Part shown: positions 1 to 64,000 of the stretch, piece after piece
Layout: each line of letters opens with the position of its first letter
How positions within the stretch are numbered: the stretch's first letter is position 1
Source: Saxidomus purpurata
Lineage: Eukaryota > Mollusca > Bivalvia > Venerida > Veneridae
Direction: 5' to 3'
DNA length: 64,000 bases
Assembly (NCBI GenBank): GCA_022818135.1
Contig: JAFMSR010000015.1
Location: 3,335,859 to 3,399,858 of the forward strand
Made by a program: the position numbers and the translations under genes
The notes under the pieces: generated by a model
Databases searched by the model: none
What the model saw: only the letters and a program-made list of their open reading frames with translations
What the model was told of the DNA's origin: nothing

Positions 1-394
1 AATGACAAAAGAAATCGTCACATTCAACATGGGTTACCACACGGACCAATATACACATATACCCATTTTCTCCAAAACACCGGTTTAACTGTTTCTTTAA
101 ACAAAGTATAATTTAAATTTCTTTCAATGCTTGGTGTTCAACTTGATATAAAGCCCTTTGTAGTGATTAAACTTACCATTTTATCATTTTTATATAATAC
201 TCATCTATCCACGAAGACAATAACCCTATATATTCAAGCGCTTTTACCACTTGTCGGAGGTAAACTCTGGACAACAGAATGCGTGGAGGTGTGTAAAATA
301 CTGATTTTTAATTGGTCAATCGATCGATTTGAATGACAGGCGGCGTCATGTTAATTGTTAGCTAGACTTTATAGAAATTGTTTTTGTTTAAAGA
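1..394. other. Non-coding stretch, nothing recognised
   Basis: AT-rich DNA with only short chance ORFs and no recognisable domain, RNA gene or repeat structure. Confidence 0.5.
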
Positions 395-395
395 A

Positions 396-480
396 CACCT
401 GGACCGGGAATCGACCCCGTGGCCCTTCGCATACAGACATGTAAGATCGAATGCTCAAGCGACTAAGCTACCGTGACATG
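396..480 (-). repeat. tRNA-derived SINE head or tRNA pseudogene
   Basis: On the minus strand this stretch has an A-box-like segment (GTAGCTTAGTCG) followed by a B-box-like GGTCGATTCCC, the internal Pol III promoter layout of tRNAs and tRNA-derived SINEs. The region between the boxes does not fold as a full cloverleaf by eye, so a SINE head or decayed tRNA is more likely than a working tRNA gene. Confidence 0.55.
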
Positions 481-936
481 TGCATCAGAAAAACAACCTT
501 AATCCTTGTTTTTCTTATCAAATATGTTTCTCGAATTATTAACTGTTATTCACTAGCCGAGAAAGGATAACTACTCTACACTAACCTTAACATTAACATT
601 AATTTTGCAGTAATAACATATCATAGATTTGAATTATTTACTTACTTAAATTATAAACCAATTCAAGAAAGACTGATAACGCAAAGTATTTTATTGAACT
701 GTCTCATTCGGCATTACCCAATTAAAAGGTGCCTTACTGCGTAAATTTATCGATTTAAAAATGTTTACATTTTACTTGTCATTTCATTGGCGGTTGAAAA
801 GTTCCAAACACTTCAAGTCAAAATCAAGCTTAATACGGTTGCGCCGAAAAAGCCGTTAGCATTATTATTACAATAGAATTGCTTTGGTCAGTCATTGTAT
901 TAGCCATAAGGTATGTCAACTTTTACAAATGGTTAA
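481..936. other. Non-coding stretch, nothing recognised
   Basis: AT-rich sequence without coding potential or recognisable elements. Confidence 0.45.
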
Positions 937-1145
937 TGCCATTACCTTCCAATACAAACTGAGAAAACTGTTTCACAAAAATGCGTACAATTTTCCAATG
1001 GCATTTTACGACAACACGTGTGTGGAAAAGCTTGGGAAAGACTTGTATCCGGCGTTCTATAATGCACCACTTTAACGTACAACATCGTGTGGTTAACTGT
1101 CTCATTCGTGCCAAAAACGGTTGTTCCCAAAACCTAAAATGTAAC
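937..1145 (+). repeat. Dispersed repeat, copy 1 (inverted relative to 12572-12772)
   Basis: About 200 bp matches the reverse complement of 12572-12772 with scattered differences; blocks such as ACAACACGTGTGTGGAAAAG are shared. Short ORFs exist on both strands in both copies but are interrupted, so this looks like an old interspersed element rather than a gene. Confidence 0.7.
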
Positions 1146-3680
1146 CAAATATGCAATTTAACTGATGTTCATGTACTAGTTGTTTGTATTTGATGTAGCA
1201 GTAATTTGAAATTGATTTATATGTATTACCTAGTAATGTTATAATGAGTCAAAGATGCATCTATTCCTCCGACCTAGGGAATGTTAGATAAACAGCATTG
1301 TATAGTAATTGTGTGTTTAAGACCCTGTTTCACTGTCTCATTCACGAAAGACCGTTTTGAAAACTCACCTTTTCCCACAATTTCTTACATTGTTTTCTTG
1401 AATATTATTATAATGATATATTCGTATTCTTTCTTCTTTCAAACCTCATATTCGCCGGGTCATATGCTTTCTTTTAAAGGTCAGAAAAGAATGATACTTC
1501 TAGATATATACATGTAGATGACATAATATTCGTGTCTAACAGATACCCCTTGTTTACAATAAGAACGAACGAGGTGTTACCACTTGTACGTAAGCTTGTG
1601 AACAAAGTTAGTTTGTGTACTTTAAAGGGGCATAACTAACAACAAGCAGATTATTTTTCAAAATGCTTAAAATGGGCTAAATATAGGTAAAATTGTAAAT
1701 GAATTTATTTTTCAAAAAACATGTATCGGGAAATGTTTCTTTTGTACACAAAATACCAATATATCGACCTTTGATAATAAATCGGTTTAACGACACTACA
1801 ACACATCTAATTTTGATAATTTTATTTACTACTGTACAAAATGTAGTTATTGGTTGAATCTTTTAGGTTTGTGGAAGATTATTTCCATTAACGTATTACT
1901 TTTTCAAAAATTATTTCAACATTCATAAAGTTTTAGGGTGTGGCTCTTTAAAAGTGAAATGTATCATGGCTTTATTAAGTCACCAGTTTTTGGCCTGGGG
2001 ACTGAAAGGCCCCTAGGCCTAAGTTAGCATACCACATTTCAAACACTGCAGACAATTTAACTGTGCTATGTGCGAATAACAACTGTAAACATGCGCTATG
2101 GGAAAGTAGTGCATGACAGACCAGATCAATCTTCTGTTTGAATGTGGCATACGATAAGAACATACAGTATTACAAATAAAAACAGTACATACAACTTCAA
2201 ACGATTGCAGAAAGGTCTATAGCTTACGGGCTGCATTACACATTTTTGTTTTTTTTTAGAAATTACTGCACTGTAAGCTGATTACGGAAGATAATCATAT
2301 GCATATCACGGAAAAGTACGGATATTTACGGAAATTTACGGAAGCGTACGGAGCACGATAGTTTGATTTTCAAATTTCTGATGCTATTTCATTGACAACT
2401 TTCTTATTTACGAACGATTAGATAGATATATATTTACTAAAAATAAATTTCTTTAAAAAAAAGAAGATTTAATTAACTTACACTCCGAGAAAGAACTCAC
2501 GTGATCAAAATCACCCGCCATTTATTGAGGACGCTGCATGTCAAGGCCCAGTGAACGGTTTCACCGATTACAACTACAAGGTAACCAAGAATCATTTTTG
2601 GTTTTCCCTGTTATACACATTGTACAGTACTGTATTTATATTTCATTGCTGGTATTGCTTTGTTTATTTCTGTTTCAAGGTTTTGTCCTTGGTACACAAT
2701 AATTTTCGATCCACATCAGATATCGCTTGAAGTTGAACAAAGTGCAGATCGAATTATTTTGATTGTTCTCTCAAACATTTGATATTGTTGACCATGTGAT
2801 TATTTTTCATTAAACGTGCGTTTTAAAATAAAACAAACTTCCCTGCCACCCATATATTTGTGAATCATTTATTCTGTGTCATATTCTAAATTTCGTCCTC
2901 TGCACATTTCGACCCGCGCTTTAGGTAAGGTTCAGCACAAATCACGAAGGTCAAAAGTTGTTTTTAGGGGAGTTAATTTAGAGCCCCAGGCCCTCTGCGC
3001 TCACAGCGCTTTGATTATGTTTTATATATTCATTTAATTAAAGCTCTGTCAACATCAATTGATATACTGTATCAGTAAAGTCCCAGTATTTATTTTAGCA
3101 GGCGACTGAATGGTCTCAAAAATTAAAGTATAAGAATGTAAAAAAGCGGGTCATACTTGACAAATGCAGATGTTACTGTCGTAAATATTAGGACAAACTC
3201 ATGCATTGGAAATAAAAGGTCATTATTTTGTTTAATTAGCTTAAATTAAATTTAAACACATTAACGTTTGAAGGAATACATACTACAGGGTAATCATGTT
3301 ATAACCTCATGTAACTTTTTCTAATTGTTTATAAAAAAAACCAGCATTCCAAACTACAAATCTAAAAGATTTGTTGATTCAACATTGATATGGACATAAA
3401 ACATATCTATTAATTGACTCAGCCAATAATACTTACAACATGTTCTCTATATGACGTCCAAATAGTGTTAAAAAGACGTTGAGTCTCTTTTAAAAAATTC
3501 AGATCACTCTGTCAACTGATTCTGTCTGTATTCACAAGCTGCATATTTAAAGTTTAGTGACTTTATTATCTTATGCATATCTTTTTGCATAATTTTTATA
3601 ACCGTAACCTTCAAAATAACTTTCAAAATAAACTCCATCTCTGCTTTGACATCAACATATGGAACAAACCACATTTTTTT
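1146..3680. other. Non-coding stretch
   Basis: No gene recognised. A loose cluster of TACGGAA words lies at about 2284-2350. The remainder is AT-rich unique-looking DNA. Confidence 0.45.
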
Positions 3681-3982
3681 ACGGTGGCCGTAAAGTGACA
3701 TGTGATACATTTTTTTTATTTCGTAATTACGAAATACATTTCGTATAAACGAAATAAGATTTCGTAAAAACGAAATAACATTTCGTTTAAACGAAATAAC
3801 ATTTCGTTTAAACGAAATAAATACATTGTGGTAAAACGAAATGTTATTTCGTAAAAACGAAATCTTATTCGTTTTTACGAAATAAGATTTCGTTTTTACG
3901 AAATAAGATTTCGTAAAAACGAAATGTATTTCGTAATTACGAAATAAAAAAAAAGTATCACATGTCACTTCACGGGCACCGT
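3681..3982. mobile_element. Foldback (MITE-like) element made of TTTCGT palindromes
   Basis: The ends form an inverted repeat of about 28 bp (left begins ACGGTGGCCGTAAAGTGAC, right ends with its near-complement GTCACTTCACGGGCACCGT). Between them, 3718-3947 is a run of short palindromes of the type TTTCGTNNNNACGAAA, and the two halves of the run are largely complementary, so the whole element can fold into one long hairpin. It encodes no transposase and is presumably non-autonomous. A minus-strand ORF through it is a by-product of the repeat. Confidence 0.75.
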
Positions 3983-6900
3983 ATTTTTTCACGTTCATTT
4001 CAATGTATTAAAAACTTTTATATCATATGACTTTTATGGTACACCAATTTCGCAAATCGATCAAGTTTTTACAATTTTAGAAAAAAGATTAAAGTAGTAT
4101 CATCCTGTACTAACATTTAAGAAATTAAACATTAGCTACTCAGTATAATACCAATCAATTCTTTTCTTGTGTATGAATATGTAACCATGTTTTCCACGTG
4201 ACTATTTTAGATTAAAATCGAAGATAAATATAGACAATAAATCAACCGTGAAATAATATAAATAGAGGTCAGGAGAATGAGGATAATGTGTCCGAGTTAT
4301 CTGAAAATGATATGGCAGCTAAGATATTTAGGTACATGTACTGAAATGATTTTTTTACGGAATTCGAAGTTTGTGATGTTAAGGTTATAAAAATTATTAC
4401 TTTGTACATTTGGTGTACAAATATATGAAAAGACTGTGAAAGATATTGTATGTTATAAATGTTCCCAGTCTACACGACAGACGGGGAGAACACGGCTAAT
4501 TTCATCAAATACGGAAATGTTGATACGAATGGTTGTATTCTACCGTATTAGATTATTTATATGAATATCTTATAAATGTCTATTATGCGTAGAAGTAATT
4601 ATGAAATCTGACATATGGTTTACATGCATAGGCGTCTTTAATTCTTTTGGGGTAACACAACATATATAAACTTGAAAACCGTATTGCTGAAAAGTAATAA
4701 GGTTGTCAAATACAAATATTCATTTTGTCCGTATATTAAAATTATAAAAAGCACTTACCGCTGACGATAGAAACAAAATTTGCCAAAAACTCATCATTTT
4801 TCAGTTCCTAAAAAGGGGTTAAGCACGTCAAATACGTGTCCTAATATAAACTAAAACCTGTTAAACTACTCGTTCAAAATTGTAATAATTATATACAAAA
4901 TTATAACTTTATAAATGAATATTATCTTGCTATTAGTAGTATCTATTGTCTTCGTTTATCAGTGTATTGTTTAAACGCCTGTTTTGCCCAATATTTAACT
5001 AATTCATTAAAATTTGAACCTGATAAGAAGTACTACCACTCGAAAACCACAGTCTCAATCTACGTATTAACAATTCATTAGTATTAGTATTGATAATGAA
5101 GAAAGGAAATAATTTACCAGATAGAATTGAATAAAACGTGATATAATTAAATACATGTATGTTTTACACAAAATTATTAAATACAATAATGATAGAATTG
5201 TGTTCTATTTACTCTAAAACATGTTGAAGTATACCTTTCTTTCATATCTTATGTCGCCTTTTCACGAAAAGCGTTGTTCGAAAGTGCTCCTCATTTTATT
5301 TTGTAATATCATTGAAAAATACTGTGCTATACCATAAAGCTTTCGATTAACAAAAACAAGGTTAGGAATGGTTTTCTTACACATTTAGGTTTCGCCGATA
5401 AAACATAATCTCGTTCGGTACAATCAGTGCTAGATATGTAATTCAACATCTAAAGTTATTTAAGGACATTTTGTACTGGCATGAAATCGCCCTGCATCTG
5501 CATTCCGCTATGAGTGACAGGTAGGAATTATGTGTATAAAATCATTCAAGGATAGAAACATTAATTTTAAACACTTTTTTATACATTTTCTCTGCAACAG
5601 TATAGGCTGTTAAAGTCGACCATGATAATTGTTTGTTTATAAATATTAATCGGATTAGTCCAAAACAATAAATTACGGAAAAATATTTTGATACTATTTA
5701 TATTGATTTTATTATTTCCCAAACTATTTAACTTCTTAAAGCAAAATTAAAATCTGCTACAGTAGTCTAAAGGCAGCCAATCCAGTTTGGCCAATTTACT
5801 TGCATTTAGTCATGAAAAAATAATTTTTTTATTATGATAAGACATATTCTACAGAATACGGTCTATAACAGTAGCTAATGTCTCTGATCGCTTCCAAGCA
5901 ATTCTGTCACGCTGGTCAGACAAATATAGAACTGCTACTTATAAATACACAAACTGACAGTTAGTGACTGCAGCAATACTGACGATCTGTACGAACTGTA
6001 AGCATTTTGAACTCAACTAAACCTATGAGCTTAAAATCCATACTGTAACAGTGTTTTATATACGCACTTTCGATGTAGGACATGCCAACTAGAAGTACAC
6101 ACTTGCCTCATACCACTCTGTATATTCAAGTCAAGTCAGAATACCATTTCACGTATTCAGCTTATTACATCTTTTTACGTGACTCAAATTTGACAGTAAT
6201 CATTATGGATTTATTTTGGTCCTTTATGACTGGTTATATTTTTTTCATTCCTTCCGTGAGTTACAATGCCAAGTCGAAAATTAACATTGACCAACTACGG
6301 CGAATCTTCAAACTGTGCTTACTTTATATCTAAGTAAACAGCGGCACATATTTTTAATTCAGGTTAATTTTGAAAAATGTTTCCTCGAGATCACGCGCAC
6401 GACAGTCTTCTTGGTAACTTTAAGCAAACTTTTGTTTAAAAAAAAAAAGCACGAACAAAATAAAAAACAACACACTATTACAGATCTATCAATATACTGC
6501 GCGTGCGCAATACGCGGTTCTCCAAACTGTACATGTGCACAGTTTTACCAGGAGGTACAATCAGAATATTTTGTAAATGTCGGTATGCTACTTTATGCAA
6601 AATAAAAGCAGTCTAAAGCGGAATATTGAACACTTTTATGGCATATAAGTTTGATAACGGTACCTCATTGCATTTATGCTAATGTGAGATTTTACTCCGC
6701 CTCGAACTGGTATGTGCGTGTGTTTGCTCTGTTCCTTAATCGAATTAAAGTTGGACTAGTTACTATACATAATATTCACATAATATATGAATAGCAAAGT
6801 TTTTACTGATATACACTCCTTGTAAACCACTCTTGACCCTAAAATCTATAAGCGATACATCGTTTGTCTGACCTTTCTTACAAAACAAAATATACAGAGA

Positions 6901-9239
6901 AATCGTCTGACAACCTGATAGCTATTACTGTTTATTCTCTTTTGACTACATATTTCAAGTAGTAAGGTAATGTTGTGCTAAATGAACCACACAGTTTTGT
7001 ATATAATATACCGTCATTAAAAAGCAGATAGTATCACACACAAATAGCAAGCCATCGCACCTTCGAACTGTAACAGTTGCTGACGTTGCAATGCTTTATC
7101 CGTGTGAGGCGTTGGCGCGAAACTAAATATATACTTAAGGACAAAAATTATGTCCATATAATTAAAGTAACACAAAAACTGAAATTTGATATTTTATTCA
7201 TAATTAGAAAAGAATAAGAATATCATCATGCTCGAATCAATTTATACATTTTCAATGTTCCTGACGTCGAATAGAATGTTCATGGGCGTTAAACGCACGC
7301 GCAACATGTGTTATAAGCTCACTGACCTCCAGTCGACATAAAAGGCGCACAGTTTGCTATCTTGAAAGCTTCGTAATAACAACATAAGTTGAGTATTTGC
7401 CTAAAGTTTTACGTCTTTAGATAGGACTATCCTTTGGTAACAAAAATCACTTTAATTTTTTGTGATTATAAACTTCATGTACAAAACTTTAGATAAATGT
7501 GAAATCCATAGTTTATGCTGTCACGGTTGACTGCATGTTTTTGTATAGAATTCTTAACACCTTGTGATGTAGCAAGTAATCTGTCTCAAAATACAAATTT
7601 GCAAATAAGATATTAAAAGTAACGTACAATTAAAATTTAATTAAACAATTTTGAACCGGACAGAACTTTTGTAGTATAGTTATAATCACACAGGTGAGCA
7701 GAATCTCAATAGCAACATTTTAATGTGAAAATGGTCAAAAAAATCTAAATGGTCACAAATATGAAACAATTTTACTCAATAAGTATAAAAACTTAAATGG
7801 TCACAAATATGAAACAATTTTACTCAATAATCGAAGAAAGTGAAATACTAACTCAAATATGAAATAGTTTGACCCTATATGTTCGACAAATGTGAAAAGC
7901 AGTTAAAGTTTTTAGATATTGAATCAAACTATTTCACATTTGTAACCGATTTCATGTGTCAGCTAATATATACTTTTTTGATATAAATGTTCTATCCTAC
8001 AGCTGATGCTCAATTTAATTTAGTTTCTTGGTTATTGTTAAATCTTTAGAGAATAGTTCATTATCTCTCTGCTGGTGCAGTGATCTTATTGCTTGGGTAG
8101 CAATTCATTGTTTTTTTTTATCATCATCAATTATTTGTAATAAGTATCAAAAGTTGTGAAATTTAAGGTTAAACATCCAATTGTTGCATTGTGTGTTCAG
8201 TCATTATCATTATTACATAATAATGAATTAGTGTGTGTCTAACGGATAAGCTCGCCCTCGATCTAAATCCTGTCCTCACATTAAATTATCAATTTCTTTA
8301 TTGTAACAATACAGTCAGATAAACAAGTACTTTTACAAGTGTTTATGTGACTACATGAATCATATATATCATTCTTAATGTGTTATCTACAGATATAGTA
8401 TGACATATTTACATCTGTATAGCTTTTAACAGGTGTATTTTGAAATTCAATGAGAGACCGTCTGTTTTGAATTAATTGATAATTCAATATGGTATTATGT
8501 AATAGATTTCTTATAATTTATATGTAAAGTCAAATATAAGGCCATTAAGCATCGTACATAGTACATGTTTGAATTCAGTTGGACACGTACACAATGTGTC
8601 TCTGTTGAAACACATTATATGTATTCACAGGTCTGACTCTCCGGTAGTGCTCTCTATTCCTTTGACTGTGAAAAAATTAACAAAATACTTGATATCAGCA
8701 AGGGACACAAAACATAAAAAGCTTTCACAAAAATATAAAACAAGAGTTTTGCATCAGCGCAAATTGCAAATTGACTTTTGGCCTCGAAAAGCGTAAAGAC
8801 TTAATATAGTAAACGAACATTGTAAGAGTTTCGTTTGAACTATGACGTAGTGAAAATGCTCATACGGTATTGGTTCTGTTTTACATGGTTTGGAATGTTT
8901 AAAATATACCTGTAAGTGAAGACGTCAGTCAGTGTCACAAGTCTGAATATAAGTGTTGATTGCCATACACTCCAAAAGAAAGCGCAATCGTAGATTGTCG
9001 ACGTCAGTTCCGGATTTTAATGTAAATACACGTCATAAGCCTTTTTAGTGAATCCATATTTTTTAAACAAACCGCAACATAAGACAGAGGGTGGTTACAC
9101 ACGCTTACAATGACAATTTCGTGTTAAGGTTAGCTACTAAATCAAAATATACTTAAAGGCAAAAGAAACACAACTTTTTGAATTTGTAATCTTTGTAAAA
9201 ACAAAAGGACCAAGATGACCCTATATCACTCACCCGACT
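3983..9239. other. Long non-coding stretch
   Basis: AT-rich DNA with no ORF that resembles a protein family. It contains a roughly 48-bp direct duplication at 7745-7830. No RNA gene, array or element boundary was recognised elsewhere in it. Confidence 0.4.
7745..7830. repeat. Two-copy tandem repeat, period about 48 bp
   Basis: The block TAAATGGTCACAAATATGAA and the following CAATTTTACTCAATAA occur twice in direct orientation, starting near 7746 and 7794. Confidence 0.7.
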
Positions 9240-9705
9240 ACCATTGGCTATAATACAAGGGGTCATGATTTTAACATAATTCGAGGTCCACTACACAATG
9301 GTTAGTAACATTCCAAATATCTAAGCTCTGCTTGTGGGTCTTGTGTTTTTCCCCTATATAAGCCTATGTGAAATCAAGTGAACCCCCATCCTTGGAAGGG
9401 TTAATTTTAACCTGGGGGTCATGATTTGAACAATCTTACTGAAGGTCCACAAGACAATGCTACATTTTGCTAGTTTTTCTCATTTGTTGCCATAGCAACC
9501 AGAGTTCTTCATGGAAATAAACTTTTTGAACAACTTTGATAGAGCTTAATGCAAGGTACATCCCTGCAAAGTTTCATCAACATTGGTCTAGTGGTTTCAG
9601 AGGAGATGTCGTTTGAAGTAAATGATGAACGGACGGACGACGTACGACGGGCCCCAAACGGTGAGTGATCCTAATAGCTTAGCTGGCACTTTGTGCCAGG
9701 TGAGC
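9240..9705. repeat. Old interspersed repeat with ACGGACGGACG tract
   Basis: The segment has the texture of common invertebrate dispersed repeats: GTTGCCATAGCAACC, a tract GAACGGACGGACGACG near 9628, and a terminal GCTTAGCTGGCACTTTGTGC. A related CCGTCCGTC tract occurs at 55787-55815. Family name and exact ends cannot be given from this window. Confidence 0.4.
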
Positions 9706-9807
9706 TAAAACGGCGGCACGCATTTTTTCATGAATTCTTGCAGGTGGCAAAGTTCGTTATCAGGCTACATACATTTATAAAATCACTATGAACTTATTCA
9801 TTTAAAG

Positions 9808-9976
9808 CTGTTTGCAATTTGCGCCGGAAGATCTATCTCTTAGTACAAACCTCAGTTTAACCGAGCACATTAATTTTAGGTTCAACGGTAAGGATGCATT
9901 TTCTGATGCCAGTCAGCATATGTATACTATTGAGCCCTACTACAATACATCAATAGATGAATTTCAAAACAGAGTG
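9808..9976 (+). CDS. Candidate upstream exon of the DSL/EGF/ZP gene (uncertain)
   Basis: Open stretch preceded by a weak acceptor (TTTAAAG) and followed by a possible donor (GTG|GTACTG). Its start phase (2) and end phase (0) equal those of the exon at 23467-23659, and the peptide has a similar texture (an NLSL versus NASV block, then a tyrosine- and proline-bearing stretch, then an arginine near the end). That would fit an upstream copy of the same module. A second donor lies inside it (AACG|GTAAGG). The resemblance is weak and the linking exon was not found. Confidence 0.25.
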
Positions 9977-11469
9977 GTACTGTACAATATTTAATGTAAC
10001 GTTTAAACCTCGGTAGACTTAACATTGGTTATTGATTTGATGCTTGTTCGTCGGGAAAACCACTTTTAAAAATTCTCTGCCATATGAATTTGTACCACTC
10101 GATCATTTTGAAATTCTTGTAACGGAAGTATCTACACAATGTCTTCATAAATTCAAGACATGAGAGCTTTCGTGAATCGATAGCTAAAAACAAGCCGGCA
10201 GATTGACAAGCAAAAAATGAAGGGCAGGTGTTGCGTTAGAAGTTTTGTTTAATATAGTTAATGGGTGCTAAGATATTTATAAAAGTAAAGACCTTTACAT
10301 TAACATATAGTTATTTGACATACATTCATTGTTTTCTTTTCATAAAGTTACTGACATATCATTGATGTACATATTGAAGTTTATAAGACTAGTAACACTT
10401 TTATTTATCAGATTTGGATATTTAACCACTGAAACATTGATAACGGTTAACAAAAGATACCACTTATTGCAAGATAACCTTATTATTAGGTAATATCTAA
10501 CGTATAAATTCGCTCACCTAAGAAACAAGTTTTCATTCGGGTCGTACCGATTATAGCCTCTTTAGAGGATGGTGGACCTAATAAGCACGATTACAAACAA
10601 ACAAACAAGTTTTCATGGTATGCTTAAAGGATTATTGGATGACTGTTCGCATGTTTGTCATCAACAACTGCTGTTTACCTTCTAGCGTCTGTATTCTAAT
10701 GCAATTTAAAACTGTTCGTAATTTATCGAGTGTCTTCATTTTTATACGGATCCAAATCATTTGGTCATGCATGTATTGCGCTAGGCAGAAAAAGAAATAC
10801 CCTTTGAGGTCAGTCAAGTGCGACTACTGGCTAACATGGACTGAGATGTTTATAGTAATGGGGTTTGATTTATAAAACTGAGTCAGACGTGTTTCACAAT
10901 TTTGAGCCTTCATGAAATAGGAATGGAATGCGTCGAATTCTGTTTTGAGCGGTATTGGATGTTTATTTTTCAGTTAAATGCTCATTACTCATATTAACGT
11001 GGTGTATTTTACTTTGTTTACGTTATACAAATTAATATAGTTCCTTGAAGCGTTTGTTTTTTCGCTAATCATAATCATGCCTGCATGTACATAATTGTAA
11101 AATTGTACACACTGTCTAGAACTATTGCGCATGGTTTTATATAAAATGCGACTCCATGCGTCTACTCTAAAGATATCAAGTTTTCAATAACATTTTCATT
11201 AGTCCTTGTCTAGATCTATGCCATCTAGAAGTAAATAAAGGTTTGAATTTAGTATGAGCTCAAAATGGAGATGTTTACGCTTGTTATTTTGGTGGTTATA
11301 AAGGAGTTTTTTCTTACCTTGTGCATATTATTTTAGCAATGGTACTCAGATGAGCGTTATAGGACGGTCATCCCCTATCTTGTCATTTACATTTGTACGA
11401 AAATAGACATATTTAAGCTATCTGTTTCAGTTTACGTTATTTACTTACTTTTACCTTCTAAAAATAGTT
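9977..11469. other. Non-coding stretch
   Basis: No gene recognised; AT-rich sequence with chance ORFs on both strands. Confidence 0.4.
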
Positions 11470-11514
11470 ATGGAATCTATGTATATGTTCTGGCTTTTGT
11501 TTCTTACAACAGTG
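11470..11514 (+). CDS. Candidate signal-peptide first exon
   Basis: ATG at 11470 opens a 15-codon stretch with three in-frame Met codons and a hydrophobic run (FWLLFLTTV), ending at a strong donor GTG|GTAAGT in phase 0. This is what a signal-peptide exon looks like. It cannot splice directly to 13661, which needs phase 2, so an intervening phase 0-to-2 exon would be required. That is the phase of the exon at 23884 in the second module, which makes the idea plausible. A chance match is possible. Confidence 0.3.
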
Positions 11515-11571
11515 GTAAGTATTTTATCACAGTCTTGGAACTTATTATTTGCAGCTCACTCACTATGTTAG

Positions 11572-11800
11572 ATGTAGAACCGCCTTATTGAAGTGGTTTG
11601 CGTTCGCCGCAGGATCGGAGGGTCCCGGGTTCGACTCCCAACAGTGCCAAGTAGTTGTAGTGTCCTAAGGCAAAATAGTTCCACATTGCCGCTCCCTCTT
11701 GGAGGTAGATTCCATCTGGAGTGAGTCTCGAGAGCAATTAATATAAGTTGAAAGAACTTGTCTCGCAATCGAGTAAATAAATAAGTAAATATAACTATTT
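11572..11800 (+). repeat. tRNA-derived SINE
   Basis: The B box GGGTTCGACTCCC lies at about 11628. It is followed by a central domain containing GTGTCCTAAGGCAAAA and CCACATTGCCGCTCCC, and a tail ending in repeated AATAAATAAGT. The same central domain occurs in the SINE at 34185-34445, so the two belong to one family. Confidence 0.65.
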
Positions 11801-12571
11801 TAGATTTAACAAAAACAGTTGATAAAATTAATCTGATATATATCTGATTTATTACCTTCTTAGATGTCAATTAAACCAGTAAATAGATCTTATAATAAGA
11901 AATCGGGCATTTGTAATTGTCAAACGGAAACCCTTTTCTAACCTTCGCACATACCCGTTTAACGCTTTTCAGGCTCATTTTGATTGGCTATATTGTATAA
12001 ATTGAATATTTTGTTTCAAGAGCTTTGAATGGTACGGACCCATTTGGTTGTTTTAGTAAAACAGTAGAAAGTGTGGAAACAGTAGAAACTGTGGAAACAA
12101 GTCTCTGATTGCTGTAATGGAACTATATTTTACCTTGTCGGTAACCTTGAAAATGCGACTTAATCTTATATGTTGATGTTAATTGGCTGAACAGGCTCCT
12201 ATTGAGAATGCTGGTACCACTTCTGAGAAAAGACAGGCAAAGCACTTTAGCCCGCATAATTTACACCTTCGAATTCCTATAATTTCTCAGGCGAATAAAT
12301 ACTAATGAATTTATATTGATCATGTGATAAGAAGGAATGCATGACCAGCAATTGTAATGCTATATCATAAAAATAGTTTGTTGTAGAAAAAAATGAATAC
12401 CTTTGTAAGGTTCAAACAAATTGCAAATATCTCTTTTAATGGTAGCATCCAAATGCTCATTAGAGCTTCAGCGTTAAACACAAAGAGCATTCTGGAACCG
12501 AAAGTATTTTTCCGCGCATATACCCTTTGATGTCATATAAAAGTCATGCAATTATCATATACATGAAATAA

Positions 12572-12772
12572 AATTTCAGATCTTTGGAACGACAGTTTTT
12601 GGCATGAATGAGACAGTTTACCACACGATGTTGTACGTTAAAGTGGTGCATTATAGAATTCCGGATGAGAGCCTTTCCCAAACTTTTCCACACACGTGTT
12701 GTCATAAAATGCCACTTGAAAATTGTACACATTTTTGTGAAACAGTTTTCTCCGTTTGCGTTGGAAGGTAGA
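12572..12772 (-). repeat. Dispersed repeat, copy 2 (inverted relative to 937-1145)
   Basis: Reverse-complement match to 937-1145 over about 200 bp. The two copies differ by scattered substitutions and short indels. Confidence 0.7.
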
Positions 12773-13660
12773 GTCAATTTATTATATTGTTAAGGAAAGT
12801 TACAGTTCGCAAACGTCATCAGTTTACATGTACACAGAATTTGTGACAAGGTTCGAAGAAAATGTTGAAAGTTAGTACAACGGTTATGCGCATAAAAATC
12901 TTAGGAAAGACGGTTTGCAGAACTTCAAATATAAACAGCTGTTGTCAATGGCTGTTATTCCAAAGTTACGGTTTTAACATCAGTAGTGATTTTGCTCAAC
13001 TATACGAGGAGGTGTTTATGGAAACAAGCCGTTTAAAATACAGAGAAATCATGGACTTGTGTGAAAGAGCGCATGTACTTATTGTTACCTATTGTTATTG
13101 ATACTTGTTTTATTAATGCATGTGAAAACACTTCAAAACTGGAATAGTGTACACACTGGATAGAACGTTAAAATAGTACCCATTCCATGCTGTTAACATT
13201 TTATTACATCTACGTAAAAGAACTCGTTCTATAATTTATCAAATGTCTCCAACTAAAACTGTTACATTATTATGTCATGTGCATTCATACAATTACTATT
13301 TATTGTTCGTCAGTTTTGTGTACTAATTGATTTGGTTGAAATAAAGTTGAAAACTGTGTCTTTCTATTTGTTACAGTAAAGGTCTGCATTCATAAAAATG
13401 ATATCATGCCATTAAAAAAAATAATTTACAAAGTATATAAATCATGCAAATAAGATGTTTAATTGTAATATTTAATACTGAAATAGAATTTGTTATCATT
13501 TACAAACGGTATAATTTTGAACTGTACATTAATTTTGTATTTATTAATAAAGGTATGTTGCCTTATGTATTAGTCTAGTCCGGTAGGATAAAGCAAGTAA
13601 ACGTAACTAACTTATTTCCACTGCGTAAACACTTACAAAACAATTGTATTTCATTTTAAG

Positions 13661-13760
13661 GTGTGAAAAAAATATTTTCAACATAACCTACAATTACGAC
13701 ACCAAAAGACTCTATGACGAGAACTATGGCGTTGGAAGTACAGATATAAAGATTATATCT
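13661..13760 (+). CDS. Exon: MNNL-like segment, module 1
   Basis: Acceptor TTCATTTTAAG and donor TCT|GTAAGT; phase 2 to 0. It encodes about 33 residues starting CEKNIFNITYNYD. Its phase and position match the exon at 27602-27734 of module 2. The preceding exon, which should be phase 0 to 2, was not found. Confidence 0.7.
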
Positions 13761-16700
13761 GTAAGTAAATTTCTTGCTTAAATACCATTTCCCTAACACA
13801 CGCTTAAAGCTGCTCGTTCACAGTTTCACAAAATTAAATTTCTCTAAAATGATATACTGAAACATAAAATGTAAAAGAAATAGCTATAATCAACAACACA
13901 AGTAAAGAATCTACATAGCAGTTTGCGAAAATATGTTAAAAATGTTGATAAGTTTGACTTTACGGCACCGCTATATTATATGGTGATCCGGTGGACGAGT
14001 GGTTTATGCCCTGGACTACCCATCCGGAGGTCCCCTGTTCGAATCTCGGCCGGGGCACTGGAAATTTCAGAAACGCTGTTCAGTGTTTCCCCACCTATCT
14101 GAAATGAACTGGTTAGAAACCCCGGGGTAGTCTCGCGTGTATCGGTGCTATACACCGGGCATGTAAAAGAAAAGAGCTAGAGTCTGGTACCCGGATTCCC
14201 TTGTATCTGCTTCTGTCTTTACAAAAAAGGACCACACTGGTAATAAGAGCTTGCTCTTTATTGTGTTATACTTGGTACTTGGTACTGAAAAAAATACATA
14301 CATACATATGTTTATATTGAAAATTCAAACGCGTTTGCAACTCTTTATAACATGATAGCGTCTAATTTCAAAAACACAGAAGCACTTTACAGGAATTTAT
14401 ACTGGAACAATTTTATAATATGATTCGTTCTAAAACATGTTAATTTCTAACAGTTCGATTAGGTTTTTTTCATCAAAATGTGGAGCGAGTATCTTTAATA
14501 TTTTAAAACTGATGTCCTTTTTGTTTTAGATGATCTTGTTTTTTTTTATCTGTATGATACACATTTATGCTTTGTGCTATTTTACAATTTAAGAACGAAA
14601 ATGTAGTCATACATGTAACGGAAATAAGGACAAACCTGATGACTGGAATACAAGAGACAATTCCAGTTGACAGATTCACGATGAAATATACACATCCAGC
14701 GTCCGCGAGCTTCTGGTCTAAAGGTTTAACTCTATCGGTACTTCGAAATAAGGCAAGGTATGTGAAACAAAGTATATTAAGCTGATATGTAGATTTTGTA
14801 AATAACAGCACAATACCATTGAAAAACACGAACGGTTGGTTGAATTACAGCCATAGGTTGCAGAGAAAGCGTGCAGACAAAACTATTCTTTTGACAAAAA
14901 TAAAAAGACCATATCACCATGAAAATGTTTTGAAATAGAAAAAAAATTACTATGCATACATTTTATCTTCTCTTAGTAATGACGCGTTTCCTGAAGTTTT
15001 TGTGAAATTCCTGCGTGATTGTGGTGTATTTCGTGAAATGTTATCAACCAGTAACATGTTGATAATATTTATACTTCCCTTTATTAGTGAAGGTTTCCAT
15101 GCCGTGTGTTGATTTCCATTTATGCATTAGGTTTACTTTGTTTTCTCCATATGCAATATAGAACAGTAAATATTGAACTGGCGTGCATGTTTCCGTCCAA
15201 GATCACCATTTACAACTTACACACAAATGACGAAACCGTGGCAGCTAGGAGCTTTATGTTAGGAATTTTTTTTATGTGTATGTCAACTGACACTAGCATA
15301 TCCCTAGAAAATGCTTCGAAAATAATTGTTGAGTTCAAATATCTAAAACAAGTTCATTTTATATTTAGATTGCCATATTGTCAGTCATAAACAATAAGCA
15401 TCAACTATAAATAACTTTAGATGTCCACATGTTTTTGTTTTTTTTTTCCGGTTCCGGTTTAATGAATGTGGTCGGACATTCTCGACAGAGAACTTTATTT
15501 TTACTACATAGCAATTTATTTCGCAATAGTGAACAAAAATGGATTTAGAAAGTGCACAAAAGGATTGTGAACTATCTGTGGCACAGAACAGTGGCCGTAA
15601 GACCCCCGGAAACGTAGTTCCAGTGTCTAACATGTTTTCTTTATTGAGTGACAACGTGGACAATGACCAAGATGGCGGGGAGGGAACCGATACCGTTTTC
15701 CGGCCTGACGATACGGATTCTAACTGGACTGAAATTGTGAACAGCCGCAAAAATAAGAGATATAGAATAAGCTCTGGTGGTAAGAGTGGCGATTTAAATT
15801 TATCAGAATATCAAAACCTTTCTATGGATGATAAATTATCATTACTGTACAGTGAAATGCAGTCGAATAAGCAAACAATGACCTCCATTGAACACAAGAT
15901 TGACCAATGTGTAAGCTTACACAGTAAAGTAGAGAAAATTGATATATGCATGAGTGAGCATGAAAGGAGATTATTATTGTTGGAATATAAATCGCTTGAT
16001 ATTGAGGCAAGAACCAGAAGAAATAATTTAATCTTCGGTGGGTTCACCGAAACAAGGAATGAGAACTGTTTTGAAAGAGTACAGACGTTTCTGCAAGATC
16101 ATCTAGAGTTTACGTCGGATGTGAAAATGGAGCGGGCGCACAGACTCGGTCGATTTAAGCAAGGCAGCACTCGTCCAATTATTGTAGCATTTAAGGACCA
16201 CCAGGACACCGTGTCTGTTGTTACAAGAGCTTTCATGCTAAAGGGCTCTGTGTATAATATAAACCGCGACTATCCTCAGGAAATCGTTAAAGCCAGGAAA
16301 GGCTTATGGGGCAAATACAAGAACATGCGCGCGGAATTCCCGGATGATAAAGTGTCTCTAGTCTATCCTGCAAAAATAGTGATGAATGGGCGCGTAATAA
16401 TCAACGCTTTTCCAAAGTGGGACTATATCATGCAAAGAGACCGCATCACTCATACATCAACCGTATTGTTCGATATAAACAAAATGGGACATCCTGCAAA
16501 GCGTGAATCTCGTGCACCAGACAGTCGTCAGCTGGGCAGTGTAAATAAACACCCACATGCTGCTATGAGCAGATCCAGCTCTCGTTCGGATATGTCGATT
16601 CAGCCAACATCACCAGTACGCTCTAATAGGCGTAGTCGCTCGAAAACACCAAGGGAGCAACGGGGTGGGCGTAGGCGTGCGCCCTCAAGATTGCGTAGTC

Positions 16701-19700
16701 GTGGACGTTATGTAGAAAATTCCAGCCAAAGTATCGTGCGACCATGGTCGACTGCTATTTCTGATGATCCTCCAACTTGTGATGAGAAATCACAAAATGT
16801 TTCTGCTACTTAGGACATACGGGAGAAAGCGTTTAATGGTTCTCTTGAAGACTGTTCTCTGAAATTAGGGACCTTAAATGTAAGTGGCCTACAAAAACGT
16901 TTGAACTACCCGGACTTTATCGAGTTTGTGTGTTTGTGTATTGTTGAGTCACATACAGATGTTTCTGATATTGTAAGTATAAATGGATATACATATTTTC
17001 CAAAGCATAGGAAACAAGCATATAAGCGTAAGTCTGGTGGTATCGGTATTTTCATACGTAATAAATTTGTCCCATTTATCGAAGTTCTTCAAAACGATAC
17101 TGAATATGTACTGTGGGTATTATTTAAAAGAGAGATATGTTATTTAAATGAAAACTTACAACTTGGTTGTACCTACTTACCTCCGGAAAACTCTAGATTT
17201 TTGAATGAAGACAATCTCAGCAAGTTTGAAAATGAAATAACTCAAATGTGTACTAACTATAGATACGTTTACCTAGCTGGAGATTTTAACTCGAGAGTCG
17301 CAAAATTAAAAGACTTTATCCCCTCAGATTCATATTTTAACGATTTTTTCTCAATTGACCATGATTCTCAGTCACATATGGATAAGTACACTATTTTGGA
17401 AAATTTGGGTGTTCCCCTAAATAGAAATTCATCTGATAACAGAACTAACACACTAGGATTTAGGCTTATTGATATTTGTAGAAATAATAATTTATTCATC
17501 CTTAACGGTAGGACTGGTAAGGACTTAAACGGCATGTATACATTTAGGAATAGATCTGTAATAGATTATGTAATAGCAACTGCTGAATGTTTCGAAAATA
17601 TTTTAAACTTTGAAATTTGCGAAACCGATTCGCTATTCTCGGACGGACATAATGTCTTATCATGGGAAATAAAGGGCAAATATTTTTTGTCGGAACAAGC
17701 CAACTTATCTGAAAATAGCAATAAGCGTAAACCGAAATGGGATAGCAATTTATCGTATCAATTTGTGAATAATATTGATATGTCATGTCTTGATCAAATT
17801 AATGCTCAGTTACAGACACAACCTCATAACCAACAAACTGTTGAACAAATTACGTCGGACATACAACAGTTATTTGCCGATTCGGCCAGTGAAACTTTTC
17901 CAGTCACGGTAAATCATGTTAATAATAAAACTTATCACGGTAATAAACCATGGTTTGGTTCCCAGTGCCATAAAGCACGGGTAAATTATCATGATGCAAG
18001 GAAACTGTATCAAGAAAACACTTGCGAAAGTAATAAGGTTCGGTTACGAAATGCTAGTAAAGCATTTAAGCGTACAATGAATTTCCATATATCAAAATAT
18101 AAGTTTAGTAGAGCTAACAATCTCAGAAGCCTCCACGATAAAAACCCTAAAAAATATTGGAAGTTCTTAAATGACATCAAACCTAAGCAGTCAAATGACG
18201 CCACACCGTCTATCCAGGAGTTTTACCAGCACTTTAAAGATGTAAATTCAGTAAGTAGTCATGATCAATCTCAGAGTGATACTGAGTACTTCGATTTTCA
18301 AATTACACAGAATCAAACAGAGTTTTTAAATAACCAAATTACGGAAGATGAAGTTGTAAAATGTATAAGTAAATTACAGAACGGTAAAGCATCCAGTTCT
18401 GTAGATAATATAAGAAATGAGTATATCAAATGTACCAAAGATTTACTGTTAAATACGTACGTTAAACTTTTTAATGTAGTACTTGAGACTGGTTATGTAC
18501 CCAGTACATGGTTGGAGGGAGTTATCATCCCAATATATAAAAATAAAGGTCGCCCAGAAGATACAAATAATTATAGGCCTATCACTATTCTAAGTTGTCT
18601 GGGCAAACTTTTTACCTCTGTACTTAACGCTAGACTCACTACTTTTTTAGAAGACACTGGCATTTTAAATGAAAACCAAGCTGGCTTCCGTAAAGGGTAT
18701 TCGTGTACAGACCACATCTTTACACTACACTCGCTTATACAACTTTTAAAGTCTAAGAAGTCAAAGCTTTTCTGTGGTTTCATTGATTTCTCTCAGGCCT
18801 TTGATAAAGTTTGGAGGAATGGTCTTTGGTATAAACTCATGAGAGATAATATAAACGGTAATTTCTTTAGAATTATACTTAACATGTACCAAAATATGAA
18901 ATCGTATGTTCAACATAATGGCCATATGTCCGAATCATTCGTATCCGAAATCGGTGTAAGACAAGGAGAAAATCTTTCTCCTGCGCTTTTTTCATGTTTC
19001 TTAAATGATTTAGAGGCGTATATGCAATCCTCGGGTAGCATCGGTGTTGAGTTAAAAGATCAACAAAATACTACGTTGTGGCTTAAACTGTTAATATTAC
19101 TCTACGCTGATGACACGATTATTTTGTCTGATAACCAAGACGATTTTCAGTACAGCCTCGATTTATTTAATAATTATTGTGATACTTGGCATCTTAATGC
19201 TAATCTCAACAAATCGAAAGTTATTGTTTTTGGTGCACGTAACACGCGAAATTTTCATTTCAAACTCGGTGCACAGGAATTAGTAATTGTGGATACATAT
19301 CATTACCTAGGCATGGAATTTTCTAGTAATGGATCGTTTTTAAAAGCTCGTAAACACGTTGTCGAGCAAGCAAAAAAGGCCATGTATCTGCTGTATACGA
19401 GAGTAAGATATGCAGACCTCCCAGTTGATTTAATTTTAAAACTGTTCGACCATACTGTTTTACCAATACTAACTTATGGTAGCGAAGTCTTCGGTTTTGA
19501 AAATTTAGATATAATTGAAAAGGTCCACAATGACTTCTTACGGAAAATAACTCATGCTAAAAAGAGCACACCAATTTATATGCTTTATGGAGAACTAGGA
19601 AGATACCCGATCTCAGTTGTTATTCAAAGCCGCATGATCTCTTTTTGGAATAGATTGATGACTGGCAAAACTCAGAAAATTTCTTACCAAATATATGAAT

Positions 19701-22700
19701 ATATGCTTATGCAACCACGTGTAGAATATAAATGGATTGCTAAAATTAAAAATATACTTAACTCTGTCGGAAGACCTGATCTTTGGCAAAATCAAGATAG
19801 TTTACTAAGTAAAAATATTGGTGGAGTAGTTAAACAAACCCTTATCGACCAATATAAACAGTCATGGAACGTTCAGCTACAGCAATCAAGCAGAGGTTCT
19901 TTATATAACAATTTAAAGATAATCTCTGTTTTGAACAATATTTCAAAATACTGCCGCAGCAAGATAGTATTGCACTTTTCAAATTTCGTACAGCAAACCA
20001 TCGATTTCCGGTTGAGACCGGTAGGTACGACGGAACAACAATTAATGAGCGCAAATGTAAGCTCTGTTCTCATAACAAAGTCGGCACAGAACAACACTAT
20101 TTACTGGAATGCGTCTTTTTCGAAACCGAGCGTAATTTGTATCTCGGTGATCTGCAAATACAGAATAATATTTATTGTTTTAAGAAACTCTTAACTTCAA
20201 AATCCCATCGTGTCTTGGGGAATGTATGTAAGTTAATAAAACACATCTTTAAACACTTTTAGCATACCGGTACCTCCAGACTATAAAAAGTTTATCTTAA
20301 ATATGTATGTATTGTATTTTGTAACTGTACTTTTAAGCTTCAGATGCTGATTTTCAATTATTTTATTACAACAAAAAAACAAAAATAATATCAAACAGGG
20401 ATGTGTTAGTCGTTATACGGTTACAATGCTCTTTTTGCTATTTGAACCACAAGTGCTCATGGCAAAGATAGTAGTAGGTGTAGGAGAAGAATAATATCAA
20501 AATTTTATGCATTTCTTCCTAATGATTTCATAAATTTTTCGAGATAGTTTTTATTTCCTAGCACTGTCTCTCTTTATTTGTAGTAACTTGCAAATGAATA
20601 GAAATTTACGACATCAGTGTACGCGCATAGTGCGTTTACTACACAGTACAATTACATTTACTACGACAATGTAGTTGTAAGCACGTGACTAAATTTCATG
20701 AATGGACAGAATCACCCGAAAGTAGTCCGTCAACGCCCCCACTTCGATAAGGCATGAGAAGCTCGTGCAAGTAGCACGCGTTTGTTTTTGTTATTTTTAA
20801 AAACGAAAACGACATATGATACTAGCATAAGTTTACTAACATGTCTACCTCCTATGTGAAAAATGCTAATGTTAGCTTAAAGCGTTAAAAAAAAAATAGT
20901 ATGTATGTGTATGTATGTATATGTATAACTTCTCCGTCTTCTCCGAATTCTTTGCCGATGTGCAAAATTAACCATACTGTAAAAGTCAATATATAGGAAA
21001 GCATTTTAATAGATGTAAGCTTTCTCCCAGCAAAACCATCATAAACCGGAACCTTTCATTTGTTCAGTAACTGGTTGTATCCCCATGTTGTATACTTGTA
21101 TACCTGGGTGTAATAAAGAATTGTTGTTGTTGTTGTTGTTCTAATACCCAGAATTCTAATGTAATTACTGCTACATGTACTTTATGTCACACGAAATAAA
21201 ACTCTGCCATTCTCATATAGTATAAGTTAAACTGAATCTTATCACAAACCTACTTCTAGCTTGAACCAAACAATTCTGACAATCGTATCATCATGGACCT
21301 ACCTTCTTAAGATAAGACCGACTCTAAAACTAATTCCAAATCCACATGTATCTAGAAGTTAAATATTGATATCTTACGCATCAAAATCACTATGCAATTG
21401 TAAAATGCTTTTAATTGGAATTCAATTATAAAATTACTTGATTTACAATATTTCAGAATTGCTTTAAGTGTGGTCGCATTTTGTGAATCTGACTGGTACT
21501 ATCCCAACAAAGGATGTTCAGAACACATTCCAGCAGATGATCTCCAGGAGGTGCATTACAGTTTTCTCCAGAGGAAACTATTGCCACAGCTTGACTGTAG
21601 GACAGAAGGTTTGTTTTCCGAGCGAACGAAGTACAATATCTTCATGTTTTTGAAAACTTAAGAGATGAAGATAAATCTATACTGGTTCTTTGTTTATTTT
21701 AAACCCAATGCTATTGTTGGCTTATTGTTTAATGTAGAATTTAAAATATAGTAGTTTTAAAACTTAAGGTTCGAATAGCCGTACAACAGAGGTAGCAGGC
21801 AATTAAAATCACTTTGTACAATTATTGTCGGCCGGATGGTTATGTATACATGGAATGTGTGTTGTGATGATCTGCTTTACATAAAAAATACCTTCGGGAG
21901 AGAAAGCACGTCTTTTCCTCTCAGATGTTGTATGTATCATTAAGACAAGCGTTGAGCTTACCACCATCCGGCACTAAAATCGATGTGATACGGTAATCAT
22001 CCACATTTTTGCAGAGCTTCTTGCTTTACATTGTATGCCCAATAAGCCAAAAGTAAAAGCATCAGGACCTTTTTTAAAATGCGTTTTACGTTTTCATTTC
22101 AGAAACGTCAAAAATCAATTTTATGACACAGAGACCATATAAATACACTAAGAATATTCTGGAAGCACAACTTGCTAAATTTGTTGCTGACAAAGTATGT
22201 CCTATAAGAACCAACAACATAACCCTGAAGATTGTTAACGTTCGATACAATAAGTAAGCAATTAAGGTTTCACAATATTGAGCTAAATAAATTCTCTCAG
22301 TTTCATACCATTTGACAGACATGTTTTAAAACGGGAATTCAAAATCAAAGAGTACTTCACAGTAACCATCAAGCAAGTCTTGAAACAAAGTTTCTGCTGT
22401 GTACATTTTGTATCTTCTAATTACGTTTGAAAGAGACTTTGGTAACTGAGTCCTAGTTTTAGATCTATCGCCGGATGACGTTATGATTATTTCTTGGACT
22501 TTGTCATCTATATCAAGAGACTCCTGAATCAGCTTTGTGGTTTAAAGTAGATTCATGATATTCAAGGAGGTAAAATTGCGTCACGTAAAAGTATTTTCGT
22601 TTGAGTTGTACAAGAGGAGTCATTGATTTAAGCGCACTTACATGTAATATGAATCGAAACAAAATATATTTCTTTTGTAATTATTGTTCATGACAACGTT

Positions 22701-25700
22701 TTTTGGACTGTAAAAGGTGTCCCTCAACTTAATGATCTTTGTTATCGGCCAAAATTTATAGATACAATACTGTGCTCTCAAATGAAATCCCAAGACGTAC
22801 AGACACAGTACTGAGTAAACTCACATTATAACTTGAAAAGGCGTTACCTATTAAGTAATTTTCCAAATGTGTATTTCTAAACCTTGTCTATCCGATAACC
22901 ATGAGACAAAATTATAACAAATATGGCAATACATGATCATTTCGGTGAGTGGAGATTGTACTTTTGCATCTTTCGTCATGATATAAAACCAAACAACAAT
23001 AGAAATCACAATACTGTCTCCGAGCTTTTAAGAGTGAAAGACGACATAAATGGAATTTACTTTTAACATTCATTTGATATGCAAGTAAGGAGGAAGGTTA
23101 CGACTCGCTATCGACCGATTGATCTTGTATCCTTTGAATCTAATGCCTCGCTTGTATTCGCTCACTTTTCAAACCATTTTTACTGAAATAATGTAGCTTA
23201 ATTTTTCTAGTTACTGATGGATGAACACTATATGTTTGCATATGGTATTGAAGTGGTGTTAGTTCAATGAAGAACACTTTACGAACGCCAGTGTTTTCAG
23301 TTTGTATCATTCAATGTGAAAAATATTGATACAGATGTTTACATATTATTGCACTTATACGAAAGAAGATTTCGATTAACATTTATAGGTACATAATATA
23401 GTTACACAACTCTTTATTCTCTCCCTTTATATGCTTTGTAAGATTATTGTTTTGTAATAATTGCAGACCATTGCTTCGGGTAGTTTTCAGCAGTAAATGT
23501 TCACATAATATCACAGCAAACGCGTCTGTATCAGCAAAGGTTATCGAAGTTTCCGACTTGAAAGTCACACAAGCGTTATCATTCTTGTCACCATACGAAG
23601 AAAGACAATACTTCACTGACCCCGTCTCCCGGACGGACTTGAGTAGTACTGTGAATAGGGTATAAATTTTGAGAAAATATCATTTTAAAAGTGTATAAAT
23701 AATTATTACATACATGTACCTGTAATTTTATGAAAAACTTTGTTGAGTTTTAAAGCCAAAGTAAACCTAACTTGTCAAATGTTTTATAAGTTAAGAGCAT
23801 GCTAATGCTAAAATTTCACATTTTTTACATCACCTTTATAACTGTTACGGACTTTAGATAAGCCTACATTCATTTTATTACAGGGACAATTTCAAATACT
23901 TTTTCGGTTAAAACAATACTGGAATCCAAAAAGTAAATTTTACAGAAAGTCCGGGAGCGGATACCAGCCATATAGATGCCCGACAGGTGGTTGTTCGCCA
24001 CAATTTCGCTTTACATACAATGGGTAAGCATAAACAACTTACATTAGAAATGTTTTCTTCTATTATTTCACGTCTGATTCCAATGTCCAAAAGGAAGCAA
24101 AACAAGAACCTGTTCTTAACTACATAACCATAGTTTCGCACAAAACAATTGATAACAATTAGATTTTTGCTGAATGTTTTCTTCGATTATTTAACGTCTG
24201 ACTTCAATGTCTATGTTTTTAAGAATAAAAAGGAAGCAACAGGAAACAGGACACGAACTGCTTCTTAACTACATTAGCTCATGATAGTTTTGTACAGGAA
24301 AAAAATATGAACGAAGTCCAGCAGAGCTTATGCCATGGTGATTTGTCTGCCGTCCATCTATCTGTGAACATTTCCTTGATAACACTCATAGGTCACAATT
24401 TTCATGTGACTTTCATGAAACTTGCTCAGAAAATTACTTGCAACGTGTAGACGATCTCTATTGGTTTTTGTAACAGCGGGTCAAAAGTCAAGGTCATAGT
24501 CTTACTATGTACTATTACTCTGTAAGCTTTTCCATGATTACATTTCAAAAGATTTTCACAAAGCTTACTGAGAACAGTCCACTCAGTTCTGTAGAGCGAT
24601 ACTTCTTGTTATTGAACGCTAACTTTAAACAGGTAATAGGCTACATGTATAACCTTTAAATCGCTTATACTTGCATTAAATAAGCGAACGATAATGCGTA
24701 AAAATAAGTCATATTGAACTGGAACAAACATTATTACTTTTTCATATCATGCCTGTAGAAACTTCCATGTCAAGTTTAATGACAGTGTAAATTACGCAGG
24801 GCACATATACTGAAGGCAAAAAGAAACGCAGGGTAAACCTTCGTGGTGATTTGAAGGAATTTATTAGACATTATATAAAGTAGTATAATATTAGTTTCTT
24901 ACATGAGCACGCGGTTCAGATGGAAATATCCGTCACTGAGGGTAACTGGTTTGGCGGGAACGAGGCTCTGCCGAGTTCCCGCGAAACGGTTACCCGAAGT
25001 GACGGATATTTCACTCTGAACCAAGTATATCATTGTAGAAACTTTTTCTTGCATACTGTCTTGAACTTTAAAATGATGAAATAACATCCGTTCCAGCGGT
25101 GTTAGTCGTTTAATAAAATATGATTTGGAGTACTGTTACGCAGTAACTAGCCACGAAGACCGAAAGCCTGAGTGGTTTATAATTGCGCATCAGTACGACA
25201 AATTATTGTTTATTAGACGATAACAACGCTGAAAAGGATGTTATTTCGATTCTAACATGACCAGATATTACAAAAGGTGAACAAATGGAAAGCTTTATTT
25301 TCTACGCGAACGCTCATTTAACGTCATGCGGCGCAATATGACGTCATGTTTACAGCATATCGGTTCCCGCGTTGGCCATTGTTTAATATAACATATTTTT
25401 TTCTACTCTTTGTATATAGAGACAAAATCGTGAGTCATGTTAGAAAAGATATTTAAATACAAACTTACCGAAATAATGCATTTTAATGTAAAAACAAACA
25501 TTATTCAGAAAGTGACGTTACATTGTTTATAACGTTACGTCACAAGTAATTAACGCGAGTTGCCTAACATCATGGGTTTAAGATGAGATTTTCCAGCACT
25601 GGTAAAAACTGCAGATATCCCCATCTGGTATGCAAGAAAGACTCTATCTTTCATGAGGAAATCAGTTTATAAACCCTCTGAACTTTTGTTAGCCGTAACA

Positions 25701-26086
25701 TAATTGGAAGAATCAACAATTCAATATATATACATATAGTGGAATGTGTATTCGCGAGAAGTAACAGAATATTTAAGAAATAATATGTATTCATGTTTTT
25801 ACCAGTCTGAAAATCTCTTCTTTCCCCCCCCCGTGTGGTGGTGACTTTTCGTTAAAAATGTGACGTCACTTTCCCATACATAACTCTAAAGAATGTTTGT
25901 TTTTATTCAAAGCTCATTTCGGTAAGTTTGTTTTTAATACTATTTCAAAGTGAAGACGGTAGAAGAAAAGTTTCTTCCATGAATCAGCCTTCGGGAAAAC
26001 TCGGCAGACTGCCAAACATTACCTCGTGCGTATATTTCCATCTGAACCCCCCCCCCATAAAAAAAAAAAAAAAAAAAAAATATTTA

Positions 26087-26117
<31 letters not shown>

Positions 26118-29100
26118 CTCCATATTATTACGCATACGAACGACAAACGAGAGTTATTCTACCATAAACCAAACTTGTGTACTTATTATTTCGATTCTAG
26201 CACGACTTATTTGAAACAACATTTGAAGAAAATGAGAGAACTATTTTCATCGAACGTAATTTATACTTGCGTGCTATGCACCTAGATTTTGCCGTTGAAG
26301 TTTCCTCCCGCGAACACTTCAATGTGACTTTTATTCATAAAAAATGTATAGTACGATGTGTTTCAGATTTTTCATCAACGTAAACTAGGCTCATAAGAAG
26401 AAAAAAAACTTTAATAATTTTCGAGTAAATGTAACAGGAATTTCATTTATAGAAATGGTTCGAATTTTCAGGGTACGCAATAACGGTTCAAGTTACGAAA
26501 AATATTAGAAACGGATATAGATAAAAGACGTCACAGTTTCTCTTGATTAATGACGTCACTGTGTAAAATAGTAAATAAAGTCAGTGTAAATGATATCGTA
26601 ACATTAAACAAGTTGACTGGACGTGTGTCATTCATCGGATCCACCCGCTTTGCCCCAAGTCATCCACAGTATGCCATGTAAGATCCCCTATACGTCGGGT
26701 AAATTGAACAGCCGAAACACGATGCACGTACAGCGTCGTTCAAGGTCGGTTTATTGCAGAATAACCAAAATAGATTTTGTTCCACATGTATGTAAGTTAT
26801 TCGCTGGTCGTGTTAGAATGTATTGTTTGTTACCCTGCGTTTCATTTTCCTTCCAGTATATTTTTATGTTCAGACATTACCATATAAATTTACATTTCTA
26901 TCTACTACAATTGTCTTCCTTATCATGAAATAGTTACAGGGGAGCCTCGTTTTGGTCCATTCACATAGTATCACATTTTTACATCCGGAAGGCGGCACTA
27001 CTTTAAAGATATCGCACGTTTTTTTAACACGATAATATCGATGTAAAAGCTTTAACTGAAATCTTACATACAATTGCTTTCAAAGTGACCATCAAACTTA
27101 CAACATCAAAGATATTAACTCCTTAAAAGCGAATATTACGAAAGCTACAACACATGTTTGAATCGCTACAAGAGTTTTATTCATATTAAATAATAATATT
27201 TAAAAGCATTAAGATCCTGTTGACTATCCTTGTCAAAGAACTGAAAATTGAAAAACCACTCAATTCGTTTGGTATATTTTGTTTTGTATCTGTCATTAGG
27301 AGAAGTAACTCAATATCATTGACTTCTCAAGCATTTTCAAAATATTCCTAAGGCTTGTGTTAAAGCAATTTTCTTGACCAAGTTGTAATATATCATCGAA
27401 CGCAACCAGGTCAATCTGCGTAAAAAACTATATTATTAATTAGATACATGATTACGTAATGTTAACTCAGACAAAAGCCCCGTTGATTTTGAAAATTTAT
27501 GGAAATATCCTTCTTTGAAACTGAAAGAATACCTCTACTGGGTATTTTAAAAGATATTTAACAGTATGCGCTTGATAACATAATAATTATCTAAATTTCA
27601 GAGCAAAACAGAACATACAAATTAAAGGTCAAGCAGGAGATCATTTTCAAGACTGTTTTGGGAAACTCGTTAATCCTCAAAATACAAGGGTGCACACAAG
27701 TAATAGCGTACTGTTGCACAATGACAAAATATGGGTATTTACATTTATAATTACTATAAATGTATGCAGTCATATTTTGAATTTCTGACAATGTGCCGAA
27801 ATGATGTGAAAAGGAAAACGTTTCAAAAATAGCATGACGTCAATCATACTTTACTGATAACAATATGTTGTTTTTAACATGTGTCGTACTGATAATGACA
27901 AAATGCATAAATTTATCTAAATTAATAGATGTTATTAAACATGCGGATTTCGAACAGTTGATTACCATTGAAGACATATCAATCCTTTTTATTGAGATCC
28001 GTATTTTAAATAATGCCTTTCTAAAGAAAGAAAAGGTTTACACAACGGCAAATATTTTCAATTAAATGATAAATATAACGATTGCAAGTAGAAGACATGT
28101 ATAGTTGATGCTATCTTTTTTCAGGACAAGAAAGTCCCACTCCAGTTGGACATCTATCATAATAATGATAATTCAACGATAATTGGATTTTTAAATATCA
28201 GTTTAGAGTCTATAGATACAGTGAGTTCGAGTTACTCAACAGCACATCCGAGGATAGTCAGCACAACTATACATGCTGTTAATGTAAGGTAGGTATACAC
28301 TGTTTTCGAACGTTCGTTACAGTTCACGTTCGTTACTGTTTCTTACTTAATTAAAAGCGACGGGTCTTTACTTGTGCTAATTTTTGGAAAAGGTCGTTTT
28401 ACTATTTATACTTTACTGTTACTATATCAAAATGTGACCACTATACTCGGCATATTATATATTTGAGTGTAGCGTAGAGGTGGAAGTTATGGTTTGGTGT
28501 TCGGAGGGCTTCTATGGACCAAAATGTAACGAAACATGTCCGAGTAATGACAGTAGCTGTAACATTCCGAAATGCACAGGTAACATGTTTAGTCGTGTGA
28601 TGTTTACAATAACATTGATTATTTTCGTCTATAGTTTTTCCAAAACTGTTTCATATGACTATAAGCAATATATGTACCATATGACATATGTATAGATCTA
28701 CAATAAAAACGAAATAAATTTATACAGGTGTATAAATTTTCTTTGTTCGTATTGCCGTACGTCCGCCAAAATTTAAGTCACGCGCAGCCGAGAAACACAT
28801 TGAAAATAGTAACCAACTTGAATGTAAAATTGTGCACCGGCTGTAACTACTGCAATGGTTGAAAGGGTGAAAAGCTAACAACGTAATTTAACTTAAGATT
28901 TCCTGATCATACTTACATTTATAGTTTTGCATTATAAGGTGAAAGCCGAGATCTAAAGTACTGGCATTTTAAATATCTGTATAAAAGAGTGACGCTGCGT
29001 TCAATGCTCCATGTTCATGTTAGACTTATGTTAAGAATCTAGTATTGGTCCTTTTTTCTTCAGCCGAAGTAATTAACTCCACACTTACTGACAGATACTT

Positions 29101-32100
29101 TAATTGCGGTACAGGCAATTGTACCAAAGGCAAGTGTATTTGTCCACGTGGTCTAGCAGGTGCTACGTGTAATACCAGCAACTCCTATCACATACTCCTT
29201 TTCAACAAACACTACAACTTTAAGTCCAATGATGCAACACACCCGGAGCATTGTCAAGATAACTTTGAAGGTTTCAACTGTGATGAAATAGTTTATTGTT
29301 CTAATCATCTCTGTAAACACGGAAGCTGCTACAGTGATATTAATAGATATGTTTGTTCGTGTGATAATGGATACCGAGGATATAATTGTGATGTGGATAT
29401 CAATGAATGTTTGAACGTCACCTGTAACAACAACGGCACGTGTATTGACAGGGTAGCAAACTACACGTGCAACTGCATCAACGGATATACGGGAAATAAT
29501 TGTGAAACTGACATCAATGAATGTTCCAACGTCACGTGTAACAACGGCATATGCATTGATCAAGTAGCAAACTACACATGCAACTGTCTTAAGGGATACA
29601 CAGGAGGCCATTGCGAAACTGACATCAATGAATGTTTGAACGTCAGATGTAACAACGGCATATGCATTGATCAGGTAGCAAATTACACATGCAACTGTCT
29701 TAACGGATACACAGGAGGCCATTGCGAAACTGACATCAATGAATGTTTGAACGTCAGGTGTAACAACGGCATTTGCATTGATCAGGTAGCAAATTACACA
29801 TGCAACTGTCTTCAGGGATACACAGGAGGCCATTGCGAAACTGACATCAATGAATGTTTGAACGTCAGGTGTAACAACGGCACATGCATTGATCAGGTAG
29901 CAAATTACACATGCAACTGTCTTCAGGGATACACAGGAGAACATTGCGAAACTGACATCAATGAATGTTTGAACGTCAGGTGTAACAACGGCACATGCAT
30001 TGATCAGGTAGCAAATTACACATGCAACTGTCTTAACGGATACATAGGAGAACATTGCCAAACTGACATCAATGAATGTTCAAACGTCACGTGTAACAAC
30101 GGCACATGCATTGATCAGGTAGCAAATTACACGTGCAACTGTCTTAAGGGATACACAGGAGACCATTGCGAAACTGACATCAATGAATGCTCGAACGTCA
30201 CGTGTAACAACGGCACCTGCATTGATCAGGTAGCAAATTACACATGCAGCTGCATCAACGGATATGAGGGAAAGAATTGTGAAACTGATATCGACGATTG
30301 TGTGAACGTCACCTGTAACAACCACGGCACGTGCATTGATCAGGTAGCAGACTACACATGCAGATGCATCAACGGATATGAGGGAAAGAATTGTGAAAAT
30401 AATATCGATGACTGTTGGAACGTTACGTGTGACAACCATGGCACGTGCATTGATCAGACAGAAAATTACATATGCAATTGTTTGACTGGATATACCGGAA
30501 GTAATTGTGAAATCAATGTTGATAAGTGTGCAAACCGGACATGTGGAAGTCGCGGTACGTATCTTATTTCGGCTTTTGTGTTACTGTTATACAGAACAGT
30601 CATTGTTTATAATAATAATACCGTTTATCTAATCAACAGAAACTATTTGTTTTGAAATATATAAGTATTTGGGGAGAGCTTAGCTCTCTGATGTCATAGT
30701 CCCACTTATTGGAAAAATAAGTGAAATGATTATATTCATTTAATTAAGTTACATTCATATTGTATAGTCAATATGGAAACTACAACTTTCCTTTTTGAAA
30801 GAATTATTGTTATTGCTTAAATCATAATTCACATATCGTTTTTGAAAGTCTTCTTGGGGTAAGCTGTCAGTTAAGAAACGTTTGCCAGAGTCTACTGCAT
30901 AAAACAGAAATGAAACGATATTTTGCATTTTCAATGCAACTGTTGAATAGTTCTGTATAGCTTTTTTCATGTTGCTTTGGGTAGAGAAGACGTAATTTTA
31001 TATAACATATAATAAAAGATAATATATAATATATAATATATAAACTAATATATAGCACAATGTCATTTTCACAAAGGGTTTTCAGTTTTCTACTACCTCT
31101 TGAGCTTATATACATATACTCGTAATTCAAGTCGGCATTTGTTCTAAATGGAAATTGTTTAATACTGTAATGTGTTGAAAAATATTTTGAGTTTTTATAC
31201 CTAAGGCCTTTAGCCAGAGGACGGCAGTTATTCTAGATGTTCAATTATGTATCGTGCTAAAATATAATATAATTTATTACATTGATCCTATACGTATACT
31301 TTAGGTCTGCAACTAGAGGATGGAATTTATTCTAGATGCACAAGTTCCGGCTGGAATATTACTGTAAACATGACGGTATTAAAACAACTGTATCCAACCA
31401 TAACGAGGCAAAATATACATTTCGGAGACAGTTCCTGTCTTGGTAGGGAGGTTGGCAGTCTGTTGATATTTCAACAAGGATTTGGAGAGTGCCTGACAAA
31501 TAAACGGGTTTGTAGCCTGTTTTTATTTTGTTTGTTAATGTAGCCGGTTTTAATAGTAATTGAGTTTTAAATAATGTCATACAAACAAAGATTCGCTAAA
31601 TTATAGAAACCAACAGAGTGAATACTCTAAGTCTGAAAAACGAACAGCCTGCAAGACAGCATTGTAGATCATGTCTCAGAAAAGGCTTATTTTACATATT
31701 TTACAGTTTTAATTTCTTCATTATATTCGGTTGTTGAGTGTTGCTGTGATGAAGTAGAAATAAATAAGAGCGGATTTCACAAAAACAGAAACGTTATGAA
31801 ATCAAAACACACAATGATTTAACAGTTACGTAAACATTAACATGTAAGTTTTGATTAAATATTTAAAAAAAATGTTAGATGCCATTTATATTTGGTTGAT
31901 TCTTGAAATAAGATAAAGTGGTTTTATATTCAATTTCTTACAGATCTCAGGGAATACTTTGCTATATGTGAACGATCTGTTTTATGCAATTTACGACCCT
32001 TTGAAGCCATTTATAATACGACAATACAAATGGACATATACGGTTGAATGTGACGTAAATCGTAACGAGGCAACGTCATCGCACGTGCATCATGACGTTG

Positions 32101-33030
32101 ATACACATCATACGGCAATTACGGGTCATTATAACATAAACATGACGTTTTTCAAAGATGTTAATTTTATGAATCAGTTGCCTGGTAACCCATTGCACGC
32201 TAATGTAGGGGATGATATATATGTGAAGGTTTTCACCACAGCAACCGACTGGACAATTAAGATGAGATTGCACACGTGCTACACGAAACCTTCAGATGTC
32301 GCAGACACGAAAACAATATACTACCTCATCAAAGATGGGTAAGTACATCGAGCAAGTCTCTATCCAGAGTTGTCGTTCCTTTCCAATCCACACACACTCA
32401 CACAGTCAACGTCCTTTGCAAACATTTGGCTGGCTTAGCGAGCGAATATTAATCTGTGTTTTCAAAATAAATATTAAATTTCATAATGAAATGGGGGTAC
32501 TGTATAAGAAAATATGTTTAAGTTTGTTACACGAGTTCTTTTACTAATACGGCTTTTTTTGCGGAGACATACCAGATTTCAAAGTAAGAGATGTACATAC
32601 GGTACCATTCTTAAGACGCTGACAGAGATAAAGACCACCGTGACGTCACGCAATACGTGGTGTATGATATCAAGTCGTGTTTAAAATGTCCATACAGAAG
32701 AAAGAATTTCAATTGTTATAGCTTTTCCGCTTTTCAACACAACACGGGAACAATGTTTATATTCAGTACATGTATAATGTATACATATTTGTACCATAAA
32801 CAAAACACGTCTATCAATTTAATTGCAGATGTGAAGTTGACAGCAATACACATATCATCTCCCAGTCTACCCACGAGACCAGGTTCATGTTTCAGGACTT
32901 CGTCTTTTCCAGCAACAGGGAGGGCCTGAACATCTACTGTAATGCTACATTCTGTGAAACAAAAGATTTCTCGACAGGATGCGCACAGTCATGCTCCTCC
33001 CCTGGAACACATGCCTTGATTGGAAAGTAG
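13661..33030 (+). CDS. Spliced gene: tandem DSL-ligand-like modules, EGF repeats and ZP domain
   Basis: I assembled 13 exons by hand: 13661-13760, 14594-14757, 21457-21608, 22103-22253, 23467-23659, 23884-24023, 27602-27734, 28125-28288, 28473-28579, 29064-30554, 31305-31507, 31944-32338, 32829-33030. Every junction has AG/GT borders and matching phase, giving about 1,197 residues ending at TAG 33028-33030. The 5' end is not resolved. The product should be extracellular. Order: MNNL-like part, DSL-like Cys pattern, linker, second MNNL-like part, second DSL-like part, about 11 EGF repeats, ZP-N and ZP-C. MNNL and DSL domains are known from Notch ligands; ZP domains polymerise into extracellular filaments. 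No membrane segment follows the ZP domain in this model, so the product may be secreted, or a final exon is missing. Exon positions and phases are seen; domain names are by pattern; Notch binding is only inference. Confidence 0.8.
13981..14290 (+). repeat. tRNA-derived SINE in an intron
   Basis: A-box-like GTGGACGAGTGG and B-box-like TGTTCGAATCTC are spaced as in tRNA genes. They are followed by a non-tRNA body and a tail with repeated ACTTGGT and ATACATACATAC. It lies in sense orientation in the intron 13761-14593. It differs from the family at 11572 and 34185. Confidence 0.65.
14594..14757 (+). CDS. Exon: MNNL-like C-terminal segment, module 1
   Basis: Acceptor ACAATTTAAG, donor CAAG|GTATGT, phase 0 to 2, 164 nt. 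The exon at 28125-28288 of module 2 has the same phases and the same length, supporting module duplication. It encodes about 54 residues rich in beta-type alternation (starting NENVVIHVTEI). Confidence 0.8.
15539..16813 (+). CDS. LINE ORF1 protein (coiled coil, RRM-like, SR-rich tail)
   Basis: 424-residue ORF from ATG 15539 to TAG 16811-16813. Residues about 95-155 look like a coiled coil; about 160-235 match the RNA-binding middle region of L1-type ORF1 proteins (motif NNLIFGGF, then ERAHRLGR); about 240-300 match the C-terminal domain (PQEIVKARKGLW). The last 100 residues are rich in Arg and Ser. ORF1p of L1-type elements binds element RNA. The TAG is in the same frame as the following endonuclease-RT ORF. 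Confidence 0.85.
   Translation: MDLESAQKDCELSVAQNSGRKTPGNVVPVSNMFSLLSDNVDNDQDGGEGTDTVFRPDDTDSNWTEIVNSRKNKRYRISSGGKSGDLNLSEYQNLSMDDKLSLLYSEMQSNKQTMTSIEHKIDQCVSLHSKVEKIDICMSEHERRLLLLEYKSLDIEARTRRNNLIFGGFTETRNENCFERVQTFLQDHLEFTSDVKMERAHRLGRFKQGSTRPIIVAFKDHQDTVSVVTRAFMLKGSVYNINRDYPQEIVKARKGLWGKYKNMRAEFPDDKVSLVYPAKIVMNGRVIINAFPKWDYIMQRDRITHTSTVLFDINKMGHPAKRESRAPDSRQLGSVNKHPHAAMSRSSSRSDMSIQPTSPVRSNRRSRSKTPREQRGGRRRAPSRLRSRGRYVENSSQSIVRPWSTAISDDPPTCDEKSQNVSAT
16814..20262 (+). CDS. LINE ORF2: AP endonuclease and reverse transcriptase, frameshifted C-terminus
   Basis: The frame is open directly after the ORF1 stop, and the endonuclease domain begins within about 20 codons (LKLGTLNVSGL) with no ATG before it. 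Endonuclease motifs: GDFN (17279-17290), then DYV and SDGHN near 17565-17650. RT motifs: YRPITIL, FIDFSQAFDKVW, RQGENLSPALF and YADD (19103-19114). The uninterrupted frame ends at 20194, but from about 19925 the family-typical C-terminus (Cys-x2-Cys then EQHYLLEC) continues in another frame to TAG 20260-20262. A one-base indel at about 19905-19925 is the simplest reading. ORF2 supplies nicking and target-primed reverse transcription. Confidence 0.85.
20263..21062. other. Intron DNA, possible LINE 3' region
   Basis: No ORF or domain recognised. Part of it may be LINE 3' untranslated sequence. Confidence 0.4.
21063..21140 (+). repeat. Non-LTR-type 3' end with (TTG)n tail
   Basis: Sequence ending GGTGTAATAAAGAATTG followed by five to six TTG units. 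Short microsatellite tails after an AATAAA-like word are typical of several LINE and SINE 3' ends. It may be the true end of the LINE upstream or a separate truncated copy. Confidence 0.5.
21457..21608 (+). CDS. Exon: DSL-like domain, module 1
   Basis: Acceptor ATATTTCAG, donor GAAG|GTTTGT, phase 2 to 1. It carries CESDWYYPNKGC, then PADDLQEVHY, then a further Cys near the end. This follows the DSL plan of Delta/Jagged proteins (Cys, YY, Cys, then P-x-DD, then HY). The phase equals that of the second DSL-like exon at 28473. Confidence 0.75.
22103..22253 (+). CDS. Exon: linker, start of module 2
   Basis: Acceptor TTTCATTTCAG, donor ATAA|GTAAGC, phase 1 to 2. It encodes about 50 residues (starting TSKINFMTQRPYKYTK) with one Cys and one N-glycosylation sequon (NIT). 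No family recognised on its own. Confidence 0.7.
23467..23659 (+). CDS. Exon: ectodomain segment, module 2
   Basis: Acceptor TAATTGCAG, donor AGG|GTATAA, phase 2 to 0. It encodes 64 residues with two sequons (NIT, NAS) and one Cys. A weakly similar exon may exist at 9808-9976. Confidence 0.75.
23884..24023 (+). CDS. Exon: MNNL-like N-terminal segment, module 2
   Basis: Acceptor TTATTACAG, donor AATGG|GTAAGC, phase 0 to 2. The peptide (GQFQILFRLKQYWNP, then paired Cys and QFRFTY) resembles the start of MNNL domains of Notch ligands, where an aromatic-rich strand is followed by N-P and a Cys pair. Confidence 0.75.
24299..24620. repeat. Old interspersed repeat in an intron
   Basis: Text-like blocks such as GTGAACATTTCCTTGATAAC, CACAATTTTCATGTGACTTT and GTCAAGGTCATAG resemble degenerate dispersed repeats common in mollusc genomes. 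It carries no ORF. Family assignment would need a repeat library. Confidence 0.35.
24893..25640. mobile_element. Long-palindrome element, copy A
   Basis: A near-perfect inverted repeat (arms about 24913-24961 and 24975-25022, 13-nt loop) is followed by CTTTTTCTTGCATAC at about 25042. The element closes at about 25576-25640 with a block containing TTTTCCAGCACTGG and the end GTATGCAAGAA, which is the inverse of TTCTTGCATAC. Copy C at 41396-41801 shares both ends. It encodes no protein and is probably non-autonomous. Confidence 0.65.
25800..26695 (-). mobile_element. Long-palindrome element, copy B (degenerate, inverted to copy D)
   Basis: Blocks at about 26462-26510 (GCAATAACGGTTC), 26528-26570 (paired TGACGTCA words) and 26660-26695 (CAGTATGCCATGTAAGATCC) match copy D at 47577-48640 in inverse orientation. 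Only one arm of the terminal palindrome remains. A homopolymer cluster (C, A, T, A runs) lies at 26047-26117. Confidence 0.45.
26047..26117. repeat. Homopolymer cluster C/A/T/A
   Basis: Runs of about 10 C, 23 A, 17 T and 14 A follow one another. Such tracts are prone to length error in assemblies. Confidence 0.9.
27602..27734 (+). CDS. Exon: MNNL-like middle segment, module 2
   Basis: Acceptor TAAATTTCAG, donor TGG|GTATTT, phase 2 to 0. It is required to join 24023 (phase 2) to 28125 (phase 0) and is open only in that frame. The peptide contains DCFGKLVNPQNTRV and HNDKIW, similar in layout to the C-x-F-G and N-x-F region of MNNL domains. Confidence 0.7.
28125..28288 (+). CDS. Exon: MNNL-like C-terminal segment, module 2
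   Basis: Acceptor TCTTTTTTCAG, phase 0 to 2, 164 nt, the same length and phases as 14594-14757. The end is placed at AATGTAAG|GTAGGT because it joins in phase to 28473. A stronger-looking donor at 28284 (AAT|GTAAGG) would need an acceptor at 28468 and would change a few residues. Confidence 0.75.
28473..28579 (+). CDS. Exon: DSL-like domain, module 2 (short)
   Basis: Phase 2 to 1, donor ACAG|GTAACA. It encodes VWCSEGFYGPKCNETC and two further Cys, the start of a DSL or EGF-like fold (Cys, FYG, Cys, Cys). It is shorter than a usual DSL domain of about 45 residues and continues into the EGF exon. Confidence 0.75.
29064..30554 (+). CDS. Exon: about 11 EGF repeats, calcium-binding type
   Basis: Acceptor TTTTTCTTCAG, donor CGCG|GTACGT, phase 1 to 1, 1491 nt in one exon. 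After a degenerate Cys-rich start come one EGF (near 29300) and ten calcium-binding EGF repeats (DINEC consensus) from about 29400 to 30520, then the start of another. Most units are 37 residues, i.e. 111 bp, and units between about 29510 and 30290 are nearly identical in DNA. Each unit has the Asx-hydroxylation consensus (CIDQVANYTC) and N-glycosylation sequons (NYT, often NVT). Such arrays form stiff, calcium-dependent rods. Confidence 0.9.
30660..31304. other. Intron
   Basis: AT-rich intron sequence including a TATAATATATAATATA tract at about 31020-31050; no gene seen. Confidence 0.6.
31305..31507 (+). CDS. Exon: ZP-N domain, first part
   Basis: Acceptor ATACTTTAG, donor CGG|GTTTGT, phase 1 to 0. 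It encodes LEDGIYSRC, NITVNMTVLKQLYP, GDSSCLG and FGECLTNK, which are the first three conserved Cys of a ZP-N domain in their usual order. The preceding exon ends in phase 1, so the join is in frame. Confidence 0.85.
31944..32338 (+). CDS. Exon: end of ZP-N, linker and start of ZP-C
   Basis: Acceptor TTTCTTACAG, donor GATGG|GTAAGT, phase 0 to 2. It contains YKWTYTVECDV (fourth ZP-N Cys), a His-rich linker, VGDDIYVKV and LHTCYTKPSD, then TIYYLIKDG, the ZP-C motif that is completed by the next exon (G-C). Confidence 0.85.
32829..33030 (+). CDS. Last exon: ZP-C domain and stop
   Basis: Acceptor TTTAATTGCAG, phase 2 start. It encodes GCEVDSNT, FMFQDFVFSSN, IYCNATFC and a Cys-rich end (GCAQSCSS), typical of ZP-C, then stops at TAG 33028-33030. 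No hydrophobic anchor follows. Many ZP proteins have one and are cleaved before it, so either this form is directly secreted or a distal exon is not recognised. Confidence 0.85.
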
Positions 33031-33425
33031 TCAATGAATCTAGACATGCTTTGATTGCTTCATGCACTCACATTTGTTATTTGATCCCTAAGATTTAAAA
33101 AGAAAGACGTCAATGTGACTTTCATTCTAATTATACTTAATTTACATCAGATGAAATTATTTTGACAAAATTTGCAAATATATGTCTCAAATGCCTACAC
33201 ACAACTTAAGGTTAATTCATTGACACCTCATAAACTATACAAAATAAGCATGTGTCTGATATATATGAACGGCTGATAATTTTTGTGATTTATAGTGTTT
33301 ACTATTGTTTCATTAATACAGTTTGTTGCGGATATAGATCATTTGCGTATTATATACCAACGATTGGATTTACTATGGGAATCAAGTCAAGTCAAGTAAT
33401 ATTTATTTATAAAGTCGTGTTATTA
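33031..33425. other. Presumed 3' untranslated and intergenic DNA
   Basis: No coding potential; no clear polyadenylation hexamer chosen. Confidence 0.4.
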
Positions 33426-33429
33426 TTTA

Positions 33430-33465
33430 ATGTGTGTGTGTACATGATTGTGTGTGTGTGTGTGT

Positions 33466-33501
<36 letters not shown>

Positions 33502-33560
33502 GTTTGTGTGTTTTTTTGTGTTGTTTTTTTGTTTTTGTTTGGTTTTTTTTTTTTTTTTTT
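33430..33560. repeat. (TG)n and poly-T microsatellite
   Basis: Imperfect TG repeat followed by T-rich sequence ending in an uninterrupted run of about 20 T. Confidence 0.95.
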
Positions 33561-33564
33561 CGTT

Positions 33565-34184
33565 CTCTGCGCGGGTTTGAGAATAATACTGGACCAGGTA
33601 CAGAATAGGGAATAATTTTACATACAAGATACAGTTAAATTAGAGGTTATTGGCGTATTGCCAAGATGACATCTATGGCTATAACCCATGACCCCTGATA
33701 CAAGCCCTAAACATTTTCAAAACAATATTCACATATAGTATAATAAAGGACGATGGTAAAACAACCGCCATTCTGTTTTAACGCTTCCAATTTTGACGAT
33801 TTTTTGTCGATTTCAATAATATGCGTACAAAGTATACATATTTTCTTCACATTCCAACTCGGTTACAACATACGATACTTGTACAAGTCGGCACGGACAC
33901 ATTCGATCGCGCTCACTTCTCCACGGAATATGTGTTAACGTCACACCTATAAACGATGTATTGAATAAATGACCTCCCGGCATTATCAGACATCTTAAGG
34001 CATTCAAAATATTCATCGGTATTATACTCTCAACAGAGCTGGACAGGACATAAACTGATTTAAAAAGTCCTAGCTCACTTAACTTTTACCACAAATAGAC
34101 AAAAGCATTTGAATAGCCATTTTTGCAGTACTTTATTGTTTCCCTAGATTTAACACAATGATTGACTAAATGTAATTTCTTATG
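33565..34184. other. Non-coding stretch
   Basis: No gene or repeat recognised. Confidence 0.4.
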
Positions 34185-34445
34185 CCTCGATAGCTCAGTG
34201 GTTAGGGCGTTCGCCTCCGGGGGTTCGAATCCAAGCCCGAACCCGAGGTGTGTCCTTGGGCAACGACACTGATACCACACGTGCCTCAGTCTACCTGTAG
34301 CTGTAAATGGGTAGCAGTAACTGTAATGAAAAGCTCGCTGCCTTTCTCTCGCGAGCGTGATGACACCTTGAACGAGTGTTCGAGAGCGATTCAATAAGCT
34401 AAGGAGCTTTCTTCGTAATCGAACTTAAATAAATTCGTATAAACT
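34185..34445 (+). repeat. tRNA-derived SINE with conserved central domain
   Basis: A box ATAGCTCAGTGG and B box GGGTTCGAATCC lie too close together for a complete tRNA. They are followed by GTGTCCTTGGGCAACGACAC, a central domain shared with the SINE at 11572-11800, and a 3' part with AATAAATTCG. Confidence 0.8.
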
Positions 34446-35300
34446 AAACTAATTCTTGTATTTAAAACGTATGTTTAATTGATAGGTGCTCGAAACCAAG
34501 CATTATTTTTGACATTAAAAAAAATATACTTTCACTCCAGCTTCTTATTTCCGTCAGATTATTTTATTCATTTCCTTAAACAAAATGTAAAGAAATTGTG
34601 CTACAATTTGAATGATATTATTAATTGCAAAGTTCATGAACAATTGTTCTGTTTCTGCTAACACAAGTTTACTCATGAAATATTGTCACGACCTGAATGT
34701 TTTCCGAAAACTGAAGACTGCTATTTGTTGGAAAAATATTCATTTACACCGGAAGGGCAACCTCGTTTCAGTTTTAATCTTCTGTTTCATAGTAAAAATA
34801 AATTAAATTAAATTTTTATTTATCTTCCTGAAGTTATAAATGGTTTGGTCATTAATAAACTCAATGTTATGCCACGTGATTTTGGAAAATATTGTCTTTA
34901 GTTAATAGATGTAACGCCATTCCCCACTTGCATGTAAGGGATCAGTTCAAGGTCAACTGCCATTGAACGCAGCAAAGGAAATATTTGTAGGGCAACATCA
35001 TTCATTTCGTTGACAGTTTATGTGCAAAACTACCCTATAATGCAGATATGTGTTCTTTTCCGGCGAAAATAAATTGTTGCAAATGAGATACATAGCTTAA
35101 ACCTTACCACGCTTAATTTCTAAGATGGCCCAAAACCATCAGTTGTTCAAACCTAAAAAACAGTGCTACTGGTTATTGTAGCATAGCAAGACTGTTGAGT
35201 GTTTTTTTAAAAAAAACATACGTTATTGTTTGATACACCTGTATGTATGATTGCACTGTACATATACTGATAAATATGATTAAAACAAAGAAGACATGTT
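34446..35300. other. Non-coding stretch
   Basis: No gene recognised; it lies between the SINE and the 3' side of the GPCR gene. Confidence 0.4.
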
Positions 35301-35309
35301 TAAAAATTA

Positions 35310-35315
35310 TTTATT
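35310..35315 (-). terminator. Possible polyadenylation signal of the GPCR gene
   Basis: AATAAA on the minus strand about 137 bases past the GPCR stop codon. The position is plausible but the match is short. Confidence 0.35.
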
Positions 35316-35451
35316 ACATAAAAGTATACATGTTCTAATAAACAGGAGAGAAATCATGCAAATATATTAATCCGAATACATTACCCCAGCAACTTTACAA
35401 GAACATGTATCTGTAAATTTATATGGGTGAAAAATAACACTTTTTTACTAA

Positions 35452-36771
35452 TTATAAACAAAGACGAAAGTCGGAGAAAAGTTTTTGGATGTAACGTCTG
35501 AATCTTGGATTGAAAATACAGTAAATGATTGGATTGAAAATACTGTGCACATACACAAGTCTTAGTGTCAGCTGAATGCCTGTGCCAAGCTCGAACTCGT
35601 CGGTTTCCCCTCTGACAGTCCGCATGTATATTCTTACAGAGAAGTAAGGTATGAAACACAAAATTAAAACAACTGAAACCGCCAACATCATTATGGTCAT
35701 ATTCCGCTCTGATGTCTTTTTGTATGACGAAAACTTTGAAAGACGGGTCGTTTTCTTCTCTTTTACATCTCTTCTGCAGTGAAGATTTCCGACGTAAATG
35801 GATCCATCATTTATGGTACAGTCGCTGGATGGCATTTTTACTTTTTCAAATGAACAAATCTGTTCACTATCTTTTGTACATGAATTAGTATCGATGTAAA
35901 CTTCTGATACATTACGAGTCACGATAGAAATATCCGGGGTACTCTGAGTAAAACCGGAAGTTTCTATACTGGATTTACCACTTCCAGAAGACGTTCTGTT
36001 GTCAGAACTGTAAGGCAGTTTCAAAGCCCGGATTTTCAATACTTTTTCAAAATGCTTTTTCATCGATTGTTGTATATTTTCACATTTGAGTTTTCTTGTA
36101 TATTTCATTTTGATTAAGGTACGAATAATGTTCGAATAGGTCAGCAGTAGTGTCACAAAAACTGTCAAGATCAGAATGGAATCGATTCCATAGAACACTG
36201 TGGAAATAAGAATATAGCCCTGCTCCTTACGAGTCGTGCAAACATATCCAGTTACAGTCCTGTTACTTCCGGAAATGCCAACTTGTAACTCTATGACGTC
36301 GAAGATTACGAAGTTTTTCAATGAAATCAAGCATGTAATTATTGTGACTATATACATGATGTATTTTGTCATTCGTGTTGACATTTGCCTGCTGAAAGGT
36401 TTGCAGATTTTACGGTACCTGTGCACAGAGATAACCCATAGAATCAAGCAAGAGCTGGTTATTGTCCAACGTGCGAGAACATGAGTCAGCTTACACAAGA
36501 AACCTTGGAGATATATCAAATTTACTGCCATCTCCAAAATGCTTGGAATGATCAAAACACACACCATCAGATCCACAACAGCGAGACAGGTTATCAGTAT
36601 CATAGTGGAGGATCTTTTTGAGTTTGTGTAGAAGATGATCGCCAAGCTATTGCCAATTATGCCAATTATCCCACAAACTGCCATTGTTATGATTACCGGA
36701 AGAAGTCGCATGAAAATTTCGTGCTGCTTTTCGAAAAGCAAGTCTTTTGCAGACTTTGATTCGCTGTTCAT
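35452..36771 (-). CDS. Rhodopsin-class (class A) G-protein-coupled receptor
   Basis: 439 residues in a single coding exon. Seven membrane segments are visible. TM1 has GN (residues 40-41); TM2 has LAVVDLMV; TM3 ends in a DRY-type VHRY at 116-119; Cys93 and Cys178 could form the usual disulphide. The third cytoplasmic loop is long (about 220-355, Ser/Thr-rich); TM6 has CFIPYF (372-377) and TM7 has NPIIY (413-417) followed by an amphipathic helix 8. The layout suggests a peptide or amine receptor; the ligand cannot be named. The minus-strand sequence immediately before the ATG reads CTGTTTTAG, a good acceptor, so a 5' non-coding exon is likely upstream. Confidence 0.9.
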   Translation of the reverse strand: MNSESKSAKDLLFEKQHEIFMRLLPVIITMAVCGIIGIIGNSLAIIFYTNSKRSSTMILITCLAVVDLMVCVLIIPSILEMAVNLIYLQGFLCKLTHVLARWTITSSCLILWVISVHRYRKICKPFSRQMSTRMTKYIMYIVTIITCLISLKNFVIFDVIELQVGISGSNRTVTGYVCTTRKEQGYILISTVFYGIDSILILTVFVTLLLTYSNIIRTLIKMKYTRKLKCENIQQSMKKHFEKVLKIRALKLPYSSDNRTSSGSGKSSIETSGFTQSTPDISIVTRNVSEVYIDTNSCTKDSEQICSFEKVKMPSSDCTINDGSIYVGNLHCRRDVKEKKTTRLSKFSSYKKTSERNMTIMMLAVSVVLILCFIPYFSVRIYMRTVRGETDEFELGTGIQLTLRLVYVHSIFNPIIYCIFNPRFRRYIQKLFSDFRLCL

Positions 36772-37198
36772 CTAAAACAGAATACGTAGAGCTTAAAGAA
36801 AGTATTGCAGAAAGGTGATACAATACATAAGTAGAAACTATGTATTGATTTTTCAAAAGTACTTAAATTATTATATTTAAAAAAGAGCACTTTCCTATTT
36901 TGTATATCATAAACCGCATATAGAATTGGTTCAGACAGGTTGACTTTGTCCCCAAAATCAGTAGGTTGACATTAGTTATACGAAAAACAAAAACCAACAA
37001 ATAACACAAATTCAAATGTGAAAGAAATATTAACTGACCAGAAAATGTATTTTCGCAAAAACAAAAAATGCATATGATTAATAGACGAAATGTGCTTATT
37101 TCTATATGCAAACAATCGGAAAATACATGCTACAGTGAAGTTGTATTTCTAAACATTTAACCTAGAACAAATGATAATGTGTGAAGAAATAGAAATAC
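36772..37198 (-). other. Putative 5' UTR intron of the GPCR gene
   Basis: On the minus strand a donor (ACAAG|GTATTT) lies at 37199/37198 and an acceptor (TTCTGTTTTAG) abuts the ATG at 36771. The upstream exon would carry a short upstream ORF starting near 37271 with 12 codons. The splice is inferred only from the motifs. Confidence 0.5.
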
Positions 37199-37299
37199 CT
37201 TGTAAAGTAGCTGGGATGTTGAGATGTTGTTAAGATTTTCCAATAGCCAGTAGCTGAGTGTTTTTCATTTTTGAATTGAACGGATTTTCATTCAGTGGC

Positions 37300-38061
37300 A
37301 GAAGAGGAAATATCCATACGATCGTGGTTTCATTTTCGTTCATTTTTTTCATGACTCATGCTATTGTCAACACTAACTGAACATACAAATGAATGAGACG
37401 GGTGACTGTGCAATAACAATAACACGAGAAACATGTGAAACAAATGGATATTCCCTTCTATTCATTTTTCTGATATCTCACTCTTTAGTGTCTCACACTT
37501 ACTTTATCCATATGTAAATGTATTTTTTAAACATATTTTTTCATTAGCTGCTTTATGTTGTTATACCCAAAGACTTGATGATGTTATATTCCATTATTTT
37601 CTACATTATTCATTTCGCATGAAAATCTTCCTATCTCATAGGAATGACAAGAAGTCGTGTTTTTGATCCACTATACATTTACATGTATTTCAATTCTTTA
37701 AAGCAATTATGCGGCGTCGTTGTCGCTTTTCAGCAGTCCACTTGTACAGTGTATATAGAATGAAGCTTTGGAATATATACTTCCTGCTACATAAATGATC
37801 AGTATTTTTAAGCCTGGTACATGTACATATCATTTAAATGCAAATTAACAGAATAAAGGTGTTGTAAGACACATGATAGTGAGCTCAATGTGACCTGTCG
37901 TGTTTCTCGTACTGCTTTAAGTATGACTTTAAAAGCAAGGGAAGATAAACTTATTGTCTAACATTATTTTGATGTATACACTAACAGTTAAAACAAGACT
38001 GATACTTTTAGATTATTTGCACGGCCTTAAACTAAATTGGAGATAACTTCCTTTTCGGCTG
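37300..38061. other. Non-coding stretch upstream of the GPCR gene
   Basis: May hold the promoter; no specific element recognised. Confidence 0.35.

Positions 38062-38135
<74 letters not shown>
38062..38135. repeat. (CAT)n microsatellite
   Basis: About 24 uninterrupted CAT/ATC units. Confidence 0.97.
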
Positions 38136-38179
38136 GGCAGCCGACCCGAGTCAGACAGCTACGACTACACTAGATAAAA

Positions 38180-39843
38180 TAGTCAAGCAGGTATTTCTCT
38201 TCCGCGTTCAAGAAATGACTACCGCTTCTCAATTATGATAAAGGACAGACAGAAAAATGGATAAAGAAACAAACACAGTAATGTGCGATTGGTAAAACCT
38301 TTACGATATTAAACACCAGTTTGCCTCTTTTAAGAATGCTTATAGATTATCTAATTAATTTAAACAAATCATGACCAAATGTGACTAATATGTAATTACT
38401 TGTATACACTTAGACGTAAAGAATATTTCTACAATAACATCGATATCACATGCTTCTTTTTCTTAAGCATGTAAAAAGGTGTAGCCAGTGTTTACTATAG
38501 TCCAAATCTAACGGAGACCAATAATGTATTTATCTTAAAGTTGCGTATAAACTCATACAAATTTTTCTAGCTTAAACCCGGAAGATATATTTAAGAATGA
38601 TTCAGCTAAATGAAATTTATCATCTAAACGATGAAATGAAAAGAAACAATAGGTAAGATTTATCATGATAATATCCGCTCTTTCCGACTAAGTCTACCGG
38701 CCACGAGTCAATTTAGGATCAGGGGAAAATAAGGTCATATTTTGTTAGTCGGACATTTATATGTGATTGTTTAAGACAAAACTACTTAGACGGAAAAAGC
38801 GCACTCCTGTGATATAACATGCCGAACGTTAATAGTTACGTTGTGTATTTTTATTTTCGTCGTTGTATAGCATGTTGTAAAAATCTCAGCATTGACATCT
38901 TTGTGCAATGTGTATGAGCAAATGATTATTAAGGTATCTAAAAGGGTTGAGTAACGGACATTGTAAAGGTGTTATAGAATCGATTACAATTTTTATTTGT
39001 GTGTGACGTCAGTCACTCACAAATATAGCCCGTATTTCAAGACACGCATCCTTTACTTTTAAACCAAAGAACCTCTTCCGGTCCGTGTTTTAGTAACGAC
39101 CCTCAATTTCAGTCTAAAATAAGTATGTTGTAAATGAATATTTCGGAATTCACGTGTGATGAATAGCCATTGAATTCAATATATCAGACCTGATGATAGT
39201 GACCGATTCAAAATTTTATAATATGCTTTCTATCTAATCAGATAAATGAAAAATATCTCAGTATAAATTATACAAATGTAAATCGTTTTTAAAAAATCAC
39301 AGTTTAAACTTGCTGTAATTTTGTTCCGTGACGACTGTGACAGACGGTAGGCGGTATATTGCTCTATCTAAAAAGGGTCAGCAAACAAACATGAATTACT
39401 TTGTCAAAGGAATGATGTAAATACTTTATAACTATAACATACCCCCGTTTGAATACTTCAAAGTATATTTTGTATGAGTTACTCACTTTCAATATATTGC
39501 AATAAGGATCCCAACACAGTGCCACATATTACAATATCACGCAATACGAGTTCTGGCAATACCCATCCATCTAGACCGAACATATTAATATTAAGGGCAC
39601 TAGTCAAGTCGACATTGGGCCAACAAAACAAAGCTTAGGCTCAGGAAGTACAGTCTTGGCAGAGATGCTGACTCTGACAATTGAATGACAATTATGTATG
39701 TTTGGGTTAGAGGTCATGATGACCGTGAATAGACAAAAAACGTTAGCGCAAACCTTGTAGAGGTTACTCATATTCAGAAGTTGGCCTTTATCTGCTATTT
39801 ACAAGGTAGGTCTAGGTTACGGTCTGTGATTCAGAATAGGAGT

Positions 39844-39895
<52 letters not shown>

Positions 39896-40440
39896 TTTTT
39901 CAAGTTTCTTTTGGGAAAAAGAAATTAATCTGAATTATATTAATAATTACGTTGACAGACATTTGCTTTGCAAATCAATTTCAAGTTTAGTCTGCAACAT
40001 TCCATACTTGTTTTAATTTCTGCTTTAAGTAGGTGAGAGCTGATCAAACCCACTTTGATTTGACACACACACAAGTTCTGTGCCATCAGCGCTTTGATTA
40101 AGTTATGTAGTTAACGACAAAAAGCTTTACATCAATCTATAAAATTACACAAGTTATCCTTGCGAAATTGCATACATTGGTGTGCTTACTAGTTTCAACG
40201 TAAGAATTGTTATTTACGTGAGACGAAGAGTGATTACTTTAGCTCACTATAAGCAACTTCGATACCAGCTAGTTTTAGAAGCATCTTTAGTCATTACTTA
40301 GCCAAGTAACTTACATGTATCATGAAGTCTAATTATCACTGAAAGTGAAGATATTTATAGTTTTCATTTTTAACAATAGTCGACTTGTTAATGAATTAGC
40401 ATGTTGATACAAAAGAAAGTTGTATATTATTAAATGCATA
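38180..40440. repeat. Paralogous segment, uninterrupted copy
   Basis: Matches 56400-56631 plus 63212-64000 in the same orientation through many blocks, for example AAGGACAGACAGAAAAATGG, TCACATGCTTCTTTT, TTTAAACCCGGAAGATAT, CGACTAAGTCT, ATAAAATTACACAAGTT and AGTTTCAACGTAAG. The Ngaro element interrupts only the other copy, so this one shows the empty site near 38530. A (TC)n tract lies inside. No gene recognised. Confidence 0.75.
39846..39890. repeat. (TC)n microsatellite
   Basis: About 22 TC units. Confidence 0.97.
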
Positions 40441-40504
40441 TCACATATATTGACCAATTCATTTTGAGTACAAATCAAGAATTTTTAGAAAGAACTTATG
40501 TATT

Positions 40505-41175
40505 GCCCTGGTCACATATCCGTATGATGTCCGCACGAATCCCCTTTTATCAACGTACGAATCAACTTTTAAAATCCGTACGGTCTCCATACAATCGTAG
40601 CCTACGGGTCCCGTACGATCTTTTGGGGGATGCAATTGTAATATATCCGGGACATAGCAGACAAGTCGTGCTGAGCTTAGAAGGAAATCGGACGCTCCTC
40701 GTACGATGCACGGCGCTCGTACGGTGCCCGTACGGTGTCCGCACGGTGTTGGTAGACAAGAATGAACCAGTTCAGCGATATTAGAAATTTCTCATTTTAA
40801 ATAGAATCGTCAAGGATGTCGTACGGAGCCTCGTGCGGACATTGCAAGTTCCCCAACCGGTGTCCGAAGTATCGTACGAACATTGTACGTTGACCGTGCG
40901 ACTCCCCTGCGATAGTCGTACGAGCACCAGCAAGCTGTTATGGGTCTCGCGGTGTTCCAAAGCCGCACGGACATCATGCGATGCCCTTACGATCTCTACC
41001 GAGGCCATTGCTTGCCTGTACGGGTACCTTGCGAGCTGCTCCCGACTTGAACATTCCGAGTTACCGAGTCCTCTACGAGGTAAAAAATCCGTACGATGCC
41101 CGCAAGAGTCTACGAACTCCATGCGATTTTGCAAACATTCTCGTTCATAGCTCGTAGCGTTAATGTGACCAGGGT
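40505..41175. mobile_element. Non-autonomous DNA transposon rich in CGTACG words
   Basis: The terminal inverted repeats are CCCTGGTCACAT (left, 40506-40517) and ATGTGACCAGGG (right, 41163-41174). TATT stands just outside on both sides and may be the target duplication. The interior is unusually GC-rich for the window and packed with CGTACG and CGTACGG-like words. ORFs through it on both strands do not resemble a transposase. Confidence 0.75.
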
Positions 41176-41395
41176 ATTAATTGCTTGCTATAAAACCACG
41201 ATATCCTACAAAAATTACTGACAAATGTATATAAATGTAGTTAACGGGTAAATACTATTCTGACAAACTTAAATTCTTTATATGAATAAACATGCTAGGG
41301 GCTAATAAATTTTGACACAAAGTTTATAGTTTATAGTTTATACTAATTTATTTATATCGATTGTGAAACAAATTATCCAACTTATATTATTAGTT

Positions 41396-41801
41396 TCTTA
41401 TATGAGCACGAGGTTCAGATCGAAATATCCGTCACTGAGGGTAACTGTTTTGGCGGGAACGAGGCTCTGCCGAGTTCCCGCGAAACAGTTACCCGAAGTG
41501 ACGGGTATTTCCATCTGAACCAAGTATCTCATGGAAGAAACTTTTTCTTGCATACCGTCTTGCACTTTGAAATAGATATTTAAAAACAAACTTACCGAAA
41601 TGATGCATTTTGATATAAAAACAAACATTCTTTAGATGTTATGTATGGGAAAGTGACGTCAGATTGTTTATAACGTGACGTCACATTGTTTATAACGTTA
41701 CGTCACAAGTAAGCACGTAAGTCGTCTTACACGGGGGGGTGTAAGATGAGATTTTCCAGCACTGGTAAAAACTGCAGATATCCCCATCTGGTATGCAAGA
41801 A
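41396..41801. mobile_element. Long-palindrome element, copy C
   Basis: Same layout as copy A: palindrome arms at about 41414-41461 and 41475-41521, then CTTTTTCTTGCATACC at 41541. The closing block contains TTTTCCAGCACTGG and ends GTATGCAAGAA near 41801. It is about 340 bp shorter than copy A, missing part of the middle. Confidence 0.65.
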
Positions 41802-41879
41802 TTATCACTCTCGGCACCTGAAATAACGTGAGGTTGTTACCAAGTAATTACTATAGTATTTTCGTGAAACTGGGGCAGA

Positions 41880-44800
41880 TCAGCTGAAGGTGTCGTTCAG
41901 TTTCAAAAAACAAAACTAGTGTTTGGTAGCATGTTAGTGGCCTCGATAACTGGCTTGAAGAGTAATTTGTACATGCAAGCAGTTACTTATAATTGTTATA
42001 TACCCCAAACATTTACTTGCATTGTAGTTATCATTTGTTATAAGAGTAAAGTTCCTTATCTGATTTTGAGTCTGGTATTATCAACTTATTAGAAAATCTT
42101 CCAGAATTGAAGTGAAAACGCCAAAGGTTTCTGGTTCTAACTTTTTTCTGAAGTAACAATACTACTAAGAATTATCGTGTTGCATCTTCTACCATATTTA
42201 CCAGTAGTACTTCTGAATGAATTCGATTTCTTCGTTAACAGCGCGTGTTATGTACATTTTATAGGTTAACAATATTTATAATAAATACTTTGACAAACTA
42301 AAATGTTATAGTATAATAGTTGTAAAATTACGTTCAAGAAAAACTCAAAAAGTGAACACGTGGCCTGTAAATGAAATCGTAACCAAGATATATAAAAATG
42401 TGTAAGAATCGGTTCCAACGGAAACATCAATTAACAAAATAACTACATAAAATCGTTTTAAATAAAATTTAAATACATAAATATATTAGTATATCATTTA
42501 AAACTTATTCAAATTGAAATAATATTTACATTCACATCACTGTATAAAGATACATTGTATTTCGTGTGTTGACGTTACTTGCATAGCCGACTCTAGTAAG
42601 TGTTACTTGTCCAACATTCGGAAAGTATATACATGTATTGACTGACATTTATAATACAAATTCCCTGTTCCGTGGAGTATATGTATTTGTATCACAGAAT
42701 ATAAAATTTTTGTGTTTTCAACAACGTGAGGTGAGGTTAAGTCATTCTTTTCAGCTATAGAGGTATCTCTTCAATGTTGATTTAGCAGTCTGTTCGTCAT
42801 TGCCCTCTGTCCAATCAACTATATGGACACACGAATACCATTTTATCTGCTCCGGGATAGCAACTGTTTCGTCGGTTCTTATGATAATTAAATTCCTTTT
42901 AGGTGTTGTTGACTGGTATATTAATGGCAAAATACACATTTCTAGTTGTAGTTCGTTACATTCAGTATATTTTTGACAGAATGACTATCATTTTGTTGCT
43001 TTGTTTCGTAGCCCTTGCGTACAAGTGCAATTTGGTAACACCTCCCTGGTGAGATAAATCTCTGCCCGGAAAACATGCCTTTAATTTACAGTGTGTCTCT
43101 ACAAAAGATAGCACATTATTTGCTAGTTCATAATTGTCTACACTGTATGAAATATAAACGTCGTAGACCAGGTCAACATTTATATCTATTCCGGCGAGCT
43201 TCCGTTCTTCAATACTAGGTACGAGTATAGTCCAGCTATCAAATAAAATTATATTTCTAAATGGGTCTATAGTATATTTGCAGTACAAAATTATGATATA
43301 TTTAATCAATTTATATAATCTATAACAAAAGCAGACCAAAATGCTGATAAATGTATAATTAGCGAGAGGAAAAAGGTTCAGTCGAATTTGACCAAAGGTT
43401 ATAGCAAAGTTACCCTTATCCATTTCTTTAAGCAAAAGCGAAAGTAAATCATTTTTCAAGTTTCTCTGAAACTTTTTCTTATTCAAGCTTGTGTCATTTT
43501 CTGCAGGGAAGACATAAAACTGTTTAGGATAAACGATTTCGTGAGTTTCCGATTTCTTTGAAATACTATTGAAATTATTTCTGTAAACCGTAATTTCATG
43601 TTTGCCGTACATAGCATTGCAAACGCATGTTCGCATTCCAACAAATATTACTTTCATTGATAATCCATAACGGTACATCAGTTTCACAAAGAGACGCATA
43701 TCCCTATAGTATAATATACATAGAAATGAAAGTGTATTACAATCCCTGCTTTTCTGCTCGCATATGTCATAAACATTGATTCCATTTACAGTGTAATTTA
43801 CTGAAATATTTTCTTCCTCTTCAAATGTTGAGTAAACTAGCAATGTATGACTACAAGTCTCTTTCTCATTCTTCATACTTTGTATTTGGAGTGTTATTTG
43901 TCGAATATGAAGTGATGTACAATTTAATGTCGAATAAACTATATGTTATGTTATACTAAAAATATTTCCTAAAGGCACGAAATAGAATTCAAGTTGGATT
44001 GGTTTTGAAATAAGCTGGTGAGTGTTTAGCAGTGCCCTTTCTATTCTAATTTTCAAATTTTTCATTATCAATGTTGCAGTAGCAACACATCTATAATCAC
44101 CATAGTCTTTATTTTCTACCATCTTTATCAGTAGCACTGATTGTGAGCGCCAATCAGTCTGGACGACTCTACTATCTATCTCTCCGATTAAAGCATCGTT
44201 ATGATACCATTCAAACGTAACATGATCGTATGTCTTACAATGATTGAACTTGCAGAACAATTCTACATCATCTTCGCCTAGATATATTTCATGAACTAAA
44301 CGATTAGAGCTGTCATACATAGGATTATTAAGATACCCATTTAAACTTCTATGTGAATATACATGAAGAAGCCGATTTTCTATAATGTGATATGTATATC
44401 TGCCTAAAGGGTACATAACATATATACACGTAAAACTACTTGCTAATACCACAAAGAGGAATTTGACAAATTTAGTGGTATGATAGAGGCGTGCGTATAT
44501 ATGACTGCAATGGAAATAACACATTAAGATAAACATACGAATCTCGTGTACGGCAGTTTGCCACAGTTCCTCGTAATATAACTTTGAACTAATGATTAGC
44601 ATTAACAATGAGTGTAATTCTTCTTTATCTTCATTTAACACTTGCTTGCTCTGACCATAGTAAGATGTATCATCTTTCCTTTCCCCGTATTCGTAGATAC
44701 ATATGCTGAATATATAAAACACTGATAGAAATCCGCACATCCAATTTACTTGGTGAATTATCTTTGGTGTTATCAAACAAATACTGTCGAATTGGTCAAT

Positions 44801-45540
44801 TTCTTTCAATTTTTGTTTAAAATATGCAAAGCGCATTGATGTGCAAAATGTGTTTACTGTTTGACCTCTAAACCCAACCAGATGCAAACAGATGCCCATT
44901 ATTTCAATGGAAAATATTGAGTACGTATCAATAGCAAAATGATATGTATTCTCACAGACACACAGTGTTCCATCTTTGCACGAATATGCATATGAATAAA
45001 TCATCGACAAAAAAGAAACACAGTTGAATTAGAAACACCAATGATCGCTAGAAAAATTCCGTTTAAAATGATGAGAACAAAACAAAAAGCAATCGCAATT
45101 ACTTTGTTTTTCAAGAAATTGCACTTAGCGCAACGTATTGCGCATTTCATCACTAACAAAAACATGAAAAGGTCACAAAACCTCGTTGCTGTAGTATCAT
45201 AAATTCACTGTTTGTAAATATCACTAACAGGTATACTCATGCGTACAGCTTGGATATGGTAAATATTCATATTGGTAGGTCAGTCATTTAGTCTCAGTTT
45301 TCATAAAGTTTACAAACCACATTTATTTCCTGTTTATTTATTCCGTAATTTGGTAACTACTTCCACTGTATTCCAAAAGTATAGGATAAAAATTGGTAAG
45401 TATATAGAAATTACTAAGTGCCTTGATTTAAAATGTATACATGTATTTCCTGTTAATAACTCTTTAATCTTGTGTCTTAGGATTGTGTAACGTTTATGTT
45501 ATAATGACGGTTGGGACGGACCATCTCAAACATCTTTTAA
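41880..45540 (-). repeat. Segmental duplication, unit 1 (with TIR pseudogene)
   Basis: Collinear with 49200-52640 through 3' flank, gene body and 5' flank. Shared blocks include TTGTACATGCAA, GAAAACGCCAAAGGTTTCTGG, ACAACGTGAGGT, GTGTAACGTTTAT and CATCTCAAACAT. The gene in this unit is broken; that in the other is intact. Confidence 0.8.
42751..45270 (-). pseudogene. Broken Ig-TIR receptor-like gene, paralogue of 50006-52309
   Basis: Aligns along its whole length with the intact copy. Lesions seen: the start at 45270 is kept, but an in-frame TGA appears about 20 codons later; the frame changes at about 45003; between the two larger open stretches (43946-45010 and 42962-43876) there is an extra segment of roughly 70-90 bp with stops and a frame change; and a one-base loss in an A run at about 42962 breaks the TIR domain after ILSK, the rest continuing in another frame at 42751-42939. 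Box 1 (YDVYISYS) and box 2 (CFPGRDL) of the TIR domain are still readable. Several independent breaks argue for a pseudogene rather than one sequencing error. Confidence 0.8.
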
Positions 45541-47576
45541 GGTATCTGTTGGAGGCACTGGTAAATAACCTTGCTCAGATTACTAATGCACTCATTTCCC
45601 CCTGAATTCTGTTTAAGATTAGGAAATTTGAAAAGATCGCATAAGCTTAGGTCTTGTGATTATGGAATGAAATATAATTACAACATTGGAAGTTTTCAGA
45701 CGCCAAGAATGCCCTAACACCTATTTCTTCTGTGAGACGCCGTGTAATCCTAAATAAGACGTGAACTAGACTATCCTCGTCATACAGCTGATTGGTACAT
45801 GCTACAAGACAACTTGTATAACTGTCAGTGTAAATGACTGCAGCTATTTTGAATTTTGATGTATCGAATATTTCAAAGCAATTTTCACAGAATAAAAGGA
45901 CACAGGTTTGAGCAAAGGAAATTAGAGCTGAAGTGAAATGATGCTCTGTAATAAAATTACGAAATTGTTTTAGTTACATAACTTTACAAGATCTCCAACG
46001 ATTCCGAATGTAGCGTATATTTAGTTAATACATTTATAGCTTATCGTCCCCAAAACGTTTGAGATAATCCCTACAGTAATTTGCCATCCAAACAAAAGGT
46101 TCATAGTACATTGATAGTTTCAAATCGATAATTTTCAATTCAATAGATAATGAAATACGAATAGTCTAATCGGTGGCACGATACAATACGATTTCAAGGT
46201 CATAAACTGTTTGGCAAAAAACTATACAAATTTTAATTAAATACAAGCTACACAAATGTACTTAGATAAATGTACGTCTGTTTTACATTGTTTAATGTTT
46301 ATTCTTTATGCTTTGCGCCAGTGAATATTTGTGAAATTCAATCTATTACCGTAACAATATATATAAACTTCGTGTTTCGTGGTCAGGATTCAACCTCAAG
46401 TTCAACCACTAAAGCCAATTGAATAATTTAGTCATAACTAAAATACTAAAATTTGTGTAATATATTTATTTCTATTTATTAAACGAAATCTTTTTTGGCT
46501 GTCTGTATGTTTTACCTGTATAAGGTGTAATTTCATTTATATCTACTGTGAAGAGAAATGGTTTTATAAGTAACATTGCATATTACGTGTTTTGACAACA
46601 CTGTGTTTTAAGCATCTTATTAAGGTTCAAATTAGTATAGCAATTTAGAACGGTAAAACATTAACGGAAAAGCGTTTAATCTCTGTACGAGCATGTTGTA
46701 AAATTGTAAGCATTGTCAATCTGTGTGCGAAGTGCATGAACAAGATACTTAATTTGTAGTTAAACTGGTAATGCTTTTTTTAACCTTGAGCCGTTGTGTT
46801 GCAAAATTTTACTTTTAATCTTCGCTTTTAGTATTGCTTTTTGTCACCACTTCTCTTCATTGACAATTTAAATTGTGTTATTTACCAAATAGTAGAGCCA
46901 TGCCGGCCGGAGCTCAACAGTTGCTCAGGATACATTTACTTTTGCTCATATTATGAGTTTTAAGAAAATTGTTCTGTTTATTTACTAGTATGTATTATCC
47001 TGATAAAGGCGTAAGCCGAAACGCCGAAATGTGATAAAACTATTTTATAAACTTCATTTGCTGTTGTTAAGATATCCACCACATATTTTGAGTTATAAAT
47101 TCATTCACATAATTCAGTTTAATCAGTGTAAATTATCTGCCTGTTTTAAGTTTGTTCATTTTTGTGAAAATCCGATTTTTTATGTTTATGGTCTTCGACG
47201 GCAATGGAATATAATGAACACCGACTGTGTAGAGTATCTTTAGGAACTCGAGCTGCTGACAAATCTTTTAGAGTTTCTCTGTTTACTTATCAGGAAAATT
47301 AACCCACTAGTTATGATTTTGATGAATCATCAAACCTTACTTACAGTTGGTAAAATGTCCCATAATGATAACTATATAAGCTTTATCTATAGTTTCAGAG
47401 AAAACAATTGCAAAGATATCAAAGAATGAACCCGTAGGTGATTATGTATTTTGACGAATCATGGGTATCCAAATGCTTAAAAACAAAAGCTGTCCGTAAG
47501 ACAAATAAAACAAAATTTTTGTCAGTAAATAGCAAAACAAAATTCTGTTGAGTCTCCAAGTATAAACAAGATTATG
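45541..47576. other. Non-coding stretch
   Basis: No gene recognised. A short block near 46685-46755 (GAGCATGTTGTAAAATT, then GTGCATGAACAAGATA) resembles part of the paralogous segment at 38.9 kb and 63.5 kb. Confidence 0.4.
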
Positions 47577-48640
47577 AGGATCTTACATGGCCTGCTGTGG
47601 AGGACTGGGTTGTTCCGACCAGAGGGAAAGCGGGGGAATAGGAGGAACCGAGCGAAGCGAGGTTCCGACTTCCCCCGCTTTCCCGAGGGTCGGAACAACC
47701 CAGTCCTCCACAGTAGGCCATGTAAGATCCTTTTTCTTGCATACTTTATTTGATTTTATTCCAGATTCTACGAGGAAACCGCTTTAAATAGGCCCTACTA
47801 TGTTGAGCGGTAAATCAAAACTTCATGTTGATTAAATATAATTCCCCGCATGGAACCCCTTTGCGTAGGAAATTTGGTAGGTTCACACGTGAATTTACCA
47901 CTGTTTATGTATCTAGAGCTAAAAACATAGTGCTTGATCGCACCCAAAACTATACTTTATTTACGTTGTTAATCAAAATAATATCAATTAAATCCTAAAC
48001 AGAAATTCTCCTTACGCACGTCCAGTTTACTTGATTAATGCGACTATACCATCGACATTGACTTAATTAACTGGTTTTGTTTACACAGTGACGTCATTTA
48101 TCAAGAGAAACTGTGACGTCATTTACCGCCATTTTTTGTTTTGAAAAAAGTATGATTACAGGTATGTTCTTTGAAATGTGAATAGATTCTGTTGCTACAC
48201 ATTTCTAAAATTTGATGCTCTTGCTCGTGAAACCATAAAAAGCACGATTTCCTTTCGCAATCAACTTTCGCTTCAAAACTTCATGGATATTCGTTACCAA
48301 CAATTTTCGTAATTTGAACCGTTATTGCGTACCCTGAAAATTCGAACCATTCCTAAAAATGAAATTCCTGTTACATTAACTTGAACAATATTGAAGTGTG
48401 TGCTTTCTTATGAGACTTTAGTTTACATTTACGAAAAACATTCTAATCTTTCACATGTAAACCGCCGTGAAACGTATCTCGGAAATAAAGTGTTCCAGGT
48501 ACGAGTTGAATACACGAAAGTAGTTCGGGTGCTGTCAAGTAAGCCCGAGATGTACTTTCCCTAGGGAAAGTATAGGCTGATCTCTTCCCTCCACGTGCTG
48601 GGATCCGCCAATACTTTCCCCGGGGGGTATGCAAGAAAAC
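47577..48640. mobile_element. Long-palindrome element, copy D
   Basis: It opens with a very long near-perfect palindrome (arms about 47579-47638 and 47670-47728), whose inner part GAGCGAAGCGA lies between two GGAACC/GGTTCC blocks. Next comes CTTTTTCTTGCATAC at 47729. The far end (48540-48638) has CTTTCCCTAGGGAAAG and closes with GTATGCAAGAAA. The middle carries TGACGTCA words. No coding region. Confidence 0.65.
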
Positions 48641-48659
48641 AGTAATCACCAAAAAAATA

Positions 48660-49010
48660 AAAAGCTATATATATGGTTATTTACTTTTTTGATACCACTG
48701 AACACTATTGCCAAGTTTCAAAAAGCTCCAATAAGTGGTTACTGGAGTATGTGCATGGTAGTACCTTGCATCCAAACTTTAACCAAAGTTCAACAAGAGC
48801 CATAATTTGTAGTAAATTTTTCAGGAGGTATCTAACTTAATTGTTGATATAAATGATACCTTTGAACACTACTGGTTAGTTTCAAATTACTCTCATAAGT
48901 GGTGACTGAGATATGTGCATGATAACCATTAAACAAAGCTGCAATTCCGACGCTGACACCGATGCCGACGCACAAGTGACTGTAACAGTCCTCCTTATTA
49001 TTCAAATAGT
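48660..49010. repeat. Old interspersed repeat
   Basis: Two related blocks (TAAGTGGTTACTGGAGTATGTGCATG and a degenerate copy about 170 bp further on), then a CCGACGCTGACACCGATGCC tract. The texture is that of dispersed mollusc repeats; family not named. Confidence 0.4.
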
Positions 49011-49199
49011 CGAACAAAAAAAACAGTTTAACGAAAGATGTTTAGTTTTTTAATTTTTATCGTACATGACAGAGAGTTTTACATCGATCAAATCAAATAA
49101 ATTGAAGGGTTATCTTTGGGATTTTGTATACAATTGCTAACTAGTGTCACAGTAAGAATTGTTAACACAAAGGGAAAAATGATGAAATTAGTTTAATAT

Positions 49200-52100
49200 A
49201 AGCAACTAAGTGTTCAAAAGCTATCGTTAAGTTTAGAAAACAAGATATGATTTTGGTAGCATGGCAGTTGTCTCGATATTTTGCAGGAAGATTAATTTGT
49301 ACATGCAATTGTTATAAAGCCCATACAATAACTTGCATTGTAGCTATCATTTATAATCAGAGTAAAGTTCCTTATTTTTTAGTCAGGTATTATCATCTCC
49401 TCAGAACATCTTCAAGAAAAGAGATGAAAACGCCAAAGGTTTCTGGTTATTACTTTTTCTGTAGTAGCAAGAAAAGTTAAAATTTTCGTGCTGCATCTTC
49501 TACCGTCTTAATCAGTAGAACTTCGGAAATAATTTGATTTCTTTGTAAGCACCGCGTGTTATATACATTTTATAGGTTAAAAATATTCATAATAAATAAT
49601 TTGACTAACTAAAAAAGTTATAAAGTAGTTGTTGAAATTACGTTCAAGAAAATCTCAAAAATTGAACACGTGACCTGTAAATGAGATTGAAACCCTGATG
49701 TATGAAAAATTTTAAGAATCGTTTCCAACAGAAACATCAATAAACAACATAACTACATAAAATTTTATTACATTATGAATATATCATTTAAAACTTATTC
49801 AAATTGAAACAATGTCACTTCAAAAATATATTTTTGGTGTTGCCGTATATGCATAGCCGGCATTCGGAAATGTTACATTTTTGTATGTGCCAAACATTTG
49901 GAAAATATATACAAGTATTAACTAACAATTTTAACACAAATTCGATTTACGAAATATGACGTGTCTGTGTCTTCGACAACGTGAGGTTAGGTTACGCCAT
50001 TCATTTTAGCGAAAGAGGAACTTCTTTAATTTAGATTTTGCAGTCTGTTCGTCATTCCCTGGTGTCCACTCAACAATACAGACACACGGATCCCATTTTA
50101 TCTGCTCTGGGATGGCAACTGATTCATCGAATCTTATGACAATCAAAGTCCTTGTAGGTGTTGTTGATTCGTAAAGTAAGGGCAGAATACATGTTACAAG
50201 TTGAAAGTAATTACAGTCAGCATCCTCCACATAGCCTTTTGTCAGAACGACTATAAATTTGTAGCTTTGTTTTGTAGCCCTTGTATACACGTGCAGTCCG
50301 AAACCTAAGTCATGAGCTAGATCTCTGTCCGGAAAACATGCCTTTAAGTTGCAGTTTGTTTCTACAAAAGGAAGCACAGTATTCTTCGCTAGCTCATAAT
50401 CGTCTGCACTGTATGAAATGTAAACGTCATAGATAATGTCCATATCGTTCTCTATTCCAGCAAAGGTAGGTGCTTCTATAATAGGTGTAGTCCAGGTGTT
50501 AAATAAAATTCTGTCTCTAAATGGAACAATAATGCGTTTGCAATATAAATACATTACATGATTTATCAACTTTAATACTCCATAATAAAAAAATAAAAAT
50601 AAACCAGTAACTATGTAATTGACAAAAAGAAAGGTGTTCAACTGAAATTTTTCAAAAGGTGTCGGAAAAATTATTTGATCCCTTTCCTTTAGTAACAGGA
50701 ACAATAAGTGAGTGTCTGTGCTTTTGTCTGATACATATTTGTTTAAGAGCGTGTCATTTTCTATGGGAACGAAATAAAAAGATTTTGGGTAAATAATTTC
50801 GTGAATTTCTGGTTTATTTAAGGTTCTGTTAAAATAGCTTCTGTACATCGTTATTTTATGAACGCCGTACATAGCATTACTCATGCATGTTTGCACTACA
50901 ATACGTAGAAATTTTATTGAAAACATAGTATCATAAATTTGTACAGAAAGACACATATTGCTTCCTTTAAAGAATGTATCTACATATAGATATGACAATG
51001 CATTACAACCGCTGATATTCCATACACATATGTCATGAACATCAACTCCATTAACGGTGTAGTTTACTGAAATTTGGCCTTCCTCAGCAAACGTTGCATA
51101 AACAATCGAATTATAAAGAATATCACCTAGAGGTACATAAAACAAATCAGGTTGGAGTTGTCTGGAAATAAGACTAAACTGTTCTACCACTATTCTTTTA
51201 ATAAATTCACGATTTCTCACATCGAACGAAATTTTAGCAACACATCTGTAATCCCCGTAATGTTTACTTTCTATCATTGCTATCTGTAATAATGATACTG
51301 ACATAGATGTTTCTTGGAAGTGAGATACTGTCACTTTGGAGTCTGTCCAATTCAACAAAGTGTCGTTCTGATACCATTCAAGCGACACATGATCAGTTAA
51401 TTTTTTAGACGGAAACTTACACATAAGTTCTACATCTTCGCCTTCAAATCTTTTATAAAAAAAACCACCGGAGCCGTCATGGATATCATAAGCATTAAAA
51501 CTTCCAATTGCATAGACAGGAATACGAAAATCCGGAACACTTTGATATATATACGTACCTAAAGAGCATATAACAAATGTAAACAATATACTATTTCCTA
51601 TTACTAAAGAAAGGTATTTGCCTAGCATGGTAACATCATTGAACGGTGTTAATATATGACTGAAGTAAATAGAGCATAGAATGCAAAACATGTGTGTCTC
51701 AAATACGACACTCTGCCATAATTTCTCTAAGTTTAAATCAGAAATGATAAAAAGTCTCAGTAGTGAATTTAGTTTTTCGCTTTCACCGTAGTATTTTATG
51801 TCATCATACTTCTTAAAACGCTCCATAAATATACTGAATATATAAAGCACTGAAAACACTAACATAAATCTACATATCCAATGTTTTACCAGGTTAAAAA
51901 CTTTTACAGTCATGTAACACGCGTTATTTGGACTATAGTCCTTTATATTCCCTTTTTCCCATATACAGTTTGTACATTTCTTTGCGTTATCATATGCTGA
52001 AGAAGTTACATTCAAGCAACGGATTGATAGAAAGCAAACGCAAACAGCTATGTCATTAACACCAATCATCGCTTTCGAAATGTCAGCCACAACGGCAAGA

Positions 52101-52640
52101 ACATAATATAATCCAAACCAGATAACAGCATTTACACGCCAATGCCATGTAGGGTTACAATTTAGTCTCTGGTTTACGTAAATCGCCATTTGCATAAATA
52201 GAAATGCGTCATATAACTTTGTTACAGAAGCGTTATAAAGTTCACTGCTTGCGAATATCACGATTAGAGGTATACTCATTCGGAACATCTGGGTATAGAA
52301 TATATTCATCTTGACAAGTCACTTGAAGTATCAGACCGCAATATGAAAGCACTGTACAAAACACCCGAACAGCTGTATATTTTAATCTGCTTTGTAGTTA
52401 CTAACATCACTGTACTCCAAATTTGTGTAATAAAGATTTAAAAGTATATAAGTATGTAGAAATTATTAGTTGTAATTCCCATGAAAAACACTTAAATCCT
52501 ATATATGTTGTGCTTGTTTTTGACCAAGGAATGTGTAACGTTTATTTAAATCAAAATTGATATTAAGTCAAACCGTATTTGTTTGGTAGTGGGGGTCATC
52601 TCAAACATTTTTTTTTTATCCAAAGTTTATACAATTATAT
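49200..52640 (-). repeat. Segmental duplication, unit 2 (with intact TIR gene)
   Basis: Collinear with 41880-45540; see that entry for the shared blocks. The two units are separated by about 3.7 kb that contains copy D of the palindrome element. Confidence 0.8.
50006..52309 (-). CDS. Multi-pass membrane protein with Ig ectodomain and C-terminal TIR domain
   Basis: 767 residues, single coding exon, ATG at 52309. Hydrophobic membrane-type segments lie at about 12-22, 61-75, 84-97, 143-162, 204-220 and 232-255. Residues about 285-377 are an Ig domain (Cys297, EWYQ at 311-314, YGDYRC to Cys356). Residues about 395-545 form a further Cys-bearing ectodomain with several N-glycosylation sites. About 558-590 is another membrane segment. 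Residues about 626-750 are a TIR domain with box 1 YDVYISYS (627-634) and box 2 CFPDRDL (658-664). TIR domains of Toll and IL-1 receptors recruit MyD88-type adaptors; that role here is inference. The C-terminal half resembles an IL-1R-like receptor, but several membrane segments before the Ig domain are unusual. The number of true membrane spans is uncertain. Confidence 0.85.
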   Translation of the reverse strand: MNIFYTQMFRMSIPLIVIFASSELYNASVTKLYDAFLFMQMAIYVNQRLNCNPTWHWRVNAVIWFGLYYVLAVVADISKAMIGVNDIAVCVCFLSIRCLNVTSSAYDNAKKCTNCIWEKGNIKDYSPNNACYMTVKVFNLVKHWICRFMLVFSVLYIFSIFMERFKKYDDIKYYGESEKLNSLLRLFIISDLNLEKLWQSVVFETHMFCILCSIYFSHILTPFNDVTMLGKYLSLVIGNSILFTFVICSLGTYIYQSVPDFRIPVYAIGSFNAYDIHDGSGGFFYKRFEGEDVELMCKFPSKKLTDHVSLEWYQNDTLLNWTDSKVTVSHFQETSMSVSLLQIAMIESKHYGDYRCVAKISFDVRNREFIKRIVVEQFSLISRQLQPDLFYVPLGDILYNSIVYATFAEEGQISVNYTVNGVDVHDICVWNISGCNALSYLYVDTFFKGSNMCLSVQIYDTMFSIKFLRIVVQTCMSNAMYGVHKITMYRSYFNRTLNKPEIHEIIYPKSFYFVPIENDTLLNKYVSDKSTDTHLLFLLLKERDQIIFPTPFEKFQLNTFLFVNYIVTGLFLFFYYGVLKLINHVMYLYCKRIIVPFRDRILFNTWTTPIIEAPTFAGIENDMDIIYDVYISYSADDYELAKNTVLPFVETNCNLKACFPDRDLAHDLGFGLHVYTRATKQSYKFIVVLTKGYVEDADCNYFQLVTCILPLLYESTTPTRTLIVIRFDESVAIPEQIKWDPCVCIVEWTPGNDEQTAKSKLKKFLFR

Positions 52641-53067
52641 CATTAAATGGATTAAACATACTATACCAAACAGAAGTAAATGCGCATATTGTATTTTTTT
52701 TTCAAATCCACATGACAGCGTGTCATAATGATGATTGAATTCGACGCGAGAGGACTTTGAACTAACAACTGCACGTTTTGGCTACACGCTGCACTTTGGC
52801 CTTAGGCAGTAACTGGTTTCCGGTTTTAAAAACGCAAAAAACTTTCAAAATCATGTACTACGTTTCACGATTGTGTTAAAAACCCGTGCCCATGCAAACA
52901 CGTAAAACTTAAACGCAAGTTCCGGTGTAATTGGATACAGTATGTTCATCAAACTCTTAAATGCAACAGTCCGCTTTTCTTCTGAAAGTTAGAACTTTTA
53001 TTCTAGGAACATAATTTTGTCGTCTGCAGCTACACAAAAATACACAAATAATGTGAAAACAGAAAGA

Positions 53068-55725
53068 GCAACAAGACCCATAGGTTGGCGTAACACTCCA
53101 GAAAATAGACCCACAGAGAACCACGCACTCTGGCAACAAGACCCATAAAGTACCACACACTCCGGCAACGAGACCCACAGAGTACCAAGTACTCCTGTAA
53201 CAAGATCCACAGATTGTCACACATTCCTGCAACAAAACCGACAGAGTACCACGTTCTGCAGCAAGAAGACCCACAGAGTGCCACACACTCCCGCAACAAG
53301 ACCTACAGAGAACCGCACACTCCGGCAACAAGATCCACAGATTGTCACACATTCCTGCAACAAAACCAATAGAGTACCACGTTCTCCAGCAAGAAGACCC
53401 ACATAGTGCCACACACTCCGGCAACAAGACCTACAGAGAACCGCACACTACGGCAACAAGACCCACAGACTACCACACATTACGGCAACAAGACACACAG
53501 AGTGCCTCACACTCCAGAAACAAGACAAACAGAGAACCACACACTCCGGCAACAAGACCCACAGAGTACCATACATTCCGGCAACAAGACCCACAGAGTG
53601 CCGCACACTCCGGCAACAAGACCCACAGAGAACAACACACTCCGGCAACAAGACCCACATTGTACAACACACTCCGGCAACAAGACAAACAGAGAACCAC
53701 ACAACAAGACAAACAGGAATCACACACTCCGACAACAAGATCCTAAGAGTGCCGCACACTCCAGTAACAAGACCGACACAGAACCACACACTCCGGCTAT
53801 ATGACTTACATTGTACCACACACTCCGGCAACAAGACCCACAAAGTGCCGCACACTCCAGTAACAAGACCCACAGAGAACCACAACTCCGGCAACAAGAC
53901 CCACATTGTACCACACACTCCGGCAACAAGACCCAAAAAATACCGCACACTCCAGTAACAAGACAAACAGAAAACACACACTCCGACAACAAGACCAACA
54001 GAGTGCCGCACACTCCAGTAACAAGACCTACAGAGAACCACACACTCCAGTAACAAGAAAAACAGAGAACCACACACTCCGGCAAAAAGACAAACAGAGA
54101 ACCACACACTCCGACAACAAGACCAACAGAGTGCCGGACACTCCAGTAACAAGACCTACAGAGTACCACACACTCCGGCAACAAGACAAACAGAGAACCA
54201 CACACCCCGGCAACAAGACCCACAAAGTGCCGCACACTCCAGTAACAAGACCAACAGAGAACCACACACTCCGGCAACAGACCCATATTGTACCACACAC
54301 TCCGGCAACAAGACCAACAGAGTACCGTACACTCCAGTAACAAGACCCACAGAGAACCACACACTCCGGCAACAAGACAAACAGAGAAACACACACTCCG
54401 ACATAAAGACCAACAGAGTGCCGCACACTCCAGTAACAAGACCTACAGAGAACCACACACTCCGGCAACAAGACAAACAGAGAACCACACACTCCGACAG
54501 CAAGACCAAAAGAGTGCCGCAACCTCAAGTAACAAGACCTACAGAGAACCACGCACTCCGGAAACAAGACCCACGTTGTACCACACACACCGGCAACAAG
54601 ACCAACAGAGAACCACACACTCCGGCAACAAGACAAACAGAGAACCACACACTCCGGCAAAAAGACAAACAGAGAACCACACACTCCGACAACAAGACCA
54701 ACAGAGTGCCGGTCACTCCAGTAACAAGACCTACAGAGAACCACACACTCCGGCAACAAGACAAACAGAGAACCACACACCCCGGCAACAAGATCAACAG
54801 AGTGCCGCAACCTCCAGTAACAAGACCTACAGAGAACCACACACTCCGGCAACAAAATCCACATTGTACCACACACTTCGGCAACAAGACCCACAGAGTG
54901 CCGCACACTCCAGTAACAAGACCCACAGAGGACCACACACTCCGGCAACAAGACCCACATTGTACCATACACTCCGGCAACAAGACCCACAGAGTGCCGC
55001 ACACTCCAGTAACAAGACCAACAGAGAACCACACACTCCGACAACAAGACCAACATTGTACCACAAACTCCGGCAACAAGACAAACAGAGAACCACACAC
55101 TCCGACAACAAGACCAACAGAGTAACGCTACCTCCAGTAACAAGACCTACAGAGAACCACACACTCCGGCAACAAGACCTACAGAGTGCCGCACACTCCG
55201 ACAGCAAGACAAACAGAGAATCACTCACTCCGGCAACAAGATCCACAGAGTGCCGCACATTCCGGCAACAAGACCCACAGAGTGCCGCACACTCCGGAAA
55301 CAAGACAAACAGAGAACCACACACTCCGACAACAAGACCTACAGAGTACCACACCTTCAAGCAACAAGACCCACAGCGTGCCTCACACTCCGGCAACAAA
55401 ACCCACAGACTGCCGCACACTCCGGTAACAAGACCTACAGAGAACCACACACTACGGCAACAAGACCCACAGAGTGCCGCACACTCCGACAACAAGACAA
55501 TCAGAGAATCACTCACTCCGGCAACAAGACCAACAGAGTGCCGCACACTCCATTAACAAGACCTATAGAGAACAACACATTCCGGCAACAAGACCCACAT
55601 AGTACCACACATTCCGGCAATAAGATGCACAGAGTGCCGCCCACATTTCGGCAACAAAGTCCACTGAGTACTACACACTTCAGCAGCAAGACTCACAGAG
55701 TACCACACACTCAGGCACCACAACG
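53068..55725. repeat. Minisatellite, 32-bp unit, about 80 copies
   Basis: Typical unit: CACTCCGGCAACAAGACCCA plus a 12-base rest (CAGAGTGCCGCA or CAGAGAACCACA). Spacing between successive GGCAACAAGAC words is 32. Because 32 is not a multiple of 3, and stops are absent from the unit in most frames of both strands, overlapping ORFs of up to about 420 codons arise in several frames. I see no reason to call any of them a gene. A variant sub-class has AGTAACAAGAC in place of GGCAACAAGAC and alternates with the main class. Confidence 0.92.
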
Positions 55726-56399
55726 TCGTGTGAATGATTGAATTTATTTTCACAGAAATGGAATAAGAAATGATCTCCGTAAATCAGTCCGTCCGTCTTC
55801 TGTTCGTCTGTCCGTCCGTTAAATGTCGTGTTCACTACAAATTTCCTATTTGAATTATACTTGGGTCAAAATTGGAACATTGGAAGATGTGTAGGACCAA
55901 AGTTAAATAACCCCACAAATTATGGTCAAACGTTTGAAATTCGCAATTTATGTCCGATCCAAAATTATTTCTTTTTCTTAATACATATGATTTCAAATTA
56001 TCGCAAAAATTACTGTTTATGCAAAAGTTTGATAATAACTCAATGAACTAAGGCAACTTTCACTCATCATAATAATTATTATCATAACGTTACGGGAAGT
56101 CTGTAAAACATCCTGCGATTTTTCAAAATGATATGACTATAATAGTTACACACATAAGATAAATTGCTGCATGCTTTTTAAGCCATTTTAGAAGTTCCCT
56201 ACATACTATTTCTATGTTGGTAACGTGAGACGAATAGATTTCCAATATCTTCCTGTACAGTACAAGTCTACTCATACATAATTACAGGTAAACACGTGTT
56301 TGACAATCTTATATTACTACCAGTATATCCTAGTCTATTACCATATCTATTCCTATTAACGCACCTCTGTAGAATTGTATTTCCTGACAGAAAAAGTAG
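55726..56399. other. Non-coding stretch
   Basis: Contains a CCGTCCGTC tract at 55787-55815 resembling the one near 9628; otherwise nothing recognised. Confidence 0.45.
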
Positions 56400-56631
56400 T
56401 ACTGACTTTAAACTTCAACTTCTCTTCAGCATTTATGAAGTGACTTCCGTTTCTGCAAACGATGATGACAATGAAGGACAGACAGAAAAATGGATGTAAT
56501 CATACGTTTAGACTTCAAGAATTTCTCTTTACGATAACATCGAAATCACATGCTTCTTTTCCTTAAACATGTTTAAAACGTGGAGTTGGTGTTCCTTATA
56601 CTCCTTATCTATGTAACCAATAATGTATTTA
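56400..56631. repeat. Paralogous segment, left part before the Ngaro insertion
   Basis: Matches 38190-38530, ending AATAATGTATTTAT on both. The continuation of the paralogue is found at 63212 after the inserted element. Confidence 0.7.
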
Positions 56632-56815
56632 TTTACCAACTGAAGTCAGAAATGAAAACAAAAGAACTATTCAAGGTAATATGTTTTAATCGTTACATGT
56701 TTATTAAGTTTGGCATATATTTTCCGTCATGACTGGAATAGAAATAAATTTATATTCAGCTGAAGTTTTGCTCCGACGTCGGTCGCAAAACTTGGACGTT
56801 ATGTTAAATTAACGC
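56632..56815 (-). repeat. Ngaro split direct repeat, terminal copy (3' end of element)
   Basis: 184 bp, repeated at 57275-57458 with one substitution seen by eye. It contains ACCAACTGAAGTCAGAAATG at the outer end. In the minus-strand orientation of the element this is the last repeat (B2 of the A1-ORFs-B1-A2-B2 plan). Confidence 0.9.
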
Positions 56816-57027
56816 TACAAGTGTTCATTTGTGATCATAGTTACTGTTGTACTTATTTTATGAGCACCGGCTTCGGTTACTCAAATTGTCTCTGAATATA
56901 AATCCTTTCTCCATTTTCCGTTTATCAACCAGTGTGTAACTGCATTTTTATTCCCGCCATGACGAAGAACGGGTGTTTCTAGCCTTCTGAAAATAGAAAT
57001 AAAACGAAAAGCAAGGGCAGGGTGGGA

Positions 57028-57275
57028 GGGAAATATTTTTATAAAATTTGAGAATACAAAATCATTTTTCTACCTTCTAGTTCAAGCTCTGCGTTGGAAA
57101 GAATTTGAAAACGGCGTGGCACCGAGTATATATAGTGTTCTAAAAATAGCTCGCAGACTTTCATTACGTCATGATATAGCAAAAATAAGAATTGATACTG
57201 CCGAATTAGGAAAATGCAGATGCCTTCTGTGTAAAATAAAGAGGTTTAATCTCTAGCGATTAAACTCTGTATTAT
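57028..57275 (-). repeat. Ngaro split direct repeat, internal copy A2
   Basis: About 248 bp, matching 62965-63211 with one length difference in a T run. It contains the palindrome TTTAATCTCTAGCGATTAAA near its inner end. Confidence 0.9.
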
Positions 57276-57458
57276 TTACCAACTGAAGTCAGAAATGAAA
57301 ACAAAAGAACTATTCAAGGTAATATGTTTTAATCGTTACATGTTTATTAAGTTTGGCATATATTTTCCGTCATGACTGGAATAAAAATAAATTTATATTC
57401 AGCTGAAGTTTTGCTCCGACGTCGGTCGCAAAACTTGGACGTTATGTTAAATTAACGC
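57275..57458 (-). repeat. Ngaro split direct repeat, internal copy B1
   Basis: 184 bp, matches 56632-56815, and abuts A2 directly (57275), as in Ngaro elements. Confidence 0.9.
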
Positions 57459-57528
57459 CAAAAGGGACTCGAATTTTTAAAGAGAGGACCTTCCGCCACC
57501 CGCGGTTTAACGTAACGTACGAACCCAG

Positions 57529-58131
57529 TCATGACATTGGAAAAACAGGCTGACCGTTAGTCCAAAACGCATGGATTGCTGCTGAAATGTTATTTAGCAT
57601 GATATCATAACCAGTTGCAGACAAATGTGTGTCATCATGGCTAATAAATCTGAAATCGTCATTTAAATCAGGGTATTTGATGAAATGACCCCCATTCTTG
57701 ATTACAAAAGTACCGATAGAGCTATTAATGCGTTTGCGTGCTCTATCGGCGAAATGTACGCTAGGCATATATCTCCACGAACGCCTAGGTAGAATTTGCG
57801 ACCAAATGAATCTTGATCCAGGCAGAAGGATTTTTAAGTTTTCAAAAATTTGCTTCAATTCTGCTATGATAACGGCGGATGCTTTAGATCCTATATCATT
57901 ACCCCCACAGTGAATTAAAACATAGTCGGGGACTTCATTAAATGAAAGCAAATAGTTGACAGCTGTCAGAATGTCATCAATTTGCATACCGCTCATGAAT
58001 TCCCATGTCAGATTCCCTCCTATGAAGTTTAAGCCTATGTTTTTGCCATCGGGTCTTTGACAAAGCTGTTGGTATGCACCTCTTATTAATGAAGATCCGA
58101 TTATCCATACACTGAATTTCCCTGAAAGAGC
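57529..58131 (-). CDS. SGNH-type hydrolase of the Ngaro element
   Basis: The frame is open from 58131 after a TAA. SGNH blocks: WIIGSSLIR (block I, with GSS instead of GDS), then HCGGNDIG (block III, Gly-x-Asn-Asp) and DDTHLSATGYD (block V, Asp-x-x-His). The first ATG (57996) lies after block I, so a start there would lose the nucleophile region. An acceptor-like CTCTTTCAG at the start of the open frame suggests the ORF is joined by splicing to an upstream exon, but I could not find a phase-matching donor. Its role in Ngaro elements is not established. Confidence 0.8.
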   Translation of the reverse strand, partial: ALSGKFSVWIIGSSLIRGAYQQLCQRPDGKNIGLNFIGGNLTWEFMSGMQIDDILTAVNYLLSFNEVPDYVLIHCGGNDIGSKASAVIIAELKQIFENLKILLPGSRFIWSQILPRRSWRYMPSVHFADRARKRINSSIGTFVIKNGGHFIKYPDLNDDFRFISHDDTHLSATGYDIMLNNISAAIHAFWTNGQPVFPMS

Positions 58132-58628
58132 TTAAACAGACTATAAGACCTGTTTGCCTCTTGAAAGCTGTTGTTCAATGCGAAACAAATACTGTTACAT
58201 CGTGGTGAATGTCATCTATGGAATTATAAATGTCTTTTAAACAATAAACTTATTAGATCCATGTATGTACTCGATGTACGTTTTCGCTTTTCGCAGTGAT
58301 TATTTATATAATAGTCACTGTATTGAAACATAAACTGAACTAGGAGGAACGACAAGGGGATAACGGACATTGATGTGTGGACCTAAAGAGAATATCAATT
58401 ATGATAATGAATTCATGCTGTTTAGATTAAATTAATTAGAACCAAAGCTAGAGACGAAATCGCGTTTATGTATAGAGATCCGTCGACGGTCTCTCTATAC
58501 GCGTGACAGCAAAATTACTATTTATAAGCCAAAAGCGGACCGCCGGCCTAAACACTTTATAGGCAAAGGGCAGGTCCTATACCTCGTCTTTATAATTTTG
58601 AAAAAACAAGTAATTGCCATCACTGTTT

Positions 58629-58815
58629 GGGTAAACTGCACCCAATATCAAAAACATTATAAACTTTATCAGGGTAAACTGCACCCATTATCAAAAACAT
58701 TATAACATTATCAGGGTAAACTGCACCCAATATCAATAAAATAAAATTCTTTATCAGGGTAAACCTCACCCAATACATGTATCAATATAATTATAACTTA
58801 TAACAGGGTAAATGA
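58629..58815. repeat. Tandem repeat, period about 43 bp, inside the Ngaro element
   Basis: Five copies beginning GGGTAAACTGCACCCA-like, at 58629, 58672, 58714, 58757 and 58805, increasingly degenerate. They lie between the hydrolase and recombinase ORFs. Confidence 0.8.
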
Positions 58816-59130
58816 GCCTAGTATCAATGTCATTATGATTTTATCATTATACTAGTGAAGAATGCTATAGTTTTATACATTTTGTATTGTTTTGGTAAAT
58901 ACAGCCAACTAACAAAGCTTAACATTTCATAACATATGTACAAAGAAAATTATAAATTCTAATGTTAGACATTTGTCATTTATTAGAATATGCCATGCTC
59001 TATAAATTATCTTTTATAGCGAACTATGTATGCGATTTAGTATTTTGCGTGCACGCCACACCTTAACTTCACGAGTTAGATATAAAAGCATGTTGACCCG
59101 TCGTCGGTATCGCTTCCTTATAACTGATGT

Positions 59131-60102
59131 TTACCGAATATATGATTTGTATGCGCTTGATTTCCATCTGCCATTGGATTTAATAGTTTCAACAAGACAT
59201 CCATCTCTATACATTCCTGAAGCTCTACCGATTCGAAACGAATGAGATTTTATTCTGCCTTTTTCAAGGCCGATGAATTTCAAAGCTTTTTTGAGAACAG
59301 CGTTAAACTGAAATGATGTCAAGGGAGTTCCGTCAAAATGTCTGAAAAGCGGCCCGTCTTCGTAGAGCTGAGATTGATATCTAAGATATGTCTGAATATG
59401 TTCATAGCAAAACCTATTCTTATCTTCAACTTCAATATCAACGAAATTGCCAGATGCCCTTTGATCAGTCTTAGAACGCTTAAAATACAAACGGATTTTA
59501 CTCTCGCCCATGATTATGTCATCCTTTGAGAGCAAATAGTCATCAGACTTTTTATTTGGGGAAGTGAATTCGCTTATCCTCAGTAATGCTATATAAGCCA
59601 GAGAAAAGGCAGCCGAGAACAGCATACATTCATACTGGGAACGGCAAACGCTTTTTAACGCTGAGATGAGTTTTTGCAATATGCAAACAGTTATTGGCTG
59701 TCTTAACTTATAGTTATCGCCTCTAATTCTGCGAATACCTTCCAACATACTTTTCACTATGAAAATCTTGGTATTATCATCGAAATCATTAAGTTTGTTA
59801 ACGTAGCTGATAGCAGACACGTATGAATTTATTGTCTTAAATGCATATTGTTGTAGAGACATGTATGCTATATATTCAGTGATTTGTTGTATAGTCGGGG
59901 GCCATACGAGTGGAGTATCCAGTAGTAAACAGAATTCTGTAAATGATTTGATAGCGACACTGTAACTTTTCTGTGTGTTGGAAGAAAGAGAGGAATTGAT
60001 AAGTCTATCTACTTCCGGTTGAAGATGTGAAGAAATGCTGTTGGGACGTTGCATGGTTGCCTTGCTGCGCAGTGCGGCAATTCCCGAAATAGTCTCGACC
60101 AC
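59131..60102 (-). CDS. Tyrosine recombinase of the Ngaro element
   Basis: 323 residues. Catalytic-type motifs in order: ALLRISE (first Arg), KRSKTD (Lys region), HSFRIGRAS (His-x-x-Arg), GRWKS (Trp in the second His position) and the final YKSYIR with the candidate Tyr nucleophile. The enzyme inserts the circular cDNA into the genome in DIRS-order elements. It overlaps the end of the RNase H frame by about 94 bases. The stop codon region reads ATTCGGTAAAC, which also forms a donor-like site. Confidence 0.88.
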   Translation of the reverse strand: MVETISGIAALRSKATMQRPNSISSHLQPEVDRLINSSLSSNTQKSYSVAIKSFTEFCLLLDTPLVWPPTIQQITEYIAYMSLQQYAFKTINSYVSAISYVNKLNDFDDNTKIFIVKSMLEGIRRIRGDNYKLRQPITVCILQKLISALKSVCRSQYECMLFSAAFSLAYIALLRISEFTSPNKKSDDYLLSKDDIIMGESKIRLYFKRSKTDQRASGNFVDIEVEDKNRFCYEHIQTYLRYQSQLYEDGPLFRHFDGTPLTSFQFNAVLKKALKFIGLEKGRIKSHSFRIGRASGMYRDGCLVETIKSNGRWKSSAYKSYIR

Positions 60103-60596
60103 TGGAAACGACTAATAGAATCAGCAATGGTATTTAATTTTGTACCTATATGTTTGCCTTTGACCTGAATATTGTTTTTTAATATAATAAGCATGAGGTG
60201 CCTGACCAGGCCCATAACGCGTTTATTTTTCGAAGATTTTTTGTTGAGAATTTGAACTAAAGACTCGTTATCTGATCTTAACATAATCTTTTTGTTTTGC
60301 ATACTCGCTCCCCACAAGTGGAATGCAAGAACGATAGGTACCAGCTCTAGGTATGTTATGTCACGAAACAGATCGCTGTCCCAATTATCAGGCCATTTAA
60401 AAACGCACCATTCACCTTTAAAATAGCAGCCACAACCGAAATTCCTGTTGCCTGAAGAGTCTGTATACAGCTCAATAAAAGTGTTTTCCAACCATTCGCT
60501 CTCATTAAAAATTGAAATTCCATTAAATTCGTTTAAAAATGTTAACCAGACGACAGCGTCGTCGTACATTCCTTTACTCACTCGGATGAAGTGATG
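60009..60596 (-). CDS. RNase H domain of the Ngaro polyprotein, after an in-frame TAG
   Basis: Continues the RT frame directly after TAG 60599-60597 with HHFIRVSKGMYDD, the usual linker of DIRS-order polyproteins. RNase H motifs follow: ELYTDSSG, TYLELVPI, LRSDNES and TIADSISRF. There is no good ATG at the beginning, so it makes sense as part of an RT-RNase H protein, either broken by a nonsense mutation or read through. Confidence 0.82.
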   Translation of the reverse strand, partial: HHFIRVSKGMYDDAVVWLTFLNEFNGISIFNESEWLENTFIELYTDSSGNRNFGCGCYFKGEWCVFKWPDNWDSDLFRDITYLELVPIVLAFHLWGASMQNKKIMLRSDNESLVQILNKKSSKNKRVMGLVRHLMLIILKNNIQVKGKHIGTKLNTIADSISRFQWSRLFRELPHCAARQPCNVPTAFLHIFNRK

Positions 60597-61620
60597 CTAT
60601 TTTTTTGCCTGCGACATTGCGTCATAAAACCTGCGCAGAAAAGCTCTTCCGGTGGGGATAGCCTTTGCTATAAAATTGAGTAAACCGACAATAGACTGAA
60701 GTTCGGACAAACGTATCTTTTTTAAAGACATTAGGCGTGAAATTTCGATTGTTGCTTTATCAATCTTTTCGTCGGGTACTCTAATTGTTTGATTTTCTGC
60801 ATCAATGTCTAGACCTAAATATGTGATAACTTTTACTGGTCCTATAAGTTTTTCGGGACACAGGGGTATGCCTAAATTAAAACACTCTCTCTGAAATAGC
60901 AGTGAAAGGTCTTGGCAATTATCAAAGGTAGGGCCTGCCATGAAAAAATCATCTAAAAGATGTGTGATATTTTGTGTACCCGACTTCGTTTTTATCAACC
61001 ATTCTAAAAAGGTGGCAAATTTCTCAAATATAAAGCATGCACTAGCTGAACCTTGGGGTAACATCTTTTGTACCCAGTAACCGTCCTCTGACTTAATGCC
61101 GAGTAAATCAAAATCTGCCGGTCTAATAGGACATAAATTGAAAGCAGACTTGATATCAGCTTTACAACAGAATGCGGTTTTTCCTATAGCTTGAACAATA
61201 GTTACGGCTTGATCGAACAGAGCGTATTTCACATGTCGAAACTCTGGCTCAATGAATTCGTTAACGCTATGTCCCGCCGGAAAAGACAAATTTGTTATAA
61301 GTCTCCAGCCTCCTGACCGTTTAGGAACGAGACCAACGGGATTTATACGTAAGTTCGAAATAGGTGGCCTCTCAAATGGACCCGCTATCCAGCCTAGTGA
61401 TTTATCGTCCTTTAATTTTGCACTTAAAACATGATTATTCAGTTTTGCAGACACGAGATTTTCTGAAATTATCGGTATTCTTGGCCCGGAATAATTTAGA
61501 CTGAAGCCATGTTTAAAACCAGACAAAATAAATGAAGCTTCTTGTTGATCATACCCCCTTAACTCTTTTTCTAAAATATGAATATTAATTGGTGTTGAAC
61601 CTAGGTCCCATAAATCGTCT
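60597..61620 (-). CDS. Reverse transcriptase of the Ngaro element
   Basis: The frame runs upstream of 61526 and overlaps the Gag ORF end (61585) in a different frame, beginning near LWDLGSTPINIHILE, typical of the N-terminus of DIRS-order RTs. Motifs: GLVPKRSGGWRLITNLS, CKADIKSAFNL, LPQGSASACF, and LLDDFF in place of YxDD. It ends at TAG 60599-60597. Expression presumably uses a frameshift or reinitiation at the overlap with Gag. Confidence 0.85.
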
Positions 61621-62520
61621 AGGTTGGGACGGCCTTGGTGCGGCTGTTTGAACTTGCGGAGGAGTGTGCCTGAAACGAGTACCGTTAGGTCTTACAGTAT
61701 GCCAAGGTGCAAAAGGAGGAGTACTCTGCCAAGTCTGAGACACATTAGCGTAAGGTTGCCATGGCTGAAGCGTGCTAGTATAACTTTGCAATGACTGAAC
61801 ACCCTTGGCATGACAAGAAAGAGCAGGATGATTCCCAGAGCATTTCAAGCACTTATGCATGTATGAACACATTCTATTTATACAGAAACCTTTGTTGTTA
61901 AAGGAATAACATCTCTTTGATGGAATTACCGAAGTGACCGAAGTACCTATTCGAAGTATTGGTTCCATGTACATAGTCCAGAGCTGGGGATCAACCGCCT
62001 CCCATTTTAGAGTTTCATTTATAGACATTTTTAATCTGAATTGCCTATCATAAGAGGACCATCCCGTATGTTTTTGGGCTGCTTGTCTGACGTTTGCAAC
62101 ATATTGCAACAGATTGCTTATTTCAGAAGGATGTTTTTCGATGAAAATGGAGATGAAAATGTGGAAAGCATCAGTCCACCTATCGATATTTTCCAGAATT
62201 GTAGGAGACGACTCATTAGTAGATACAACCAATTCGCCATTAACAATCTGATTTTTTTGTTTGTTATCGGTTTGAGGTTTTGGGAGAAGTTGCTGTAATT
62301 CTATAAAACTGTTAGACCATATCTTTTCTTTAAGTTGTGTAGAAACATGTGCCGTTAAAATGTTTGAATATTGAAAAGACGAACCATCTGTTTCGTTTCT
62401 GGTTTTCGATTTGTCCTTAGGTGGCGTATCATTCTTGTCTGTGGTGGCTCTTGTCCTTTTGGCTGACACCATATCGGCGAAACTCTCGCTGCCCGGCGTT
62501 TTATTTTGGCGTTTAGGCAT
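61585..62520 (-). CDS. Gag-like ORF1 of the Ngaro element
   Basis: 311 residues from ATG 62520. The N-terminus is basic and polar. A zinc-binding cluster follows around residues 204-236 (Cys-Tyr-Ser, GFC, MCSYMHKC, LKCSGNHPALSC). The C-terminus is rich in Pro, Gln and Trp. It is the first ORF after the 5' repeat and probably the nucleic-acid-binding structural protein. Confidence 0.8.
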   Translation of the reverse strand: MPKRQNKTPGSESFADMVSAKRTRATTDKNDTPPKDKSKTRNETDGSSFQYSNILTAHVSTQLKEKIWSNSFIELQQLLPKPQTDNKQKNQIVNGELVVSTNESSPTILENIDRWTDAFHIFISIFIEKHPSEISNLLQYVANVRQAAQKHTGWSSYDRQFRLKMSINETLKWEAVDPQLWTMYMEPILRIGTSVTSVIPSKRCYSFNNKGFCINRMCSYMHKCLKCSGNHPALSCHAKGVQSLQSYTSTLQPWQPYANVSQTWQSTPPFAPWHTVRPNGTRFRHTPPQVQTAAPRPSQPRRFMGPRFNTN

Positions 62521-62964
62521 CTCAGCAGTCAGTAAGTATGAAATTTTAAGTAAATATGTACCAATATGCAGAATTTAAGAGTGTATACAACATAGTTATA
62601 CATGTAGTTCGAAATATGGAATCGATAATCTGAAACGATGGAACATCGATATAATCGATCGGAAGAGTAAACGCAGTGATCTCCCTTAAAGTTAAAACTG
62701 AATGGTCACTGCTAGGCAGGAAAACTCTTCATCAACCTTCTCGTCGCCATAATAATCATTATCCTAATTTCATTTTTCACTATATCTTAGACTACGTCAC
62801 GCTAAGTCCTACATAGCTACCACGTGGTGATTGATTCTTGACTGATATGACTCATTTTCCTAATAGATTCTACTTAAATATAATTATTTTTTATTTATTT
62901 TATTATTATTTTTTTTTTATTGAGTTACCAGTAAACAAAATGAGTTATAAAATTTGTAAAGTAG

Positions 62965-63211
62965 GAAATATTTTTTATAAAATTTGAGAATACAAAATCA
63001 TTTTTCTACCTTCTAGTTCAAGCTCTGCGTTGGAAAGAATTTGAAAACGGCGTGGCACCGAGTATATATAGTGTTCTAAAAATAGCTCGCAGACTTTCAT
63101 TACGTCATGATATAGCAAAAATAAGAATTGATACTGCCGAATTAGGAAAATGCAGATGCCTTCTGTGTAAAATAAAGAGGTTTAATCTCTAGCGATTAAA
63201 CTCTGTATTAT
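62965..63211 (-). repeat. Ngaro split direct repeat, 5' copy A1
   Basis: About 247 bp matching 57028-57275. In element orientation this is the 5' end. Confidence 0.9.
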
Positions 63212-64000
63212 CTTGAAGTAGCGTACATTTTAATACAAATTGTACTAGTTTAAACCCGGAAGATATTTAAGAATGATTAAGATAAATGAAATTGATATTC
63301 TAAACGATGAAGTTTATAGGTAAGACTTATCACGAAAAGATCCGCTTTTCCCGACTAAGTCTTCCGGGTACAATGTACTACACCATTAAGAATCATGGGG
63401 AAAATAAGATCATATTTTGTAAGTTAGATATTCATGTGATTGTTAAAGACAAAACGTAGACAAAAGGCGCACTAATGTGATATAACATGCCGGACGTTAT
63501 TTATTAAGATGTGCATTTCAATTTTCGGCGTTGTATAGCATGTTATAAAATCTAAACATTTAACATCTTTGTGCGATGTGCATGAGCAAATGATTCTTAA
63601 AGTTTCTATATAGGTTGAGTAACGGACATAGTAAAGACGTTATATAATCTATTAATATAATCTATTAATAAATATTAAGTTATGTCGTTCACGTCAAAGA
63701 GTTTTACATCATTCTATAAAATTACACAAGTTTAAGGTGTATCCGTGCGAAATTGTTTATATTGGTGTGCTAACTAGTTTCAACGTAAGGATTTTTCTAC
63801 GTGAGGCGAAGAGTGATCACATTAGCTCATTATAAGAAACTGCGAAACCAGCTAGTTTCATAAAACAACTCAAGTCATTACTGAGCTAAGTAAGTTATTT
63901 TAAAGTCTAATTGTAATTTAAAAGGAAGATATTAATAGTAGTATTTTAAACAATAGTCTATTTGTTAATGAATTAGCATGCTGAAAGAAAAGGAAATTGT
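63212..64000. repeat. Paralogous segment, right part after the Ngaro insertion
   Basis: Starts ATCTTGAAGTAGCG and follows 38532-40440 with shared blocks (TTTAAACCCGGAAGAT, GCATGTTATAAAA, AAATTACACAAGTT, TAGTTTCAACGTAAGG). About 1.1 kb of the other copy, including the (TC)n tract, is missing here between 63650 and 63690. It runs to the window edge. Confidence 0.7.

Follow-up and report, generated by a model that had tools for sequence, protein, structure and literature searches.

The locus examined here raises the question of whether a head of Notch-ligand type can be carried on the tail of a filament-forming ZP protein, and whether such a head would still bind Notch. It lies in a window of 64,000 nucleotides from the clam Saxidomus purpurata (contig JAFMSR010000015.1), which was the whole stretch of DNA analysed. 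The gene looks like one for a secreted protein in which a worn, Notch-ligand-related head is followed by a string of EGF repeats and a filament-type ZP tail.

An open frame of 1275 amino acids runs from ATG to TAG through 15 phase-consistent exons (11470-33030, plus strand), with GT-AG borders at 14 of 14 introns and no break in frame across any junction. This phase matching is not independent evidence, because the exon borders were placed so as to fit. An earlier note had described 13 exons between 13661 and 33030, and all of these are present, AG/GT-bounded and of matching phase as far as sequence alone can show. That chain stands; its gene start does not, as two more 5' exons bring the total to 15. 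Exon 12580-12767 joins 13661 in phase, and exon 11470-11514, which ends in phase 0 at a GTAAGT donor, joins 12580-12767 in phase 0. The exons are as follows.

11470..11514, plus strand: exon 1, ATG and signal-peptide-like MESMYMFWLLFLTTV (scan for hydrophobic start and donor; in phase with exon 2)
12580..12767, plus strand: exon 2, where MNNL-like module A begins (motif CC-x7-C-x3-CETVFSVC; Pfam MNNL below cut-off)
13661..13760, plus strand: exon 3, module A (phase-consistent)
14594..14757, plus strand: exon 4, module A (phase-consistent)
21457..21608, plus strand: exon 5, module A, which may end here in a degenerate DSL-like stretch (FCESDWYYPNKGC...PADD...HY; local alignment)
22103..22253, plus strand: exon 6, segment between modules A and B (phase-consistent)
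23467..23659, plus strand: exon 7, segment between modules A and B (phase-consistent)
23884..24023, plus strand: exon 8, where MNNL-like module B is proposed to begin (GQFQILFRL... CPTGGCSPQFRF; phase-consistent, resemblance by reading)
27602..27734, plus strand: exon 9, module B (CFGKLVNP; partly within the collinear Notch-ligand-profile match and the P0123/P0125 match)
28125..28288, plus strand: exon 10, module B (inside the collinear Notch-ligand-profile and P0123/P0125 matches)
28473..28579, plus strand: exon 11, first half of DSL-like domain B (VEVEVMVWCSEGFYGPKCNETC; sub-cut-off Pfam DSL)
29064..30554, plus strand: exon 12, altered second DSL half or short EGF, then 11 EGF repeats
31305..31507, plus strand: exon 13, first part of ZP-N (Pfam ZP-N)
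31944..32338, plus strand: exon 14, rest of ZP-N, linker and first part of ZP-C
32829..33030, plus strand: exon 15, closing part of ZP-C, then the stop codon; the tail, ...CAQSCSSPGTHALIGK, lacks a membrane anchor
26201..26379, plus strand: possible alternative exon, unjoined (phases 0 to 2, as exon 8)

The N-terminus is the most hydrophobic stretch of the spliced protein, which carries 38 N-glycosylation motifs. An upstream open frame at about 9808-9976 ends in a phase that suits exon 2 and was considered as the first exon, but 11470 was preferred: the start exon there likewise fits, and a counterpart of it lies near the inverted copy described below. The frame 12847-13101 was excluded from the chain by reading alone. 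The exon-like stretch 26201-26379 cannot follow exon 8, because the two have the same phases, and is perhaps an alternative exon; it had no profile support (416 of 500 shuffles reached its score).

Three further features lie to the left of the gene or within it.

943..1140, minus strand: inverted paralogue, counterpart of exon 2 (198 bp covering the exon with its splice sites, 88.9% identical)
4759..4797, minus strand: inverted paralogue, probably its signal-peptide exon, MMSFWQILFLSSA (resembles exon 1, same donor)
15533..20194, plus strand: open frames of 426 and 1126 amino acids of a LINE-like element, within intron 4

The inverted paralogue is seen in part and runs past the left end of the window. 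Its exon 2 copy keeps the splice sites, and the 21 differences fall 6, 4 and 11 at the three codon positions. None of 300 shuffles reached the score of the likeness between exon 1 and 4797-4759, by a narrow margin (35 against a shuffle maximum of 34). Intron 4 (14758-21456, 6.7 kb) holds the LINE-like element; its second frame matches RVT_1 (E 1.3e-31) and, in the PDB, R2 and LINE-1 ORF2, and Pfam and NCBIfam scans of the 426-residue first frame gave no match.

The sequence itself shows the open exon chain, the EGF array and the ZP module. Exon 29064-30554 encodes 11 regular six-cysteine EGF repeats, in keeping with the roughly 11 claimed earlier, and its array DNA is a 111-bp tandem repeat of 9.7 copies. 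The ZP domain, likewise, is complete as had been proposed, with both ZP-C (69.5 bits, Pfam cut-off 24.6) and ZP-N (25.0 bits, cut-off 24.7) exceeding their thresholds, and the best PDB matches of the region are uromodulin and GP2. ZP-N does extend over two exons as described; ZP-C, which had been placed in the last exon, is split over 31944-32338 and 32829-33030. No R-x-K/R-R cleavage site occurs within the last 80 residues, the protein's end has no hydrophobic tail or C-terminal anchor, and no transmembrane segment is seen, the top non-N-terminal 19-mer, in the DSL region, averaging a hydrophobicity of 1.34. With neither a furin-like site nor an anchor in the tail, nothing is seen of the way in which ZP polymerisation is usually controlled.

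The head is a more difficult matter, and its descent from Notch ligands is supported but not proved. Scores were compared with those of shuffled sequences, using a six-ligand MNNL-DSL profile together with its MNNL-only and DSL-only parts. In exon 2, Pfam MNNL was listed at E 0.032 and 14.2 bits in a trimmed piece and at 13.1 bits in a longer one, below the cut-off of 22.5. Module A reached 6.2 bits with the MNNL-only profile, a score attained by none of 500 shuffles, and exon 2 alone was equalled by one in 500; exon 4 alone found no support from the MNNL profile (375/500). Module A did not beat its shuffles with the whole MNNL-DSL profile (11/500), with the DSL-only profile (24/500, the best spot falling in exon 2) or in HHalign, where it scored 18.4 and the best of 40 shuffles 21.9. 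Local alignment of exon 5 to DSL references gave a score reached by 12 of 1000 shuffles. Module B matched the six-ligand profile collinearly over positions 82-175 (14.4 bits, 0/500 shuffles) and, with the DSL-only profile, was equalled by a single shuffle in 500; against the MNNL-only profile it did not outscore its shuffles (61/500). Exons 8, 9 and 10, each taken singly, did not stand out from shuffles (40, 171 and 360 of 500). Exons 6-7 were tried as a third MNNL and were unsupported by the profile, both together (338/500) and singly (436 and 182/500). From exon phases there is a hint of two tandem MNNL-DSL-like modules.

For the DSL-like domain, Pfam listed exon 11 at E 0.015 and 16.0 bits over profile positions 1-27 of 46 (trimmed piece; cut-off 24.2), and listed no DSL when a longer piece of the window was searched. 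The profile searches that the earlier note had proposed thus bore out the ZP domain and listed MNNL and DSL at the expected places at scores below cut-off. Neither head domain passes Pfam's cut-off in the window's own sequence; what the MNNL/DSL assignment has behind it is the placing of the domains, their cysteine pattern, the clam relatives and a set of profile matches of which some fail their controls. Among 4873 candidates, no relative of the head was found within E 10, and the six PDB sequence hits of module B with E values up to 10, which include zinc-finger proteins and a deacylase, were all unconvincing.

The ZP tail has relatives that help to place the head. A search of 452 candidates, with lengths limited to 0.55-1.75 times that of the query, found 15 at E 1 or lower, all from bivalve genera, with varied heads and 41-71% identity to the window's ZP region. 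Two of these, the Mercenaria mercenaria 'neurogenic locus notch homolog protein 1-like' (P0123; 71% in the ZP region) and the Ruditapes philippinarum 'protein crumbs-like' (P0125; 68%), seem to share the layout of the window protein: a DSL-like stretch, an EGF array and a tail ending in ...ALVGK or ALIGK. They differ from it in that their models start at the MNNL-like part or within it, their EGF repeats are not the same and their DSL spacing is cleaner (8-3-7-7-8, without an EGF-type CxC). Pfam scored DSL in P0125 at E 7.8e-4 and 20.1 bits, below the cut-off of 24.2, and listed none in P0123, which with the DSL profile reached 5.6 bits (4/500 shuffles), lower than the best EGF window (8.7). 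Pfam listed no ZP in P0125, whose tail is called ZP because it is 68% identical to the window's ZP region; NCBIfam scans of both proteins listed nothing. A ZP tree did not settle their orthology with the window protein, and AlphaFold2 models of P0125 from 15- and 2-sequence input were unusable (mean pLDDT 39.1 and 32.8). The order of Notch-ligand-like head, EGF array and ZP is nonetheless supported, helped by these two clam proteins. A distinct architecture can lie concealed behind labels like 'notch 1-like' and 'crumbs-like' in the databases.

The remaining relatives differ in their heads, and a long EGF array is absent from their Pfam listings. On related tails, P0121/P0122 carry a DSL half-domain above the Pfam cut-off, P0126 and P0134 Ig/MAM heads, P0129 one calcium-binding EGF and P0127, P0128, P0130-P0133 and P0135 SRCR heads; P0124 is named 'mucin-3A-like'. 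An R-x-K/R-R-type site is missing in 15 of 15 relatives and a hydrophobic end in 14, whose last 70 residues reach at most 0.56 in hydrophobicity; P0135, named low quality, reaches 1.36. Since similar tails bear SRCR, Ig/MAM, mucin-like and DSL-like heads, the window protein would belong to a set of binding proteins put together in mix-and-match fashion on ZP tails.

We therefore lean, with confidence about evenly balanced against doubt, towards a secreted ZP-tail matrix protein whose head would be of Notch-ligand descent and would not act as a Notch agonist. Behind a signal peptide would come one or two MNNL-DSL-like modules, worn and of Notch-ligand origin, then 11 EGF repeats and the ZP module. 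The ZP module may join the protein into filaments or matrix, from which the head and EGF repeats would project as binding arms, by analogy with uromodulin.

A head with no Notch-ligand ancestry is doubtful, yet it is the alternative to be taken most seriously: exon 11 would be an ordinary EGF- or laminin-type domain, the rest of the head an unrelated secreted domain, and the whole a plain EGFZP-type matrix protein. The sub-cut-off Pfam scores and the missing Pfam DSL in P0123 suit this account, as do the molluscan EGF-ZP shell matrix proteins already known (available part of PMC13361971). HHalign does too, since 14 single EGF pieces scored 25.1-45.5 against the Notch-ligand profile, a range that takes in both module B (32.9) and P0125 (44.0). 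On the side of Notch-ligand descent, a profile of all three clam sequences (window module B, P0123 and P0125) scored 58.6 (Prob 95.5) over the DSL of a Notch-ligand profile, a value not strictly comparable with single EGF pieces because it comes from a multi-sequence profile. Against a plain EGF-ZP protein stand the Pfam E-values of exon 11 (DSL 0.015 versus laminin-EGF 1.4), the HMMER DSL score of module B (10.6 bits versus 8.7 for the best of 72 EGF windows), the lack of CxC in the DSL-like domains of P0125 and P0123, and the position of the exon 2 MNNL-like motif close behind the signal peptide.

It is tempting to speculate, at rather unlikely odds, that in a bivalve lineage an EGF-ZP polymer has received a twofold Notch-ligand head, two MNNL-DSL modules in tandem, whose surfaces would line the extracellular filament in rows and may still touch Notch or serve recognition. 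Microbes, gametes or matrix partners are the targets named for such recognition arms.

A working Notch ligand or decoy, whose DSL-like head binds Notch while the ZP polymer presents or sequesters the signal in the matrix, is improbable. The recognisable head parts are Notch-ligand-like and lead into EGF repeats, and a mollusc Delta2 that lost its transmembrane domain has been reported (PMC8166818, in the part available). However, the Notch-contact residues of Jagged1 given in the available part of PMC3415683 (F199, R201, R203 and F207) correspond in our cysteine-based alignment to T, P, N and an absent position, so that 0 of 4 are kept. The DSL cysteine spacing is 8-3-11-7-8 in JAG1, DLL4 and fly Delta and 8-3-6-4, then altered, in the window, the C3-C4 loop having 6 residues instead of 11. 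A working form of the Notch-like binding surface that the earlier note pictured in a polymer is not supported. Because the known contact residues are missing and there is no membrane anchor, the head is likely inactive on Notch, and probably no longer an agonist.

Least probable of all is a reading as two genes, in which exons 1-7 would form a short MNNL-like gene and exons 8-15 an EGF-ZP gene of their own. The model of P0125 and, in the alignment used, the part of P0123 that can be recognised do begin inside module B. The intron between exons 7 and 8 (23659/23884), however, spans only 224 bp, in which a gene break would be hard to fit, and the frame stays open across all 14 junctions.

Returning to the matrix protein with a worn head, a truly Notch-ligand-derived head would mean that a signalling module had been freed from the membrane and reused on a polymer scaffold, in the company of the SRCR, Ig and mucin heads that related tails bear. 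The clam protein set is a place to ask whether a degraded DSL still binds Notch, and it bears on the role of a ZP tail with no visible propeptide and anchor.

Canonical Notch ligands have a single MNNL-DSL head and a membrane anchor. Delta and Jagged resemble the window protein in their order of signal peptide, MNNL, DSL and EGF repeats, and differ in their anchor and conserved contact residues, neither of which was found in the window. A limited literature search, bivalves included, found no paper that speaks of both ZP and DSL domains, and no account of MNNL/DSL Notch-ligand evolution in molluscs. Uromodulin and GP2 share the ZP tail with EGF-bearing arms and carry D8C where the window has a DSL-like head. 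Their precursors are anchored via a cleaved C-terminal pro-peptide, according to the available part of PMC7486124, and this is not seen in the window protein. The molluscan shell matrix proteins EGFZP and EGFL, for which the part of PMC13361971 available mentions no DSL/MNNL head, also combine EGF and ZP, and it is their layout that the window protein follows, with EGF repeats and then ZP, a signal-peptide-like start and an anchorless end.

The gene is best explained as encoding a secreted ZP-tail protein whose head derives from a Notch ligand, a reading to which we give about an even chance. The 13 exons proposed in the earlier note (13661-33030) all have AG and GT borders and phases that agree throughout the predicted chain, and two further exons lie in front of them. 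The second of these (12580-12767) ends in a codon broken after two bases, as the exon at 13661 needs, and the first (11470-11514), which codes for MESMYMFWLLFLTTV, connects in phase 0, from a GTAAGT donor, to the exon at 12580. Spliced from sequence, the 15 exons give a single frame from ATG to TAG of 1275 amino acids, with GT-AG in 14 of 14 introns; because borders were placed so as to fit, this agreement is not independent proof of the chain. Intron 4 holds a LINE-like element (15533-20194) with two adjoining long frames (426 and 1126 amino acids), and, as both are still open, it is perhaps young.

A partial second copy of the gene, on the minus strand, appears to be a divergent paralogue running off the left end of the window, as judged from a copy of exon 2 (943-1140; 88.9% identity over exon and splice sites, 11 of the 21 differences falling on third codon positions) and a signal-peptide-like stretch similar to exon 1 (about 4797-4759). 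Its remaining parts seem to lie outside the window, and its corresponding N-terminal piece gave Pfam MNNL at E 0.28. Other features of the window are as follows.

Features of the window beside the gene
943-1140 and 4759-4797, minus: parts of the inverted paralogue, head to head with the gene, about 6.7 kb between start codons
35452-36771, minus: long open frame, rhodopsin-type GPCR (Pfam 7tm_1, E 5.9e-30)
42962-45028 and 50006-52318, minus: a related pair of stretches, with 72% DNA identity across some 2 kb; by reading only, frames like Ig plus TIR receptors
46306-46407: short stretch similar to the open frame 9812-9976 (tblastn E 0.001)
53093-55717: about 82 copies of a 32-bp minisatellite unit, with long open stretches on both strands
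57029-63211, minus: flanked by 248-bp direct repeats (57029-57275 and 62964-63211, 99.6% identical); by reading only, frames like a tyrosine-recombinase retroelement

The proposed ZP domain is borne out, as ZP-N (25.0 against a Pfam cut-off of 24.7) and ZP-C (69.5 against 24.6) both exceed their thresholds; in the PDB, GP2 (E 2.9e-10) and uromodulin match it best. ZP-C, placed in the last exon by the earlier note, is instead spread across the last two. The estimate of about 11 EGF repeats also holds, with 11 regular ones in a 1491-bp exon whose DNA forms a tandem array (111-bp unit, 9.7 copies). Given the 89% matches among copies, this array has probably been homogenized or expanded lately. 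Copy number of these EGF-coding repeats (29399-30481) might vary between individuals. The protein has 38 N-glycosylation motifs; its last 80 residues lack a furin-like site, and a hydrophobic anchor is likewise absent.

Part of the evidence on the head comes from profiles (MNNL, DSL, and whole MNNL-DSL) made from six ligands of known structure. Module A (exons 2-5) scored 6.2 bits against MNNL, and module B (exons 8-11) matched the whole profile collinearly at 14.4 bits (profile 82-175, residues 78-174), with 0 of 500 shuffles as high for either. Against the DSL part, module B reached 10.6 bits (1 of 500 shuffles; best of 72 EGF windows, 8.7), and it aligned locally to DSL references better than 1000 of 1000 shuffles. 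On the opposite side, shuffles scored as high in 61 of 500 cases for module B against MNNL alone, and in 11 and 24 of 500 for module A against the whole profile and DSL alone. When eight exons were tested singly against MNNL, only exon 2 was distinct (1 of 500 shuffles).

In Pfam, exons 2-7 listed MNNL at E 0.067, and a longer piece of module B listed no DSL. With pieces trimmed afterwards, MNNL came at E 0.032 (exons 1-5; second of two families, after a glycosyltransferase match just as weak) and, in the DSL stretch of module B, DSL at E 0.015 (second of four; a slightly better EGF_2 match falls on the later part of the piece). Both families named beforehand were listed at the expected places, but under cut-off. 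In HHalign, module A scored 18.4, under the 21.9 maximum of 40 shuffles, and module B 32.9 against 22.6; because 14 EGF control pieces reached 25.1-45.5, HHalign fails to tell DSL from EGF here.

With the head as query, none of 4873 candidates matched at E 10 or better. With the ZP tail, 15 of 452 candidates matched (E up to 1), every one of them in a bivalve genus. The ZP tree places the window beside six of these (P0121-P0126) without resolved branching and singles out no orthologue. Two Mercenaria members (P0121, P0122) carry a DSL half-domain above cut-off; other heads are SRCR, Ig/MAM, calcium-binding EGF, or mucin-like. The Ruditapes 'protein crumbs-like' (P0125) has EGF repeats, a DSL match below cut-off (E 7.8e-4), and a tail with 68% identity to the ZP of the window, yet no ZP domain listed by Pfam. 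The Mercenaria 'neurogenic locus notch homolog protein 1-like' (P0123) combines EGF repeats with a ZP domain recognized by Pfam, which lists no DSL there. This absence and the HHalign score of P0125 (44.0, under the best EGF control) are why we weighed a Notch-ligand origin, single or doubled, lower, and raised the alternative of a plain EGF-ZP protein with an unrelated head, which nevertheless seems doubtful. The pre-EGF stretches of P0123 and P0125 align, with a common Cys spacing (8-3-7-7-8) that lacks the CxC of EGF, and their joint profile matches module B over 125 columns (42.8; maximum of 40 shuffles, 19.8). A three-clam profile including module B matches the DSL region of the Notch-ligand profile (58.6, Prob 95.5), stopping short of MNNL. 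As DSL genes are described in PMC8166818 as expanded in bivalves, reshuffled DSL domains in these animals are not unexpected.

A doubled head, with two tandem MNNL-DSL modules grafted onto an EGF-ZP polymer, is unlikely in our judgment. Exons 2-5 and 8-11 share a phase series (0-2, 2-0, 0-2, 2-1), exon 2 has an MNNL motif, and exon 11 is DSL-like. Exon 8, however, resembles an MNNL start by reading only, and exon 5 (FCESDWYYPNKGC...PADD...HY) aligned to fly Serrate's DSL with 12 of 1000 shuffles as good, so that a twin head is suggestive only. Exons 6-7, between the modules, found no support from the profiles and are given no domain.

A working Notch-binding surface, as once proposed, is not supported. 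Jagged1 F199, R201, R203, and F207, highly conserved on a putative Notch-binding face according to PMC3415683, correspond in a cysteine-based alignment to T, P, N, and a missing residue, none of the four being kept; P0125 keeps one (R203) and P0123 none. Because these contacts are lost, we regard the protein as probably derived from a Notch ligand and claim no membership of that family. In uromodulin, as PMC7486124 describes, ZP modules join via a long linker and EGF-bearing arms stick out from the filament. The clam protein differs genuinely in that neither a propeptide nor an anchor is visible. By analogy, it would form or join a matrix with its head held outward.
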